From positions 1 to 64,000 of the forward strand of contig JAHXHN010000005.1 in NCBI GenBank assembly GCA_025656675.1: 64,000 bases of DNA. Direction: 5' to 3'. A program made the position numbers and the translations under genes. This DNA comes from Candidatus Thiodiazotropha sp. (ex Codakia rugifera) (GTDB lineage: Bacteria; Pseudomonadota; Gammaproteobacteria; Chromatiales; Chromatiaceae). The notes beneath the pieces are model-generated. The model saw only the letters and a list, made by a program, of their open reading frames with translations, was not told the origin of the DNA and ran no database searches. Of this stretch, positions 1-64,000 are shown one piece after another; position 1 is the first letter of the stretch, and every line of letters starts with the position of its first letter.

Positions 1-415
1 CTTCGATATGAAAATGCGCTGCAAAAGCATCCCGTATTAGCGCTACCAATTGATTGGCATGATCGAGCTCTCCGAGTCCTCCCAGCCCGACACCTGATGG
101 GAGGTCGCCGCGCAATGCTACAAGATGTCGGATTCCTTGTGATTTGTAGTGCTCAAGGATCTCTAATATCTCATCTCGACTGGCACCAATGCAGGAGAGA
201 TGCGGCGCGGTGGTGATCTCCTCTCCAACTAGCCATTCGGCGGTATCAAAGGTTCGTTGTTGAGTCGATCCACCGGCGCCATAGGTGACAGAAAAGAATG
301 CCGGTTGCAACGTTTGCAGTTCCTTTACAGTCTTTTTAAGATTTTCGAAACCCTTTTCTGTCTTAGGCGGGAAGAGTTCGAAACTGAATATTTTGTGGTG
401 ATGTTCTGTTTGCAT
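1..415 (-). CDS. metF: 5,10-methylenetetrahydrofolate reductase, N-terminal part (runs off window start)
   Basis: Flavoprotein that reduces methylene-THF to methyl-THF, the methyl donor for methionine synthesis. About 138 N-terminal codons are present, read from an ATG at 415; the gene continues beyond base 1. The translation starts MQTEHHHKIFSFELFPPK and contains the family signatures FPPK (substrate entry), SVTYGAGGS and, later, LVALRGD. There is no clear Shine-Dalgarno sequence before the ATG. It lies 143 bp downstream of ahcY on the same strand, so it may be co-transcribed and fall under the same SAH-sensing leader. The gap holds only a 6-bp hairpin (471-487). The family assignment is firm; only the C-terminal two thirds is missing. 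Confidence 0.93.
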   Translation of the reverse strand, partial: MQTEHHHKIFSFELFPPKTEKGFENLKKTVKELQTLQPAFFSVTYGAGGSTQQRTFDTAEWLVGEEITTAPHLSCIGASRDEILEILEHYKSQGIRHLVALRGDLPSGVGLGGLGELDHANQLVALIRDAFAAHFHIE

Positions 416-558
416 GAGTAAACAAATCAGCTTTAGTGTTTCTTTTTTACTGTTTCTGGAAGGTGACTATGCAGGGTGCAGCCCTGCCGCACCCCACGCT
501 TGATTCTAATCGAGCCTATCTTCCACAAATGACCATGGCATCGAGTTGCTATCGGGTA

Positions 559-1965
559 TCAATACCGATAGTGATCAGCCTTATAAGGTCCCTCTATCGG
601 TACGCCGATATAGTCTGCCTGCTCCTCGCTGAGCGTGGTCAGATGGGCGCCGATCTTTGTGAGGTGAAGTCTGGCAACCTCTTCGTCCAGCTTTTTCGGC
701 AGCACATAGACCTCATTTTGGTATTGTTCCGAACGAGTGAAGAACTCAATCTGGGCCAACACCTGGTTTGAAAAAGAGTTGGACATAACGAAGCTTGGGT
801 GTCCTGTTGCACAGCCCAGATTCACCAGTCGTCCTTCCGCCAATAGAATAATACGTTTTCCATCAGGAAAAATGACATGATGCACTTGGGGTTTGATCTC
901 TTCCCACTGATAGTGGCGGATACCGGCGATGTCTATCTCGTTATCAAAGTGGCCGATATTGCACACGATGGCCTGGTCTTTCATGGCGGCCATATGGTCA
1001 TGTGTGATGATCTTGAAATTACCGGTTGTGGTGACAAAGATATCGCTGAGGGGTGCAGCCTCTTCCATGGTGACAACCCGATAACCCTCCATGGCCGCTT
1101 GTAGCGCACAGATGGGATCGATTTCAGTGACCCAGACGGTGGCGCCGAGGCCGCGTAAGGATTGAGCGCATCCCTTGCCTACATCACCATAACCGGCAAC
1201 CAAGGCAATTTTTCCTGCGATCATTACATCAGTGGCACGCTTGATGCCGTCCACTAAGGATTCGCGACAGCCGTACAGGTTGTCGAACTTGGATTTGGTG
1301 ACTGAGTCATTGACATTCATGGCAGGAAACAGCAGTGTCCCTTGTTCCATCATCTGATAGAGACGATGCACGCCGGTTGTGGTCTCTTCGGTGACACCTT
1401 TAATCGATTCCGCCATTCTGTGGTAGCGTTTCGGATCCTCTTCGAGGCTGCGTTTCAGTACACCCAGGATCACCTGCCACTCTTCCGGATCATCTGCTTG
1501 AGGTTCGGGTACGGCTCCTGCGTCGGCAAATTCCACCCCCCTGTGTACCAGCAGGGTAGCATCTCCGCCATCGTCGAGAATCATGTTTGGAGCAGCACCA
1601 TCAGGCCAGTTGAGCACCTGCTCGGTACACCACCAATACTCTTCCAGAGACTCTCCCTTCCAGGCATAGACCGGTATCCCCTCAGCTGCGATTGCAGCGG
1701 CTGCATGGTCCTGGGTGGAAAAAATGTTGCAGGAACACCAACGAACTTCCGCGCCGAGAGCCACCAGTGTTTCAATCAGTACGGCAGTCTGGATGGTCAT
1801 ATGCAATGAACCGGTAATGCGTGCACCCTTGAGGGGTTGCTGGGCAGCATATTTCTCTCGGATCGCCATCAATCCAGGCATTTCCGTTTCAGCGATTGCG
1901 ATCTCGCGACGGCCAAAATCGGCCAGGGAAATATCTGCAATTTTGTAATCGGTGAACTCACTCAT
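559..1965 (-). CDS. ahcY: S-adenosylhomocysteine hydrolase
   Basis: NAD-dependent, reversible cleavage of SAH to adenosine and homocysteine, the detoxification step of the methyl cycle. Motifs seen: N-terminal substrate domain with [16 protein letters not shown] and [15 protein letters not shown], the Rossmann motif [17 protein letters not shown] near residue 260, [11 protein letters not shown], and the conserved C-terminus ending [10 protein letters not shown]. The 468-aa length fits the long bacterial form, which has an insertion of about 40 aa. An upstream ATG at 1974 directly abuts the AGGAG sequence, so the ATG at 1965 ([11 protein letters not shown]), nine bases after AGGAG, is the better start. 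The leader carries an SAH riboswitch, which explains how expression follows substrate build-up. Confidence 0.97.
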
Positions 1966-1991
1966 GGTAGTCATCTCCTGATTATCGTGAG

Positions 1992-2063
1992 TGAGCGCGG
2001 TTTGTTACATCTGGTCTCTCTTCCGAGCCTGGCGGATCATTGATCCGTTGCAGCGCTCCTCGG
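1992..2063 (-). promoter_or_regulatory. SAH riboswitch in the ahcY leader
   Basis: Read on the minus strand, the leader contains CCGAGGAGCGCTGCAACGG, a hairpin loop, then CCAGGCTCGG, and about 30 nt later GCGCTCA. This is the known S-adenosylhomocysteine riboswitch layout. The outer stem pairs CCGAG with CTCGG. The conserved core is GAGGAGCGCUGC and CCAGGCUCG. GAGCGC pairs with the downstream GCGCUC to close the P4/pseudoknot helix. It ends 26 nt before the chosen ahcY ATG, close to the AGGAG ribosome site. Known members switch their downstream SAH-recycling gene ON when SAH binds. Confidence 0.93.
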
Positions 2064-2164
2064 AAGGGAGGATTATTTTTGAATGATGAGTTTTGAATTA
2101 AACAAATTTATGCAATGCGTACACAATCTGAAAAAATCAACATTCATAATTGGCCCGAAGGGCC

Positions 2165-3349
2165 TTATAGCTTGGCCTCGTCACGCAAAGCATCGGCCTT
2201 GTCGGTCATCTCCCACGTAAAGCCTTCGTCCTCACGACCAAAATGGCCATAGGCCGCAGTTTTTAGATATTGGATACGTTCGATATTCAACAGGTCGAGC
2301 ATTTTCAGGATGCCGTAGGGACGCAGGTCAAAGTTTTTGCGTACCAGTTCGACTATCTTTTCATCGGCAATCTTACCAGTACCAAAGGTTTCGATCATGA
2401 TCGAGGTAGGATCTGCAACACCGATTGCATAGGAGACTTGAATTTCACAGCGGTCAGCAAGCCCTGCAGCAACGATATTTTTTGCAACATAACGGCAAGC
2501 ATAGGCTGCCGAACGGTCGACCTTGGAAGGATCTTTCCCAGAGAATGCACCACCGCCATGACGAGCGGAACCACCGTAGGTGTCGACGATAATCTTACGA
2601 CCTGTCAGTCCACAGTCACCCACTGGGCCGCCAATGACGAAGCTTCCGGTTGGATTGATGTGGATCTTCTCCTGTGGGCATTTATCAAGCCATTCCTTGG
2701 GTAGGATGGGTTGAATGATATTCTCCATGACCGCTTCACGAAGAAGATGGTTATCGATATCAGGATCATGCTGGGTTGAGAGCACCACCGCACCTATGCC
2801 CACGACCTTGCCATCTTCATATTTGAGTGTTACCTGACTCTTTGCGTCCGGGCGAAGCCAGGGCAGTATCCCCGATTTACGAATTTCAGACTGCCGTTGT
2901 ACCAGACGATGCGCATAGGTGATCGGCGCGGGCATCAGCACATCTGTCTCATTGGTGGCATAGCCGAACATCATACCCTGATCCCCGGCACCCTGTTCTT
3001 CAGGACTGGTACGATCAACCCCCTGGGCAATATCACCGGATTGTTTGCCGATCAGAGACATGACCGCACAAGTGGAACCATCAAAGCCGACATCTGAGCT
3101 TGTATAGCCTATATTACAGACGACCTCTCTGACCAGTTCATCGAGATCGATCCATGCCTCGGTCGAGATCTCACCAGCGACGATGACAGCGCCGGTCTTG
3201 ATGAGGGTTTCACATGCTACTCTGGCCCGCTCAGGGTTAGGATCCTTGGCCAGAATTGCATCCAGCATGGCATCTGAGATCTGGTCAGCAACCTTATCCG
3301 GATGACCCTCAGAGACAGATTCCGATGTAAAAATAAATTCTCTTGCCAT
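2165..3349 (-). CDS. metK: S-adenosylmethionine synthetase
   Basis: Makes SAM from methionine and ATP. The 394-aa length is normal for the family. Signatures seen: [20 protein letters not shown] at the N-terminus (ATP and metal binding), [12 protein letters not shown] near residue 120 (active-site loop), [18 protein letters not shown], and [19 protein letters not shown] near 265. The ribosome site is a modest GGGAAG seven or so bases before the ATG. A perfect hairpin (GGCCC/GGGCC, 2152-2164) sits immediately after the stop codon but lacks a strong following U-run, so termination before the ahcY leader is uncertain. Order on this strand is metK, riboswitch, ahcY, metF: the whole SAM cycle except methionine synthase. 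Confidence 0.97.
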
Positions 3350-3523
3350 TTAACTTCCCAAAATTATGTAAATGCGAGCCAATTTGCCAGCCTGCCGAGA
3401 TGCAGAATCTCTCACTGTGCCATGGTTAGGCCAACGGATCGTGAAAACGGGATTTTACACATCAGCCTGCTTTTTGCATAATGCCCCACCCGAAATCAAT
3501 TCAATCTATTGAATGGACCAATA

Positions 3524-4078
3524 ATGGTATCCTTACAGACGCCCATTTGTGACTTTGGTGCACCTGCACCCGATTTCTCTCTGCCTGGTGTTGATGGCCG
3601 TGACTGGTCCTTGCAGCAGTGTGCAGGGGAGAGCGGCTTACTGGTGATGTTTATCTGCAATCACTGCCCGTATGTGAAGGCGGTACAGGATCGTATCATC
3701 AGAGATACCAAAGCGTTAGCCCAGCTGGGCATCAATGCTGTCGCCATCATGTCCAATGATCCCGCTGAGTATCCGGAAGACTCCTTTGAGAATATGCAGC
3801 TGATAGCAGATCGATTGGGTTTCCCTTTTCCCTACCTATTTGACGAGAGTCAGGCGGTTGCCAAGGCCTATGGTGCTGTTTGTACCCCGGATTTCTTTGG
3901 TTACAACGCGGCTTTGGAACTGCAATACAGGGGCCGTTTGGATGAAAGCCGTAAAGAGACTGCGGACCAAAATGTCCGCCGAGATCTATTCGAAGCCATG
4001 AAACTGGTGGCTGAGACTGGCCATGGGCCACAGGAGCAAATCCCCAGTATGGGTTGTTCCATAAAGTGGAGAGAATAG
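3524..4078 (+). CDS. Thioredoxin-fold (AhpC/TSA-Redoxin type) protein
   Basis: A 184-aa thioredoxin-like protein starting MVSLQTPICDFGAPAPDFSL. The Redoxin/AhpC-TSA pattern is clear: the APDFSLPGVDG lead-in, a redox motif in FICNHCPYVK (a CxxC at the start of an alpha helix), and the later VAKAYGAVCTPDFFGY with the cis-Pro region. No signal peptide is seen, so it is probably cytoplasmic. The family is common in Gammaproteobacteria and usually annotated only as thioredoxin family protein. A TTG 15 bases upstream is in frame, but the ATG at 3524 better matches the family N-terminus. Its substrate is unknown; it may repair oxidised thiols or reduce peroxides. It is monocistronic, divergent from metK. 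Confidence 0.8.
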   Translation: MVSLQTPICDFGAPAPDFSLPGVDGRDWSLQQCAGESGLLVMFICNHCPYVKAVQDRIIRDTKALAQLGINAVAIMSNDPAEYPEDSFENMQLIADRLGFPFPYLFDESQAVAKAYGAVCTPDFFGYNAALELQYRGRLDESRKETADQNVRRDLFEAMKLVAETGHGPQEQIPSMGCSIKWRE

Positions 4079-4378
4079 GCAACCAGTTGAAAATATTTAG
4101 TTTATTAGGATATTAGGGTTTTTTCATCAAGCCAGCTTATTGCCCCGTAAAGTTAGCTGCTTTGCCCAGGGAGAGGGCTTGAGTCAGAATAGCTGACCTT
4201 TGTCCGTCTGGGCAGAGGGTGACAATCAGGGCCTACATCGTAATTCACTACAAAATGATGAGGCAAACCAGATGTCACAATGGGGTTTTGCTGAAAACAA
4301 ATTCGGCGGTTTACCGCTCAACAACTTTCGTCTGATTTGATACAGACGTTTTAAATCATTTCTAATCAGGAGGGGTCA
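4079..4378. other. Intergenic region upstream of tkt
   Basis: No gene is seen in these 300 bases. A small hairpin (CGTCTG...CAGACG, near 4329-4348) lies about 30 bases before the strong AGGAGGGG ribosome site of tkt. The promoter of the tkt-gap-pgk block is presumably here. No clear CbbR-type T-N11-A palindrome could be picked by eye. Confidence 0.4.
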
Positions 4379-6367
4379 ATGTCCTCACGAAGAGAACTCG
4401 CCAATGCCATTCGTGCCCTGAGTATGGATGCCGTGCAGAAAGCCAATTCAGGTCATCCGGGTGCACCCATGGGTATGGCCGATATCGCAGAGGTACTCTG
4501 GAACAGCCACATGAAGCACAATCCGGCCAATCCGGAATGGGCTGATCGCGACCGCTTTGTTCTCTCCAACGGTCACGGTTCAATGCTGATCTACTCACTG
4601 CTGCACCTGACAGGCTATGAACTGAGCATCGATGACCTGAAGAGTTTCCGCCAGTTGCATTCCAAGACCCCGGGCCATCCCGAGTACGGTTATGCGCCTG
4701 GTGTCGAGACCACCACCGGTCCTTTGGGCCAGGGTATTACCAATGGTGTCGGCATGGCTTTGGCGGAAAAGACCCTGGCTGCTCAATTCAATAAGCCAGG
4801 CCACGAAGTGGTCGATCACAATACCTATGTCTTCCTGGGTGATGGCTGCATGATGGAGGGTATCTCCCATGAAGCCTGCTCCTTTGCGGGCACCCTGGGT
4901 CTGGGTAAGCTGATCGCTTTCTGGGATGACAACGGCATCAGTATCGACGGTGAGACTGAGGGCTGGTTTACCGATAACACTCCGGCCCGTTTCGAATCTT
5001 ATGGCTGGCAGGTGATTCGTGATGTGGACGGCCATGACGCCGATGCCATCAATCAGGCGATCGAGGATGCCAAGGCCGAGGGCAACAAGCCGAGCCTGAT
5101 CTGCTGCAAGACCACCATCGGTTTTGGATCGCCGAACCTGGCCGGTAGCCATGATTGTCATGGTGCACCGCTGGGTGCTGAAGAGATTACCGCGACCCGC
5201 GAACAGCTGGGTTGGACCCACGAGCCTTTTGTTGTTCCTGCCGACATCTACGCGGGTTGGGATGCCAAGGCTGCCGGTAGTGATGCTGAGAGCGTATGGA
5301 ATGACAAATTTGCCGCCTACGAGAGCTCATTTCCGGAACTCGCTGCAGAATTCAAGCGACGCATGGCGGGTGAACTGCCGGCCAATTGGGCCGAAGGATC
5401 AGCCAAGTTCATTGCAGAGGTTAATGCCAAGGCGGAATCGCCGGCTACCCGTAAGGCCTCCCAGAATGCACTCAACGGTTTTGGCCCCCTGCTACCTGAA
5501 TTCCTAGGTGGTTCGGCCGACTTGACCCCATCCAATCTGACTGCCTGGTCGGGGTCCAAATCGATTACCGATGGTAACGCAGACGGAAACTACCTCTCTT
5601 ACGGTGTGCGTGAATTCGGTATGTCCGCCATCATGAACGGCGCCTCACTGCATGGCGGTTTCATCCCTTATGGCGGCACCTTCCTGATGTTTTCCGAATA
5701 TGCGCGTAATGCACTGCGCATGGCATCCCTGATGAAGCTGCAGTCGATTTTTGTCTATACCCATGACTCTATCGGTCTGGGTGAAGATGGTCCGACCCAT
5801 CAGCCTGTGGAGCAGATCCCCACTCTGCGCATGATTCCGAATATGGATGTCTGGCGTCCCTGTGACGCGGTCGAGACTGCCGTTGCCTGGAAGGCAGCCG
5901 TCGAGAAATCCGATGGTCCCACCTGCCTGATCTTCTCTCGCCAGGGCCTCGCCCATCAGGCGCGCACGGATGAGCAGATTGCCAATATCGCCAAAGGCGG
6001 TTATGTCATTGTCGATTGTGACGGCACACCGGATGCGATCGTCATCGCGACCGGCTCCGAAGTGGATCTTGCGGTGAAAGCTGCTGCTGATTCAAACAAG
6101 AAAGTACGTGTTGTCTCCATGCCTAACACCAAGGCCTTCGATGAGCAGGATGCTGCCTACAAAGAGTCAGTATTGCCTTCGAATGTGACTGCGCGTGTCG
6201 TGGTTGAAGCGGCTGTGACCGATGGCTGGTACAAGTATGCCGGCCTCAATGGCAAGGTGATCGGTATCAACCATTTTGGTGAGTCTGCGCCGGCCGGTGA
6301 GCTGTTCAAGGCGTTCGGCTTTACGGCTGAGAATGTGGCTGCAGCGATCAATGAGGTTTCTGCCTGA
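4379..6367 (+). CDS. tkt: Transketolase
   Basis: Thiamine-diphosphate enzyme of the Calvin and pentose phosphate pathways, moving two-carbon units between sugar phosphates. The 662 aa match the usual length. Motifs seen: N-terminal [41 protein letters not shown], the ThDP/Mg motif [13 protein letters not shown]...[14 protein letters not shown] near residues 155-190, [10 protein letters not shown], and the pyrimidine-domain [13 protein letters not shown] and [19 protein letters not shown] with the catalytic histidines. It starts at ATG after AGGAGGGG. It is followed by gap and pgk, so it belongs to a carbon-metabolism operon or cluster. No cbbL, cbbM or prkB is in the window; use in the Calvin cycle is inferred from context. 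Confidence 0.97.
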
Positions 6368-6416
6368 GATCTCTATGGGGGCGCACTACGCGCCCTCTAA
6401 TAACCGATTTTTCTAG

Positions 6417-7451
<1,035 letters not shown>

Positions 7452-7465
7452 GTAAGTGCCAAAGT

Positions 7466-7492
7466 GCTGAGGCGGACGTGGTCCGCCTCAGC
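7466..7492 (+). terminator. Strong hairpin after gap (terminator or attenuator)
   Basis: A perfect 12-bp inverted repeat, GCTGAGGCGGAC/GTCCGCCTCAGC with a 3-base loop, starts 14 bases after the gap stop codon. No U-run follows, so it may stabilise the gap mRNA 3' end or need Rho rather than act as a classic terminator. Confidence 0.6.
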
Positions 7493-7500
7493 ATGCCGCA

Positions 7501-7580
7501 ATTATGAATTTTGAATTATGAATGGGTCTGTACCTGCATTGCAGGTCAATTAATAAATTCATAACTCAAAATTCACAATT
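7501..7580. repeat. AT-rich imperfect inverted repeat between gap and pgk
   Basis: Two ~24-base arms (about 7500-7523 and 7557-7580) are reverse complements with two mismatches. They are built from ATTATGAATTTTGAATTATG-type sequence. They enclose a second small palindrome, ACCTGC-att-GCAGGT (7532-7546). A degenerate relative of the same AATTCAAAA/ATTCAT words lies at 2075-2155 in front of ahcY. This looks like a small dispersed palindromic element, but its copy number cannot be judged from this window. Confidence 0.55.
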
Positions 7581-7609
7581 CAAAATTAGAATCGACGCAG
7601 GAGTTCGTT

Positions 7610-8791
7610 ATGTCTTTCATCAAGCTGACTGATCTTGATCTTGCCGGTAAGCGCGTATTGATCCGCGCTGATCTCAATGTGCCTGTCAAAGACGGTAAGG
7701 TGACCTCGGATGCGCGGATCAGCGCCTCTATGCCCACCATCGATCATTGCGTCAAGGCGGGCGCAAAAGTGATGGTCATGTCACATCGTGGCAGGCCGGA
7801 AGAGGGCGTCTATTCGGAAGAGAATTCCATGGCACCCATTGCCGATGATATGTCAGCCAAGATGGGTAAGGCCGTGCGTTTGATCAAGGACTATCTGGAT
7901 GGTGGCTTTGACGTGGCAGAAGGCGAAGCCGTCTTATTGGAGAATGTTCGTTTCAATGCCGGTGAAAAGAAGGACAACGAAGCGCTGGCAAAAAAGTACG
8001 CAGCACTCTGTGATGTCTATGTCATGGATGCATTTGGTACCGCTCATCGTGCCCAGGCATCCACACACGGTGCCGGTAAATTTGCACCGACTGCCTGTGC
8101 CGGTCTGTTGTTGGCCGGCGAGTTGGATAACCTGGCCAAGGCCCTGGCGAACCCGGCACGACCGATGGTAGCCATCGTAGGCGGCTCCAAGGTATCGACC
8201 AAACTGACTGTGCTGGAGGCCCTTTCAGAGAAGGTCGATCAGCTGGTAGTGGGTGGCGGTATAGCCAATACCTTTCTCAAGGCTATGGGCAACAATGTCG
8301 GTAAGTCGCTCTGCGAAGACGATTTGGTGCCGACTGCTCAGACGTTGATAGAAAAGATGAAGACCCGTGGCGCCAATATTCCTATTGCCACCGATGTGGT
8401 GGTTGGGAAGAATTTTGCGGAAGACGAACCTGCTGTGCTCAAGGGAGCGGGGGATGTGGCTGACGATGAGATGATTTTCGATATCGGCCCAGATAGCGCC
8501 AATGAGTTGGCTGAGATCATTAAGCAGGCCGGTACGATTGTCTGGAACGGTCCAGTTGGTGTGTTTGAATTCGATCAATTTGGCGAAGGTACGAAAACCG
8601 TTTCAATGGCAATCGCTGAGTCGGCAGGTTTTTCGCTGGCCGGTGGTGGGGACACCATTGCCGCCATTCAAAAATATGATATCTATGACAAGGTTTCGTA
8701 TATCTCTACTGCAGGTGGTGCTTTCTTGGAATATCTGGAAGGTAAGGTCCTGCCAGCAGTAGCAATGCTGGAAGCACGTGCTGGGAACTAA
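7610..8791 (+). CDS. pgk: Phosphoglycerate kinase
   Basis: Transfers phosphate between 1,3-bisphosphoglycerate and ADP; in autotrophs it runs in the ATP-consuming direction. The 393 aa show the N-terminal signature [16 protein letters not shown], the substrate loop [25 protein letters not shown], the hinge and nucleotide region [34 protein letters not shown] and the C-terminal [15 protein letters not shown] lies seven bases before the ATG. Its position between gap and pyk is the common gammaproteobacterial order. Confidence 0.97.
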
Positions 8792-8813
8792 AGAACTGAA
8801 CTCTCTTTGTCAG

Positions 8814-8841
8814 TGGCTGGGCTGAGTCCCGGCCAGTTTTT
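8814..8841 (+). terminator. Rho-independent terminator after pgk
   Basis: Stem TGGCTGGG (8814-8821) pairs with CCCGGCCA (8828-8835) with one G-U pair; TTTTT follows at 8837-8841. It sits 23 bases after the pgk stop codon and shortly before the pyk start. Confidence 0.65.
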
Positions 8842-8868
8842 ATGCACTAAGCACCTAGCTGGATCTGT

Positions 8869-10335
8869 ATGCCAAGACGAACAAAAATTGTAGCAACCTT
8901 AGGTCCGGCAACGGATGATCCCAAGGTACTCGATAAATTGATTTACGCTGGGGTCGATGTGGTTCGGCTCAACCTATCTCATGATGCACATGAATCACAA
9001 CGCCAGCGGGCTGACAGAATTCGTAACCGTGCACAAGCCTGCGGCAGACAGATCGGTGTATTGGCTGACTTGCAGGGACCGAAGATCCGTATTGGTCGTT
9101 TTAAGGCAGGTGCAATCAAACTTGCAGAGAATGAAACCTTCATCCTGGATGCTGACTGTCCATTGGATGGCGGCGATGAAGCGCGTGTCGGTCTGACCTA
9201 TCCAGAACTCGTTAATGATGTAACCCGTGGTGATACCTTGTTGCTGGATGATGGCGCCATCGTATTGTGGGTCTCTGATGTCAGTAGCAATGAAGTTATC
9301 TGTAAGGTAGTTGTCGGCGGCAAGCTATCCAACAACAAAGGCATTAACAAGCAGGGTGGCGGACTCTCTGCACCGGCCCTGACCGATAAGGATAGGGCTG
9401 ATATCAAGTTTGCGGCTGAAATTGACGTCGATTACATTGCTGTCTCTTTTGTGCGCAATGCTTCGGACGTGGTAGAAGCACGTCACCTCCTGGAAGAGGC
9501 AGGAGGTGAAGGTGGTGTGATAGCGAAAATCGAACGTGCGGAGGCACTTGATTGTATTGATGAGATCATCCAGGCTTCTGATGCCATCATGGTGGCGCGC
9601 GGTGACCTGGGTGTTGAGATTGGTGATGCTGAACTTCCTGCAGTGCAGAAAGAACTGATAAAAACGGCTCGGGGGATGAACTGCGTCGTCATTACTGCAA
9701 CACAGATGATGCAGTCAATGATTGAGAGTCCGATACCAACCCGTGCCGAAGTATTTGATGTGGCAAACGCTGTCATGGATGGCACGGATGCCGTAATGCT
9801 CTCAGCCGAAACCTCAGTGGGTAAGTATCCCCACAAGGTGGTGGAGGCAATGGACCGGGTCTGTGTTGAGGCAGAGAAAACTCAAACTGCCAGGCGTTCA
9901 CACCACCGGATCGATACGGTATTTGGTCGTGTGGATGAAGCGATTGCTATGGCCACCATGTATACTGCCAATCATTTGGGAGTAAAGGGAATTGCTGCAT
10001 TGACTGAATCGGGTTCAACAGTGAAGTGGATGTCACGTATCAGCTCGGATATTCCCATCTATGCCTTGACCCGGCATGTACGGACAAGACGCAAGGTTAC
10101 CCTCTATCGAGGTGTCTACCCTGTGAGTTTCGATGTTGCCAGTACCGATATTAACCAGGTTAACGAAGAGGTCATCGATGAGTTACTGCGTCGCGGAGAA
10201 GTACGCGAGAGTGATTTGGTGATCATTACCAAGGGTGACCGTTCCGGTGTGGAGGGTCAGACCAACATCATGAAAGTAATGCGAGTTGGTGAGCATGTGC
10301 TTGCTGACAAAAACAGGATTGAGGGTGGCACCTGA
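8869..10335 (+). CDS. pyk: Pyruvate kinase
   Basis: Converts phosphoenolpyruvate and ADP to pyruvate and ATP. The 488 aa carry RTKIVATLGPATDDP at the N-terminus, VVRLNLSHDAHE (substrate loop), LADLQGPKIRIG, the family signature IIAKIERAEAL-like VIAKIERAEALDCIDEI, MVARGDLGVEIG and ATQMMQSMIESPIPTRAEVFDVANAVMDGTDAVMLSAET near residues 280-320. Overall it is closest to the PykA type. It lies between pgk and fba. Pyruvate made here could feed the aceEF-encoded dehydrogenase at the far end of the window. Confidence 0.96.
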   Translation: MPRRTKIVATLGPATDDPKVLDKLIYAGVDVVRLNLSHDAHESQRQRADRIRNRAQACGRQIGVLADLQGPKIRIGRFKAGAIKLAENETFILDADCPLDGGDEARVGLTYPELVNDVTRGDTLLLDDGAIVLWVSDVSSNEVICKVVVGGKLSNNKGINKQGGGLSAPALTDKDRADIKFAAEIDVDYIAVSFVRNASDVVEARHLLEEAGGEGGVIAKIERAEALDCIDEIIQASDAIMVARGDLGVEIGDAELPAVQKELIKTARGMNCVVITATQMMQSMIESPIPTRAEVFDVANAVMDGTDAVMLSAETSVGKYPHKVVEAMDRVCVEAEKTQTARRSHHRIDTVFGRVDEAIAMATMYTANHLGVKGIAALTESGSTVKWMSRISSDIPIYALTRHVRTRRKVTLYRGVYPVSFDVASTDINQVNEEVIDELLRRGEVRESDLVIITKGDRSGVEGQTNIMKVMRVGEHVLADKNRIEGGT

Positions 10336-10387
10336 TGGTGTCCCCAACAATTGAAATGAGTGAAGACACAAAACAAAGGAGGCTATC

Positions 10388-11452
10388 ATGGCTCTGATTT
10401 CACTGCGCCAACTTCTCGATCATGCCGCGGAACACGGCTACGGTCTGCCGGCTTTCAACGTCAATAATATGGAGCAGGTGCATGCCATCATGCAAGCTGC
10501 CGATGCAACCAACAGCCCTGTTATTCTGCAGGGCTCAGCCGGTGCCCGCTCCTACGCAGGTGAGCCGTTTCTGCGTCACCTGATTATTGCGGCAACCGAA
10601 ATGTATCCCCACATTCCGGTCTGTATGCATCAGGATCATGGTACGTCTCCGGCGATCTGCCTGCGCTCCATTCAGTCCGGCTTCTCGTCCGTGATGATGG
10701 ATGGCTCTCTAATGACCGATGGCAAGACCCCGTCATCCTACGAATACAACGTGGAAGTGACTGCGAAAGTGGTGGAAATGGCCCATGCAGGCGGTGTCTC
10801 CGTCGAAGGTGAGCTGGGCTGCCTGGGCTCACTGGAGACAGGTCAAGCGGGTGAGGAAGACGGTGTTGGTGCCGAAGGCACCCTGGATCACAGCCAGTTA
10901 CTGACTGATCCGGATGAAGCGGCGGATTTCGTCAAGAAGACCGGTGCGGATGCCCTGGCTATCGCCATCGGGACCTCCCATGGTGCCTACAAATTTACCC
11001 GCCCACCAACTGGTGACATCCTTGCCATCCAACGCGTAAAAGAGATACATGCCCGTATCCCTGATACACATCTGGTTATGCACGGTTCCTCATCAGTGCC
11101 TCAGGATTGGTTGGCGATCATTAATGAATACGGTGGCGACATGGGTGAGACCTATGGTGTACCGGTGGAAGAGATTGTTGAAGGTATCAAACACGGTGTG
11201 CGTAAAGTCAACATCGATACTGACCTGCGAATGGCCTCTACCGGATCGATTCGCAAACACCTGAATGACAACAAGTCCAACTTTGATCCCCGTAAGTTCC
11301 TCAAAGAGGCAACAAAGGGGATGGCTGATATCTGTAAGGCTCGCTACGAAGCCTTTGGTTCAGCAGGTATGGCAGGTAAGATTACACCGATCTCCTTGGA
11401 AGGTATGCAGAAACGCTATGACAGCGGTGAGCTTGATCCAAAGATCAATTAA
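10388..11452 (+). CDS. fba: Class II fructose-bisphosphate aldolase
   Basis: Zinc-dependent aldolase joining dihydroxyacetone phosphate and glyceraldehyde-3-phosphate; the CbbA type also makes sedoheptulose bisphosphate in the Calvin cycle. The 354 aa show [18 protein letters not shown], the zinc-ligand motif [11 protein letters not shown] (HxDH, near residue 82), [48 protein letters not shown] and [17 protein letters not shown] lies six bases before the ATG. It is followed by a good terminator, so it ends the tkt-fba block. Confidence 0.96.
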
Positions 11453-11481
11453 TCAGATCGATTGTGCCAGTTGAAAATATA

Positions 11482-11504
11482 GGGGGCTTGATGCCCCCTT
11501 TTTT
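11482..11504 (+). terminator. Rho-independent terminator after fba
   Basis: GGGGGC (11482-11487), loop TTGAT, GCCCCC (11493-11498), followed by six T. It lies 30 bases after the fba stop codon. Confidence 0.9.
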
Positions 11505-11637
11505 ATACTTGGCAAGGAAGAATCTCGGGTAGACTTCTCTGATCAAATCATCCTGGTACAAGTCAGAATTCAGAGAAAATGGTATGGATGCTGTGTGGCG
11601 AAACGGTCTTTGTTATGTACACACGACCATTTATAAC

Positions 11638-11910
11638 TCAAACATCCAGTATCAATCCTTCGTCTAACAATGCGCTCTTGAGTTGATTGGGATTGAATCC
11701 TACAAACTGTTGTTCTCCAATGAGAATCAAGGGCACGCTCTGCCCACCGATTTCAAAAAATTTCTTCTGCATCTTGCCCGGCTTGCCAACATTAAAGTCT
11801 AAAAAAGGAACTTTGTTCTTCTTAAGCCATCGTTTGAGATGTTGGCAATGGGGACATCTCAATGTTGTGTAGATGACAACCCGGGCTGTTTTTATATTTA
11901 ATTCTGACAT
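11638..11910 (-). CDS. Glutaredoxin family protein
   Basis: A 90-aa thiol-disulfide oxidoreductase of the glutaredoxin/NrdH fold. The redox centre CPHC (C19, C22) follows a first beta strand, VVIYTTLRCPHC. The cis-proline loop GGQSVPLILIGEQQFVGFNPNQL is the typical glutathione-site and TVP-like region. There is no signal peptide. It stands alone between fba and a MITE-like element. Its partner (glutathione or thioredoxin reductase) cannot be told from the sequence. Confidence 0.82.
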   Translation of the reverse strand: MSELNIKTARVVIYTTLRCPHCQHLKRWLKKNKVPFLDFNVGKPGKMQKKFFEIGGQSVPLILIGEQQFVGFNPNQLKSALLDEGLILDV

Positions 11911-12046
11911 ATCAAATGATATTTATTACAAAAGCAGTTCTGTCATTTTGTCGCGATACGTTGGAGCACTGGCTAACAAGTCTGATCCTACTATACAAAG
12001 AGCGGCATAATTGCGAAATAATTGAAGTTTAAGGCGAACTTAATTC

Positions 12047-12215
12047 TTAAGGCAGCCCCGACCAGGTCTGGGCGAGTCAGATTGCGAGCCATAAGACTTT
12101 CCCATCAAGTTGTCATTCGCCGGTAATAGCCGGTCTATTGCCATGATTGACAACACAGAGGCGGATTTTTTTGACCGCAAGACGGCTGTCCATGACTTGT
12201 TCAGTGCTGCCTTAA
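12047..12215. mobile_element. MITE-like element with terminal inverted repeats
   Basis: A 169-bp segment begins TTAAGGCAGC (12047-12056) and ends GCTGCCTTAA (12206-12215), a perfect 10-bp terminal inverted repeat that continues imperfectly to about 13 of 15 bases. It fills the gap between the glutaredoxin gene and purC. A 64-codon minus-strand reading frame (12234-12040) covers it but resembles no protein I know. No transposase is present, so it would need to be moved in trans. The end sequence with ACTGAACAAGTC resembles IS5-type ends, but that link is only a recollection. Confidence 0.55.
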
Positions 12216-12237
12216 ATACTAAATAGTGCTTCATGGG

Positions 12238-13131
12238 CTATCGTCCCGTCAGGCGAGTTTCTGCCTCTCGATATTTTTCTGCGGTCTTATCTATGACCTG
12301 CTGTGGCAGTTCGGGGCCTGGTGGTGTTTTGTTCCAGTCCAGAGTCTCAAGATAGTCTCGCACGAACTGTTTATCAAAACTCGGAGGGCTGCTGCCGGGA
12401 CGGTATGAGCTGGCCGGCCAGAACCGAGACGAATCCGGTGTCAGCACTTCATCGATGAGATGGATTACACCATTGGCATCCAACCCGAACTCAAACTTTG
12501 TATCAGCTATGATAATACCTCTTTCAAGTGCATAGTGTGCTGCCTCGGTATAGATAGCTAGACTTAGGTCACGTACCTGTTTCGCTATATCATCACCTAA
12601 CAGTTCTGCCGCCTGGCTAAAGTTGATATTTTCGTCGTGATCGCCGGTTTCGGCCTTGGTTGACGGCGTAAATATCGGCTCAGGCAGCTTATCGGCCTGT
12701 ACCAGCCCCTCAGGTAGCTGGATACCACAAATGCCACCTGTCTGTTGGTATTCCTTCCATCCCGACCCGATTATATAACCTCTGACAATGGCCTCGACCG
12801 GGAGGGGTTTGAGCCTTCGAACCAGCATCCAACGATCACCTATGGCAGCACGCTGTAAGGGTTCTGTCACAATTTTCTCAATTGGAATATCCACGAGATG
12901 GTTGGGTACCAACGCCTTGGTGCGGTTGAACCAGAAGTTTGCTACCCGGGTCAATACCTCACCCTTACCTGGAATAGCTTGGGGAAGGACAACATCGAAA
13001 GCAGACAGGCGATCTGACGTTACAATCAGCAAATGGTCCCTATCCACTTCGTATATATCGCGAACTTTACCCCGATTGAGCAGGTTCAAGTCCAGATTGG
13101 ATTCGAAGAGGGTATTGTTAGTTTTATTCAT
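12238..13131 (-). CDS. purC: Phosphoribosylaminoimidazole-succinocarboxamide synthase
   Basis: SAICAR synthetase of de novo purine synthesis, joining aspartate to CAIR with ATP. The reading frame extends to 13209, but homologues begin near [29 protein letters not shown], so the ATG at 13131 is preferred, giving 297 aa (the long type found in many Proteobacteria and yeast). Motifs: [52 protein letters not shown]-type region, [14 protein letters not shown] and [14 protein letters not shown]. There is no strong ribosome site before 13131. It is monocistronic. Confidence 0.94.
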
Positions 13132-13194
13132 GTGACAGACCGACTGATGCAAAATACCATTATACCTAATGCTAGTGTGGTGTGACGAGTAAAG

Positions 13195-13432
13195 GGCACA
13201 TATCAGCATGACGAGAAATTGTTAGCTGCAAGGCGCGTCTTGCAGGGAATGATGCCCTTTTCAGGCGATACAACACCGCAGATGACAGTTTCTCGCCGCG
13301 CCCGAAGGGAAGCACACAAATGCTCCAATCCCGCATTGCTGCCCTTGTTAAGGGAATGGCCATTAACAAGCAGGCTGCGCCCCGAAGGAAGTGCCCATGG
13401 AGTGCGTCTTGACTTGGCGCATTTGTAGGCTT
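13195..13432. repeat. Probable dispersed intergenic repeat
   Basis: This ~240-bp block between purC and the next gene has several overlapping open frames on both strands, none with gene-like features. It contains two imperfect direct copies of a GCGCCCGAAGGGAAG-type word (near 13299-13314 and 13377-13393). It also has the inverted pair TTGTTAA/TTAACAA (near 13347-13371), and its GC content exceeds the flanks. From memory, similar stretches are widely mis-annotated as short hypothetical proteins in related sulfur-oxidising bacteria. I treat it as an intergenic repeat rather than a gene. Confidence 0.45.
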
Positions 13433-13499
13433 CTGATATGTATCCTTTATTCGTTGCGCCACACTGGAATAAGCCCCATATAAAAAAACAGGATATTCG

Positions 13500-13937
13500 A
13501 TGAATGAGCAAAACCTGTATCTGCAAGCCTTCAAGGGGAGTTTTACCTCAACGTTGCGATGGCATCATTTGGATGCCTTGTGGAACCTGTTAAAGGAGGA
13601 TGCAGGCGGTAATTGGTATATTTACGCAATCGGCGAACCACCGCCGACAGCAGTAGCCGATGCAGAAATGGTTATAAAATTCGTGGATAGCATCGACAAG
13701 CTGCTAAGAGATGAGCATGATGAGCCGTACTGTGGCATTGTCTATGCCGATGATCTTTCTCGACCCAGCTTTATCAAGATCTATGACCCGAATAATTTGG
13801 GTGTGTCCTGTGGATACAGTGATAATCCTCCCTTACCTGGCTGGATTCTGAGTAAGATTCCACCTGTTGACCTGCCTGCTGCGGTGCTGCCAAAAAATCG
13901 CCAGCGATGGTGGCAGAAGCTGTGGGTTAAACCCTGA
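13500..13937 (+). CDS. Conserved hypothetical protein
   Basis: A 145-aa protein starting MNEQNLYLQAFKGSFTSTLRW at an ATG. It is soluble and acidic, with no signal peptide and no cysteine motif. It has a central WYIYAIGEPPP stretch and a distinctive PPLPGWILSKIPPVDLP segment before a basic Trp-rich tail (RQRWWQKLW). I do not recognise the family. Its codon use looks native. It lies 75 bp before a DUF2384-type gene on the same strand, so the two may be co-transcribed. Confidence 0.6.
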   Translation: MNEQNLYLQAFKGSFTSTLRWHHLDALWNLLKEDAGGNWYIYAIGEPPPTAVADAEMVIKFVDSIDKLLRDEHDEPYCGIVYADDLSRPSFIKIYDPNNLGVSCGYSDNPPLPGWILSKIPPVDLPAAVLPKNRQRWWQKLWVKP

Positions 13938-14012
13938 TTATTTTCGGGGAATAGGGGGGTGAATCATGCTATGCTCAATAACCAAGTAGATTTGTAGGGA
14001 ATTAGGTGGAAT

Positions 14013-14432
14013 ATGACTGTAATCGATGATAGCGCTGTTAACAGCCCGATGAACGATCGCCTGGACATTACACGGGGCGTGATGAACATGTTCGACAGTT
14101 GGGGATTGCACTCGGATGAGATGATGGCACTTCTGGATATGCCGGGCAAAGCCCGTCACTTTGCACAGTATCGGTATAATAAGCCGCTTCCGGACTCCCC
14201 TGATATCATGAAACGGGTCGAGTACCTTATCCGTATCGATGATGCGCTGCGTACAAGCTATCCAACCAATCCCGGTATGGGCAAGCGTTGGTTGCGCCAA
14301 AGAAGCCACAAATTCAACAAACACAGCCCTTTATCCATGATGATGGGTGATGGAGAACAGGGCATGATCTATGTCCTCTCCAGGTTGGACTGTACATTCG
14401 CCTGGGATCAGAGTGGCTCCAAACCCTGTTAA
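14013..14432 (+). CDS. MbcA/ParS/Xre-type antitoxin domain protein (DUF2384-like), no toxin partner
   Basis: A 139-aa protein. The N-terminal part has an Xre-like helix set (ITRGVMNMFDSWGLHSDEMMALLDM), and the second half matches the pattern of the antitoxin/toxin-binding DUF2384 family: LPDSPDIMKRVEYLIRIDDALRTSYPTNPGMGKRWLRQ. In toxin-antitoxin pairs this domain neutralises a RES-domain toxin encoded next door. Here the next gene is an unrelated hydrolase on the other strand and the preceding one is a hypothetical protein, so it appears to be an orphan antitoxin-like regulator. The tail VLSRLDCTFAWDQSGSKP is not a known toxin-binding motif. Confidence 0.7.
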   Translation: MTVIDDSAVNSPMNDRLDITRGVMNMFDSWGLHSDEMMALLDMPGKARHFAQYRYNKPLPDSPDIMKRVEYLIRIDDALRTSYPTNPGMGKRWLRQRSHKFNKHSPLSMMMGDGEQGMIYVLSRLDCTFAWDQSGSKPC

Positions 14433-14436
14433 GTCC

Positions 14437-15399
14437 TTATTCTTTTTCCTGTCGTGCCAGCCAAACCTCTAGGCCTTGGGCATTCAGCTCGAGATCCATC
14501 GACATCAATTGCACGATTGTCTCTGGTGACTGTTTGCAACCGTGTGCCTGAAGCTTGTTTATCAACCACTGCTGAAGCTCATTACGGATAATAGCAACGC
14601 GTTCTTGGCCGGGGTTGGCATCTGCTGACTTTGCAATGGCCGCGAAATCATCTAGATATTGACTGAGTTTGTCAGCCAGCTTTGCGGGTTCCGTTACTTC
14701 GCCATAGTGGGTCAAAAAGATCCTTTCTGGTGAAAGGTCCATCAGTCTGTCCAGGGTTACCTGCCATGTGTCCAGGTCAAACTGAATCGGTGTGGTCGTT
14801 GGCATGATGAAAGGGCCTTGCTCGGTATCAAATTCCCGGTAGGAGAGGCCGAAGGTGTCACCGGTGAAAATTGCACCGCTCAGGGCATCATGGATACAGA
14901 TATGGTGGCGTGCATGTCCAGGAGTATCCAGACAAAGCAGCACCCTATCGCCGAATGTCACTGTCATACCATCCGGCACCTCAGTGACACGCTGTTCGTC
15001 TATTGCTACCAGTTCACCGAATGCCGCTGAGAATTTCTCCTCGCCGTAGACTGCAGTTGCTCCAGCAATCAGTTTGGAGGGATCAATCATATGTTTGGCG
15101 CCAAAGGGGTGAATCAGCAGTGATGCATTGGGTAGCTTTTGCATCAGTGTTCCAGCGCCACCGGCATGATCCAGATGCACGTGGGTTGGAATGACATACT
15201 TCACTTGTGATGGGGCGATCCCCTTGGCAGCAAGTACATCCATGAGATGAGGTACGGTATGGCTGGTGCCCGTGTCGATAAACACAGCTTCACCCGCCGA
15301 TTCGATAAGGTAGCAGGCGGCCAGATTAGGTCGCTGGTAGTGGGTATCGATACAGGTAATTTGGTGTGAATAGTCTGTGATATGGATTGGCGGCATCAT
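14437..15399 (-). CDS. Metallo-beta-lactamase fold hydrolase
   Basis: A 320-aa MBL-fold protein. Metal ligands are visible: the HxHxDH motif in IPTHVHLDHAGGAG near residue 70, a further His in LDTPGHARHHICIH, Asp in IFTGDTFGLSY and His in IFLTHYGEV. The C-terminal ~100 aa is helical (KLADKLSQYLDDFAAIAKSAD). It lacks the persulfide dioxygenase or glyoxalase II hallmark spacing by eye, so the substrate is unknown. The start is the ATG pair at 15399; six bases separate it from the plsY stop codon, so the two genes form an operon. Confidence 0.85.
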   Translation of the reverse strand: MMPPIHITDYSHQITCIDTHYQRPNLAACYLIESAGEAVFIDTGTSHTVPHLMDVLAAKGIAPSQVKYVIPTHVHLDHAGGAGTLMQKLPNASLLIHPFGAKHMIDPSKLIAGATAVYGEEKFSAAFGELVAIDEQRVTEVPDGMTVTFGDRVLLCLDTPGHARHHICIHDALSGAIFTGDTFGLSYREFDTEQGPFIMPTTTPIQFDLDTWQVTLDRLMDLSPERIFLTHYGEVTEPAKLADKLSQYLDDFAAIAKSADANPGQERVAIIRNELQQWLINKLQAHGCKQSPETIVQLMSMDLELNAQGLEVWLARQEKE

Positions 15400-15405
15400 C
15401 TGGCC

Positions 15406-16011
15406 CTATGTTTCTTTGTTGTTGCTATTGGCAATCGACTCTTCCGAACCTTTGAGCAGGTTTGAGATATTGGATCGATGGCGCCAAAAAAGAAGGATAG
15501 ACAGAGCAACTTGCATGACTACCAGTTCCATCTCAGGCCAGATGGCCCAGACAATCAGTGGGGCCAAAGCCATTGAGACCAATGCGGAGAGAGAGGATAT
15601 GTTGACCACTTTTGCGACAAACAGCCAAATCAGTGCAACGGCTCCGCCGATACCCCAATGTAAACCAAACTGAACACCCAAAGCGGTCGCTACGCCCTTA
15701 CCCCCTTTGAATCCAAAAAAGACTGGATAGAGGTGACCAAGAAAGGCGGCTATTCCTGTGAATGCGAGAACCAGAGGTGTTGCCTCGAGCAGATGGGCAG
15801 CAACCATGGGGATGAGACCTTTCAAAGAATCGCCCAACAGGGTGATGGCGGCCGCCTTTTTTCCACCGATACGCAGTACGTTGGTAGCGCCTGGATTATT
15901 CGATCCTTGGCTTCTGGGATCAGGCAAGCCCATCAAACGACAAACGATGATAGCGCTGGATATGGAGCCAAGCAGGTAGGCCCCAAGTACGATGAGTGAA
16001 TCAGTGATCAT
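15406..16011 (-). CDS. plsY: Acyl-phosphate:glycerol-3-phosphate acyltransferase
   Basis: Integral inner-membrane enzyme that begins phospholipid synthesis by acylating glycerol-3-phosphate from acyl-phosphate. The 201 aa have about five hydrophobic segments and the three conserved loops: LGSISSAIIVCRLMGLPDPRSQGSNNPGATNVLR (first, with Ser and Asn), the glycine-rich FFGFKGGKGVATALGVQFGL (second), and a C-terminal RHRSNISNLLKGSE. It starts at ATG 16011, divergent from folB, which is the standard plsY-folB arrangement in Gammaproteobacteria. Confidence 0.95.
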   Translation of the reverse strand: MITDSLIVLGAYLLGSISSAIIVCRLMGLPDPRSQGSNNPGATNVLRIGGKKAAAITLLGDSLKGLIPMVAAHLLEATPLVLAFTGIAAFLGHLYPVFFGFKGGKGVATALGVQFGLHWGIGGAVALIWLFVAKVVNISSLSALVSMALAPLIVWAIWPEMELVVMQVALSILLFWRHRSNISNLLKGSEESIANSNNKET

Positions 16012-16139
16012 GTCTCAATTGGAACCTTAACCGCTATCCAGGTCAAGCTGATACCGGGTTAATTAAACTCAGGGGTTTGCTCACCTCCTTTTCTCCTCTA
16101 ACATGGGGCTCCTTTTTTATCGCACACGGCAAAATGTTT

Positions 16140-16496
16140 ATGGATATAGTCTTCATCAGGGATCTGCGCATCGATACTGTCATTGGTATCTATGACTGGG
16201 AGCGTGAGATCAGACAGACTGTGGTTTTCGACCTTGAAATGGGGGCGGATATCGCCAAAGCGGCAAGTAGTGACACGATCCAGGATACATTGGATTATAA
16301 GGCGGTAAGCAAGCGTCTCGTCGCGTTCGTGAGGGAGAGTGAGTTCCAGCTTGTAGAGACCTTGGCTGAACGATGTGCGGAAATTGTATTGACTGAGTTC
16401 CAGGTACCGTGGGTCAGGCTGATCCTCAATAAAGTGGGAGCGGTCAGTGCGGCACGTGATGTCGGAGTCATCATCGAGAGGGGACAGCGTGACTGA
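16140..16496 (+). CDS. folB: Dihydroneopterin aldolase
   Basis: Folate pathway enzyme converting dihydroneopterin to hydroxymethyl-dihydropterin. About 118 aa from the ATG at 16140 (MDIVFIRDLRIDTVIGIYDWERE), the usual family N-terminus; upstream in-frame starts at 16077 (TTG) and 16134 (ATG) give unlikely extensions. It keeps the family motifs DTLDYKAVSKRLVAFV and LVETLAERCAEIVL with the catalytic glutamate, and the C-terminal NKVGAVSAARDVGVIIER. Its stop overlaps the start of folK. Confidence 0.92.
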   Translation: MDIVFIRDLRIDTVIGIYDWEREIRQTVVFDLEMGADIAKAASSDTIQDTLDYKAVSKRLVAFVRESEFQLVETLAERCAEIVLTEFQVPWVRLILNKVGAVSAARDVGVIIERGQRD

Positions 16497-17010
16497 ACTT
16501 GAAGAGGTGAATGTTTGGCTTGGTCTGGGCAGTAATATGGAGCCGGAGAAACACATACCCGAGGCTGTACGCGATTTAGCGACTGTTTTCGGTGAGCTTC
16601 AGGTGTCCCCCGTTTATGAGAGCGAGGCCATCGGGTTTTCGGGTGATAACTTTCTCAATCTTGTGGTAGGTATCCGTACCAACTGTTCTCCAAGAGAGTT
16701 GGTGACTCAACTGCGACAGGTAGAGGAACGGCATGGTCGGCAAAGATCGGATGAGAAGTTTCTCTCTCGTACCCTCGATATCGATTTGCTGACCTATGGC
16801 GACCAAGTCGTCAATGATGGACCCATTCAACTCCCTCGGGATGAAATTCTGCGCTTTGCCTTTGTGCTCTTGCCCCTCTCAGATGTGGCTGGTAGCGAAG
16901 TACATCCTACAACGGGATCTACTTATAATCAGCTTTGGGCGGCATTCAATAAGCAGGATCAGCCCCTCTGGCAGGTTGATGGCGGATTGGTGTCAGGGGT
17001 CCTGGCTTGA
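16489..17010 (+). CDS. folK: 2-amino-4-hydroxy-6-hydroxymethyldihydropteridine pyrophosphokinase
   Basis: Second folate enzyme of the pair, pyrophosphorylating hydroxymethyl-dihydropterin. From GTG 16489 (8-base overlap with folB, preceded by GAGAGGGGA) it gives 173 aa beginning VTELEEVNVWLGLGSNM. Motifs: LGLGSNMEPEKHI, VSPVYESEAIGFSGDNFLN, EERHGRQRSDEKFLSRTLDIDLLTYG with the Mg-binding DIDLL pair, and LPRDEILRFAFVLLPLSDV. A longer frame from 16447 exists but would overlap folB by 50 bases. Translation is likely coupled to folB. Confidence 0.93.
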   Translation: MTELEEVNVWLGLGSNMEPEKHIPEAVRDLATVFGELQVSPVYESEAIGFSGDNFLNLVVGIRTNCSPRELVTQLRQVEERHGRQRSDEKFLSRTLDIDLLTYGDQVVNDGPIQLPRDEILRFAFVLLPLSDVAGSEVHPTTGSTYNQLWAAFNKQDQPLWQVDGGLVSGVLA

Positions 17011-17072
17011 CTGTATTGCCCCATCGATCTCTACGTTCGATTTAGCAAGGGGAACTTGTTGTTATGACTGAC

Positions 17073-17223
17073 AAAAAAAATCCCGGCACCCACTCCATGG
17101 GCACCAGGATCTCATGTCGCATTGTTTGGTTGGCAAATGGTTTCAATCCATGTACGTCCCTGTTCGTGTGTGCTTTCCCTCGCATCCCTGAATGCGACAG
17201 TGGAAAGTCTAAGTGAACAACCC
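17073..17223 (-). ncRNA. Candidate Csr/Rsm-type small RNA (RsmY/CsrB-like)
   Basis: This gene-free region carries a transcription terminator that works only on the minus strand. ATCCTGGTGCCC pairs over 12 bp with GGGTGCCGGGAT if three G-U pairs are allowed; on the plus strand these become A-C mismatches. Eight T follow (complement of 17073-17080). Upstream of it the RNA holds at least five GGA motifs: CAGGGATGCG in a CGCAT/ATGCG hairpin (17181-17196), GAGGGAAAG closing a CTTTCC/GGAAAG stem (17173-17207), ACAGGGACGT (17163-17154), ATGGATTGAAACCAT and ATGGAG. This is the build of CsrA/RsmA-titrating RNAs. The 5' end is a guess from a weak TATTTT -10 box. No similarity to 6S, tmRNA or SRP RNA was seen. 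Confidence 0.5.
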
Positions 17224-17254
17224 TAAAAAATATGCAGGATTAGTCTCATTTCGG

Positions 17255-17272
17255 GGTAGGCATTTTCTTACA
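17255..17272 (-). promoter_or_regulatory. GacA/UvrY-type box upstream of the candidate sRNA
   Basis: On the minus strand the sequence is TGTAAG-AAAATG-CCTACC. The known upstream activating sequence of Rsm-type sRNA genes is TGTAAG-N6-CTTACA; the left half matches fully and the right half 4 of 6. It lies about 40 bases before the guessed transcription start. The match supports the sRNA call but is short and could be chance. Confidence 0.4.
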
Positions 17273-17380
17273 CGAGTCAGCAGTCCGGGTTGATTCCGTT
17301 GTCCCTCTTTTGAAACAATCCCACCTCACAAACAATCAGGTCGAATACGTCGACTTTACACTTCCAGAGGAATTATACCC

Positions 17381-18622
17381 ATGTCGCTGATCAGAGCATT
17401 TACTGGACTGCGTCCTGCCGAAGGACGGGCAGCCGATGTAGCCGCGCCACCCTATGATGTCATGAACGAGGCTGAGGCACGGGAGATGGCGGTTGGGCGT
17501 CCATGGAGTTTTCTGCATATATCGAGGCCTGAGATTGACCTTCCGGAAGGTACTGATCCTTATGCGCCTGAGGTCTACACCAAAGCGGCTGAGAATTTAA
17601 CGAAAATGCAACAGGAGGGCATCCTGGTACGAGATGCCAGACCCAGCTACTACGTCTATCGACTGACCATGGGTGATCATCAGCAGACAGGGCTTGTGGC
17701 AGCCGCCTCGGTTGAAGCCTATGACAATGACCGAATCAAAAAGCATGAATTCACACGCCCAGCCAAAGAAGATGACAGGGTACGGCAGGTCGATGCTTTG
17801 AATGCTCAGACAGGCCCCGTATTCCTGGTCTATCCAAGTGCCCCCGCTGTAGATTCAATCCTAGTCCAGATATCACGGAATCCACCCGATATGGATGTCA
17901 CCGCAGCAGAGGGGGTACGGCATGAGATTTGGCTGCTGGATGATGATGTCAAGGTGGCGGAACTGACTCGGGAATTTGATCGGATGGGCGCCCTCTATGT
18001 GGCTGATGGTCATCATCGCTCAGCGGCAGGGTCAAGAGTGGCCGATTCACGCAGGGCTGCAAACCCGCATCATACGGGGGATGAGTCATATAATTATTTT
18101 CTGAGTGTCATCTTTCCCCATAATCAAATGCAGATCCTCGACTACAATCGAGTTGTCAAAGATCTGAATGGACTTGATAAAGAGACCTTTTTGTCACGGA
18201 TTAAAGCTTGCTTTCAGTTGCAGCTCAGTGATCGGCCTGTCAGACCGGGGCAGGCCGCTGAATTCGGTATGTATCTGGATAAACAGTGGTATCGACTGCG
18301 TCTCGATCCAGCACGAATCCCTAACGATGACCCGGTTGCAAAGCTGGATGTGAGTCTGTTGGCAAGCAATCTGATCGAACCTTTGCTTGGCATTGCTGAT
18401 CCGCGTCGTGATAGCCGCATCGATTTCGTGGGTGGTATTCGTGGTCTTGCAGGGTTAGAGCAACGGGTCGATTCGGGTGAGATGGCGGTGGCTTTCTCTC
18501 TCTTCCCCACCAGTATGGAGGAGCTGATGGCCGTTGCAGATGCAGGTGAGGTCATGCCACCGAAATCGACCTGGTTCGAGCCAAAACTGGCTGACGGGCT
18601 GGTGAGTCATGTGCTTGATTAA
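17381..18622 (+). CDS. DUF1015 family protein
   Basis: A 413-aa soluble protein of the widespread but uncharacterised DUF1015 (COG4198) family. It starts MSLIRAFTGLRPAEGRAADVAAPPYDVMNEAEAREMA, the family N-terminus with its AAPPYDV motif. Later come LHISRPEIDLP, HEFTRPAKEDDRVRQVDALNAQTGPVFLVY, VADGHHRSAAGSRVAD and SVIFPHNQMQILDYNRVVKDLNG. The DGHHR element recalls the DGxHR motif of ParB/Srx-fold nucleotide enzymes, and some relatives are thought to be kinases of small molecules; this is inference only. TTCCAGAGGAATTA provides the ribosome site. It is followed by relA on the same strand after 174 bp. Confidence 0.85.
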   Translation: MSLIRAFTGLRPAEGRAADVAAPPYDVMNEAEAREMAVGRPWSFLHISRPEIDLPEGTDPYAPEVYTKAAENLTKMQQEGILVRDARPSYYVYRLTMGDHQQTGLVAAASVEAYDNDRIKKHEFTRPAKEDDRVRQVDALNAQTGPVFLVYPSAPAVDSILVQISRNPPDMDVTAAEGVRHEIWLLDDDVKVAELTREFDRMGALYVADGHHRSAAGSRVADSRRAANPHHTGDESYNYFLSVIFPHNQMQILDYNRVVKDLNGLDKETFLSRIKACFQLQLSDRPVRPGQAAEFGMYLDKQWYRLRLDPARIPNDDPVAKLDVSLLASNLIEPLLGIADPRRDSRIDFVGGIRGLAGLEQRVDSGEMAVAFSLFPTSMEELMAVADAGEVMPPKSTWFEPKLADGLVSHVLD

Positions 18623-18796
18623 TTCAGGTAGTGAATTAAAAAACAATGATTCACCAGATGAATGCGGCACATTGCCCTATATAGAATTGAATTTAGCGGA
18701 TATTGTCATTGTTTAGATTTCACCACCGGGTGATCTAGGCTACACAGCGATAACTTAATTGATGGTCTTCAACTGAGGCTCCAGTTAAAAAAACAA

Positions 18797-20992
18797 ATGG
18801 TTACTACCAGCAGCAGCTTGCCAGAAGGGGATAGTGCCGATGCGGCTGTGGTCGCACATTGGCTGGCAATGTTGCCTGACGGATTCGACGATCAGGATCG
18901 TCTTCAGTTACGCAAGGCGGCAGATATTGCCCTGGCAGCGAATCCTGAACAACGAATACTGAGTGGAGAAACCCAGCTTCGACATGCACTCTCCATCGCT
19001 GAGATTCTGGTTAAGCTGCGTATGGATCGTGAGACAGTCGCGGCAGCTATGTTGCTGGGCGTTCTCAAAGATTCAGCCATCAGCCTGACAACCTTAAAAC
19101 AGGCGCTCGGTGAAAACATAGCCCGTATGGTCGATGATCTGGCACGTATAGGTCAGTTGACCGATGTCTCCACCGAGATTTCACCTGAGGATGAGGAGGA
19201 GCATGCGGAGAACCTGCGTCGATTGCTACTCGGTATTGCTGAGGATGTACGGGTGGTCCTGGTGGTGGTGGCGGAGCAGCTTCATCTGATGCGCTCTGCT
19301 CGTGGACTGTCGCAAGAGCTGAGCCGACGGTTGGCAAAGGAGACGCAGGAGATCTATGCACCCCTTGCCAATCGACTCGGTATCTGGCAGATCAAGTGGG
19401 AGTTGGAAGATCTGGCATTGCGCTTCCTCCATCCTGACGAATACAAGCAAATTGCCAGCCAGCTTGGTGGACGCAGGGCCGACCGGGAACAGTTCATCAA
19501 AGAGGTCATTGATCTCTTACGGGAGAAGTTTCTTGCCGTGGGCATCAATGCGGATATCAGTGGACGACCTAAGCATATCTACAGTATCTGGCGCAAAATG
19601 CAGCGCAAAGCAGTGGATATTAAACAGATATTCGATCTCCGTGCAGTACGAGTGTTGGTAGATGATATTGCCCAATGTTATGCAACACTGGGTGTAGTGC
19701 ATGGTTTGTGGAAACATATTCCCGGCGAGTTTGATGACTATATCGCTACACCAAAGGCCAATCTCTATCAATCGATCCACACGGCAGTGATCGGTCCGGA
19801 GGAAAAGACGCTGGAGGTACAAATTCGCACCCGTGACATGCACTATCACTCAGAACTGGGTGTGGCCGCACATTGGCGTTATAAAGAAAATACTAAGCAG
19901 GATAACGATTTTGAGCGGCGTATCGTCTGGATGCGTCAATGGTTGGAGAGGAAGGATGAGAATGGTGAAAGCACGGATCTGCTGGATGCAGAGATGGAGG
20001 CGACACGTATCTATGTGCTTACTCCGATGGGCAAGGTGGTGGAGCTGCCTAAAGGATCTACCCCCCTCGATTTTGCTTATGCCATCCATACCGATATAGG
20101 CCATCAATGTCGGGGAGCACGTGTGGATGGACATATCGTGCAACTTACCCGCTCACTTCGTAGTGGTGAGACCGTTGAAGTGCTGACCTCAAAAAATGGC
20201 ACACCCAGTCGCGACTGGATCAACCCCCACCTCGGTTATCTGCATAGCTCAAAGGCACGCAACCGCGTTAAACAGTGGTTCAAACAACTCGATTATAAGC
20301 ACCATGTAGAGCTGGGTCGTGCTGCGCTTGAGCGTGAAATGACGCGTCTGTCCATCAACGAAAAGCCGGATCTAGAGGTTGTTGCTACAAAGCACAATCT
20401 ACTGCATGCAGAGGATGTCTACGCGGCAATTGGCAGAGGTGACCTGTCACCTATCCAGGTTGCCGGTCTGGGTAGCAGGGAAAAAAACCCGACTCAGGAA
20501 GTTCTCATACCTGATCTGTCGCGTAATAAGGCAGCCGTGAAAGGGGAAGTGGTTGTTGCCGGGGTAGATGATCTGATGACCAGTATAGCGCGCTGCTGTA
20601 AGCCCGTGCCTTATGATCCGATAATTGGTTTCGTTACCCGAGGAAGGGGCGTAACGGTACATCGACGCGACTGTTCAAATATTCGTGCTCTGCAGGAGAT
20701 TGAAGGGGATCGGCTGGTCAGTGTACATTGGAGCGCCCAACAACAGGAGACCAGCTATGCTGTGGATTTCCTGGTTGTCGCCAGTGATCGGAAGGGTCTG
20801 TTGAGGGATATCTCTGCCATCCTCACCAACGAAGATATCGATGTTATCGGTGTTAATACCAACAGCGACCGTAAGACCGACTCAGCGAGTATGCGTTTTA
20901 CCATAGAGGTGCATAATATGGAGCAGCTTAGTCGCCTGTTGTCGAAAGTAGAACAGTTGCCGGATGTGACCTTGGTCAAGCGGTTGATATGA
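18797..20992 (+). CDS. relA: GTP pyrophosphokinase, (p)ppGpp synthetase I
   Basis: Ribosome-associated alarmone synthase of the stringent response. The 731 aa show a degenerate HD region without the HD hydrolase pair (residues ~60-200), the synthetase domain with SGRPKHIYSIWRKMQ, IFDLRAVRVLV and the EFDDYIATPKANLYQSIHTAV region around 300 (an acidic EFDD motif is typical of RelA rather than SpoT), then LEVQIRTRDMHYHSELGVAAHWRYKE. C-terminal TGS (VYVLTPMGKVVELPKGSTPLDFAYAIHTDIGH), the CC-rich conserved Cys region (ARCCKPVPYDPIIGFVTRGRGVTVHRRDC) and ACT domain complete the family order. The start ATG at 18797 lacks a strong ribosome site. Confidence 0.96.
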   Translation: MVTTSSSLPEGDSADAAVVAHWLAMLPDGFDDQDRLQLRKAADIALAANPEQRILSGETQLRHALSIAEILVKLRMDRETVAAAMLLGVLKDSAISLTTLKQALGENIARMVDDLARIGQLTDVSTEISPEDEEEHAENLRRLLLGIAEDVRVVLVVVAEQLHLMRSARGLSQELSRRLAKETQEIYAPLANRLGIWQIKWELEDLALRFLHPDEYKQIASQLGGRRADREQFIKEVIDLLREKFLAVGINADISGRPKHIYSIWRKMQRKAVDIKQIFDLRAVRVLVDDIAQCYATLGVVHGLWKHIPGEFDDYIATPKANLYQSIHTAVIGPEEKTLEVQIRTRDMHYHSELGVAAHWRYKENTKQDNDFERRIVWMRQWLERKDENGESTDLLDAEMEATRIYVLTPMGKVVELPKGSTPLDFAYAIHTDIGHQCRGARVDGHIVQLTRSLRSGETVEVLTSKNGTPSRDWINPHLGYLHSSKARNRVKQWFKQLDYKHHVELGRAALEREMTRLSINEKPDLEVVATKHNLLHAEDVYAAIGRGDLSPIQVAGLGSREKNPTQEVLIPDLSRNKAAVKGEVVVAGVDDLMTSIARCCKPVPYDPIIGFVTRGRGVTVHRRDCSNIRALQEIEGDRLVSVHWSAQQQETSYAVDFLVVASDRKGLLRDISAILTNEDIDVIGVNTNSDRKTDSASMRFTIEVHNMEQLSRLLSKVEQLPDVTLVKRLI

Positions 20993-21114
20993 CAATGAAG
21001 GATAAATCAGGTTTCAATTGCCAGTTCGGCTTGTCACAGCTAAACTAACACGCTGTTATTTTATGCATTTTCTCCCCTTCTGTCTGCACAGCTCAACATG
21101 GCGAAATACCTGTT

Positions 21115-22212
21115 TTGGCTAACGAAACGAAAATAATCAATCTTCTGGACCTTGATCTGAAAGGAATGGAGTCATTTTTTCTTGGGTTGGGCTCCAAGGC
21201 CTTCCATGGCAGAAATGTCTTTAAATGGATTCACAAGCATGGCGTCACTGACTTTGATGCCATGACCGATATTTCCAAACGCCTGCGTGAACAACTGCAT
21301 CAGTGTGCAGAGGTCAGCGTGCCACAACTGGTGTTTGAACAGCCGGCATCGGACGGTACCCGTAAGTGGGTGCTAGAGTTACAGGATGGTCAGCGCATAG
21401 AGACTGTCTGTATACCGGATGATGGTCGGAATACGATCTGTGTCTCTTCACAGGTGGGGTGTGCCCTCGATTGCTCTTTTTGTTCAACGGCGCGACAGGG
21501 ATTCAATCGTAACCTTACGGTTGCTGAGATAATCGGTCAGATATGGGTAGCCAGCCGCAAATTGGGTGCTGCACCGAGCAATATTGTGATGATGGGAATG
21601 GGAGAGCCCCTGGCCAATATCGATGCTGTCATTACAGCAATGAATATCATGCAGGATGATCTGGCATACATGGTTTCCAAATATCGGGTTACCATCAGTA
21701 CCTCGGGTCTCGTACCGGCACTCAATAGACTGCGAGAGGTGAGCGATGTCAGTCTGGCTGTCTCTCTGCATGCGCCTGACAATGAGCTTCGAAATAAACT
21801 GGTGCCCATTAATCGTAAGTATCCTCTGGAAGAACTGATTCCTGCCTGCCGTGAGTTTGTCAGGGGTGATAAACGACGGAAAGTGACTTGGGAATATGTC
21901 ATGCTCGATGGTATCAATGACTCATTGCAGCATGCCAAGGCATTGATTCGCCTCCTTGAAGGGACGCCTTCCAAAGTCAATCTGATCCCTTTCAATCCGT
22001 TTCCCGGCACCCACTATCAGACATCACCCGCTGATCGGGTAGAGGTCTTTCGAATGCGTCTGAAGCGCTCAGGTATAATCGCTACAACACGTAAAACCCG
22101 CGGTGATGATATCGATGCCGCCTGTGGCCAACTGGTTGGAAAGGTCAGGGACCGCAGCAGCAGAGAGCTGCGCTTGGATAAACTGGACACTATCAAATTG
22201 GGTATTTCATGA
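21115..22212 (+). CDS. rlmN: Dual-specificity 23S rRNA/tRNA adenine-2 methyltransferase
   Basis: Radical-SAM enzyme that methylates A2503 of 23S rRNA and A37 of some tRNAs. The 365 aa contain the radical SAM cysteines in SQVGCALDCSFCSTARQGFNRNLT, then MGMGEPLANIDAV, VTISTSGLVPALNRL, SLHAPDNELRNKLVPINRKYP, and the C-terminal TRKTRGDDIDAACGQLVGKV with the methyl-carrying cysteine. The start is a TTG (MANETKIINLLDL); no in-frame ATG exists nearby that keeps the conserved INLLDL. Its stop overlaps the next ATG by 4 bases (ATGA), so it is translationally coupled to pilW. Confidence 0.95.
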   Translation: MANETKIINLLDLDLKGMESFFLGLGSKAFHGRNVFKWIHKHGVTDFDAMTDISKRLREQLHQCAEVSVPQLVFEQPASDGTRKWVLELQDGQRIETVCIPDDGRNTICVSSQVGCALDCSFCSTARQGFNRNLTVAEIIGQIWVASRKLGAAPSNIVMMGMGEPLANIDAVITAMNIMQDDLAYMVSKYRVTISTSGLVPALNRLREVSDVSLAVSLHAPDNELRNKLVPINRKYPLEELIPACREFVRGDKRRKVTWEYVMLDGINDSLQHAKALIRLLEGTPSKVNLIPFNPFPGTHYQTSPADRVEVFRMRLKRSGIIATTRKTRGDDIDAACGQLVGKVRDRSSRELRLDKLDTIKLGIS

Positions 22213-22994
22213 AGTCATTCGCTGGTTTTCAACGCTTGAGTGCCATGCTGCTAATGGTGCTCCTCATAGGATGCTCGTCACAAGAGAAGGCGGTTGACAC
22301 GACCGGTAACCTGGGTTTGGAGAAGCGTACCAGTCCTGCCAAAATCTATGTCGAGATGGGTATGGCCTACATGCGTGATGGCCAGCAGGCGATAGCGATG
22401 CAGAAGCTCAAGAAGGCCCTGGATGTGGACGATGAGTTTTCTGAAGCACACAATGTCATGGCGATTCTCTATGAACAGTTGGGAGAGAGCGACCGGGCCG
22501 GTAAGCACTATGATCGGGCGGTTGAGCTGGATGGACGTGATCCCTTCATCCGCAATGCCCGCGGTAGTTACTACTGTCGGCGAGGTATGTTTGAAGAAGC
22601 AGACCTGGATTTTCAGCAAGCCTTATCCAATCCTCTCTATCCCACACCCTGGGTAGCACTGACGAATGCAGGGCTATGTGTTGAACGGACCGGGGACAGT
22701 GCCAAAGCAGAGAACTTCTATAGACGGGCTTTGACTGCCAATCCCAAGTATGCAACCGCACTGTTTCAAATGTCTAAAATCTCATTGCATCAACAAAAAG
22801 ACCTTTCAGCCCGCGCCTACCTTGAACGTTTCCATGGCGAATCAAAGCCCACAGCAGCATCACTATGGCTAGGTGTGCAGATTGAGAAACGTATGGGTGA
22901 TAGGACTAAAGCGGCTGAGTACAAGCATACACTGTTCAAGGATTTTCCGGATGCCCCTGAGATCCAGTCTCTCTATGAAGCTGAAAAACGATAA
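22209..22994 (+). CDS. pilW: Type IV pilus biogenesis/stability lipoprotein
   Basis: A 261-aa lipoprotein (PilF/PilW) that helps assemble the PilQ secretin in the outer membrane. The N-terminal signal ends in the lipobox LLIGC (MLLMVLLIGCSSQEK). The mature part is a run of TPR helices: AKIYVEMGMAYMRDGQQAIAMQKLKKALDVDDEFSEAHNVMAILYEQLGESDRAGKHYDRAVELD and so on. It sits in the conserved rlmN-pilW-rodZ order and overlaps rlmN by 4 bases and rodZ by 1 base. Confidence 0.92.
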   Translation: MKSFAGFQRLSAMLLMVLLIGCSSQEKAVDTTGNLGLEKRTSPAKIYVEMGMAYMRDGQQAIAMQKLKKALDVDDEFSEAHNVMAILYEQLGESDRAGKHYDRAVELDGRDPFIRNARGSYYCRRGMFEEADLDFQQALSNPLYPTPWVALTNAGLCVERTGDSAKAENFYRRALTANPKYATALFQMSKISLHQQKDLSARAYLERFHGESKPTAASLWLGVQIEKRMGDRTKAAEYKHTLFKDFPDAPEIQSLYEAEKR

Positions 22995-23989
22995 TGAATG
23001 TGTTGAGTAAAGATGAAAATCATCCGTCGCCTGACCCTGTTGTAGGTCCGGGTACTCAATTACGGAAGGCACGAGAACGGTTAGGTCTGGAACAGGCAAA
23101 AATGGCAGCACAACTGCATTTAAGCCAATCGATGATTGAGGCCCTTGAGTTAGATAACTACGAGCTGCTGCCCGGACCTGTATTCGTTCAAGGGTACCTG
23201 CGTAACTATTCCCGCTTGCTTGGGGTGAATGAAGAGGCTGTAATCGAGGCCTATCAGCGTCTGCTCCCGGTATCCGATGAGCTGCCTGCAGTCAGCCATC
23301 AAAATGGAAAGGTGGGAAAAGATCTGCATAGCGGTCATCGGGTCGTGCGTCTGGTGACATGGGCTATTCTGCTATTGTTAGTGGCGCTGCTGTTTTTCTG
23401 GTGGCAGACCCGGGTGGAATTGGAACAGCCGGTGGTACCCACACCGACTGAGGATCAATCTCTGCAAGTACCCCAGGATATGCCCACCGATCTGTCAACG
23501 CCTCTCCGGGTCCCTGTGGAGGAAGAGATGACAGATTCCATACCGCCACAGGAGAAGATGGAAGAGAAGAGCGCGCCAATGGATAGTGAAGTCGAGGAGA
23601 CAATGGAAGCAACAGAATCGGACATCGCCACGATTGAAGAACGCTTTCAGTTGCCCATCGAAACAGAGCCGCCTGAGGTTGTGGTAGAACCCCCGGAGCC
23701 ACAGATTACTCCGGTAGAGGTGGTTGCAACACCGGCTTCAAAACTGGTGGTGTTCGAATTTGATGAATCCTGCTGGGCGGAAGTTCGCGGCCAGGACGGC
23801 AAGACCCGCATTTTTGGAGAAATGAAATCCGGAGCAAAGCGTTCCCTGAATAGCCAGTTAGGGCCCTTCAACGTGATTTTGGGCAATGCAGCTGCTGTGA
23901 GGCTGACGATTGATGGCATCCCCTTTGATCTGAAGCCGTTTACACGTGGAAAGGTGGCACGCTTTACGCTGGATCCGGCTCAGCTTTAG
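22994..23989 (+). CDS. rodZ: Cytoskeleton protein RodZ (helix-turn-helix, single-pass membrane)
   Basis: A 331-aa bitopic protein that links the MreB cytoskeleton to cell-wall synthesis. Order of parts: N-terminal Xre-type helix-turn-helix with GTQLRKARERLGLEQAKMAAQLHLSQSMIEALELDNYELLPGPVFVQGYLRNYSRLLG (the RodZ hallmark), one transmembrane segment around residues 116-136 (VVRLVTWAILLLLVALLFFWW), a long acidic Pro/Glu-rich linker, and the C-terminal beta domain (LVVFEFDESCWAEVRGQDGKTRIFGEMKSGAKRSLNSQLGPFNVILGNAAAVRLTIDG). It starts at ATG overlapping the pilW stop. Confidence 0.93.
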   Translation: MNVLSKDENHPSPDPVVGPGTQLRKARERLGLEQAKMAAQLHLSQSMIEALELDNYELLPGPVFVQGYLRNYSRLLGVNEEAVIEAYQRLLPVSDELPAVSHQNGKVGKDLHSGHRVVRLVTWAILLLLVALLFFWWQTRVELEQPVVPTPTEDQSLQVPQDMPTDLSTPLRVPVEEEMTDSIPPQEKMEEKSAPMDSEVEETMEATESDIATIEERFQLPIETEPPEVVVEPPEPQITPVEVVATPASKLVVFEFDESCWAEVRGQDGKTRIFGEMKSGAKRSLNSQLGPFNVILGNAAAVRLTIDGIPFDLKPFTRGKVARFTLDPAQL

Positions 23990-24182
23990 TCACACAGCAT
24001 CAGTAATATCAAGCGTAGTTGCACAGGCTGACAACCTATATACAATGCGGCAGGACTACACACTGCCTGGTATCCATGGGTACACATTCCTACGCTGCAC
24101 TAGGTAAGCCTGCTGTTCCGTGGTAATCTTCACCGTTTTATCCAAACCAGCCTAGTTTCACACCCAACATCAAAAACAACCG

Positions 24183-25463
24183 ATGGCAAAGCAGATCCAA
24201 GCCATACGCGGGATGAAGGATATCCTGCCGCAACAGACGCCTCTTTGGCAGTTTCTCGAAGATCGGGTTCGCTCGGTACTCAGCCGTTATGGCTATGCTG
24301 AGATCCGCATGCCGATCGTTGAAATGACCGAGCTTTTCAAGCGTTCGATCGGCGAGGTTACCGATATCGTCGAGAAGGAGATGTATACTTTTGCCGACCG
24401 CAATGGCGACAGTCTTACCCTGCGTCCCGAAGGCACTGCAGGATGTGTGCGTGCAGGTCTGGAAAATGGTCTGATTTTCAATCAAACACAGCGGCTCTGG
24501 TACCAGGGCCCGATGTTTCGCCACGAGCGTCCACAAAAGGGTCGCTATCGTCAGTTCCACCAGATAGGTGTCGAGACCTTTGGATTGGCGGGACCGGATA
24601 TCGACCTGGAACTGATCCTGATCACCGCCAGGATCTGGCAGGAACTGGGTCTGCAGGGGCTCGAGCTCCAGCTCAATACATTAGGTACAGCAGAAGAGCG
24701 TGGTCAATACCGTGATCAGCTGATCGCCTATTTTAAAGGGCACATGGATGAGCTCGATGAGGATAGCCTGCGCAGGCTGGAGAGCAATCCGCTGCGAATC
24801 CTGGATAGCAAGAATCCGAAAATGGCCGCAGTGGTAGAGAACGCTCCCAGCCTGATGGAACACCTTGGTGAGACTTCATTACGACACTTTGAGGTGTTGC
24901 GTGAGGGGCTCGATGCGGCAGGTGTGAGTTATGTCCTCAATCCCCGCCTGGTTCGAGGTTTGGACTATTACAGCCGAACTGTCTTCGAATGGGTGACAGA
25001 CAGTCTGGGCGCACAAGGTACAATCTGTGCCGGTGGGCGTTACGATGGACTGGTCGATCAGTTAGGTGGAAAACCAACCGCAGCGGTTGGTTTTGCTATG
25101 GGGCTGGAGAGGGTGATCGCTATGCTGGAGAGCACCGATCTGGCAGAACAACTCCCTGGTCCTGATGTCTACCTGGTGATGATGGGGGAGAGCGCAGCAC
25201 GGGAAGGAGTGATTCTGGCCGAACAGTTACGTAGTGCACTCCCCGCATTGCGCCTCATCTGTCATTGTGGGGGAGGCGGCTTCAAGAACCAGCTTAAAAA
25301 GGCAGATAAGAGTCGTGCCCGGTATGCACTCATACTGGGTGAGGACGAAGTTGCCCGCAAAGAGATCGGTCTGAAACCACTGCGTGGCGAAGGCGATCAG
25401 CAGCAGATCGCACTATCGCAGCTTGAAGCCAGGCTTGCAGAAATGATAGTCCGGCATGGGTAA
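24183..25463 (+). CDS. hisS: Histidyl-tRNA synthetase
   Basis: Class II aminoacyl-tRNA synthetase charging tRNA-His. The 426 aa show [26 protein letters not shown], motif 1 region ([20 protein letters not shown]), [18 protein letters not shown], motif 2 ([32 protein letters not shown]), the HisA loop [16 protein letters not shown], and motif 3 ([16 protein letters not shown]). It starts at the ATG ([10 protein letters not shown]). In most Gammaproteobacteria ispG sits between rodZ and hisS; here only a 193-bp gap without a gene is found. Confidence 0.97.
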
Positions 25464-25610
25464 TGAACTGAATTCTAGTGTGTTTAATGGCAGCTTATCG
25501 CTTAGTCAACCATTGACGTTGCTGTTCAGATTTGATGCCCAGGTAAAAAACTGAAGCGATGGCTTCAGGTTAAAGTTATAAAATCAGAGAGATAAAAAAG
25601 GTTACATATA

Positions 25611-26237
25611 ATGAGCGTATATCAGACCGAAGAAGAACAGGTCGAGGCGATCAAACGCTGGTGGAAAGAGAATGGTACCTCTGTGATTGCCGGCTTGGTC
25701 ATCGGACTTGGCGGCGTTTTTGGCTGGCAGGCTTGGGGTAACTACCAGGATCGTATCGGCGGCGATGCAGCACTTGCCTTCAGCCAAATGTTGGGCGCTG
25801 TGGAGCGCAGGGACGCCACTTCTGCTGCAAAACAGGCAGAGTTGATGCGAGCGAATTACGACAATAGCAACTACGCTGTATTTGCCGCTCTGGCTGAGGC
25901 CAGGTTGAAACTCGATGAAGGTGATGTGGCTATTGCAAAATCCAGACTCGAATGGGCGAATCAGCAGGCCGATAATCCTGCTTTAAAGCAGCTTGTGCAG
26001 CTCAATTTGGCCAGAATTCTCCTTGATGAGGGTGAACTGGATGCGGCCGAAAAGCTGGTTGCCGCCACCGAAGGGGGATTTGCCGGTGAGTTTGCTGCAC
26101 TGAGAGGGGATATCGCTTTTGCCAGGGGAGATAAGGCCTCAGCGGCCACTGCTTATACGCAGGCGATGACGTTAGATGTCAACAACCCTGGCCTGTTGCA
26201 GATGAAGCTCGACGATTTAGCGGTCGCAACCCCTTGA
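25611..26237 (+). CDS. yfgM: YfgM family ancillary SecYEG translocon subunit
   Basis: A 208-aa membrane-anchored protein. A cytoplasmic N-terminus (MSVYQTEEEQVEAIKRWWKENG) is followed by one transmembrane segment (residues ~23-41, TSVIAGLVIGLGGVFGWQAW) and a periplasmic TPR-like helical domain (ALAEARLKLDEGDVAIAKSRLEWANQQADNPALKQLVQLNLARILLDEGELDAAEKLV). YfgM works with PpiD at the Sec translocon in E. coli. Here it lies between hisS and bamB, which is the conserved order. A GAGATAAAAAAGG ribosome site precedes the ATG. Confidence 0.9.
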   Translation: MSVYQTEEEQVEAIKRWWKENGTSVIAGLVIGLGGVFGWQAWGNYQDRIGGDAALAFSQMLGAVERRDATSAAKQAELMRANYDNSNYAVFAALAEARLKLDEGDVAIAKSRLEWANQQADNPALKQLVQLNLARILLDEGELDAAEKLVAATEGGFAGEFAALRGDIAFARGDKASAATAYTQAMTLDVNNPGLLQMKLDDLAVATP

Positions 26238-26244
26238 GGCGGAG

Positions 26245-27402
26245 ATGAGACGAATACTGCTCTGGCCCTCACTGTTACTGTTGGCAGGTTGTAGCGCCTT
26301 CACTGGAAAAGATAATGCCGACCCTCCTTCTGAGCTGGTCGAATTGCAGGCGGAGATCCGCATTGAGACGCTCTGGAAGGAGGGACTGGAAGGTTCCGAG
26401 GAGACACTGCTTAAACTGAAGCCGGTCATCAGCGATGGGGTGCTCTACGTAGCCGAGCCCTCCGGAGAGGTGATTGCTCTCGATCCCGAAACCGGCGATC
26501 AACACTGGTCGGTGGATACCGATAGTCCACTCAGCGGTGGACCCGGCGCAGGTGATGGGTTACTCGCACTGGGTACCCTGGAGGCGGAGCTGATCCTGCT
26601 GAATGCACTGGATGGTGCGGAAAGATGGCGCCAACGGGTCAGCAGTGAAGTTTTGTCGACACCGGCCATCAACGGTGGACGAGTGGTGTGCCGAACAACG
26701 GATGGGGGCTTGACGGCTTATGCAACCGATAGTGGTGAAAAGCGCTGGAATTATGATCGCAGTGTTCCGGTACTGACCCTGCGTGGTGACAGCTCACCAC
26801 TGATCAGTGAATCGCAGGTATTGGCTGGATTCGCAGGTGGTAAATTAGTCGGGTTATCATTGGATGCCGGTCTGGTGACCTGGGAGGTGGCGATCTCTAC
26901 ACCCCAGGGACGGACTGAGCTGGAACGGGTTGTGGATATCGATGCTGATCCGGAACTGGTGGAGGGTACCCTCTATGTGTCGGCGTTTCAGGGAGAAGTG
27001 GCTGCTGTCTCCGAATCGAGCGGTGTGGTGCTGTGGCGCCGTAAAATCTCTTCCCATGCCGGATTGGATGCCAATTGGCGTCAACTCTTTGTTACCGATG
27101 ATGTCGATCATGTCTGGTCTCTGGATGCCACCAATGGTGCTACTTTGTGGCAACAGAAGGCGTTGCATGCCCGTAGACTCTCTGCCCCTGCCATGTTGAA
27201 TGACTATCTTGTAGTGGGGGATTTCGAGGGCTATCTCCATTGGCTCTCCCAGGAGGATGGCCGACAGTTGGCGCGGGTCAAGATCGGCAGTGATGCAATA
27301 CGACTCAAACCCTTGGTATCGGGTGATATCGTCTATGTATTGGACGAGGGGGGCAGGCTCAGTGCGCTGAAAGCCCATCCCATCGAGGCTGAGACAGAGT
27401 GA
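26245..27402 (+). CDS. bamB: Outer membrane protein assembly factor BamB
   Basis: A 385-aa lipoprotein subunit of the BAM complex. The signal ends in the lipobox LLAGC ([21 protein letters not shown]). The rest forms an eight-bladed PQQ-like beta propeller with repeats such as [77 protein letters not shown] and [28 protein letters not shown]. It starts at ATG seven bases after the yfgM stop and ends one base before der, so it is probably co-transcribed with both. Confidence 0.94.
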
Positions 27403-27403
27403 T

Positions 27404-28795
27404 ATGCTGCCGGTAATCGCCCTGGTAGGGCGTCCCAATGTGGGTAAATCCACCCTGTTTAATCGCCTGACCCGCAGTCGCGATGCCCTGGTGGCCGATC
27501 AACCCGGCCTGACGCGGGACCGTAAGTACGGTACCGGTAAGCTCGGTAAAAATCCCTATGTGGTGGTTGATACCGGTGGAATCAGTGGTGATCAGATCGG
27601 CATAGAACAGTTGATGGAGCAGCAGGTCAGACAGGCGATTGGTGAAGCTGACCATATCCTGTTTTTGCTCGATGCCAAACAGGGATGTACCGGAGGTGAT
27701 GAGATGATCGCCCAACAGCTGCGCCGTACCGGCAAACCGGTCACCCTTGCAGTCAACAAAAGTGAAGGCATGGAGGAGGATCTGGCCGCCAGCGATTTCT
27801 ATCGGTTGGGATTCAACCAGCCTCATGCCATTGCGGCTGTACATGGTCGTGGGGTGCACAACCTCATCGATCAGGTACTCGATTCCCTGCCACCCTCAGA
27901 AGAGGAGGTGGCGTCTGAAGAGCGGGGTATCCAGATCGCTGTGGTGGGTCGTCCGAATGTGGGTAAATCGACCCTGGTAAACCGTCTGTTGGGTGAAGAG
28001 CGGGTGGTTGCCTACGACCAGCCCGGTACCACCCGGGATAGCATCTATATCCCTTTTGTCCGCAACGACAGGCACTATACCCTGATCGATACGGCAGGTG
28101 TCAGACGTCGTGCACGAATCAAGGAAGCAATTGAAAAGTTCAGCATCGTCAAGACCCTGCAGTCCATAGAAGAGGCCAATGTTGTACTCCTGGTTTTGGA
28201 TGCCCAGCAAGGCATCGGGGAGCAGGATGCCACTCTGGCGGGGCACGTGCTTGAAAGTGGCAGAGCGCTTATTCTGGTGATCAACAAGTGGGATGGTCTT
28301 ACTCAGGATCAGCGGGAGTGGATCAAGAATGAGATTGAGCGGAAGCTTCCCTTTCTCAGTTTTGCCCAACACCATTTCATCTCTGCACTACATGGATCCG
28401 GGGTGGGCGATCTGTTCGGTCTGGTCGATCGGGTCTATGCCAGTGCCATGCGCGATCTTTCAACACCGGAATTGACCCGGCTCCTTGAAGCACTGGTGCA
28501 GGAACATCAACCCCCCCTGGTGCATGGCCGTCGCATTAAACTGCGCTATGCTCATCAGGGAGGTAAGAACCCACCGTTGATCGTCATTCATGGCAATCAG
28601 ACAGAGCAGGTGCCGGATAGCTATAAACGCTATCTGATCAGCCGCTTCCGCAAGGTGTTGAAGCTGAAGGGAACACCCATCCGGGTTGAGTTTCGTTCCG
28701 GCAGTAATCCTTATGAGGGTAAGAAGAATACACTCACCAAGCGCCAGATCCAGAAGCGTCAACGACTGAAGCAGTTCGTTACGCGTAAGCATTGA
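27404..28795 (+). CDS. der: Ribosome biogenesis GTPase Der (EngA)
   Basis: Essential GTPase with two tandem G domains, acting in 50S subunit maturation. The 463 aa have G1 motifs [16 protein letters not shown] (residues ~8-20) and [15 protein letters not shown] (~182), with DTGG and DTAG G3 motifs, NKSE and NKWD G4 motifs, then the KH-like C-terminal domain ([61 protein letters not shown]). The ATG starts one base after the bamB stop codon; a spore-photolyase-like gene follows after 9 bp. Confidence 0.96.
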
Positions 28796-28804
28796 CGCCA
28801 TCTC

Positions 28805-30103
28805 GTGAAGGCAAAGTCCTTAACTTACGAGGAACGGCTGGCAGCATTGATGCAACAGTCGGGCATCGAGCGGCTCGACAGTCACCACCAGCAATTCATT
28901 CAACAACAGGCCTTGGCTTTTCGCTTCACCCAGCAGGAGTTGCGACAGCTTTGTGATATTGCCACTGACCTGACAATGTGGGGTGAGGCAGGTTTAAATG
29001 AAGTCTGGCCGGAGATTGACAGCGAAAATCTTGCGCCCAAGCAACGGCGACAAAAGCTGTTGCAACAGCTGCGTAACCACTGGTTGCAGTTGAAGGAGCA
29101 ACCAAACAGCTACCCGGCCCTCCCGATAGCACCGGCCCACGATACACAACGCATCAAACGGACTCATACCGAAAAAACGAAACTGGCACTTGGACGCTGC
29201 CCGGTGGCGTCGTCACGGACCCGCTGCTGTAACCTGATGACCCTGGATGCGGTTGAGAACTGCGGTTTTGACTGCAGCTACTGCAGTATTCAATCCTTCT
29301 ATCATGGCGATGAAGTGCGTTTCGACAGCCGCTTTGGCGAAAAACTGGCCCAGCTCGAGGTCGATCCGGACAGGTTCTACCATATCGGTACAGGTCAATC
29401 TTCAGACTCCCTGATGTGGGGCAATCAGGCCGGGATACTGGATGCATTGCTCGATTTCGCACGATGCCATCCCAACGTTATGTTGGAACTGAAGACAAAA
29501 TCAAAAAACATCAGCCATCTGCTGAAGACGGATAATCCGCCGAATCTACTCTGTACCTGGTCCCTCAATACCCCCACCCTGATTGCAAACGAAGAGCACC
29601 TGACCGCCACCCTGGATGAACGATTGAGAGCGGCGCGTCGACTGGCGGATCGTGGGGTGCTGGTCGGCTTTCACTTTCATCCCATGATCCACTACCAAGG
29701 GTGGCGTGATGATTATGCTGCCCTGTTTCAACGCTTGGTCGAAGAGTTTTCAGCTGATGAAGTGGTGCTGGTATCGCTGGGCACCCTGACCTATATCAAG
29801 CCTGTCATCAAGCAGTTGCGGACCCGTAAAGGGTTTCGCAGCAAGATCCTGCAGATGCCGATGGTCGAGAGTGACGGCAAACTCTCCTATCCACAGGCCA
29901 TCAAGCAGGAAATGTTCAGCTTTGCCTATCAGTCGCTGCGGGCCTGGCATGATAAGGTTTTTTTCTATCTGTGCATGGAGAATCATCATCTCTGGCAGCC
30001 TGTGTTTGGCTATGATTATCCATCCAATCCGGCTTTTGAAGAGGCCATGAAACAAGCCTATCTGAGTAAAATTAGAAATGTTAGGGGTCGTGGTGAGCGT
30101 TGA
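28805..30103 (+). CDS. Spore photoproduct lyase-like radical SAM protein
   Basis: A 432-aa radical SAM protein of the SplB-like family. The cluster motif is the unusual CxxxCxxC, seen as ENCGFDCSYCSIQSFYH near residue 155 with further Cys at TRCCNL just before it. Later parts are IGTGQSSDSLMWGNQAGILDALLDFARCHPNVMLELKTKSKNI and VLVGFHFHPMIHYQGWRDDY, typical of SPL. True spore photoproduct lyases repair spore DNA; this organism is not a spore former, so its substrate is probably another UV or nucleic-acid lesion (inference). It starts at GTG 28805, 9 bp after der, and overlaps the putP start by 11 bases. N-terminal ~140 aa is a helical extension. Confidence 0.82.
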   Translation: MKAKSLTYEERLAALMQQSGIERLDSHHQQFIQQQALAFRFTQQELRQLCDIATDLTMWGEAGLNEVWPEIDSENLAPKQRRQKLLQQLRNHWLQLKEQPNSYPALPIAPAHDTQRIKRTHTEKTKLALGRCPVASSRTRCCNLMTLDAVENCGFDCSYCSIQSFYHGDEVRFDSRFGEKLAQLEVDPDRFYHIGTGQSSDSLMWGNQAGILDALLDFARCHPNVMLELKTKSKNISHLLKTDNPPNLLCTWSLNTPTLIANEEHLTATLDERLRAARRLADRGVLVGFHFHPMIHYQGWRDDYAALFQRLVEEFSADEVVLVSLGTLTYIKPVIKQLRTRKGFRSKILQMPMVESDGKLSYPQAIKQEMFSFAYQSLRAWHDKVFFYLCMENHHLWQPVFGYDYPSNPAFEEAMKQAYLSKIRNVRGRGER

Positions 30104-31535
30104 TCAACTGCTAGTCGGAGCGAGCTTTTTCTTTTATCTGCTGGTGATCATGATCATTGGCATCGTCGCCTGGCGTCGAACCCGAAATCTATCCGATTTT
30201 GTACTGGGGGGCAGGCAACTGGGGAGTTGGGTCGCTGCCCTCAGTGCCAGTGCCTCTGATATGAGCGGTTGGCTGCTGCTGGGATTGCCGGGTTACGCCT
30301 ACCTTGCAGGTCTGGAGTCGGTCTGGCTTGCCCTCGGTCTGCTGATCGGCACCTGGCTCAACTGGCGATTGGTGGCGGCAAGACTGCGCAGGGCCTCCGA
30401 AGCGGCGGGGAATGCACTCACCCTGCCTGAGTACCTGTCGAACCAATTTAACGATACCAGTGGTCTGATACGTGTCTCATCATCCTTTTTCGTACTGCTG
30501 TTCTTTCTCTTTTATACCAGTTCGGGGCTGGTAGCCGGAGGCAAGCTGTTCGAGGCGGTATTCGGTCTACCCTATCTCTGGGCGGTAGCCTCGGGTGCAT
30601 TGATCATCATTCTCTACACTGCATTTGGCGGTTTTCTGGCCGTCTCCTGGACCGACCTGTTTCAGGGCTTGTTGATGCTGCTGGCACTGGTTGCCATACC
30701 CTTGTTTGCCTTGGCAGAGATGGGTGGCATTGACAATTTCATCACAACAGTCAGTGAGCAGAACAGACAGCTGCTCAATCCATTGACCGACAAGTCGGGC
30801 CAGCCGCTGGGTATGATCGCCATTGTCTCCCTGATGGCCTGGGGCTTGGGTTACTTCGGGCAACCCCATATCCTGGCCCGATTCAAGGCTATCAAGCACG
30901 CAGACCATGTTCCCCAAGCCCGCATGATTGCCGTGAGTTGGGTATTCGTGACACTCACCGCAGCCTGTCTGGTGGGACTGATGGGTATCCCGTTATTCGA
31001 AACGCCGCTGGAGGATGCGGAAAAGGTCTTTATTCGACTGGTTGATCTACTTTTTCACCCACTATTGGCCGGTATCTGTCTGGCAGCGATTCTGGCCGCC
31101 ATTATGAGTACCGCTGACTCCCAGCTATTGGTCTCATCCAGTACCTTTACCGGTGATTTGTATCGATTGTTATTACGAAAACAGGTGAGTGAACGCGAAC
31201 TGATTATCGTAGGACGACTAGCGGTAATGGTGATCGCCCTGGTGGCGTTCCTGCTGGCAATGGATCGTGATAACAAAGTGCTCGATCTGGTGGCTTATGC
31301 CTGGGCCGGATTCGGTGCCGCTTTCGGTCCGGCCGTGTTGCTCTCACTCTACTGGAAGGGGATGAATCGTTGGGGGGCGCTGGCAGGTATTGTGACCGGA
31401 GGACTGACCGTGGTCATATGGAAACCGCTACAGGGTGGTTTGTTTGATCTCTATGAAATTGTGCCGGGGTTTCTGGCGTCACTGCTGGTGATTGTGTTGG
31501 TTAGTTCGATGACAAAAAATCGGTTCTACCCCTGA
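30093..31535 (+). CDS. putP: Sodium/proline (SSS family) symporter
   Basis: Multi-pass sodium:solute symporter close to PutP of E. coli. About 480 aa with 12-13 hydrophobic segments. It carries the family motif RRTRNLSDFVLGGRQLGSWVAALSASASDMSGWLLLGLPGYAYL (Na site region), the AFGGFLAVSWTDLFQGLLML segment and FGPAVLLSLYWKGMNRWGALAG. Two starts compete: ATG at 30078 and GTG at 30093. The GTG, placed after AGGGG and giving a VSVDQLLVGASFF N-terminus aligned with PutP, is preferred; the overlap with the upstream gene is 11 bases. Proline or another osmolyte is the likely solute, useful in a marine or host setting. Confidence 0.88.
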   Translation: MSVDQLLVGASFFFYLLVIMIIGIVAWRRTRNLSDFVLGGRQLGSWVAALSASASDMSGWLLLGLPGYAYLAGLESVWLALGLLIGTWLNWRLVAARLRRASEAAGNALTLPEYLSNQFNDTSGLIRVSSSFFVLLFFLFYTSSGLVAGGKLFEAVFGLPYLWAVASGALIIILYTAFGGFLAVSWTDLFQGLLMLLALVAIPLFALAEMGGIDNFITTVSEQNRQLLNPLTDKSGQPLGMIAIVSLMAWGLGYFGQPHILARFKAIKHADHVPQARMIAVSWVFVTLTAACLVGLMGIPLFETPLEDAEKVFIRLVDLLFHPLLAGICLAAILAAIMSTADSQLLVSSSTFTGDLYRLLLRKQVSERELIIVGRLAVMVIALVAFLLAMDRDNKVLDLVAYAWAGFGAAFGPAVLLSLYWKGMNRWGALAGIVTGGLTVVIWKPLQGGLFDLYEIVPGFLASLLVIVLVSSMTKNRFYP

Positions 31536-32257
31536 TTGAATGGGTTAGAAGGGCCGGTACAACGACTTATCCAACAGATCAGTATTAAGTGTCCGCGAAT
31601 GAACATGAATTAACACGAATATGATGAGAATGCCTTATCTGGAACACCATGTACGTGACTAATTTAATTCCAAGAATACTTTCATGACTGATAACCATAG
31701 AGCAGGCTCTATGCAGTACATGGATAGATCTGAGTATTCCTGACGTATCTATAGCCTAACGGCTCCTTTCTCGAGTATTTACACCCAAGTGCATAAGGCA
31801 GATAAACTGGTGTCAGACCATTTTGGATATCCTGAGCATGGAATACACGGACGCGCTCAAAATGCGCTTACAAAGGTTTTCCAGCAACCTGAGCAACATC
31901 GGTCGTCTGGATTTCCACTCTTTTTCCGTTCCGATAGTCACTTCGAATCTCTCAAAATCAACGTCCTTGATACGATGCCTGATTGCCTCCATCAGATGGA
32001 GCTTTTTGGATGAGTACATTGTCCTATTTGCTCCTTGAATTACCGACCTGTTTTTTTACAGGAAGGTGCTTTTTACTATCGAGGTTTAAAAGTGGTGTTG
32101 ATTTTTATTGGACAGATTTGTCCTGTTGTAACAGGACATTTCTGACATGCAATTGTAGTTAGCATACCCAGCTACTCATGAAGAGTGTCAATTATTTTAA
32201 GGTAAGATCATATTGACGAATAGGTCTTTTATAATTTCTATACTTGATGCTTACAAG
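31536..32257. other. Gene-poor interval with a strong palindrome
   Basis: Most of these 722 bases hold no convincing gene. Two items stand out. First, a perfect 9-bp inverted repeat at 32119-32138 (TGTCCTGTT-gt-AACAGGACA), which looks like an operator. Second, a 68-codon minus-strand frame, 32019-31813, starting MYSSKKLHLMEAIRHRIKDV, with AAGGAG 11 bases before its ATG; its helix-rich product matches no family I know. The palindrome lies 100 bases upstream of that frame, so the two might belong together. I see nothing else. Confidence 0.35.
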
Positions 32258-32680
32258 TCAGTCTGACTCCATATTTGATTCCGGAGATACAAACTGAACG
32301 ATGCTGCCGGAGACCGGTGGTGTGAAAATAGTGGTGACAAACAGATTCCAGCTGAGCGGGCGAATACGGTTCCACGGCGCCAATGATAAAACCCGTGCAA
32401 GCGGACAGTAACCGGTGGTCAGCAATGCTGTGGTTCCGAGTAACTGTATCCAGTGTATCCAGCCCAAAAATGCCACCTGCCCGAGTGTCAACAGGACGAG
32501 ATAGCCGATGCGTATTTGCATTGGAAAAAGGATGATACCTGGCTGCAATATTAAAAAATGAACGCTATGGACTATGGTCACACCCATAGCCAGATAGAGC
32601 ACGTATGGTGAAATGAGTAGTCCGGCAGCCAGAAAAATGTTGGTTAAAAGCCAATAGTAATAAATAGTACGTTCGTTCAT
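32258..32680 (-). CDS. Hypothetical integral membrane protein
   Basis: A 140-aa protein with three or four hydrophobic segments: YYYWLLTNIFLAAGLLISPYVLYLAMGVTIVHSVHFLIL, IGYLVLLTLGQVAFLGWIHWIQLLGTTALLTTGY and a C-terminal LFVTTIFTPP part. I do not recognise the family. It lies 63 bp downstream of the tautomerase gene on the same strand and probably shares its transcript, and so the HxlR-type control upstream. Confidence 0.6.
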   Translation of the reverse strand: MNERTIYYYWLLTNIFLAAGLLISPYVLYLAMGVTIVHSVHFLILQPGIILFPMQIRIGYLVLLTLGQVAFLGWIHWIQLLGTTALLTTGYCPLARVLSLAPWNRIRPLSWNLFVTTIFTPPVSGSIVQFVSPESNMESD

Positions 32681-32743
32681 TTAAAGTTTCCTTATCTTCA
32701 ATTATTTAGATAAGGGCCGGGGTTTTTCACCCCGGCCAACTGT

Positions 32744-32968
32744 TCAGGCAGCTTGACCTTTTTGCAGTTCATGCACCATTGCCGCCGTCATGGCATTGCC
32801 AGCGATTCCCCACTGTCCTTCAGGGACTTCTTCAATCTTGACCCAGGTAACAGGACGCATCGCTTCGCCTTCGATAGCAACCATGGCATCGGTCAGTTTT
32901 TTGATCATTTCTACTTTTTCTTCAGTAGTAAATACATTTTCAATCAGGTTTACAGTAATAAGTGGCAT
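32744..32968 (-). CDS. 4-oxalocrotonate tautomerase family protein
   Basis: A 74-aa small tautomerase. After removal of Met the N-terminal proline (PLITVNL) is the catalytic base of this superfamily. The VEMIKKLTDAMVAIEGEAMRPVTWVKIEEVPEGQWGIAG pattern is that of 4-OT/YwhB-type proteins. The substrate is unknown. It is divergent from an HxlR regulator, the usual layout for redox- or quinone-responsive units, and is followed by a membrane protein gene. Confidence 0.88.
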   Translation of the reverse strand: MPLITVNLIENVFTTEEKVEMIKKLTDAMVAIEGEAMRPVTWVKIEEVPEGQWGIAGNAMTAAMVHELQKGQAA

Positions 32969-33064
32969 AATAGTTTCTCCAGTAATTAAAAGTTAAATTA
33001 ATATCAGGTGGTTGTTTTTCCTGATGTAAATAGATTAGCGATTAGCTCTGGATCAAACTACTTC

Positions 33065-33119
33065 GTTGGGTGTAGCATCCAACTACATATTCTGGAGTAA
33101 GCAACTACTCATCGAGTAG
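33065..33119. promoter_or_regulatory. Putative HxlR operator region
   Basis: Between the divergent tautomerase and HxlR genes are two inverted repeats: GTTGG...CCAAC overlapped with TGTAG...CTACA (33065-33087), and CTACT-catcg-AGTAG (33105-33119). HxlR proteins bind short palindromes of this kind next to their own gene. The assignment is from position only. Confidence 0.4.
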
Positions 33120-33143
33120 AAATAACAATAAAGCGGAGAGAGT

Positions 33144-33827
33144 ATGGAATACGGTCAATTTTGTCCTGTCGCCAAGGCCATGGAGCTGCTGGGTGAAAAA
33201 TGGACGGTCCTCATATTGCGCGAACTGCATATGGGTGCCTCACGTTTTAATGAGCTACAGAGAGGGCTGTGCCTGATTTCCCCCACCATACTGACTAAAC
33301 GTTTGAATGATCTGGCTGACGCTGAAATTATTTTACGAAAAAAAATTCCGGGGCAGCGTGGTTATGAATATTTTCTTACCGAGGCTGGTAAAGAAACCCT
33401 GCCACTGATCAAAACCATTGGTGAATGGGGTATGCGCTGGGCGAGAGGCGATATCAGGGATAGCGAGCTGGATGTGGAGCTATTAATGGTGTATCTACAA
33501 CGTAGTTTAAAAACCGAAAACCTGCCGGGCAATCAGTCTATCATTCGTTTTCGTTTCACTGATCTGGAAAAGCTCAATAACTGGTGGCTGATCGTCAAGG
33601 GCTGTAATGTCGATATCTGCCTGGAAGATCCAGGCTATGATGTTGATGTCTATTTCACCACCGATCTGCGCACCATGATCAACTGCTGGATGGGCGATGA
33701 GACCTATAAATCCGCTATTTCTGATAAGCGGTTGACCTTGGTTGGCCCTTCGGCCCTGACCCGTAATGTGCAACACTGGATTTCAGACAGCATCTTTGCC
33801 GGCATTCCTCCTGCGCGACAGATTTAG
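33144..33827 (+). CDS. HxlR family transcriptional regulator
   Basis: A 227-aa winged-helix regulator. The N-terminal ~100 aa follow the HxlR pattern: FCPVAKAMELLGEKWTVLILRELHMGASRFNELQRGLCLISPTILTKRLNDLADAEIILRKKIPGQRGYEYFLTEAGKETLPLIKTIGEWGMRW. An extra C-terminal domain of ~110 aa (RFRFTDLEKLNNWWLIVKGCNVDICLEDPGYDVDVYFTTDLRTMINCWMGDETYKSAISDKRLTLVGPSALTRNVQHWI) looks like an SCP2-type lipid-binding fold, which could sense a hydrophobic ligand (inference). It starts at ATG after GCGGAGAGAG. The divergent neighbour is a tautomerase. Confidence 0.88.
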   Translation: MEYGQFCPVAKAMELLGEKWTVLILRELHMGASRFNELQRGLCLISPTILTKRLNDLADAEIILRKKIPGQRGYEYFLTEAGKETLPLIKTIGEWGMRWARGDIRDSELDVELLMVYLQRSLKTENLPGNQSIIRFRFTDLEKLNNWWLIVKGCNVDICLEDPGYDVDVYFTTDLRTMINCWMGDETYKSAISDKRLTLVGPSALTRNVQHWISDSIFAGIPPARQI

Positions 33828-33836
33828 AGGAAATAG

Positions 33837-33880
33837 AAAAGGGGTTAAATAGAAAAGGGGTCAGTACCCTTTAACCTTTT
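33837..33880. repeat. Inverted repeat between HxlR gene and VOC gene
   Basis: An outer pair AAAAGGGGTTAAA/TTTAACCTTTT encloses AAAGGGG-tcagtac-CCTTT. The GGGGTCAGTACCC core resembles a palindromic word repeated in many gammaproteobacterial genomes next to transposase-type genes. It could be a terminator or a REP-like element. Confidence 0.4.
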
Positions 33881-33966
33881 GTTGATGCAATCAATTTACA
33901 TTACCATAGGCTACAGTGGTTGCTCGCTTTCGCTCAGTTCCACTGAGCCAGATCTGTATAGAAAAT

Positions 33967-34356
33967 ATGAACATTTCCAACATTGATCATATAGTTCTGA
34001 CGGTTAAGGATATTGACGTGACTCTTGAATTTTATGAGTCTGTGCTTGGAATGGCCGTAGAAACATTTGGTGAGGATCGGGTTGCTCTGAAATTCGGAAA
34101 TAAAAAAATCAATCTCCACAAGCACGGCCATGAATTTGAGCCAAAGGCAAAAACGCCGACGCCTGGTTCAGGGGATTTGTGTTTTATAACTGAAACAGAG
34201 TTGAAAGTTGCAATGGCTCATGTAAAAAGCAAGGGAATTGTTATCCTGGAAGGCCCTGTCTCAAGAACAGGAGCAACTGGTCCAATTGTATCTTTTTATT
34301 TCAGAGATCCAGACGGTAATTTAGTTGAAGTGGCAAATCATGAAAAAAGCACATAA
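33967..34356 (+). CDS. VOC (glyoxalase/bleomycin resistance fold) protein, possible integron cassette
   Basis: A 129-aa protein of the vicinal oxygen chelate superfamily, starting MNISNIDHIVLTVKDIDVTLEFYESVLGMAVETFGEDRVALKFG and ending FYFRDPDGNLVEVANHEKST. The His near the start (IDHIVLTV) and the Glu at NLVEVA fit the metal-binding pattern. The ATG at 33967 is chosen; a GTG at 33916 would add an unlikely tail. AT content is higher than in neighbours. Its stop codon TAA lies inside the left arm of an attC-like site, as in integron cassettes. An upstream hairpin (33909-33949, GGCTACAGTGG/CCACTGAGCC) precedes it. The substrate is unknown. Confidence 0.8.
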   Translation: MNISNIDHIVLTVKDIDVTLEFYESVLGMAVETFGEDRVALKFGNKKINLHKHGHEFEPKAKTPTPGSGDLCFITETELKVAMAHVKSKGIVILEGPVSRTGATGPIVSFYFRDPDGNLVEVANHEKST

Positions 34357-34438
34357 CAAGGCGAATGCACTCGGACGGCAAAAAGCGCCGCTCCTTCGTC
34401 GCTCTGCTTTTTTCCTCCGGTGATTTGCGGTGTTAGAA
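34353..34438 (+). mobile_element. attC-like recombination site (integron cassette end)
   Basis: The ~86-base region from ATAACAAGGCG to GCGGTGTTAGAAC folds as an imperfect hairpin. Left arm words TAACA, AATGCAC, TCGGACGGCAAAAAGC pair with the right arm GCTTTTTTCC, TCCGGTGATT, GCGGTGTTAG, leaving single extra bases on one side. These features match integron attC sites: R'' and R' boxes of AAC/GTT type, short unpaired bases, and a variable loop. The VOC stop codon lies in the left box. No intI or second site is in the window, so this would be an isolated cassette or a relic. Confidence 0.55.
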
Positions 34439-34471
34439 CACTTATAAATGTATACGGGTGTATTTTAAAAC

Positions 34472-34594
34472 ATGAGTGGACAGAGAAAGGCCTTATTTGT
34501 ATTTACGGCCTTATGGATAGCAGTATTCCTTTTATTTCTGCTTCCTGTAGCTGCAAATAGCTCGCCGTTGACTTGGCCCGCAGCAAATAATTAA
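34472..34594 (+). CDS. Possible small single-pass membrane protein
   Basis: A 40-codon frame (MSGQRKALFVFTALWIAVFL..., TAA at 34592) with one strong transmembrane stretch, residues ~7-27. It has no recognisable ribosome site. It lies just after the attC-like site and could be a second cassette-type product or a chance frame. No family known to me. Confidence 0.3.
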   Translation: MSGQRKALFVFTALWIAVFLLFLLPVAANSSPLTWPAANN

Positions 34595-34813
34595 GACAAC
34601 CAATCTAATAACCCAATACAAAAACGTTATTGACGGTGCTGACTAACTGAGTGCTTGTAAGGGACAAAACTAGCCACTATCAGAGTGGACTAGAAAGACA
34701 TATGAAAAAATATCGATGATGCTGCAATTACATCGCAAAATGAAAAATCGTATGCAGCGTCACACCTCAGCCCATACTGATCAGCCGAATTAAATGAGTG
34801 AATTAATTGTTGC

Positions 34814-35022
34814 TACATCAATAACTGCTGACATACAGTCAGATTGGGCGTTCTGCGATAGCCTAATTTCTGACAGGCTGCCTTGAGGCTATGTACGGTA
34901 CCAACCAAGCTTTTAAACCGACTTTCAAAATTCTGTGTCATATAGAGCCAGTGTTTGGGATCGATCTGCAAACGTTCCAGTATTCGTGGCAGGTTGTCGG
35001 GAACTTTGGAAGGGTGTCTTGA
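34814..35022 (-). pseudogene. Remnant of a transposase-like gene
   Basis: On the minus strand a ~65-codon stretch reads KVPDNLPRILERLQIDPKHW then MTQNFESRFKSLVGTVHSL and ends in a stop at 34814-34816. An upstream in-frame stop (near 35020) and no start before an internal ATG mark it as broken. The sequence has the look of the C-terminal end of an insertion-sequence-encoded protein. The identification is tentative; the rest is missing. Confidence 0.35.
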
Positions 35023-35072
35023 TTAACCTGTTAACTGACTTGATTAACTTTTTGATCGCGAACAAATGAATG

Positions 35073-35100
35073 TGGGCCAGAGTCGGCAGACTCTGGCCCA
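35073..35100 (-). terminator. Hairpin after the Gly-rich lipoprotein gene
   Basis: Perfect 12-bp stem TGGGCCAGAGTC/GACTCTGGCCCA with a four-base loop, nine bases beyond the minus-strand stop codon. No long T-run follows on the minus strand. Confidence 0.6.
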
Positions 35101-35108
35101 GCTAAATA

Positions 35109-36326
35109 TCAATTCAATTTACAGCCTCGTCCTGAATAAGTGCCTGTGTTACCGTCCATGTCACTCCAACTGCCGCTGAGTGTGCCGGTTGTTTTGTTCA
35201 GAGTCCCGGTAATGGTGGCGTCAACTGCGTTGCCATCCATGATCTGTGCAACCAGAGAGGATCCGGTGAGCGAGCCGGTGAAGGACACGGTCTCATTCTC
35301 CGTACCGTCCGAAGCATATACGGTGTGTGCCACACCGGTTACATTGTCAGAGTTGTCAACATCGAAGGTAAACAGACCGTTGGAAGCGACGGGGGAACCT
35401 GCGTTGGACGCGAAGCTGCCGGTAAAGCGATAGCTAGCGTTTGTCGCACCTCCGATGCGGCTGCCAGAGAAGGAACCCGACTCAGCTGTAGAGGATAGAT
35501 TCCAGTTTCCGGATAGGCTGTTGGGGCTAGTGAATTGACCACTGAATGTGGCGCCTGAGGAGACATCCCCGCTGATGAAGGTGGCGCTCTGGTCGAAGCT
35601 GACAGCTGTGCTGCCGCTCAGGCTGAGCAGGCCGTCGAAGGCACTGTAGGCAAATCCGGACAAAAGGCCGGTGGAGGCATCGACCAATACACCGAAAGGA
35701 CCGCTGTCATCGCCACTGAATGTTCCACTATAGGCGCCGGCCCTGACGCAGCGCAGGGTGGTTTCCAGGTGGTTCTGTGCTGTGTTGGTGGTGGGTAGTG
35801 TATGGCTGGTACCGTCTGCAGATGACGCATCGGAGATAATCGTCACCAGTTCCGAAGACAAATTTCCAGTGGTGAAATCGACGGCTGACCAGTTTTCAGC
35901 AATCGCCTGTACCGCCGATGATACGGTGATACCGTTGCTGGGATCGCCATCTGTGTCGAGCATCAACAGAAAACGAACCAGGTTCAATACCTCAGTCGAA
36001 CTGCTGCTGCCGCCTGGGACCAGATCGATCGGGGTGATGACTGACTTGCCGGTGGCGCTACCCAGGGTCACATTGCCCAGGTTGAAGCTAACCGGCTGTC
36101 CCGTTTCATAAATGAAACTGCCGTCGCTGCCTGTGGTGCCACTCTGCGCCCCTGAAGTGTATGTGACCCCGGTAACGTTGTTATCCTTGAACACACCGGT
36201 AGCAGTCGTAGGCGTTGTACTGCCACCGCCCCCACCCCCTCCGCCGCCACAGGAGATAAGCAGTAAGAGTGAAAAAAATGAGAACAGTCTTGCGAGATAT
36301 GTGGTTAGCCTGAAAGTCATGCCCAT
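35109..36326 (-). CDS. Secreted lipoprotein with poly-glycine linker, unknown function
   Basis: A 405-aa lipoprotein. The signal sequence ends in LLISC, giving a lipid-modified Cys followed directly by nine glycines, encoded by a GC-rich run near 36228-36250. Next comes a carboxypeptidase-regulatory-like beta domain (GVTYTSGAQSGTTGSDGSFIYETGQPVSFNLGNVTLG), then a long Ser/Thr/Gly-rich beta-repeat region with recurrent GSFSGS, FTGSFASN, SGTFSGDDSG and TGTLSGSWSD units. This is a surface-exposed, repeat-built protein. The poly-Gly linker could vary in length by slipped-strand events. No known enzyme motif is seen. Confidence 0.7.
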   Translation of the reverse strand: MGMTFRLTTYLARLFSFFSLLLLISCGGGGGGGGGSTTPTTATGVFKDNNVTGVTYTSGAQSGTTGSDGSFIYETGQPVSFNLGNVTLGSATGKSVITPIDLVPGGSSSSTEVLNLVRFLLMLDTDGDPSNGITVSSAVQAIAENWSAVDFTTGNLSSELVTIISDASSADGTSHTLPTTNTAQNHLETTLRCVRAGAYSGTFSGDDSGPFGVLVDASTGLLSGFAYSAFDGLLSLSGSTAVSFDQSATFISGDVSSGATFSGQFTSPNSLSGNWNLSSTAESGSFSGSRIGGATNASYRFTGSFASNAGSPVASNGLFTFDVDNSDNVTGVAHTVYASDGTENETVSFTGSLTGSSLVAQIMDGNAVDATITGTLNKTTGTLSGSWSDMDGNTGTYSGRGCKLN

Positions 36327-36653
36327 CCTCCTCGTTTTTTAATTTTACCCCATGGGTGAGGATCTCAATATGTTATCGTCTTGATAGATTGTCAGAATTC
36401 CCCTCCCTGCCATCATTTGGAGTTTAGCAACTATTCAGACATTTATTCAGATACCGATCCTCAAACAATTCGCTTTAACAAGGTTGGTATCCAGTTCCAC
36501 ATCGGATGTTTGCATTAAAACCGGAAGTTTGTGCTAACGAATAGAATGGATCTCTTAATTACTGTTGAGTACTTTTTTACGCTGAAATTGCACCACATAT
36601 TTATTTACTCTGCGAGTCTGGGAAACACTGCGTTGCAAATTCTTTTCGATTTA
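36327..36653. other. Gap without gene
   Basis: No gene or clear RNA is seen in these ~330 AT-rich bases between two minus-strand genes. It must hold the promoter of neither on the far side; the lipoprotein gene's own promoter (just above 36326) is presumably here, but no clear -10/-35 pair was chosen. Confidence 0.3.
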
Positions 36654-37385
36654 TTATTTATACTGGTTTACAACGTCGGCTCTGCTGACACTTAACTCAT
36701 CAAGCGTTCTGGATTTAAATTCACGTCGGTATAACAACCAGACAATGAGTGAGCTCACGCCGATGAAGATCCAGGTGTTTATAAACCAGCCCAGCACGCT
36801 GAGACTGAAATAATAGGTTCGCAACCCTGAATTAAAATTATTCGCTGCCAGTGATAACATGCGGGCATTACGTTTGGCGAATGCAATCCTGACCTGATCA
36901 CTTAGGTTATCGGTTGGCATGGGTGAGCCTCCGATCATTATTGAGGCAAAGCCATATTGGCGCAGGCTCCAGGTGAACTTGAAAAAGGCATAACTGAAGA
37001 TAACCACCAGTAGGAGTAATTTCATTTCCCACTCGACGGTTGTGGCGTAGCTGGCAAAGGGAATGTCGGATATCACATTAATCGCTTTTTCGGTTGAACC
37101 CAGTACCGTGACCAGTCCGGCAAGTATCAGGATGGTCGTCGATGCAAAAAAAGCGACAGTTCGCTCCAGATTGGCGATGGTACTGGTATCCGTCATACGT
37201 ACCTCGCGCTCTAGCATGCGCTCCATCCATTCTATACGGTAGAAGTGCATCGCACTGGCGAGGCAATGGGTATTTTTGGCCGCATGCTTGGAGTACATGG
37301 CATACCCGCGAAAGCAGACCATAAACCAGAGTACAGCACTAAGATTGAGCCAGTTGATCTGGAAAAAAGTCGATAATTCATTCAT
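36654..37385 (-). CDS. DUF599 family membrane protein
   Basis: A 243-aa inner-membrane protein with about four transmembrane segments, and the DUF599 pattern: WLNLSAVLWFMVCFRGYAMYSKHAAKNTHCLASAMHFYRIEWMERMLEREVRMTDTSTIANLERTVAFFASTTILILAGLVTVLG. Its role is unknown. It starts at an ATG and is monocistronic. The two flanking gaps are long. Confidence 0.82.
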   Translation of the reverse strand: MNELSTFFQINWLNLSAVLWFMVCFRGYAMYSKHAAKNTHCLASAMHFYRIEWMERMLEREVRMTDTSTIANLERTVAFFASTTILILAGLVTVLGSTEKAINVISDIPFASYATTVEWEMKLLLLVVIFSYAFFKFTWSLRQYGFASIMIGGSPMPTDNLSDQVRIAFAKRNARMLSLAANNFNSGLRTYYFSLSVLGWFINTWIFIGVSSLIVWLLYRREFKSRTLDELSVSRADVVNQYK

Positions 37386-38410
37386 TTTATAAATAAAATT
37401 GGATGTTAAAGTACAGGTAATTTATCAGACCTGACAAGCTTGGCAAGTTGTAGTTGCTAATCCTGTTATGACTAAATTCAGCTTCAGTTACCTCATAACA
37501 AACAAGTTGTGATCTCTTCTGTCACATTCCTCCAGCGGTTTTGGTCCGCACACATCTTTTATCTCTGTGCCTGCCATCTATCTGAATAGTGCATCAGAAC
37601 AAATCGTTTGTACTCGACTATCGGAAAAGGCGTCCTGATTATTTGTCTGTTAAACATACAGGATTAATCCTTATGCGTTACATTGAAATACACATGAAGA
37701 ATGTAAACTGTAAGGCTTGATTGTGATGGTTCCTGTGAAGTGTATTTTTGCTTTTCAGGAAATAACCAGGAAACAGGATAAAACATCACATGATCCGGTG
37801 TGTTTCCAATTAGTACCATTCAGGTTAGGCCCGGTCTTGCAACCTTGTGCTTACTATAGTTTAAGTGCTTCATATGATTTACTAAATCAAAATTAATAAA
37901 AACAATTTATCGATGACTTGGGTCCATATAAATTATTTTATATACATGATAACCCTGCCTATATATGGAGTATCTTCTTTATTGTTTTTATTCTTAACTC
38001 AACTACACCTAATATATACAACCCATGATTCAGAGGTGCATGATTTATTATTAAACAATATTGACATGCATTATCTAATGGATTTACCAATGAAATATTG
38101 GGTAATGTTTTATCCATAACGATGGACTTGTGAAATATTTGGAATGAGCCTGTCAGTCACTGAATCAGGACTTCAATAAATAATCCATGGCTTACTCCAG
38201 CTATACACGCCAATTGAAATACAAGCTGTATGTGATGTGTCGTACGACTACCCGTTAATCCAGGAAGCAGGAGAACGATTCTGGCAAACGCTAATGGTTG
38301 ATGTTTTTGCTCAAGGCACAGATTAGCGACGTGAAGAATTGAATGGCAAGCGCCGAACGAGACCGATGTCAACACCGGTTGCGTTGCTTTAAACAGAGGA
38401 GAGGGATGAC
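37386..38410. other. Gene-poor AT-rich interval (1 kb) with dispersed repeat copy A
   Basis: No convincing gene is found. Copy A of a ~70-bp repeat lies at 37570-37639. A very AT-rich frame, 37913-38119 (68 codons, hydrophobic, MTWVHINYFIYMITL), has no ribosome site and is probably chance. The region just before 38411 carries GAGGAGAGGG, the ribosome site of the cytochrome gene. The promoter is unassigned. Confidence 0.4.
37570..37639 (+). repeat. Dispersed ~70-bp repeat, copy A
   Basis: Shares CC-GCCATCTA, GCATCAG-ACA, GTAC-C-AC-AT and GTCCTGAT in the same order and spacing with copy B at 40323-40393 and, more loosely, copy C at 39735-39797. The ends ATCAG.../...CTGAT are inverted, so each copy can fold. 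It is not a tRNA or a known REP. Confidence 0.55.
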
Positions 38411-39448
38411 ATGAAAACAACATTAACAGTTGTAGGAGTATTACTGGCAAGTTTTATTATTGTGAATTCAGGTGTGGCCCAGACATTGCAAAATACCCTT
38501 AAGGCAGGGGGTGTCGATGATGAAGAGGTTGCCAACGCTTACTATGAAACAATCGATCCAGACAACCAAAGATTGAGTCAGAGTGACTGGGAAGATATCA
38601 ACGGCTACAACGATCCGATCAATACGGTTGTTGTCGCCAAGGGTCATTTTAGTGCAGGCGATCTGGGATTTTGGCGTGAGATTTCGATGGTAAGGGATAA
38701 GAGAGTTGGATTTAGAGGTAACATCGCCTTCACCACTGTCAATTACAATACAGAGCAAGATTCCCTTGACGGAACAAATCCGGTATCTATCGTCAATATG
38801 GAGTATTCACCCGGGCCAGAAGAGGATCGAATCACGAAGTTCTACATCTATGACGTCGTGACCGGTGAACGAGTGACCAGTACGACCTTCGACACTACCG
38901 GGGAAGAGTTATTCCTCCCGGCTGGTTGCTTCTCCTGCCACGGCGGTGATGATGATGCAGAAGCACCCCTTGAGAGTGGTTATAACGAAGGTTCTGGAGA
39001 AACAAATGCGACTTTCCTCGCATTCGATGCGAATACCATGACATTCGGCAACACAACTCTGGCCAGTCTTGAGGCTGCATTCAAGGAGTTGAATAAAGCA
39101 GTTCTACGTACCGATCCAACAAAGGCGACTAGAAAGCTCGTCAAGGGTCTTTACGGTGGTCCGGGATTGCCAAGAGATACTCAAAATCTGGACTATATAC
39201 CTGCAAGCTGGGCAGACGAGGCTGACCTATACCGTGAAGTCATCATCCCCTCATGTAGGGGTTGTCACACTACCTCCGATACGAAGCTTCTTAGTCTCGC
39301 ATGGTGGAAGTCAAACCCTGGGAAGATCAGGGAGGTCGTATTTCACGAACATACCATGCCCAACTCTCTCCCGAACTTTGAACGCTTCTGGATGAGTGTC
39401 CAGCCGTGGATACTGGATGACGCGCTGGTTCGTTTTGGATCGCCATAA
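38411..39448 (+). CDS. Secreted di-haem cytochrome c-type protein, unknown role
   Basis: A 345-aa protein with an N-terminal signal peptide (MKTTLTVVGVLLASFIIVNSGVAQ, cleavage after AQ likely). It has two c-type haem sites, CFSCH (residues 173-177) and CRGCH (282-286). The region before the first haem, ~140 aa with FRGNIAFTTVNYNTEQ and beta-strand character, is not a known domain to me. Later FHEHTMPNSLPNFERFWMSVQPWILDDALVRFG is helical, and its Met and Trp residues could supply a distal haem ligand. Likely a periplasmic electron carrier or oxidase partner. It sits alone, between repeat copies A and C. Confidence 0.72.
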   Translation: MKTTLTVVGVLLASFIIVNSGVAQTLQNTLKAGGVDDEEVANAYYETIDPDNQRLSQSDWEDINGYNDPINTVVVAKGHFSAGDLGFWREISMVRDKRVGFRGNIAFTTVNYNTEQDSLDGTNPVSIVNMEYSPGPEEDRITKFYIYDVVTGERVTSTTFDTTGEELFLPAGCFSCHGGDDDAEAPLESGYNEGSGETNATFLAFDANTMTFGNTTLASLEAAFKELNKAVLRTDPTKATRKLVKGLYGGPGLPRDTQNLDYIPASWADEADLYREVIIPSCRGCHTTSDTKLLSLAWWKSNPGKIREVVFHEHTMPNSLPNFERFWMSVQPWILDDALVRFGSP

Positions 39449-39479
39449 CATCAAAAGCAGAGATAGGAGGAGTAAACCC

Positions 39480-39516
39480 GGCTGTGCCCTGCGCTTATAG
39501 AACGTGGGTCACAGCC
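39480..39516 (+). terminator. Stem-loop downstream of the di-haem cytochrome gene
   Basis: GGCTGTG-CCC (39480-39489) pairs with GGGTCACAGCC (39506-39516) with one bulge. It starts about 30 bases after the stop codon; no T-run follows. Confidence 0.35.
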
Positions 39517-39734
39517 AGCCGGTAACCTCTGTGCGTGCAATGTAGGGAAGCATATGTTCAACCAGCAGCATTCTCCAGCTGATGGACAACAGTGATTTAT
39601 TATGTCAAAGGACCAACAAACATCACCCAGTCGCTTCAAACATAAATAATATGTATGCATCTAAAATTCAACTCAGGTGCAAGAATAAATCTGCACCAGT
39701 CAGCTATTTGGGTAGACGTTTTATTTAGTCATAC

Positions 39735-39797
39735 ACCCTCCCTGATATTGCATCAGAGTAGGCAATATGTACCCGACTTATGGAGTGAGTGCCTGAC
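39735..39797 (+). repeat. Dispersed ~70-bp repeat, copy C (divergent)
   Basis: Contains GCATCAG, GTACCCGACT and GTGCCTGAC in the order and spacing of copies A and B, with more mismatches. It lies upstream of the cupin gene. Confidence 0.4.
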
Positions 39798-39882
39798 CAA
39801 CCTGGTTGGTAAGCAAACGGTGCTATGATATAAAACTTACCGGTGCATGTAGCGTAGACAGCTGTTTTTTTAGGATCGAACT

Positions 39883-40257
39883 ATGACTGAATATGTTAGA
39901 AAAAACGGTTCCCGCGAATCTGTAGAAGTTACTGCAGGTCAAGGAACGTCAATGCAGGTTCTAATCAGTGCCGAGGAGGCGCCTAATTTCGCTTTTAGAA
40001 AATTTGTTATGGAACCTCACGGAGGTATGCCAAAACACAAGAATCTTGTAGAACATGAACAATATGTTTTAAGAGGTTCAGGTGTGATAGAGATAGCTGG
40101 CAAAGTTTTTGAGATTACTGCTGGTGATTCAGTCTTCATTCCAAGTCAAGTTCCGCATTCATACATAGCTGGAAATGATGGTTTGGAGTTTATTTGTGTG
40201 GTGCCTAACAAGGAAGATGAAGTAGAAATAGTTGAATACCCCCTTGTGTCAGGATAG
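39883..40257 (+). CDS. Cupin domain protein
   Basis: A 124-aa single-domain cupin. The two cupin motifs are visible: G(X)5HXH(X)3,4E(X)6G as FVMEPHGGMPKHKNLVEHEQYVLRGSG and the second at ITAGDSVFIPSQVPHSYIAG. The histidines and glutamate fit a metal site. The substrate is unknown. It is monocistronic, at ATG 39883, between repeat copies C and B. Confidence 0.82.
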   Translation: MTEYVRKNGSRESVEVTAGQGTSMQVLISAEEAPNFAFRKFVMEPHGGMPKHKNLVEHEQYVLRGSGVIEIAGKVFEITAGDSVFIPSQVPHSYIAGNDGLEFICVVPNKEDEVEIVEYPLVSG

Positions 40258-40322
40258 TTATCTCCTCTTCTCTATCAACTGCTTTATCCAGACTTCCATC
40301 CAAAAGCAGTTCTCTAGATTAT

Positions 40323-40393
40323 CCAGCCATCTACTCGTATACCGCATCAGTACAGGTAACTCGTACCCAACCATTTTGAATGGGTGTCCTGAT
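40323..40393 (+). repeat. Dispersed ~70-bp repeat, copy B
   Basis: Best match to copy A: CC(A/T)GCCATCTA, then GCATCAG(T/A)ACA, GTAC(C/T)C(A/G)AC(C/T)AT and GTCCTGAT. The ATCAGTACA and TGTCCTGAT ends pair over 8 of 9 bases, and the inner ACCCA/TGGGT can pair as well. It lies within the 600-bp gap 40258-40858, which otherwise shows no gene. Confidence 0.55.
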
Positions 40394-40858
40394 CTTATTA
40401 TTCACACCAGCATCGCTTGATGACCCGCATTCACCAGAGAAAATGATCGACAATCAATACTTTGGTTGCTCTTTGCCAAATTGGCAGAAGAAAAATCCTA
40501 ATTAAAATAACTAGATAGCATTTTAATCTTGGATTACCTGTCAACTTGTCAGGATTAGCCGGGTATGGAGCCTAGAAGATTCTCCGCCATATGTTAAATA
40601 ATCCATATAAAACAATGATGTATGTGCTGTACTGATGTAATGGAATACTATTTGCACTGTATCCTTGGAATGTGCTTTGCGTGCACTGGTTTTACAGATA
40701 CAAAACAATAAAAAGGGTCGAGAGTATGGTCTATCTGCCGTGATAGCCGGCACTTTATTGAATTAATCAGAATCCCCGAATTGAGCTGGACGGGAAGGCA
40801 GTTTGGCCTGACTGCATTGATTTTATGACTCGGAACAGCCCATGAGGAGGGTTTGAGT

Positions 40859-41182
40859 ATGTTGAAGCGATTGATGGCTGTGATTCGGCAGCCGTTTTCT
40901 AAGGATCAGAAGAGCAGGGCACCCCGGAATGAAGAGGTCTGTTCGACTAGACGGGGGTTCTTCAAGAGAGCCGCTGTGGGTGCTGTTTCCATTACCGGCA
41001 CCGCAGGCCTCGCCAAGGTGGTGGTTGATTCATCTCTACAGCCGGATATACAAGACAAGTACATCAAGGATCACCTGTCTGGCGAGCAGGAGTTGAGGGA
41101 GCGGGAGTATGTGCTGATGTCTGACCAGGAGAAGGCTGACATGGTGCAGACATTCATCAACAGCCACTCCGACCAGAGTTGA
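40859..41182 (+). CDS. Small Tat-signal protein of the respiratory cluster
   Basis: A 107-aa protein beginning MLKRLMAVIRQPFSKDQ, with a twin-arginine signal in CSTRRGFFKRAAVGAVSITGTAGLAKVV. The short mature part contains REREYVLMSDQEKADMVQTFINS. The same word (YRLMTDEEKEEAIERLEKRY) occurs in the next gene product just after its Tat signal, so the two are probably related or interact. There is no cofactor motif. It starts at the ATG after GAGGAGG (a TTG six bases earlier is less likely). Probably a helper or signal-only subunit of the FeS complex. Confidence 0.75.
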   Translation: MLKRLMAVIRQPFSKDQKSRAPRNEEVCSTRRGFFKRAAVGAVSITGTAGLAKVVVDSSLQPDIQDKYIKDHLSGEQELREREYVLMSDQEKADMVQTFINSHSDQS

Positions 41183-41330
41183 TGAGGTTGTTATCAACAC
41201 TGATGGGTTGTTCAGGGTCGAATCGGCGTGCTGCAGGATGGTTGCTCATTTCTGAACTCACAATCGGCCTGTCCAGACAATCATTTTGTCATTTCGCTTT
41301 TTTCGATTGCTATTCGATCAGAGGATAGAT

Positions 41331-42362
41331 ATGTCCAAACAAGAAACCAAAGTAAAGGATGCGAATGGTGCTACCCGTCGTGATTTCCTGCGTAAGGCAG
41401 GTACTTATACGGCAGCATCCCTCTCCGGTGCAGCCATGCTGCTATCCGATCCCAAACCGGCAAAAGCGACAGCCAACGTTTCCTGGGCTGAGCATTTTCA
41501 GAAAAACTATCGCCTGATGACGGATGAGGAGAAAGAAGAAGCGATTGAACGCCTCGAGAAACGCTATTCAGAAGAGTTCGGGAAAAAGGTCAAAGTTGGT
41601 AGTGAGCCCGCTATTGAAGGTGTACTGTTCGGCTACGCACTCAATATTCAAAAATGCATTGGATGCCGACGCTGTGTCAAGGCTTGTGTTGCCGAGAATA
41701 ATCAGTCACGGGGTGAGAAACAGCAGATCGAATGGATTCGTGTGCTTCGCATGGAAAAGGGTAAGTTTTCTGCAGAAGATAGGGATGTACATGGCTATCC
41801 CGAGGATTACGGTATTCAGGTCGGTGGTAATGCCTATAAGCCTGCAGGTGTCGTCTTGGAAGGGCAACATTACTACGAGCCAGACCAGGTTCCTGAAAAA
41901 GATGCCTTTTACCTACCGATGCAATGTATGCAGTGTGAGAAGCCACCCTGCGTCAAGGTGTGTCCGGTCCGCACTACTTACCGTGATCCCGATGGTATCG
42001 TTGTCATTGATTACAACTGGTGTATCGGTTGTCGCATGTGTATCGGTGCCTGTCCTTATTGGGCGCGGCGTTTCAACTGGGGGGAACCTGATCTACCGGC
42101 CGAGGAGATGAATCCGGATACCCATTACCTTGGGAATCGTCCACGTATGAAAGGCGTGGTCGAGAAGTGTACTTTCTGTGTCCAGCGAACCAGAAAGGGA
42201 CGTTGGACCGGCTGTGTCGAGGTCTGTCCGGTAGGTGCCAGAAAGCTGGGTAATCTACTGGATCCCGAAAGCGATGTTCGCAAGGTGCTGGCGAGCAAAA
42301 AGGTGTTTCGTCTGCGTGCAGACCTAAACACCTATCCAAAGTTTTTCTACTTCATGGATTAA
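41331..42362 (+). CDS. Tat-exported 4x[4Fe-4S] ferredoxin subunit (DsrO/NrfC/HybA-like)
   Basis: A 343-aa periplasmic electron-transfer subunit. The twin-arginine signal is TRRDFLRKAGTYTAASLSGAAML. Four cysteine quartets can be read: CIGCRRCVKAC, CMQCEKPPCVKVC, CIGCRMCIGAC, and CTFC...C(x3)C in the C-terminal part, giving four cubane clusters. This fits DsrO/NrfC-type subunits of NrfD-anchored complexes. The ATG at 41331 follows GAGG; an upstream start at 41286 would place extra residues before the signal. Its likely partner is the NrfD protein encoded next door. Confidence 0.88.
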   Translation: MSKQETKVKDANGATRRDFLRKAGTYTAASLSGAAMLLSDPKPAKATANVSWAEHFQKNYRLMTDEEKEEAIERLEKRYSEEFGKKVKVGSEPAIEGVLFGYALNIQKCIGCRRCVKACVAENNQSRGEKQQIEWIRVLRMEKGKFSAEDRDVHGYPEDYGIQVGGNAYKPAGVVLEGQHYYEPDQVPEKDAFYLPMQCMQCEKPPCVKVCPVRTTYRDPDGIVVIDYNWCIGCRMCIGACPYWARRFNWGEPDLPAEEMNPDTHYLGNRPRMKGVVEKCTFCVQRTRKGRWTGCVEVCPVGARKLGNLLDPESDVRKVLASKKVFRLRADLNTYPKFFYFMD

Positions 42363-42373
42363 GGGGCAATCTC

Positions 42374-43630
42374 TTGAAACGCTTTATCCAATTCATCATC
42401 GATTTTCTACGCAGTGGTTTCAGCGGGGGCATTTTATTTTGGGCCTGGATGCTGTTCCTCTCCTTTTTTATCATGCTCTGGGGGTATGGCGAGTTTGTCC
42501 AGATCAGGGACGGCATGATTGTCACGGGCCTGAATGATCAGGTCAGTTGGGGATTCTACCTGGCCAATTTTGTCTTTATGGTCGGTGTGGCTGCAGCAGC
42601 AGTGACTGTGGTGTTTCCAGCCTATGTGTACAAGCACCATGAGCTGCATCGGATCGTCGTGCTCGGTGAGATGCTGGCGATTGCCGCGGTGGTGATGTGT
42701 CTGCTCTTCGTTACGGCTCACATGGGTCGGCCGGATCGACTCTGGCATATCTTTCCAGTGATAGGCATCTTCAACTGGCCACATGCCATGCTGACCTGGG
42801 ATGTGATCGTTCTGACCGGTTATCTGGCGTTAAATATCATTGGTGGATTCTATTTCCTCTACAAGAAATATGCAGATACCGAGCTGAACAAGACCTTTTA
42901 TCTGTCAGTGGTCTATATCGCAATCGTCTGGGCCTTGAGTATCCATACAGTGACAGCCTTTTTGATCAATACCATGCCGGCGCGGCCGATGTGGTTTCAT
43001 TCGATGATGCCGATCAAGTTTATTACCACCGCCTTTGCTGCGGGTCCCTCGCTGATTATTATTGTCTTTCTGCTGGTCCGGCGATTCACGCCACTGAAGA
43101 TTGCCGATGAGGCCTTTCATGCACTATCCCAGATTATCGTCTGGTGTCTGGGTATTGCCCTGTTTCTGACTCTGTCAGAGATTGTCACTGAACTCTATCC
43201 CAGTACAGAACACTCGCTGGGGCTGCAATATCTGATGTTCGGACATCACGGATTGAACACACTGGTTCCATTCTTTTGGACCGCGATGGCGTTGATGATT
43301 GGTGGTTTCATTTTGTTGCTTATTCCTAAGGTCAGGAAAAATCTACTGGTCTTGCCATTCATTTGTCTTGCCGTCTTTATCGGCATCTATATCGAAAAAG
43401 GCATGGGACTGATGCTACCGGGGGTTACGCCGACACCCATTGGTGAATTTGCAGAATATACACCGAGCAACATTGAATTTATGGTTGTTGGTGGGATTTG
43501 GGCCATTGGATTTTTCGTTTTGACTGTGCTCATCAAAGGTGCGATCGGCGTCATATTGGGTGATGTTCGTTATACAGAGAGTGAGAGCCGGACTGTACAG
43601 GGTGAACAGACAAAGGCGGCAACGACCTGA
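42374..43630 (+). CDS. NrfD/DsrP-like polytopic membrane quinol-binding subunit
   Basis: A 418-aa protein with about ten transmembrane segments, of the NrfD/PsrC/DsrP family that passes electrons between the quinone pool and periplasmic FeS subunits. Seen: HMGRPDRLWHIFPVIGIFNWPHAMLTWDVIVLTGYL (typical RPDR and W-rich loop), ALSIHTVTAFLINTMPARPMWFHSMMPIKFITTAFAAG, and the DsrP-like C-terminal EKGMGLMLPGVTPTPIGEFAEYTPSNIEFMVVGGIWAIGFF. It starts at TTG 42374, seven bases after AAGGGG, 11 bp after the FeS gene. No DsrM or DsrK is in the window. Confidence 0.9.
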   Translation: MKRFIQFIIDFLRSGFSGGILFWAWMLFLSFFIMLWGYGEFVQIRDGMIVTGLNDQVSWGFYLANFVFMVGVAAAAVTVVFPAYVYKHHELHRIVVLGEMLAIAAVVMCLLFVTAHMGRPDRLWHIFPVIGIFNWPHAMLTWDVIVLTGYLALNIIGGFYFLYKKYADTELNKTFYLSVVYIAIVWALSIHTVTAFLINTMPARPMWFHSMMPIKFITTAFAAGPSLIIIVFLLVRRFTPLKIADEAFHALSQIIVWCLGIALFLTLSEIVTELYPSTEHSLGLQYLMFGHHGLNTLVPFFWTAMALMIGGFILLLIPKVRKNLLVLPFICLAVFIGIYIEKGMGLMLPGVTPTPIGEFAEYTPSNIEFMVVGGIWAIGFFVLTVLIKGAIGVILGDVRYTESESRTVQGEQTKAATT

Positions 43631-43682
43631 ACACAAGGTCTGGTGACCATGCTGACTCCACTGATCTCAGGAGAGAAAAATA

Positions 43683-44477
43683 ATGTTTAACTTTCAGTTG
43701 TGCGGACCCATCATTTGCATAGGCTTGCTGGGAGCTGCGTCAATTGCCTCTGCTGCCGGTGAAACGGTCCAGCAAGATAACACCTGTTTTGAGAGCAGAA
43801 AGGGGTTGAGTCAGGTCCAGCAACAGGAAATAAAACCTGGTGTAATGAACGTGAAGTGTTCTCCAACCACGGGGGGTGTCCTGTTATGGGGTGACCCCTT
43901 TGAAGGAACTATACCGATGGGTGATATGTCCATTGAAGCAGACTACTCCCATGAAGAAGCCGTTGTTAAGCCCCGTGAGCCACAAATTGACCGAAACAAA
44001 CTGCTGACGATCTGTTCCATGGCCTGTCATAACGGTGAGTACGTTCCCTATCCTGAAAATAAGCTGGCCAGACCGCTGAAGATGCATAAAGATATTGTCC
44101 CGGACGCCATGCAGCTCAAGCATGGCAAGGGAGCGATCTGGTGTCTGGACTGCCACCATGCGGCTACCCGAACCAAGCTGATCGACCATTATGGCAATGA
44201 GATCAGCTTTAACCAGCCTCAGAAGCTGTGTGGAAAGTGTCACGGACAAGTCTATCGGTCTTGGCGCAACGGTATCCATGGCAAGCGAATCGGTATGTGG
44301 CAGAAGGGTGGGAAGAAGCGATGGTGGACCTGCACCGAATGTCACAACCCCCACGATGTGGAGCAGGGTAATCGAAACTCCGGCTTTGCCCAGCTTAGCC
44401 CGGAACCGGCACCGGTACTGCCAAAAGGAATGAGCAATGCGGACCATGAGCGTGGTCACGGTGAGCAAGCACATTAG
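43683..44477 (+). CDS. Tetrahaem c-type cytochrome of the NrfD cluster
   Basis: A 264-aa secreted cytochrome with a signal peptide at the N-terminus. Haem sites: CSMACH (residues 111-116, an unusual CxxxCH), CLDCH (154-158), CGKCH (183-187) and CTECH (217-221), so four haems, one by a wide-spaced motif. This resembles the periplasmic multihaem subunit (DsrJ-type in role) of NrfD complexes, but it is longer and has more haems than DsrJ. It follows the NrfD gene by 52 bp, with GAGAG before the ATG, and is almost certainly its electron partner. Confidence 0.8.
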   Translation: MFNFQLCGPIICIGLLGAASIASAAGETVQQDNTCFESRKGLSQVQQQEIKPGVMNVKCSPTTGGVLLWGDPFEGTIPMGDMSIEADYSHEEAVVKPREPQIDRNKLLTICSMACHNGEYVPYPENKLARPLKMHKDIVPDAMQLKHGKGAIWCLDCHHAATRTKLIDHYGNEISFNQPQKLCGKCHGQVYRSWRNGIHGKRIGMWQKGGKKRWWTCTECHNPHDVEQGNRNSGFAQLSPEPAPVLPKGMSNADHERGHGEQAH

Positions 44478-44548
44478 TGCGTTAAATCGATAAGTGGTAG
44501 AGGGCTGGGCTGTTGATTGCAGCGGCCATCTCTGTGTGGAGGTGCACC

Positions 44549-45295
44549 ATGACGAATTTTCAAATAAAAGAAGACGCCAGGCGCGAGGCATTCGAAGCTA
44601 TCTGGGAGTCTAAAATCAATGCAGTGTTTGCTGATGTTGCTGCAACCTACGACAAAGCCAATGACTTTGCCAGCTTGGGAATGCTGAAAGGATTGCGTCG
44701 CCGCTTTATTGCCAGCATCGATGTTCAACCCGGCCAACGGGTACTGGATGTCTGTGCCGGTACCAATGTCATTGGCATCGAGTTACTGAAGAAGCAGCCG
44801 GAGCTTGATGTCTATGCAGTTGATCGCAGTGATGCAATGCAGCGGGTTGGCAAGGAGCGTGCTTTACGACAGGGTTTTGATATTAAAGGTCATATCTGCG
44901 ATGTGCACAAACTTCCGTTTCCTGACAATCATTTCGATGCGGTAACCCTGCAGTATGCAACACGACACCTGAGGGTTATCGATGTTTTCCTGGAGATCAA
45001 TCGTGTATTGAAGCCAGGTGGTAAATTTTACCATTTCGATATGTTACGACCGGCTAACAAGCTCATCGAGGAGATCTACTGTCTCTATCTGAAAGGGTGT
45101 CTTAGCGCGATCTCCTGGGCCATTCGCTCCGGTCCTGATGCCATGGCCTGCCACAATTACTTTGTTGATGCAATAAGGCTGTTCTACTCGACAGAAGAGC
45201 TTTCTCGCCTTCTTTCCGAATTGGGCTTTGACGATGTCACTGGCAGGTCATTACTTGGTGGCACCGTTGCTATTCACAAGGCATGTAAGACATAG
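44549..45295 (+). CDS. UbiE/COQ5-like SAM-dependent methyltransferase
   Basis: A 248-aa class I methyltransferase. Motif I reads VLDVCAGTNVIGIELL (the usual GGTGD is varied to AGTN), followed by HICDVHKLPFPDNHFDAVTLQYATRHLRVIDVFLEINRVLKPGGKFYHFDML, typical of UbiE/MenG quinone methylases. The start is the ATG at 44549, five bases after GGAGGT. It lies between two cytochrome genes in a quinone-coupled cluster, so it may make or modify a quinone used by that complex, or act on a low-potential quinone; this is inference. Confidence 0.7.
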   Translation: MTNFQIKEDARREAFEAIWESKINAVFADVAATYDKANDFASLGMLKGLRRRFIASIDVQPGQRVLDVCAGTNVIGIELLKKQPELDVYAVDRSDAMQRVGKERALRQGFDIKGHICDVHKLPFPDNHFDAVTLQYATRHLRVIDVFLEINRVLKPGGKFYHFDMLRPANKLIEEIYCLYLKGCLSAISWAIRSGPDAMACHNYFVDAIRLFYSTEELSRLLSELGFDDVTGRSLLGGTVAIHKACKT

Positions 45296-45359
45296 GCGAA
45301 GTCAGAATGCACACAACCCTTTTCTATTCTGTCCAGCCCTACCATTAAGGATTTATGCA

Positions 45360-45686
45360 ATGACGGTTTACAAGTCACTGATCATCACCACTGGTATCAT
45401 TACAGCATCAATGCTGTCTCATTCAGTACAGGCCCTTGATGCGGCGGGGTTGTATAAGGAACGGGCCTGCATAGCTTGTCACGGTGATGAAGGCAGGGTG
45501 CCTGTGATGGCAGAGTATCCGAAAATCGCGGGGCAGAACGCCCCCTATATACTGGCGCAGATGAAGGATATCAAAAGTGGTGTGCGTAATAACACGCATG
45601 CTGTGGCTATGAAAAACATGATGCATCTGATCAGTGATGAAGAGATGGCCGTTGTCGCGGAATGGCTTGCCGGATTGCCGAAATAA
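45360..45686 (+). CDS. Small class I cytochrome c
   Basis: A 108-aa secreted monohaem cytochrome c553-like protein. The signal peptide runs to about QALDA (MTVYKSLIITTGIITASMLSHSVQALDAAG). It has CIACH near residue 39 and the likely distal methionine in a later AMKNMMHLISDEE segment. It ends the NrfD cluster. A longer frame upstream overlaps the methyltransferase gene and is not favoured; ATG 45360 follows AAGGATT. Likely an electron donor or acceptor of the cluster. Confidence 0.8.
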   Translation: MTVYKSLIITTGIITASMLSHSVQALDAAGLYKERACIACHGDEGRVPVMAEYPKIAGQNAPYILAQMKDIKSGVRNNTHAVAMKNMMHLISDEEMAVVAEWLAGLPK

Positions 45687-45696
45687 ACGTTTGAGG

Positions 45697-46155
45697 TCAG
45701 TCGGTCCAGAGAGCATCGGTCAACGTGACGATCTGTGTATAGTAGACTTCCCGATCCAGATCCAGAACAGTGGACGCGAAAAGTTCTGCGTCGTCAGCGG
45801 TTGCGAGATCCCCATAGTTAACCAATACCGACTGATAGAGGATCAATGCTGGTAGTATTTCAGGCTGGCTCTCAAATTGTTGATGCAGGGAGATCACATA
45901 ACCATCGTCCGGATTATCCGAGACTGATTCTGTTTTACCGAATAGACCCGGTTCAATGCCATCGGAAACAAAGCGGATTTCGACCGGATGTCGGATACAC
46001 CTTCTGTCCTCGAATAGCTGGAGCAAGGTGGGATAGTCGATAACAGGGCCATAGCGGGCACGGATCTCTTTAGCTTTCTCAATCGCATGTTTGGATACGG
46101 CACTGTGAATCACCTTGCCCGCACGTTTTTTAACCTTTTTAGTTTTCTGTTCCAT
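45697..46155 (-). CDS. Conserved hypothetical protein
   Basis: A 152-aa soluble protein starting MEQKTKKVKKRAGKVIHSAVSKHAIEKAKEIRARYG with a basic N-terminus and an acidic remainder (VSDNPDDGYVISLHQQFESQPEILPALILYQSVLVNYGDLATADDAELFASTVLDLDREVYYTQIVTLTDALW). There is no cofactor or signal motif. I do not recognise the family. It converges on the cytochrome gene with a gap of 10 bp. Confidence 0.55.
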   Translation of the reverse strand: MEQKTKKVKKRAGKVIHSAVSKHAIEKAKEIRARYGPVIDYPTLLQLFEDRRCIRHPVEIRFVSDGIEPGLFGKTESVSDNPDDGYVISLHQQFESQPEILPALILYQSVLVNYGDLATADDAELFASTVLDLDREVYYTQIVTLTDALWTD

Positions 46156-46287
46156 AATATTGTGATCATCTGTCTAGACATTGGGTCAAAGGCCGACTAT
46201 TGATATTACTACCAGGACCAAGGGCAGATAGATACATAATAACCTAATCCGACACACATTTTGGGTGGCGTGCAGCTGAGGAAAACT

Positions 46288-46665
46288 ATGTCTGAATATC
46301 GACTGAAATTTAGCGACGGAACTGATCAGGAGGATGAATCGAGACAGCGCACTCTCGATGAACTCAATGACTTCATAAAAACAATGGATGGCCGTCCCCT
46401 TGCGATTGTTACCTTGGATAAGGAGCAGAGTACACTATGGGATCATGAAGGTGAGATCGACTATCAGGATGCTTATGGACGGCAGATCATCGAACAGGTG
46501 ACCGATGGTATCACTGAGACACTGGTTATCCGTAATTGCGAAGGGCTTCCTGTTGCGCTTGCAGCCCAGAATGGAGAGACAGGATGGCATGGTATCGGTA
46601 TCGACAAGCGGCTGCGCTTCGAGATCGCCACAGCACTGCAAAATGATGAAACTGATTTTGAATAG
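46288..46665 (+). CDS. Conserved hypothetical protein
   Basis: A 125-aa acidic soluble protein beginning MSEYRLKFSDGTDQEDESRQRTLDELNDFIKTMDGRPLAIVTLDKE. The ATG at 46288 is preceded by GAGGAAAACT. No motif is seen, although the first half hints at a short alpha/beta fold. It is monocistronic, divergent from 45697-46155 and convergent with the TIR gene. Function unknown. Confidence 0.55.
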   Translation: MSEYRLKFSDGTDQEDESRQRTLDELNDFIKTMDGRPLAIVTLDKEQSTLWDHEGEIDYQDAYGRQIIEQVTDGITETLVIRNCEGLPVALAAQNGETGWHGIGIDKRLRFEIATALQNDETDFE

Positions 46666-46753
46666 AAGATAAGTACTGAGCGTTTTTTCTTACAGCCATT
46701 ACTATTAACAAAGGCTGATGTTGTGGCACCTAACGTCACTCCAGCTGAATGGT

Positions 46754-47752
46754 CTATTCAACCTTGATGAGTGTGTCATACGTTTGCTGATTGGTCTCAG
46801 CATCGAGAAACCAGCCGACGATGCGCTCATCTGTATGGGATACGGAAAATTCACCTCTACCTACACCTTCCATACTGACTTCAAACTTACGTGGCATATG
46901 AGCTATAAATCGTCCTGATCCATTGGCATAACCTGGGCTGACGACAGTAAAGCTGCCATCATCTTTTTGGCTAACAATGTAGAGGGTGTCATCCACCTGG
47001 CTTTTCCAGGTACCGTTAATATCAGGGTAGTCTTTTGTGATTGTCTGCTTTTTTGGAATCTGTACATGGGCTGCATCAGGTCGGGTTTGAGTCATTTTTG
47101 GCTCAACTTGGGCGAGAATGGTCTTCTTGGTCTCTCCGAAAGATCCAATGTCACTCTCCTGATCTCTATCGAACAGATAGATACCAACGCCGATAACCAG
47201 AAAGGCTGTAACCAGCCAAATGGTTTTCCGATTACCAGTAGATGTCGTACTTGTATTTTGAGGTTTATCCTTAACGGTTGTGACAGCCTGTCCTATGGAT
47301 TCTATCTTCTCCAACAATCTTATCAGACCTGCAACATCACTCTTCCACCGACCTTGTTTGTCAGAGATGTCATAAGTCTGTTTTTCGCGAAGCCAGGAGA
47401 GAGACCCTAAGTCCAGTTGATGGGAAATCTCTGTTCCTCCGAGGGTCACCGGAATAATGGGAATGTCCAATCGCTTAGCATATTCCAGCTCATAGGCAAC
47501 ATAGTTGTCGGGGTCAGACTGACGTGCTTTCCAGATCGATTCCCAGTTAGGTCCGATGATGAGCAGCAGTGCGCCTGCTTCCTGCAAATTCTGTTCGATG
47601 ACCGAACGCCATGATGTACCACCTTCGATGTCATCGACATCACGGAATGCGCGCCCATCTCCAAAATGATGTTCCAGCTCATCCTGAAGTCTTGCTACAT
47701 ATCCTGGACGGTCACCACGCCGGTAACTGAGAAAGATCTTTTTTTTGACCAT
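46754..47752 (-). CDS. Membrane-anchored TIR domain protein
   Basis: A 332-aa protein. TIR domain (residues ~5-125): IFLSYRRGDRPGYVARLQDELEHHFGDGRAFRDVDDIEGGTSWRSVIEQNLQEAGALLLIIGPNW, then YVAYELEYAKRLDIPIIPVTLGG. Glutamates in YELEYA (E88/E90) sit where the catalytic Glu of NAD-cleaving bacterial TIR proteins is found. A Ser/Thr linker leads to one transmembrane helix (~177-194), so the TIR side is cytoplasmic. A C-terminal beta-type domain (~230-332; INGTWKSQVDDTLYIVSQKDDGSFTVVSP) would be periplasmic and perhaps a sensor. Function (defence, signalling) is inferred only. Confidence 0.82.
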   Translation of the reverse strand: MVKKKIFLSYRRGDRPGYVARLQDELEHHFGDGRAFRDVDDIEGGTSWRSVIEQNLQEAGALLLIIGPNWESIWKARQSDPDNYVAYELEYAKRLDIPIIPVTLGGTEISHQLDLGSLSWLREKQTYDISDKQGRWKSDVAGLIRLLEKIESIGQAVTTVKDKPQNTSTTSTGNRKTIWLVTAFLVIGVGIYLFDRDQESDIGSFGETKKTILAQVEPKMTQTRPDAAHVQIPKKQTITKDYPDINGTWKSQVDDTLYIVSQKDDGSFTVVSPGYANGSGRFIAHMPRKFEVSMEGVGRGEFSVSHTDERIVGWFLDAETNQQTYDTLIKVE

Positions 47753-47939
47753 GGTCAGCTACTCGTTGCTCCAATATCTACGGTCAGGTGAGGGACAATG
47801 CGTCCATGTCTGCTCACTCAATGAGTCATATTAAAAAACGACTTCTACACTAAAAGTAAAGCAGATTACGGTCGAGAATGCACAATCAATAGTAAGCTAT
47901 ATTGGCAAAAGGATATGAGAGTATTTTGTTTAAGTTCGT

Positions 47940-48536
47940 CTATTTTCTGGATGGCTGAAGGGATGATATGAGTATGACCAACAGTCCGCCGATCATCCCA
48001 GCGGCATGGGATTGGGGTAGGGATGGCCAGGCAGTCTGTGTAAATAGGGCAGCACCGGTAAACCACTCAATACCAATCTTTAAAGTAACCAATGAGGCAA
48101 TGAATACAATCCAGGGATCCTGACTTTGAAGCCAAGTGCGAAAAAGACCGGCACCCAAAAAAGCGTTGATCAAGCCAGATAGCCCGCAATAGGCCTGAAT
48201 ATCCGGTAGTAGCCACCATAGCGTAGCATCCACTATCAATAGACCGGCACCCAGCACCCGCCAACTTATACCACTCAGTAACTCATCGAATAACCAGCCG
48301 ACCAACCACAGTCCAGCACAATCCCATATCAAATGAGCAAGGTCACTGTGTACCAGGTGACCTGTAAATAGGCGCCAGATCTCTCCGTTGGCAATGGCGA
48401 TTCGATCATAGACAAGATCAGGCTGCGCCGGTCCTGCCGATAAGAAGAGCAGGGTTGCGATGAGTATCAGCCAGGGGGCAGGTCCTGACCAGAACCTGTC
48501 CCGAGACTGATTGCTTGCTTTATCACCAATGATCAC
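47940..48536 (-). CDS. rrtA: Rhombosortase
   Basis: A 198-aa intramembrane serine protease of the rhombosortase branch of the rhomboid family, which processes proteins with the C-terminal GlyGly-CTERM sorting signal. About six hydrophobic segments are seen. Catalytic Ser120 lies in YCGLSGLI and His177 in SHAAGMIGGLL; other features are GEIWRLFTGHLVHSDLAHLIWDCAGLWLVGWLFD. It starts at ATG 48536, overlapping by 4 bases the stop of the VIT/vWA gene whose product carries the cognate GlyGly-CTERM tail. A dedicated enzyme-substrate pair is likely. Confidence 0.9.
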   Translation of the reverse strand: MIIGDKASNQSRDRFWSGPAPWLILIATLLFLSAGPAQPDLVYDRIAIANGEIWRLFTGHLVHSDLAHLIWDCAGLWLVGWLFDELLSGISWRVLGAGLLIVDATLWWLLPDIQAYCGLSGLINAFLGAGLFRTWLQSQDPWIVFIASLVTLKIGIEWFTGAALFTQTAWPSLPQSHAAGMIGGLLVILISSLQPSRK

Positions 48537-50647
48537 TTTTGGGAGTTACCGGCGATTCGGCGTTTCAGTGGTAAGAGTGTTGTTGCAAGCAACACCAGTA
48601 GAAGTATATCGAAGGGACCGATTGCACCACCGCCCCTACTGCCACCACTCAGGGTTGCGCGAGGTTTATTGAACATCGGTCGTTGTTGATCGACCTGATG
48701 ACTCTGAGCTGGTTTTAGGCTACGTTGCTGCCTGGCAGCCTGTTCTGTGGCGACCCTTTGCTGGTTAGAACGTTGAATCCCATGGCGATCAAAAACTTCA
48801 CTCCTGACCACCAGCATGGAAGTGTAATCAGTGACCAGTCCATACGCCTTACCTATATCGGTGATTGCCTGCTTGAGATCGGCATCTTCGCCGAAGTCTT
48901 CCATCTGTTGTGCCAGCTCCTCTATTGTGGCGTAGGCCCAAAGCCGTTCAAGTTCAGGGTTGAGGTCTGTTTGTGCAGGGAATGTGAACTGGCTTTCATA
49001 GTGCTTGGGTTTGCCTGACAGCAGGCCGTTCAATTCGACTTCAACTTCACCATCACCCCAATAGTGACCCAAAAAGACCAGTTGTTGGCCTCGATAGAGA
49101 CTACCAGGATTGACGGGTGTCAGATCCCCGGTTTTGACACCTGTCAGTTTAAGATTGACACCATGCAGGGCCTGATGCCCCACCTTACTCGCGGCCAGCA
49201 GTATCTGGCCCACCATATCATCGCTATTGGAAATAGAGAGGGCAAAGCCGCCTGACTCCCGGGTCAGGGTATCCAGCAGTGGACGGTTGGCGCTGTTGCC
49301 CATGATAAAAGTGAACAGGCGTACATCCTGCTTCGTAAGTAGTTTGAGAAAAGCACGTTGTTGGGTTTCACCCACATTCGCCACACCATCGGTGACCAGA
49401 ATCAGGGCTGATGTCCTATCTGCATCGAGTGTCTTTACGCCAAGTTGCAACCCGGCATAGAGATTGGTGCCATGATTGGGAGTGAGTGTGTGCAACGCTT
49501 CGATGTAGTGTTTTACATTAGCCGGATCAGCATTGACATAGCCGCTGGTCATCTCACGAGCCTGCTCATTGAAGACCATGAGCCGGAACCTATCGGATGT
49601 GTTTAATTTACCAAGTGCTTTTGAGACACCCTCGACCAGAGAGGTGTACTTGCCTTTCATCGAACCAGAAATGTCAAGTACGAAGATCCAATCACGACCT
49701 TGCTGGATTGGCTGGAGATCATCCCCCGGTGTCAGACTGAGCATAAAGGTGCCACGACCGTTGGGGTCCGGTTTATAGGTCAAAAGATCTACAGATCCTG
49801 GTAGATTCTCAGCTAACCGCCAATAGACAACGATATCTTTGTCCAGTGTATAGACGGGACCGCTCGACATCGTCTGGCCCGTGTTACGCTCCTGTTCCTG
49901 TTCCTGTTCCTGTTCCTGTTTTGCAACAGCAGCGGCTTGGCCATTATGAGCATCGATGGAAACCTGCCAGTGCTTATCATCCTGTTGATTGATGCGTGCT
50001 GCAGCACTGTTCGGTAGTCGCACCGCCTCTACCGGATAACCTGATTTAAGTTTCAAGTCGAATTTGAAACGATTGCTCACCTTGTCATTGGCTGTCCAAA
50101 AAGCAAGCTTATGCTCATCCACACCCCCCTCTTCAAGCGGATAGACATAGCGTCCGATACCGGTATCTATATGAGTCGGTTGTAGATAGACCAGGCGAAT
50201 TCGCGTCTCTTGACCTGCCTGTACGGGTGTGACGGATACCTCGAAGGTCTTATAGCCATCCTTCTCTGTCAATCCTGCATCGTTTCCCGCCGCCTTCTCC
50301 TCTTCATAGATCTTTCGTGCCTTTTTTTTCTCAATCACTTCCCCGGTGACTGGCTGATTATCGATCCAAACGGTGAACTCGGCAACGCTGCCTTTTTCAG
50401 GAACTGGAAAAGAGTAGATAGCCTCTAAATCGATAGCGTGTGGATTGAAAAATCGCTGCTCGACTTGGGTTGCGGCATAACCGTCTTCAATGACTACCTC
50501 CACCTGGTGATCGCGAATCTCCAATGGAGGCAGGCTACCGTCACTGGGTGTCAGGAGGCCCGCAGCGGAGAGTTGCATTGCAGGCAGACTCAAGAGTAAG
50601 AGCCATAGGATCGATCTGATGGGTGAAAAAACAGTGTATTTCTCCAT
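48533..50647 (-). CDS. VIT/vWA domain surface protein with GlyGly-CTERM sorting signal
   Basis: A 704-aa secreted protein resembling the marine proteobacterial sortase-target family. Order: N-terminal signal (~1-29), VIT domain (~40-165; VEQRFFNPHAIDLEAIYSFPVPEKGSVAEFTVWIDNQPVTGEVIEKKKARKIYEEEK), a Gln-Glu repeat linker (243-254), vWA domain with MIDAS motif DISGS (325-329), and a C-terminal GGSRGGGAIG (668-677) followed by a hydrophobic helix and KRR: the GlyGly-CTERM cleaved by rhombosortase. Homologues elsewhere end in LPXTG and use sortase, so this copy has switched or carries the alternative tail. The ATG at 50647 follows GGAGATTACACATG. Its ligand is unknown; metal-dependent protein binding is expected. 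Confidence 0.86.
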   Translation of the reverse strand: MEKYTVFSPIRSILWLLLLSLPAMQLSAAGLLTPSDGSLPPLEIRDHQVEVVIEDGYAATQVEQRFFNPHAIDLEAIYSFPVPEKGSVAEFTVWIDNQPVTGEVIEKKKARKIYEEEKAAGNDAGLTEKDGYKTFEVSVTPVQAGQETRIRLVYLQPTHIDTGIGRYVYPLEEGGVDEHKLAFWTANDKVSNRFKFDLKLKSGYPVEAVRLPNSAAARINQQDDKHWQVSIDAHNGQAAAVAKQEQEQEQEQERNTGQTMSSGPVYTLDKDIVVYWRLAENLPGSVDLLTYKPDPNGRGTFMLSLTPGDDLQPIQQGRDWIFVLDISGSMKGKYTSLVEGVSKALGKLNTSDRFRLMVFNEQAREMTSGYVNADPANVKHYIEALHTLTPNHGTNLYAGLQLGVKTLDADRTSALILVTDGVANVGETQQRAFLKLLTKQDVRLFTFIMGNSANRPLLDTLTRESGGFALSISNSDDMVGQILLAASKVGHQALHGVNLKLTGVKTGDLTPVNPGSLYRGQQLVFLGHYWGDGEVEVELNGLLSGKPKHYESQFTFPAQTDLNPELERLWAYATIEELAQQMEDFGEDADLKQAITDIGKAYGLVTDYTSMLVVRSEVFDRHGIQRSNQQRVATEQAARQQRSLKPAQSHQVDQQRPMFNKPRATLSGGSRGGGAIGPFDILLLVLLATTLLPLKRRIAGNSQK
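49889..49922. repeat. Hexanucleotide tandem repeat in the vWA gene
   Basis: (GTTCCT)n, about five copies, encodes the QEQEQEQEQE run on the minus strand. Being a multiple of three, copy-number changes keep the frame but alter the linker length. Confidence 0.75.
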
Positions 50648-50660
50648 GTGTAATCTCCAA

Positions 50661-50761
50661 TTAAACAGTGTTTAATAATAACGCCAAAAAAAGTCAACTG
50701 ATGACCGGTATAATTGAACGTTGTTATATTAAATTAGCAGACATTTGAACTATGTTCAAAT
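50661..50761. promoter_or_regulatory. Divergent control region with palindromes (TetR operator candidates)
   Basis: Between the VIT/vWA gene and the TetR gene are ATTTGAAC-tat-GTTCAAAT, a perfect 8-bp palindrome (50743-50761), and TTAAAC-agt-GTTTAA (50661-50675). A half-site-like TTGAACG lies at 50714. These fit binding by the adjacent TetR protein and control of both genes. No footprint data support this. Confidence 0.45.
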
Positions 50762-50897
50762 AAATTATTGTTTCAGACCTGAGTCTTGTGCGAGACATCA
50801 CTGTGTGAATGCCGGATTGGTGTGATATTGGCCAGGCTTTATAGGCAGATGGACTGTTCGGAAGTGTAACAAGACTGCTATTGACTAGGGAGTTGAA

Positions 50898-51515
50898 ATG
50901 GGAAGACGTGGTGAACACAGCAAATCGGAAATTGAGGGTATGGCCCTTGATGCGGCAGAGAAAATCATCGAAGCAGAGGGTTATCCCGGTCTCTCTGCAA
51001 GAAAAGTCGCGTCAGCCATTGGCTATACAGTCGGTAGCCTCTATTTTGTCTTTAAGAACCTCGATGAACTGGTGCAGCGGGTCAACGGCAGGACACTCGA
51101 TCAACTCTATCTCACTTTGGAGGGATCTCTTTCAGAGTGTCAATTTCCACAGCAGTGTCTGTTTGCATTGGGTTCTGCCTATCTCGACTTTGCAACCCAG
51201 CATGCCCATCGTTGGCGCATGGTATTTGAGCATCAACCTCAAAGCGAAGGCCTGCCATTGGAAATCCATGAGGAGAAAGTGGATCTGTTGTTTGCTTTGG
51301 TGGAGGGCCAGCTCCAGCTATTGGTGACTCAACGCTCCAGTGAAGAGATCGCTCTGGCTGCCAGGGCGCTGTGGAGCGGAGTACATGGTATTGCGATTTT
51401 AGCCATCACGCGGCATCTGCACACTGAAGGGCAACAATCGGTTCAACAGCTCACTGAACATTTGATTGGTCACTACCTCTCAGGCTTGAGTACTCTTGAG
51501 CCTAAAGCCTGTTAA
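50898..51515 (+). CDS. TetR/AcrR family transcriptional regulator
   Basis: A 205-aa regulator. The N-terminal helix-turn-helix is RGEHSKSEIEGMALDAAEKIIEAEGYPGLSARKVASAIGYTVGSLYFVFKNLDELVQRVNGRTL. The C-terminal ligand-binding part is helical (HAHRWRMVFEHQPQSEGLPLEIHEEKVDLLFALVEGQLQLLV and the WSGVHGIAILAITRHL word, which many TetR_C proteins share). It starts at ATG 50898, divergent from the VIT/vWA-rhombosortase operon, which it probably controls. The inducer is unknown. Confidence 0.88.
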   Translation: MGRRGEHSKSEIEGMALDAAEKIIEAEGYPGLSARKVASAIGYTVGSLYFVFKNLDELVQRVNGRTLDQLYLTLEGSLSECQFPQQCLFALGSAYLDFATQHAHRWRMVFEHQPQSEGLPLEIHEEKVDLLFALVEGQLQLLVTQRSSEEIALAARALWSGVHGIAILAITRHLHTEGQQSVQQLTEHLIGHYLSGLSTLEPKAC

Positions 51516-51749
51516 CAGGCTCACGTCAGCTGAACATGAACCATCGGGTTGCTGGGTTAAAAATACCCGTGAGGATGGCGTGTTGAGAAATCTAATTCGA
51601 AGTCTATGCTCATTACATTGGCCTGTACCTGATAAAACCCAGCTAATTACTTGGTATATCATGGCGATTTTCGTGTAGAATCCTCCGCCATGATTTTTCA
51701 GCAAATTTGACGGACCCCTTCATACTGTCCGCAGCAGGAGTAACTGACG

Positions 51750-52841
51750 ATGTCTGAACTGACGCAAGATTCCATAAATGAGGCGATTAAGGGATATATT
51801 GAGCCCAACCTCGAGAAGGACTTGGTAACCGCCAAGGCAATCAAGGGTGTCGAGATCGAGGGTGGCAAGGTAAATATCACTGTCGAACTGGGATTTCCTG
51901 CAAAAGGTTGTTTTGACGATATAACGGCTGGATTGAAATCGGTGGTTGCTGCATTGCCAGGCGTTGAATCTGTCGATGTGGCAATCAGCAGTAAGGTTGT
52001 TGCTCACTCGGTTCAGAAGGCCCTCAAGCCAATCGATAATATCAAGAACATCATTGCTATAGCTTCTGGTAAAGGTGGTGTGGGTAAATCCACTACAGCG
52101 GTCAACCTCGCGCTTGCTTTGGCAGAAGAGGGGGCAAAGGTCGGTGTGCTCGATGCAGACATCTATGGACCTTCACAACCGCGTATGCTGGGAATCAACG
52201 GCAAGCCAGATTCCAAAGATGGCAAGACGCTGGAACCCATGGAAGGTTATGGTATGCAGGCCATGTCGATCGGTTTTCTTATCGATGAAGAGACACCGAT
52301 GATTTGGCGCGGTCCAATGGTCACTCAGGCCTTGGAACAGCTATTGAACGATACCAATTGGGATGGTCTTGACTATTTGGTTGTCGACCTCCCCCCAGGT
52401 ACCGGTGATACGCAACTGACATTGGCGCAAAAGGTACCGGTCTCAGGTGCAGTAATTGTGACAACTCCACAGGACATCGCCCTTCTGGATGCACGCAAAG
52501 GCTTAAAGATGTTTGAAAAAGTGGAAGTACCGGTATTGGGTATCGTGGAAAACATGAGTACCCATATCTGTTCCAAATGCGGTCACGAGGAGCATATCTT
52601 CGGACAGGGCGGTGGCTCTTCCATGGCCAATCAGTACAATGTGGAACTGCTCGGTTCTCTGCCACTCGATATACGTATCCGGGAAGAGACCGACGGTGGC
52701 AAACCGACTGTTGTAGCCGAGCCTGAGGCTCGTATTTCTCAGATCTATCGTGAAATTGCACGGAAGACAGCAGCCAAATTGTCCCTTCAGGCCAAGGATT
52801 ATGCCGCCAAGTTCCCCAATATAGTGATTCAGAATAACTAG
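51750..52841 (+). CDS. apbC: Iron-sulfur cluster carrier ATPase Mrp/ApbC
   Basis: A 363-aa Mrp/NBP35-type P-loop ATPase that carries Fe-S clusters. The N-terminal MIP18-like (DUF59) domain (TQDSINEAIKGYIEPNLEKDLVTAKAIKGVEIEGGKVNITVELGFPAKGC) is followed by the deviant Walker A motif IIAIASGKGGVGKSTTAVNLALALAEEGAKVGVLDADIYGPSQPRML, the DxxG and switch regions, LVVDLPPGTGDTQLTLAQ, and the cluster-binding CxxC in STHICSKCGHEEHIFGQGGG. The ATG at 51750 follows GCAGGAGTAACTGACG. A terminator follows. Confidence 0.95.
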   Translation: MSELTQDSINEAIKGYIEPNLEKDLVTAKAIKGVEIEGGKVNITVELGFPAKGCFDDITAGLKSVVAALPGVESVDVAISSKVVAHSVQKALKPIDNIKNIIAIASGKGGVGKSTTAVNLALALAEEGAKVGVLDADIYGPSQPRMLGINGKPDSKDGKTLEPMEGYGMQAMSIGFLIDEETPMIWRGPMVTQALEQLLNDTNWDGLDYLVVDLPPGTGDTQLTLAQKVPVSGAVIVTTPQDIALLDARKGLKMFEKVEVPVLGIVENMSTHICSKCGHEEHIFGQGGGSSMANQYNVELLGSLPLDIRIREETDGGKPTVVAEPEARISQIYREIARKTAAKLSLQAKDYAAKFPNIVIQNN

Positions 52842-52854
52842 TCACTACATCCGA

Positions 52855-52877
52855 ACGGGGCTTCATGCCCCGTTTTT
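52855..52877 (+). terminator. Rho-independent terminator after apbC
   Basis: ACGGGGC (52855-52861), loop TTCAT, GCCCCGT (52867-52873), then four further T. It also lies just beyond the stop of the convergent rnt gene. Confidence 0.85.
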
Positions 52878-52893
52878 CAATTTTAATGCTGAG

Positions 52894-53544
52894 TCACTCG
52901 ACCTCTCTATTCTCCCAGGGTTTATCCGGAGATAGCTGTTGCCATCGATTGATAATGGTACAAAATAGCCTTGCTGTTTGTTCCGTGTCATAAATCGCTG
53001 AATGAGCCTGGGTACTGTCCCAATCCAGGCCCGCAAATTGTGCTGCTCTGGCAAGTACCGTCTGGCCATAAGCGACACCAGCCAGAGAGACCGTATCAAA
53101 GGTACTGAATGGATGGAAAGGGTTGCGCTTTATACCGCATCTTTCGACAGCAGCATTGAGGAAACCCAGGTCAAAGAAGGCATTGTGTCCAACCAGAATT
53201 GCCCTTTTGCAGCCACTTGCTTTAATGGCTTTGCGGATCGGGGTGAAGAGTAGATTCAATGCCTCAGCTTCTGGGCGCGCTTCACGGAATGGGTGGTCGG
53301 GGTCAATGCCGTTGAACTCTAGGGCTTTGGGGTCAATATGAGCGCCTTCGAAGGGTGTGAGGTGAAAGGCATGGGTCTCAACGGGATACAGCATCCCCTG
53401 ATCGTCCATGCCAATTGTTGTGGCTGCAATCTCTAAGAGCGCATCCTGGGTTGCATTGAATCCACCGGTCTCGACATCGACAACGACAGGTAGGTAACCG
53501 CGAAAGCGTTGTGCCATGGCACTGTTGTAGCTGATAGTACTCAT
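52894..53544 (-). CDS. rnt: Ribonuclease T
   Basis: A 216-aa DEDD-type 3' exonuclease for tRNA end trimming and rRNA 3' maturation. Motifs: Exo[22 protein letters not shown], ExoII in [21 protein letters not shown], and Exo[19 protein letters not shown]. Length equals the E. coli enzyme. It starts at ATG 53544. It is convergent with apbC, with the shared terminator between. Confidence 0.93.
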
Positions 53545-53722
53545 CAGCTGAAGGATAAAGAAAGGTTGAAGCTTTTACGACTCTTTTAAGTATGTACATA
53601 AAAGAGAGCCACCGGATATTGGGTTTTTTTTAACATTTTTTAATATCGCCTGTTGGCAACTGGGCTGATATGATGTCGTTCCGAATCATTCCATACATTG
53701 AAAATGGAGTTTGGATCACTCT

Positions 53723-54484
53723 ATGAGCTTGACTATCGTGAGTAAAAGGATTGTCACTGTCAGCCTGTTTCTGTTGTTTTTATCAGGTTGCGCCAGTGTG
53801 CAAAACAGGCATGCGTCTGATCCGCTTGAGTCGATGAATCGTGGGATCGATCAATTCAACCAGGAATTCGATATCGTGGTCGGTAAGCCTGTAGCAAAAG
53901 GGTATCGCTTTGTCACACCCTCTGTACTGGATTTGGGTGTAACCAATTTTTTTAACAATCTGGCAGATGTGCCTTCTGCTGTGAACAATCTGCTACAGCT
54001 TAAACCCACCCATGCGCTGACAGATATTGGCCGGGTCTGTATCAATACAACGCTCGGTTTGTTTGGATTATTCGATGTGGCTTCTGATATGGGTATCCCG
54101 AATTATAAAGAGGACTTGGGACAGACGCTCGGATACTGGGGTATGGGAGATACACCCTACCTGGTGGTACCGTTTCTTGGGCCAAAAACACTACGAGATC
54201 TGATAGGCATGGTAGGTGATACGCTGATCAATCCAATCAGCTATCCCTCAAGGGACATCTATTATTCATTGACTGCATTGAAATTCATCGATATCCGAGC
54301 TGATTTACTGGAAGCGGGGGATGTCCTGGATGAAGCCGCTGTCGACCGTTATGCCTTCCAAAGGGAGTTCTATCTCCAGAAACGATACTCTCAGATCAAG
54401 GACGGACCCAATCATATGGATGATGATGATCTTTTCGATGAGTCGCTATTCGAGGATGAGGAGCTGTTCGATAAAGAGGAATAG
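53723..54484 (+). CDS. mlaA: MlaA outer-membrane lipoprotein (VacJ)
   Basis: A 253-aa lipoprotein of the Mla retrograde phospholipid transport system, which keeps outer-membrane asymmetry. The signal MSLTIVSKRIVTVSLFLLFLSGC has the lipobox LSGC. The mature part carries the VacJ signature DPLESMNRGIDQFNQEFDIVVGKPVAKGYRFVTPSVLDLGVTNFFNNLADVPSAVNNLLQ, KEDLGQTLGYWGMGDTPYLVVPFLGP and a C-terminal tail that is strongly acidic (DDDDLFDESLFEDEELFDKEE). The ATG at 53723 is chosen over TTG 53711. No other mla gene is nearby. Confidence 0.92.
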   Translation: MSLTIVSKRIVTVSLFLLFLSGCASVQNRHASDPLESMNRGIDQFNQEFDIVVGKPVAKGYRFVTPSVLDLGVTNFFNNLADVPSAVNNLLQLKPTHALTDIGRVCINTTLGLFGLFDVASDMGIPNYKEDLGQTLGYWGMGDTPYLVVPFLGPKTLRDLIGMVGDTLINPISYPSRDIYYSLTALKFIDIRADLLEAGDVLDEAAVDRYAFQREFYLQKRYSQIKDGPNHMDDDDLFDESLFEDEELFDKEE

Positions 54485-54490
54485 TATTGC

Positions 54491-55522
54491 TCATCTGACC
54501 AGCTGCCAGCTGATCGTTTCTCCACTGCCTAATGGCACGACCTTATCCTTTCCAAATTGATAACTCTCAGGTGATTGCCAAGCCATCTTTTGTAATGTGA
54601 TGGTCATCGTATTTCTTGGCAGACCATAAAAGTCCGGTCCAAACAGGCTGGCAAAGCCTTCGAGTTTGTCCAGGGCATCTGCCTGCTCAAAGACCTCAGC
54701 GTAAAGTTCAATTGCAGCGTGTGCGGTATAGCAACCGGCACATCCACAGGCACACTCTTTGGCATGCTGTGGGTGGGGAGCGCTATCTGTACCCAGAAAA
54801 AAATGGGGCTCGCCACTGGTTGCTGCTTCAATCAACGCAGCCTGATGAGTTTCACGTTTCAGTATGGGCAGGCAGTAATAGTGGGGACGTATGCCACCTT
54901 GCAACATGGCATTTCGGTTATACAGCAGGTGCTGAACTGTAATTGTGGCGCCTAACCCGCCTTCGCATGCTCTAACGAAATCGACAGCCTGCTTAGTGGT
55001 GATATGTTCAAAGACCATCGATAGGTCTGGAAAATCCCGCTTCAAAGGTATGAGATGCCGATCGATAAAGACCTGTTCACGATCAAAGATATCCACCTGT
55101 GGGTCGGTTACTTCAGCATGAATCAATAATGGAAGTCCCTCCCGCTGCATGGTCTCAAGCACCGGGTAGAGTTTCCGGATATCGGTTACGCCAGCGTCGG
55201 AATTAGTCGTCGCGCCGGCGGGATAGAGTTTTACCCCTTTTACTATGCCGCTCTTTTTGGCGGTCACGATTTCATCATGACTGAGACGGTCTGTCATATA
55301 CAGCGTCATCAGAGGGTTAAAACTGCTGCTTTCAGGCAGCGCATTGAGAATGCGCTGTCGATAGGCCGATGCCATCTGGGTGGTTGTCACCGGGGGTCTG
55401 AGATTCGGCATCACGATGGCGCGGGCAAAACGTTCAGCAGAATGGGCTACAACAGAGGCCATTGCTTCGTCATCACGCAGATGCAGGTGCCAATCGTCCG
55501 GTTGGGTAAGTGTTATTTGCAT
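54491..55522 (-). CDS. pyrC: Dihydroorotase (class II, PyrC type)
   Basis: Zinc enzyme of pyrimidine synthesis closing carbamoyl-aspartate to dihydroorotate. The 343 aa from ATG 55522 ([21 protein letters not shown]) match the PyrC size. Metal-site motifs: [28 protein letters not shown] (the carboxylated lysine), [18 protein letters not shown] and [15 protein letters not shown]. The TTG 15 bases upstream (MIQLA...) is less likely. It is convergent with mlaA. Confidence 0.95.
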
Positions 55523-55714
55523 AGCTAGCTGAATCAATCAGGAAAAAGAGGTTAAAGGGTACTTTTAGATAATCTCTATTTAAAGTTTTTTTACAATTGG
55601 AAATTGCAATTTGTTAATTTTAGTAATTTCTAATATTCTATATCTCGAAAGCTACGCAGTACCTGCTTTCTCAAACATCATTACGAATACATTCTATCTC
55701 GAGGAGAGTGAATA

Positions 55715-56053
55715 ATGAAAAAGATCGTTCAAGCTACTGCAGCTGCTGCTCTGATCGTTGCTTCCGCTTCCGCTTCTGCATGGTGGGGTGGTCCTGGCTA
55801 CGGAAACCGTGGTTGGGGCAATGACGGTTGGGGTGATGGCTGGGGTGATGGCTCCGGTGATTTCAGCTTTGGTATGAGTGGTAGCGCTCGTGGTTCTGGC
55901 TATGGTCGTGGTAACAACTACTATCGTGGTTACGATGGTTATGGCTATGGTCCTTACGGCTATGGCGCACCATACGGTGCCCCATATGGTGCGCCTTACG
56001 GTTACCCAGCACCGCCTGCAGCTCCTGCTGCACCGGCTGCTCCCGCTAAATAA
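55715..56053 (+). CDS. Sulfur globule family protein (SgpA/B-like)
   Basis: A 112-aa secreted protein. Signal peptide to about residue 22 ([22 protein letters not shown]), then a mature start [12 protein letters not shown], a Gly/Trp/Asp repeat ([16 protein letters not shown]), Gly-Tyr repeats ([29 protein letters not shown]) and a Pro/Ala tail. This composition is that of the proteins that wrap periplasmic sulfur globules in purple and colourless sulfur bacteria. The ATG follows a strong GAGGAG. The leader has an ATTCTAT(AT)CTCGA direct repeat (55635-55648, 55691-55702). It is the first of a tandem pair. Confidence 0.82.
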
Positions 56054-56088
56054 GGCGGCCTAAGACTGAAGCAAAAAAAGGGATTATC

Positions 56089-56104
56089 TGCACAGGGACG
56101 TGCA
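56089..56104 (+). promoter_or_regulatory. CsrA/RsmA-type binding hairpin in the leader of the second sulfur-globule gene
   Basis: TGCAC-AGGGAC-GTGCA: a 5-bp stem with AGGGAC in the loop. ACAGGGACGT matches the known SELEX consensus RUACARGGAUGU at 10 of 12 positions, and GGA is in the loop. It lies 49-64 bases before the ATG at 56153. The same 10-mer occurs in the candidate sRNA at 17154-17163 (minus). Confidence 0.45.
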
Positions 56105-56152
56105 AGACAGACAAGCGTGGTTTTCACAAAACAGATTTTTCGGGTACTTAAA

Positions 56153-56818
56153 ATGAAAAAGATTTCTATCATTGCTGCGGCAATCGCCATGGCAGCCACA
56201 TCCGCCACTGCAAATGCATGGTGGGGTAACAATTGGGGCGACGATTTTTTTGGTGACGGTTTCGGCGCTGGTGATTTCGACTTCTCTTTCAACATGCGTG
56301 CTCATGGCAACGGTTATGGTCGTGGCTATGGACGTGGTTATGGCTATGATGCGCCTTACTATGGTTATGCACCCTATGCAGTACCTGCACTGACTGAAGA
56401 GCAGAAGGCTGCTATGGAAGAACAGCAAAAAGCATTTGCTGAGCAGCAGAAGGCATTTGCCGAACAGCAGCAAAAGGCATTCGAGCAGGCCGTTGCAGCT
56501 CAACGTGAATATGCAGAACAATACAATACCGACCCTCGTGCTGCTATGGAAGCAGAGATGAAGGCAATGCAGGAGCAGATGGAAGCTCAGCGCACACAGA
56601 TGCAGTCACGTTATGACTACAATGCACCAGCCAGACCAGAAATGCCTGAAGCCATGGCACAGCGTATGGAAGAGTCCAATGCGCGTCGCGAACAGATGGT
56701 AAAGGAGATGGAGACGCGTCGTGCTGAGGTGATGAAGCAGATGGAAGAGCGTCGTAAGGTCGCCATGGAGCGTAGACCTTTCGAAATGCCGGTTTTCGAG
56801 ACACGTAAAGATATCTAA
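56153..56818 (+). CDS. Sulfur globule family protein with coiled-coil tail
   Basis: A 221-aa protein; start chosen at MKKISIIAAAIAMAATSATANA, with cleavage before WWGNNWGDDFFGDGF (mature starts of both genes are WWG). The N-terminal mature part has GYGRGYGRGYGYDAP glycine-tyrosine repeats like the first gene. The C-terminal half is a long Gln/Glu/Ala/Met/Arg-rich helix with heptad-like EEQQKAFAEQQKAFAEQQQKAFEQ, not seen in short Sgp proteins; it may assemble the globule coat. No strong ribosome site precedes the ATG. No terminator lies between the two genes, so they are probably co-transcribed. Confidence 0.75.
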   Translation: MKKISIIAAAIAMAATSATANAWWGNNWGDDFFGDGFGAGDFDFSFNMRAHGNGYGRGYGRGYGYDAPYYGYAPYAVPALTEEQKAAMEEQQKAFAEQQKAFAEQQQKAFEQAVAAQREYAEQYNTDPRAAMEAEMKAMQEQMEAQRTQMQSRYDYNAPARPEMPEAMAQRMEESNARREQMVKEMETRRAEVMKQMEERRKVAMERRPFEMPVFETRKDI

Positions 56819-56844
56819 GCGATTCGCTATACGGTGACTTTATT

Positions 56845-56881
56845 AAAAGGCGCATCCGGGGTTATCCGGATGCGCCTTTTT
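56845..56881 (+). terminator. Rho-independent terminator after the sulfur-globule genes
   Basis: AAAAGGCGCATCCGG (56845-56859) and CCGGATGCGCCTTTT (56866-56880) form a perfect 15-bp hairpin with a T-run. It works in both orientations. Confidence 0.9.
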
Positions 56882-57120
56882 GTCGTTTTTGAGGGTGAAT
56901 GCATTAATTGTCAGAGTGATTGGAAATTATCTGGGATTCCAATTATTCAATAGCAAAAACAGGGTATTAAGTTAAGAAAAATAATCGCTCAATAACGCTG
57001 AAATATAAAACATCTTGCTGTATATTACGCCGATCAATTCAAACTATTGGTATTCCAAATAGTCTCTCTATTTACCAGACCTGAGAAGTTGTTTTCTCCA
57101 GGGTTATGAGGGGTATTTGT

Positions 57121-57165
57121 ATGCCAACTGAACAGCTAGAGAATCATCATGCCGACCAGACCTGA
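57121..57165 (+). CDS. Possible 14-aa leader peptide overlapping aceE start
   Basis: ATG at 57121 follows GAGGGG with good spacing and encodes MPTEQLENHHADQT, ending TGA at 57163-57165, past the aceE ATG at 57149 in another frame. aceE itself has no strong ribosome site, so translation of this short frame may couple to or regulate it. It may be chance. Confidence 0.3.
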   Translation: MPTEQLENHHADQT

Positions 57166-59803
57166 TATCGACCCGCAAGAGACACAGGAGTGGCTGGATG
57201 CTTTGGAAGCCGTGCTCGAAAATGAAGGTGTGGATCGTGCCCACTTTCTGATCGAACGTCTGGTTGACAAGGCTCGCCGATCCGGTGCCTATCTGCCGTT
57301 TAGCGCAAACACGGCTTATCTCAATACGATACCGGTGACCAAACAGCAGCGTTTTCCTGGAGATAGAGCCATGGAACGTCGCGTCAGATCGTTTATCCGA
57401 TGGAATGCGATGGCCATGGTGGTACAGGCGAATAGAATATCTACAGAACTGGGGGGCCATATTTCCAGCTTCGCTTCCAGTGCCACACTTTTCGATGTCG
57501 GGTTCAACCATTTTTTTCGTGCGCCGAACAAGGAGCGCGATGGTGATCTGATCTTTTTTCAAGGTCACTGTGCTCCCGGGATATACGCCAGGGCATATCT
57601 TGAAGGGCGACTCAGTGAGGAACAGCTCTATAGCTTTCGCCAGGAAGTCGATGGTCGTGGTCTTTCATCCTATCCACATCCCTGGTTAATGCCTGGCTTT
57701 TGGCAATTCCCTACTGTTTCCATGGGCCTTGGTCCTTTGATGGCCATCTATCAAGCGCGTTTTATGCGCTACTTGCACGACCGGGGTGTGCTCAATACCG
57801 ATGAACGGAAGGTATGGGCTTTCTGTGGTGACGGTGAAATGGATGAGCCAGAGGCGTTAGGTGCTATTTCCCTGGCGGGTCGTGAACGTCTGGACAACCT
57901 GGTGTTCGTTATCAATTGCAATCTGCAGCGTCTCGACGGTCCTGTACGAGGCAATGGCAAGATTATTCAAGAGCTTGAGGCTAGCTTTCGTGGTGCTGGC
58001 TGGAACGTTATTAAAGTTATCTGGGGCGGCTACTGGGATCCCCTATTTGCACGAGACAAAAATGGCATTCTTCTGAAACGTATGGAGGAGTGTGTTGACG
58101 GGGATTATCAGGCGTATAAGGCGAAGGGTGGTGCCTACACCCGTGAACATTTCTTTGGTAAGTATCCGGAACTGGAAGAGATGGTTGCCAATATGACCGA
58201 TGAAGATATCTGGCGACTGAACAGGGGGGGGCACGATCCCCATAAGGTTTTCGCTGCCTATGCAGAGGCAGTTTCCCACAAGGGACAGCCCACTGTTATT
58301 TTAGCGAAAACGGTTAAGGGTTATGGCATGGGGGTGGCAGGTGAGGGCCAGAATATCACCCATTCACAGAAAAAAATGGGTGAGGCCGCACTGAAAGCAT
58401 TTCGTGATCGCTTCAATATCCCTATTTCCGATGATCAGATCGGTGCAGCACCCTTTTACAAGCCACCGGCTGACAGCCCCGAAATGAAATATATGCATGA
58501 GCACCGTGAGGGCTTGGGTGGATTTCTGCCACAGCGTCGTACCAAACTCGATCCCCTGCAAGTACCTGCTTTGGATAGTTTCAAAGCCCTGCTGGAGGGT
58601 AGTGGAGAACGTGAACAATCGACCACCATGGCCTTTGTGCGCCTGCTGAACATGTTGGTCCGGGATAAGAAACTGGGTAAGCAGATTGTACCTATTGTAC
58701 CTGACGAGGCACGAACCTTTGGTATGGAAGGCATGTTTCGTCAGTTGGGTATCTATTCCTCCGTAGGCCAGCTGTATGAACCCGTCGATGCAGACCAGGT
58801 CATGTTCTACCGTGAAGACAAAAAGGGACAGATTCTGCAAGAGGGCATCAACGAAGCAGGCGCAATGTCTTCGTGGATAGCGGCAGCTACTTCATACAGC
58901 AATCATGGGGTCAGCATGATCCCATTTTATATTTACTATTCGATGTTCGGTTTCCAGCGCGTCGGTGATCTGGCATGGGCGGCTGGGGATATGCAGGCAC
59001 GCGGCTTCCTTATCGGGGGTACTGCAGGGCGTACAACCCTAGCGGGTGAGGGACTGCAACATCAGGATGGGCACAGCCATATCCTTGCCGGGACTATTCC
59101 CAATTGTGTTGCCTATGATCCGGCCTTTGCCTATGAGTTGACGGTGGTTGTGCAGGACGGCATGCGCCGTATGTATCAGGAACAGGAGAACGTTTTTTAT
59201 TACATCACAGTGATGAATGAAAACTACCTTCAACCAGCCATGCCGCAGGGTATTGAAGAGGGCATAGTGCGTGGCCTCTATCAGTTCAAAACGGGAGGCA
59301 AACAGAAGTTACGGGTACAACTGTTGGGAAGCGGGGCCATCTTACGTGAGGTGATCGCTGCTGCAGAACTGCTGGAAAAAGAGTTCAAGGTTTCAGCAGA
59401 TGTGTGGAGCGTCACCAGCTTTAATGAGTTACGTCGTGATGGTTTGGATGCAGACCGGTGGAATACTCTGCACCCGGAAGAGGAACCAAAGGTCAGCTAT
59501 GTAAGCCAACAATTGAACGACCAGAAAGGACCTGTGGTGGCAGCCACAGACTATATTCGCAGTTATGCAGATCAGATTCGTCCCTTTATTTCAGCTCACT
59601 ACAGTGTATTGGGTACCGATGGATTTGGTCGTAGTGATATGCGTAGTCAGTTACGCAAGTTTTTCGAAGTCAATCGATACTACATCGTTATTGCTGCCTT
59701 GAAGGCATTAGTCGATCAAGGCGAGATTAAATCAGACTTGGTCAGCCAGGCGATAAAGAAATTTAAGATCGACCCCGAAAAACCCAATCCCTGCACGGTT
59801 TAA
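57149..59803 (+). CDS. aceE: Pyruvate dehydrogenase E1 component, homodimeric
   Basis: Thiamine-diphosphate enzyme that decarboxylates pyruvate and acetylates lipoyl E2. The 884 aa match the E. coli length. Motifs: DIDPQETQEWLDALEAVLENEG at the start, GGHISSFASSATLFDVGFNHFFRAPN, the ThDP signature GDGEMDEPEALGAISLAGRERLDNLVFVINCNLQRLDGPVRGNGKIIQELE near 230-280, and a C-terminal DGFGRSDMRSQLRKFFEVNRYYIVIAALKAL. aceF follows after 61 bp. There is no pdhR or lpd next to it, so E3 must come from elsewhere. Confidence 0.96.
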   Translation: MPTRPDIDPQETQEWLDALEAVLENEGVDRAHFLIERLVDKARRSGAYLPFSANTAYLNTIPVTKQQRFPGDRAMERRVRSFIRWNAMAMVVQANRISTELGGHISSFASSATLFDVGFNHFFRAPNKERDGDLIFFQGHCAPGIYARAYLEGRLSEEQLYSFRQEVDGRGLSSYPHPWLMPGFWQFPTVSMGLGPLMAIYQARFMRYLHDRGVLNTDERKVWAFCGDGEMDEPEALGAISLAGRERLDNLVFVINCNLQRLDGPVRGNGKIIQELEASFRGAGWNVIKVIWGGYWDPLFARDKNGILLKRMEECVDGDYQAYKAKGGAYTREHFFGKYPELEEMVANMTDEDIWRLNRGGHDPHKVFAAYAEAVSHKGQPTVILAKTVKGYGMGVAGEGQNITHSQKKMGEAALKAFRDRFNIPISDDQIGAAPFYKPPADSPEMKYMHEHREGLGGFLPQRRTKLDPLQVPALDSFKALLEGSGEREQSTTMAFVRLLNMLVRDKKLGKQIVPIVPDEARTFGMEGMFRQLGIYSSVGQLYEPVDADQVMFYREDKKGQILQEGINEAGAMSSWIAAATSYSNHGVSMIPFYIYYSMFGFQRVGDLAWAAGDMQARGFLIGGTAGRTTLAGEGLQHQDGHSHILAGTIPNCVAYDPAFAYELTVVVQDGMRRMYQEQENVFYYITVMNENYLQPAMPQGIEEGIVRGLYQFKTGGKQKLRVQLLGSGAILREVIAAAELLEKEFKVSADVWSVTSFNELRRDGLDADRWNTLHPEEEPKVSYVSQQLNDQKGPVVAATDYIRSYADQIRPFISAHYSVLGTDGFGRSDMRSQLRKFFEVNRYYIVIAALKALVDQGEIKSDLVSQAIKKFKIDPEKPNPCTV

Positions 59804-59864
59804 ATTGATATGCAGGTGACCCTGAGAGTAACAGAAGATGCCAGAGTGGCAATGAGGATCAGAC

Positions 59865-61208
59865 GTGGGTAAAACAACAGATGTGCTGTTACCGGATATT
59901 GGAGATTTCGACTCAGTCGAGGTTATCGAAATCCTGGTTTCAGAGGGTGATCAAGTCACGGTTGAAGAGTCTCTGCTGACCTTGGAGAGTGATAAGGCTA
60001 CGATGGAAATACCCTCTCCGCATGCGGGAAAGATCATCAGCCTACTGGTCAAGGTGGGCGATCATGTCGGTGAAGGGGATAAGATACTCAGTATTGAGGC
60101 GGTGGAAAGCGACACTCAACAGGATCCCCAACAAAACACGGGACAGGCACCAGCTGCTGAAGAGCTGGAGACAGTTCAGGCTCCGGCCCCATCCCCTACT
60201 GAAGAGTATGTGCAGGGTGTCGAGCAGGACCGGCGACCCGGAGATAAGGAGGCTAGTGTTCCCCCTGTTCCGGTCACTGTTCCAGGAAGCGGAACGAGTG
60301 TTACACCCCACGCCAGTCCATCGGTACGACGTTTTGCCCGTGAGCTTGGCGTGAATCTCTCGTTGGTCAAAGGGAGTGGTCCTAAGGGAAGGATCCTAAA
60401 GGAGGATGTACAACAATTTGTCAAACAATCCCTACGTCGAGGCGAGACTGTAAGATCATCTGGATCACCCTTCGAAATGCCGGCAGGCCCAGAGGTGGAT
60501 TACAGTCGATTTGGAGAGATAGAGAGCAAGCCGCTCAATCGAATCAAGAAGATCAGCGGTGCTCATCTCCATCGTAGTTGGCTGACTGTGCCTCATGTCA
60601 CCCAGTTTGATGAGGCGGACATCACTGAGCTAGAGGCGTTCCGGAAATCTCAGAAGGAGGCGGCTTCTAAACAGGACATCCGTCTTACCCTGATGCCATT
60701 TCTAATGAAGGCGGTTGCTGCGGCCCTAAAGCAGATGCCCGGTTTTAATGTGGCTCTTTCTGCGGATGGTGAGTCGCTGATATTTCGTAACTATATCCAT
60801 ATTGGGGTCGCCGTTGATACCCCCAATGGACTGGTAGTGCCTGTGATACGCGATGTTGAGCAAAAAGGTATTTTTGATCTCGCGGATGAGCTGATGCGTG
60901 TCAGCGCCAAGGCACGTGATGGCAAGCTGGCTCCTGGTGATATGCAGGGAGGGTGTTTCTCTATCTCAAGTCTTGGTGGTATTGGAGGTAGCGCCTTTAC
61001 ACCGATTGTTAATGCTCCTGAAGTTGCTATTCTCGGTGTCTCCCGAAGTAGCATTCAGCCTGTGTGGGATGGCGAGGTGTTTCAACCACGGTTACTGTTA
61101 CCCCTGTCCCTTTCCTACGATCATCGGGTTATCGATGGCGCCGACGGGGTCAGATTTACTACCTATCTCTCTTCATTGCTGGGTGATATTCGTCATTTGC
61201 TACTATGA
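59865..61208 (+). CDS. aceF: Dihydrolipoyllysine-residue acetyltransferase (E2 of pyruvate dehydrogenase)
   Basis: The 447-aa E2 core. One lipoyl domain (residues ~5-80) with the lipoylation site ESDKATMEIPS, a Pro/Ala/Glu linker, a peripheral subunit-binding domain (SPSVRRFARELGVNLSLVKGSGPKGRILKEDVQQF), then the catalytic domain (HLHRSWLTVPHVTQFDEADIT; SLGGIGGSAFTPIVNAPEVAILGVSRSSIQPVW; SLSYDHRVIDGADGVRF with catalytic His and Asp). Only one lipoyl domain is present, where E. coli has three. The start is GTG 59865, after GAGGATCAGAC. Confidence 0.94.
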   Translation: MGKTTDVLLPDIGDFDSVEVIEILVSEGDQVTVEESLLTLESDKATMEIPSPHAGKIISLLVKVGDHVGEGDKILSIEAVESDTQQDPQQNTGQAPAAEELETVQAPAPSPTEEYVQGVEQDRRPGDKEASVPPVPVTVPGSGTSVTPHASPSVRRFARELGVNLSLVKGSGPKGRILKEDVQQFVKQSLRRGETVRSSGSPFEMPAGPEVDYSRFGEIESKPLNRIKKISGAHLHRSWLTVPHVTQFDEADITELEAFRKSQKEAASKQDIRLTLMPFLMKAVAAALKQMPGFNVALSADGESLIFRNYIHIGVAVDTPNGLVVPVIRDVEQKGIFDLADELMRVSAKARDGKLAPGDMQGGCFSISSLGGIGGSAFTPIVNAPEVAILGVSRSSIQPVWDGEVFQPRLLLPLSLSYDHRVIDGADGVRFTTYLSSLLGDIRHLLL

Positions 61209-61572
61209 TTGATACTGACCAACCTGGGCAATTTTTTGTCCGGGTTGGTGGGACAATCATAGGTTTCTGAAACCTATTTCTCATTTCCTTATTTTATTAG
61301 TGGGATTAAGAATAGCGTTCCTATATGTTGTGCCTTTAAGCGCAGTTGTCTGGTTAATTACGATTCTACGAACAAATCAGTTGCCGGTCAGATTAATAGC
61401 CCCAAGAGAGGGGTTCCGATGGGTGCATCCACTTAAAGATATTCACAAAAAGCCCGATAACTAGTTGTAGTGGCACATACTTCAATTTTGCATGCCCAAA
61501 TTTTCCTACTAAATCGATATGGATGTCTCTAATCCGAGTGCAAATTACGGCTGTTAATTGTTGATATTGAAT
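61209..61572. other. Intergenic region between aceF and the peroxidase gene
   Basis: A possible hairpin (61219-61248, CCAACCTGG/CCGGGTTGG) follows aceF. A minus-strand 61-codon frame (61578-61393) reads through ...GKFGHAKLKYVPLQLVIGLF then NIFKWMHPSEPLSWGY, which looks protein-like, as if the end of a lost gene, but I cannot name it and it overlaps the next start. Otherwise nothing is seen. Confidence 0.35.
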
Positions 61573-62532
61573 ATGCATAACATACTGAAATCAATAGTAA
61601 TAGTGTGCTATTTTGTATCGGTTGTTTTAGCTGATGGAGTAAAAAACGAACCCATACAACCCCTATTCATGGAGCCTGACCTGGATCCAAGATTAGTGAC
61701 GTTGGGGGACCGGCTTTTCCATGATACCCGCCTCTCTCAGGATAACAGTTTAAGCTGTGCCAGTTGTCATGTGCTCTCTACAGGAGGCTCTGATCATAGG
61801 GCCAGATCAGTGGGTGCGGGTGGTGCAGTTGGTGGTATCAAGGCACCTACCGTCTACAACAGTCGCTACAATTTTGTGCAATTTTGGGATGGCCGTGCTT
61901 TGAGTCTTGAGGCGCAGGCATCAGGTCCTGTGCATAACCCCATTGAGATGAATTCTAACTGGGAAGAGGTCATTTCCAAATTGAGTCATGACCCTGCCAT
62001 GATGGAAGCGTTTGATACCCTGTTCGAAGACAGTATTACTGGTGACAACATCACGATCGCTATCGCAGCATTCGAACGCTCGTTGGTGACAGTCAATTCC
62101 CGATTTGATCGTTGGCTTCAGGGGGAACGGGGTGCGCTTACGGAAAAGGAGCTTCGTGGTTATCGTCTGTTTAAGAGCTACGGCTGTATCAGTTGCCACC
62201 AGGGTGTGAACGTAGGTGGCAACATGTATGGTTTTATGGGTGCAATGGGTGATTATTTCGAAGAGCGGGATAGTGAAATCACCGAGGCGGATCTTGGACG
62301 ATACAATGTCACACGACGGATTGAGGACAAACACTACTTCAAAGTACCCAGTCTACGTCTGGCAGCCATTAATCCTCCCTATTTTCATGATGGTTCAGCA
62401 TCGACTCTAGATGAGGCCGTACGGATCATGGGTCGCTATCAATTGGGGCGGGAAATTCCAGAAGGGGATATTAAGGATATAGTTGCGTTCCTTTTCAGTC
62501 TGGTTGGCGAGCATATCAGGTTGAAACCATGA
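61573..62532 (+). CDS. Di-haem cytochrome c peroxidase (MauG/CcpA family)
   Basis: A 319-aa secreted protein from ATG 61573 (signal MHNILKSIVIVCYFVSVVLADG). Two haem sites: CASCH (residues 62-66) and CISCH (205-209). The family context is present: PRLVTLGDRLFHDTRLSQDNSLSCASCHVLSTGGSDHRARSVG, APTVYNSRYNFVQFWDGRALSLEAQASGPVHNPIEMNSNWEEV, ELRGYRLFKSYGCISCHQGVNVGGNMYG and KVPSLRLAAINPPYFHDGSASTLDEAVRIM. It probably reduces peroxide or oxidises a small periplasmic partner; a TTG at 61558 is a less likely start. Its stop overlaps the next ATG by 4 bases. Confidence 0.85.
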   Translation: MHNILKSIVIVCYFVSVVLADGVKNEPIQPLFMEPDLDPRLVTLGDRLFHDTRLSQDNSLSCASCHVLSTGGSDHRARSVGAGGAVGGIKAPTVYNSRYNFVQFWDGRALSLEAQASGPVHNPIEMNSNWEEVISKLSHDPAMMEAFDTLFEDSITGDNITIAIAAFERSLVTVNSRFDRWLQGERGALTEKELRGYRLFKSYGCISCHQGVNVGGNMYGFMGAMGDYFEERDSEITEADLGRYNVTRRIEDKHYFKVPSLRLAAINPPYFHDGSASTLDEAVRIMGRYQLGREIPEGDIKDIVAFLFSLVGEHIRLKP

Positions 62533-64000
62533 AAATGCTCAAGACCTTTGGCTCCAAACGTAGCTTACTGCTGCTTTCACTCGGTGTAGCGGTTATTCTG
62601 TTACTGACTGTGTTTTGGGATGATGAAACCCAGAATTATGCTGAGTTGTCTCACCATCTGCTTGAACTAAAGGAGATGGATGCACGTCTTGATCGTGACG
62701 TATTCAGAATAACTTCATTTTTATTGGTCCAGTACGATCCACTGGTACAAACCAGTCATCGTCTCAGAGAGCTGAAGGAGAAGATCAATAAAAAAGTAAG
62801 TCTCAGTAATAGGGTTTTAAGTGACCTTTTTAAAACCTACTGGGAAGGCATGGATGAGAAGCTGGATATCCTTGAAAGGATAAAATTCCAGGCTGCGGTT
62901 GTCCGTAATGGTATTCATTACCTTCCAATCGCAGCACAAGAGTTGAAGGCGGTTGATCCCAATGCCTATCGGGCCATCCTTGAGCTACTAAACTCCCTCT
63001 ACACTTATGATCTCTTTTATACCGATTCTCTGTTAGAGGATATCAACAGCACACTCAAACAGCTGAAAAAACGTAGCCCCTCTTCTTCAGTAAGTCAACA
63101 GAAGCTTGAACATGTATTGTTTCATGTTGACTCCAATCTTGAAAAGCTGATGGAGCTCGGGGCATTAAAAACACGCTACTTAGCTATTCCCAGTCTGGAG
63201 TATTTTGAAGAGATTCACTCAAAGCATGAACAGGTCCGTGTTACAGAAACAACAAAAAAGAGACGCCTGATCATCATCCTCTCTGTGGTTGTTTTTGTAT
63301 TGTTGCTGGGTCTTTGGCAACTTATTCGCAGCCTGCAGAAGGCTCACCAGGAAGTTAATCGTGCATGGTATCGTCTCCATGATGCGGTTGATAATTTGTC
63401 AGAGGCGTTTGCCCTGTTTGATGCGGAGGGTCGGTTGGTATTACACAATCGGCGTTTTGGAGAGTTCTATCCCTGGTTGAAGGACTGGATCATTGAGGGT
63501 GTGAATGTCAGTGCGTTGCAATCCGTAACCGGTAGTCGCATTCAGAATCTGAGTCTGGAGGGTGATGCAGTTTTTGGTACTACCCCAATGGGTCAATACC
63601 TGGAGCAGGTCGATAATGGTGCATGGTATCTGGCGAGTAATAACCTTACCAATGAGGGTGGCATAGTCTGCGTCAGGAGTGATATTACCGAGTCAAAGCA
63701 GGCAGAAGTCGATCTGCGGAAACTGGGTCGGGTATTGGAGCAGAGTCCGGCGTCAGTAATGATCACCAATACAAAAGGTGAGATTGAATATGTTAATCCT
63801 CGTTTTGAACGGGTTTCCGGCTATTCCGCTGCTGAGGTCGTAGGAAAGAATCCGCGTATCCTGAAAAGTGGTGATAAAACAAAGGAAGAGTATGCAGAGA
63901 TGTGGAGTGCGTTGCTGGCGGGTAAAGAGTGGCGAGGCATATTCCATAATAAGCGAAAGGACGGCTCTATCTATTGGGAATCAGCATCAATTTCCCCACT
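62529..64000 (+). CDS. Membrane sensor with DAHL-type and PAS domains, N-terminal part (runs off window end)
   Basis: About 490 codons are present, without a stop. Start MKMLKTFGSKRSLLLLSLGVAVILLLTVFW gives the first membrane helix. A long periplasmic helical region follows (~30-240) with ETQNYAELSHHLLELKEMDARLDRDVFRITSFLLVQYDPLVQTSHRLRELKEKINK, of the DAHL ligand-binding type. A second helix spans ~245-265. Then come a PAS-like region (LHDAVDNLSEAFALFDAEGRLVLHNRRFGEFYPWL) and a PAS/PAC (LEQSPASVMITNTKGEIEYVNPRFERVSGYSAAEVVGKNPRILKSGDKTKEEYAEMWSALLAGKEWRGIFHNKRKDGSIYWESASISP). The output domain (GGDEF/EAL or kinase) lies beyond the window. It is co-transcribed with the peroxidase gene. Confidence 0.82.
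   Translation, partial: MKMLKTFGSKRSLLLLSLGVAVILLLTVFWDDETQNYAELSHHLLELKEMDARLDRDVFRITSFLLVQYDPLVQTSHRLRELKEKINKKVSLSNRVLSDLFKTYWEGMDEKLDILERIKFQAAVVRNGIHYLPIAAQELKAVDPNAYRAILELLNSLYTYDLFYTDSLLEDINSTLKQLKKRSPSSSVSQQKLEHVLFHVDSNLEKLMELGALKTRYLAIPSLEYFEEIHSKHEQVRVTETTKKRRLIIILSVVVFVLLLGLWQLIRSLQKAHQEVNRAWYRLHDAVDNLSEAFALFDAEGRLVLHNRRFGEFYPWLKDWIIEGVNVSALQSVTGSRIQNLSLEGDAVFGTTPMGQYLEQVDNGAWYLASNNLTNEGGIVCVRSDITESKQAEVDLRKLGRVLEQSPASVMITNTKGEIEYVNPRFERVSGYSAAEVVGKNPRILKSGDKTKEEYAEMWSALLAGKEWRGIFHNKRKDGSIYWESASISP

Follow-up and report, generated by a model that had tools for sequence, protein, structure and literature searches.

Organization of the folK–DUF1015 locus

The window, a 64,000-nucleotide stretch of contig JAHXHN010000005.1 of Candidatus Thiodiazotropha sp. 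(ex Codakia rugifera; genome size 4.65 Mb), contains a folK gene and a gene for a DUF1015 protein, with a predicted RNA gene on the minus strand between them (Table 1). A sequence-only reading had proposed an unannotated Csr/Rsm-type small RNA (sRNA) at this site, and both neighbors that it named were identified by matches to PF01288 and PF06245. The DUF1015 protein shares 95% identity with its homologue in Candidatus Thiodiazotropha sp. LCAP3_T1; most of the named relatives that follow come from symbionts of lucinid clams. No open reading frame of at least 60 amino acids overlaps positions 17073–17272 on either strand, while a terminator is present. The 3′ end first assigned to an RNA of about 150 nt within these positions was maintained. 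The probable transcript start, however, lies near 17198–17203 and not at 17272, and the RNA is therefore about 127 nt long; the rest of the region is occupied by the GacA-type box and the promoter.

Table 1. Features of the folK–DUF1015 locus (positions refer to the window; alignment A2 and the 45-member family are described in the text)
Feature	Position	Strand	Basis or remark
folK (HPPK), convergent neighbor	16447..17010	+	PF01288, 102.6 bits
Predicted Csr/Rsm-type sRNA, ~127 nt	17073..17200	-	5′ end tentative; conservation, structure, covariance model
Intrinsic terminator	17073..17113	-	loop with GGA motif 5 (17094–17096)
Closing stem, 3′ arm UGCGAC	17116..17121	-	RNAalifold and covariation
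Conserved stretch UUGCCAACCAA	17126..17136	-	invariant in A2 (22 rows); CCAACC in 41/45 family rows
GGA motif 4	17147..17149	-	nearly invariant
GGA motif 3, hairpin GAACAGGGACGU	17154..17165	-	GGA invariant in 22 rows
GGA motif 2	17176..17178	-	invariant, 22 aligned sequences
GGA motif 1	17185..17187	-	invariant, 22 aligned sequences
Closing stem, 5′ arm GUCGCA	17193..17198	-	helix 1, 99.3% of cells paired
Tentative −10 hexamer TAGACT	17206..17211	-	read from sequence
Weaker second palindrome AATGAGACTAATCCTGCA	17233..17250	-	14/18 positions; 22 bp nearer the RNA
Primary GacA-type box TGTAAGAAAATGCCTACC	17255..17272	-	center ~64–65 bp before the first base of GUCG
DUF1015 protein gene, divergent neighbor	17381..18622	+	PF06245, 377.3 bits

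Conservation and distribution of the RNA family

The region was matched in all 22 genomes of the genus that were searched, including the genome of the window itself, and the RNA adjoins the DUF1015 gene in five named loci of tubeworm symbionts (Escarpia, Lamellibrachia), which like the clam symbionts are sulfur oxidizers. Alignment A1 consists of 24 rows, and identities to the window were averaged over 21 rows with the two nearest relatives omitted. The mean identity was 0.76 for the RNA body, 0.79 for the terminator and 0.83 for the box. Of the intervening stretches, that joining box and RNA had a mean identity of 0.63, that joining DUF1015 and box 0.51, and that joining terminator and folK 0.26. 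Alignment A2 comprises 22 of the 24 A1 sequences, the near-duplicates L062 and L085 having been dropped; GUCGC, GCGAC, UUGCCAACCAA, four GGA motifs and some of the terminator are among its invariant columns.

Two covariance models were built, R1 from A2 and R2 from A4, an alignment of 45 copies. Of 116 genomes from this taxonomic family, R1 matched 54 (E ≤ 1) and R2 matched 64 (E ≤ 0.001), with up to five copies per genome. Since the other 52 genomes gave no R2 match, with filters that lose weak matches, absence or divergence of the RNA is common in the taxonomic family. Among 369 genomes drawn from the class R2 matched 11, three of which are family members, and CCAACC is kept in at least three of the eight class genomes from outside the family (L189, L190, and L192). 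The copies L190 and L192, which belong to other families, keep GCCAACCA and a GGCGA arm and have a terminator loop lacking GGA. TGTAAG-N6 boxes occur in L190 (at −63) and in L192 (further upstream, with an uncertain 5′ end). L193 (962–1207) has a tRNA and, after it, an RtT RNA match that narrowly exceeds the gathering score; both lie upstream of a weak match to the sRNA model.

The genome of the window contains two R2 copies, the second of which (C6:30671-30805) is located between an alpha/beta-hydrolase gene, which we take to be pip-like from how it reads, and typA. A relative, G003, has five copies, four of them in tandem between typA and the pip-like gene (L173, G003:C7:1042500-1046200), and the L174 copy has the same neighbors as judged by eye. 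The fourth copy of the L173 array is weak (25.6 bits with R1 and 54.9 with R2) and was lost from A4 by the 1e-6 threshold. Also omitted from A4 were L141, L175, L177, L178, and L179 as near-duplicates, and L184. Alignment A3 leaves out L177 and L178 and includes L163 and L179, which represent the same place twice. A third R1 hit in the genome of the window, L184 (C2:273717, 31.8 bits), was rejected as a copy; it overlaps an open reading frame for an alanine-zipper lipoprotein, has three GGA motifs and lacks a box at the distance typical of the family. This hit was absent from the R2 matches of the genome searches, and at the locus itself R2 scored 26.7 bits over a 64-nt piece.

Secondary structure, GGA motifs, and terminator

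The RNAalifold consensus of A2, which was calculated before any model was built, consists of a closing stem, a GGA hairpin and the terminator (helices 1, 2, and 3), with changes on both sides in 6 of 24 pairs. In A4, helix 1 has two such pairs (CG/UA and CG/AU), in helix 2 both pairs are changed on both sides with 91% of the cells paired, and in the terminator helix all 12 pairs are changed on both sides. The hairpins and GGA motifs are conserved in close relatives, with paired changes in three helices. Over the whole of A4, which leans towards the model because the alignment was fitted to it, 97.4% of the cells were paired and 16 of 20 pairs were changed on both sides; none of 500 shuffles reached any of the pairing measures, and sliding the partner by 1–3 columns reduced pairing to 32–45%. 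RNAalifold also proposed 2-bp pairs between GGA and CCAACC. These were left out of R2 because the columns are nearly invariant and neither support nor refute pairing.

The fold of the single 200-nt region was only mildly better than that of shuffled sequences (z = −1.94), and its best structure lacked the closing stem in favor of another hairpin, whereas the fold of the 127-nt transcript has the closing stem. The predicted probability of this stem had a median of 1.0 over the 41 copies in which the 3′ arm could be placed by a pattern (no arm was located in 4 of 45), and was 0.32–0.34 in the two tubeworm copies of the folK–DUF1015-type locus in A4. In the predicted ensembles, several GGA motifs are partly engaged in pairing.

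The sequence-only reading had counted at least five GGA motifs, and the predicted transcript, read on the minus strand, has six: five outside the 3′ stem arm of the terminator and one inside it. This number is not unusual for a single sequence (dinucleotide-shuffle mean 4.2, P = 0.17), nor are the four motifs that remain without the terminator (mean 2.9, P = 0.28). The GGA number of this one sequence is not above chance; it is conservation that makes the case for an sRNA. Summed over the 45 family members the GGA total was 262, compared to 200 shuffles that averaged 159 and reached at most 181. The hairpin GAACAGGGACGU agrees in 10 of 12 letters with the CsrA SELEX site, given as RUACARGGAUGU in the available part of PMC7652899, and in L060, L067 and other relatives that carry GAACAGGGAUGU the agreement is 11 of 12. 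The fourth GGA motif is kept in the five tubeworm rows with a shift of one column.

A terminator scan recovered the minus-strand terminator (17113–17073) that had been read by eye, with a 12-bp core including three G-U pairs and followed by eight U. Between 16900 and 17500 two terminator-like sites were found, against a shuffle mean of 0.4, and the one at 17113–17073 is the longer.

GacA-type boxes and promoter region

The TGTAAG-N6-CCTACC sequence that had been noted upstream of the RNA is present on the minus strand at 17272–17255 and agrees in 10 of 12 letters with TGTAGG-N6-CCTACA. The pattern TGT[AC]AG-N6-CCTAC occurs in 22 of 24 aligned rows, the exceptions being L058 (ACTAC) and L068 (TATCAG). 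A scan of the region with the sigma-70 consensus found no promoter.

The distance between box and RNA is well conserved. Of the 45 copies, 42 (93%) have a box with at least 12 of 18 matching letters centered 60–68 bp upstream of GUCG, compared with 14% in shuffles (maximum 29%); in 33 of the 45 the highest-scoring box is centered at a distance of exactly 64 or 65 bp. About 22 bp closer to the RNA, between −38 and −46, another site scoring 12/18 or more was present in 53% of the 45 copies (shuffles 13%, maximum 29%). For all these values the scoring letters were picked after boxes had been seen, and the sequences are related, so that the comparison with shuffles overstates their independence. 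Box scores at −49 to −57, −104 to −112, and −126 to −134 were within the shuffle range for the 45 copies, as was the 24% of all rows with a box at −82 to −90 (shuffle maximum 33%). In five copies (three of the L173 tandem copies, L174, and L183) the highest-scoring box lies at −86/−87, and the box at −64/−65 is weaker. In the L173 array each of the four copies is preceded by a GacA-type box about 86 bp upstream, the fourth being weak (9/12). L183, the second copy in the genome of the window (G000:C6:29171-32305, 1410–1500), has three box-like palindromes at −86, −64, and −41, phased by approximately 22 bp. Such a spacing is near two helical turns, and we infer that it reflects dimers positioned on one face of the DNA, as would be expected.

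Across the 4.65-Mb genome three places match TGTMRG-N6-CYTACM: the upstream regions of the two RNA genes and the end of one other gene. With 8 matches for the same pattern read backwards there is no enrichment as such, and position is what counts. The third match (C3:451983) covers the stop codon of a gene for an RRM protein and was taken as chance.

Closer to the DUF1015 gene, at window positions 17309–17319, is the element TTTGAAACAAT, which is conserved upstream of DUF1015 and looks like part of its promoter. This element was first assumed to be a piece of the RNA promoter. It was then reassigned to DUF1015, since an exact or near version lies beside that gene in L074, L075, L077, and L080, for which R2 gave no match to the RNA. 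At 10 named loci with a DUF1015 gene and no adjoining RNA, R2 detected no copy.

Comparison with Rfam

Searches of the window, 20 relative loci and a further 10 with all families of Rfam 15 gave no match to a Csr/Rsm family, and the Csr families gave no match at the site at loose E-values. The Infernal check with known families suggested in the sequence-only reading was thus negative. None of the Rfam families reached its gathering score at the RNA site; low-threshold hits to SNORA5, Cyano-1, PyrR209, and GlsR13 near the site were below their gathering scores and were taken as chance. The CsrB model RF00018 gave no match in the whole genome; in a control it matched 5 of 14 genomes including E. 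coli, one of them over the cut-off. Elsewhere in the window, an SAH riboswitch aptamer was found on the minus strand at 1986–2067 (RF01057, 70.4 bits, above the Rfam gathering score).

Because the Rfam and Infernal searches gave no known Csr/Rsm family, the sRNA is a sequence family of its own within the known class of Csr/Rsm sponges, and is new within the reach of the searches.

CsrA, GacA, and GacS in the symbiont

The genome encodes CsrA (60 amino acids, 115.8 bits at a cut-off of 73). The best GacA candidate scored 276.5 bits, just under the NCBIfam cut-off of 280, and the best BarA/GacS candidate 707 bits, under the cut-off of 890. Although formally below threshold, the two are probably orthologues.

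TPM values tend to favor short genes. For Ca. T. endolucinida in three clam hosts, a table of the shared genes with the highest transcription has been published; among its available rows csrA is at the top, with median TPM values of 85,248, 78,450, and 83,987, the next row shown having 14,798–30,867 (PMC13137333). It is also among the top shared genes in the accessible part of a second study (PMC12172469). The words sRNA and GacA occur in neither main text, as far as these were available (PMC13137333, PMC12172469). In the open-licence PMC literature found, as far as its text was accessible, no CsrA-antagonist RNA is named for Ca. Thiodiazotropha, and a description elsewhere is possible. Combining Endoriftia with CsrA gave no match in open-licence PMC text, and GCCAACCAA with CsrA gave matches that concern other organisms. 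Among the matches listed there were none for Sedimenticola in the CsrA and small-RNA literature, for Chromatiales in literature on CsrA, sRNA, Rfam, and GGA, or for lucinid in literature on symbionts, small RNA, and GacA. The available main text of a paper on Csr-sRNA prediction (PMC5568370) contains no word beginning with Thio, Sedimenticola, or Allochromatium.

Proposed function and alternative explanations

The minus-strand RNA gene in the folK–DUF1015 gap very probably encodes a CsrA-sequestering sRNA of the RsmX/Y/Z-CsrB functional class. The evidence in hand consists of the conservation of the gene, the covarying structure, the kept GGA motifs and box, and the presence of csrA and probable gacA and gacS genes. 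The proposed membership of an unannotated RNA in this class was supported by the conservation, the paired changes, the paralogues with their own boxes and the occurrence of CsrA and probable GacA/GacS. From these data we infer transcription of the predicted sRNA, binding of GacA and CsrA, and titration of CsrA. In the proposed mechanism, GacA phosphorylated via a GacS/BarA-type kinase would bind the palindrome about 64 bp upstream of the RNA 5′ end, probably assisted by the phased second site some 22 bp closer, and would activate the minus-strand promoter. The RNA of about 127 nt may then form a closed multiloop that offers GGA motifs to CsrA dimers, with one more GGA in the terminator loop, and would titrate CsrA off mRNAs. 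The diverged second copy between the pip-like hydrolase gene and typA is predicted to act likewise.

Three other explanations were weighed. The RNA could be a GacA-activated sRNA acting mainly by base-pairing through UUGCCAACCAA, with the GGA motifs secondary, serving stability or as a minor CsrA site. Conservation of the stretch, with CCAACC in 41 of 45 rows, matches that of the GGA motifs, and CsrA binding does not account for it. However, the number of GGA motifs is kept, with 5–8 in each of the 45 copies and one in the terminator loop in most rows, and the combination of many GGA motifs with a GacA box is the signature of a sponge. Moreover, sequestration of RsmA by an sRNA requires several GGA motifs, according to the accessible part of PMC2375449. 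A mainly base-pairing RNA thus appears unlikely.

Still less probable is that the region forms a cis element, a promoter or attenuator, of the divergent DUF1015 gene instead of an RNA gene. The site lies some 180 bp upstream of DUF1015 and the DUF1015-linked TTTGAAACAAT is conserved as well, but in the four loci named above that element or a close version persists at DUF1015 without the RNA, and the RNA is found again between the pip-like gene and typA. The terminator and the covarying structure, furthermore, are on the strand opposite to DUF1015. The GGA count and the folding of the single sequence, which are only mildly unusual, would fit a chance combination of scattered GGA motifs with the terminator of another minus-strand transcript; against the conservation, the pair changes on both sides and the fixed box distance throughout the family, this explanation is hardly credible.

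The RNA gene at 17073–~17200 is thus most likely a real Csr/Rsm-type sponge with a conventional mechanism. A more elaborate version of this function is a tentative possibility, in which dual-function Csr RNAs combine CsrA titration with use of UUGCCAACCAA as an antisense seed or docking site held by the closing stem, and in which two or three GacA sites about 22 bp apart might set the sponge dose through co-operative GacA binding together with copy number.

The sRNA is likely the missing arm of the CsrA circuit in these uncultured chemosynthetic symbionts and their relatives. For this family, which has no Rfam match, an alignment and a covariance model are now in place, and the roles of a conserved non-GGA stretch and of phased GacA sites in Csr RNAs become testable.

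Comparison with known Csr/Rsm systems

RsmX, RsmY, and RsmZ of Pseudomonas end in an intrinsic terminator, a feature shared with the symbiont sRNA. They are also similar in their length of 110–133 nt, in having several GGA motifs, some in loops, in the palindromic GacA upstream sequence, and in the occurrence of multiple and tandem copies, as described in the available parts of PMC4353343 and PMC7911923. The Pseudomonas boxes given in the former are TGTAAGCATTCTCTTACA (rsmY) and TGTAAGCATTCGCTTACT (PMC4353343, accessible part). In contrast, the best boxes of the symbiont family are TGTAGG-N6-CCTACA and a phased second box is common, a comparison made by description. The symbiont family is further marked by its 5′/3′ closing stem and UUGCCAACCAA, which set it apart by description, and its RNA has no Rfam match to the Rsm families.

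CsrB and CsrC of enterobacteria are controlled by UvrY/BarA. Like the symbiont sRNA they are CsrA decoys with repeated GGA in hairpin loops, as stated in the available part of PMC7652899, but the CsrB model, at 356 positions, is about three times as long as the symbiont RNA.
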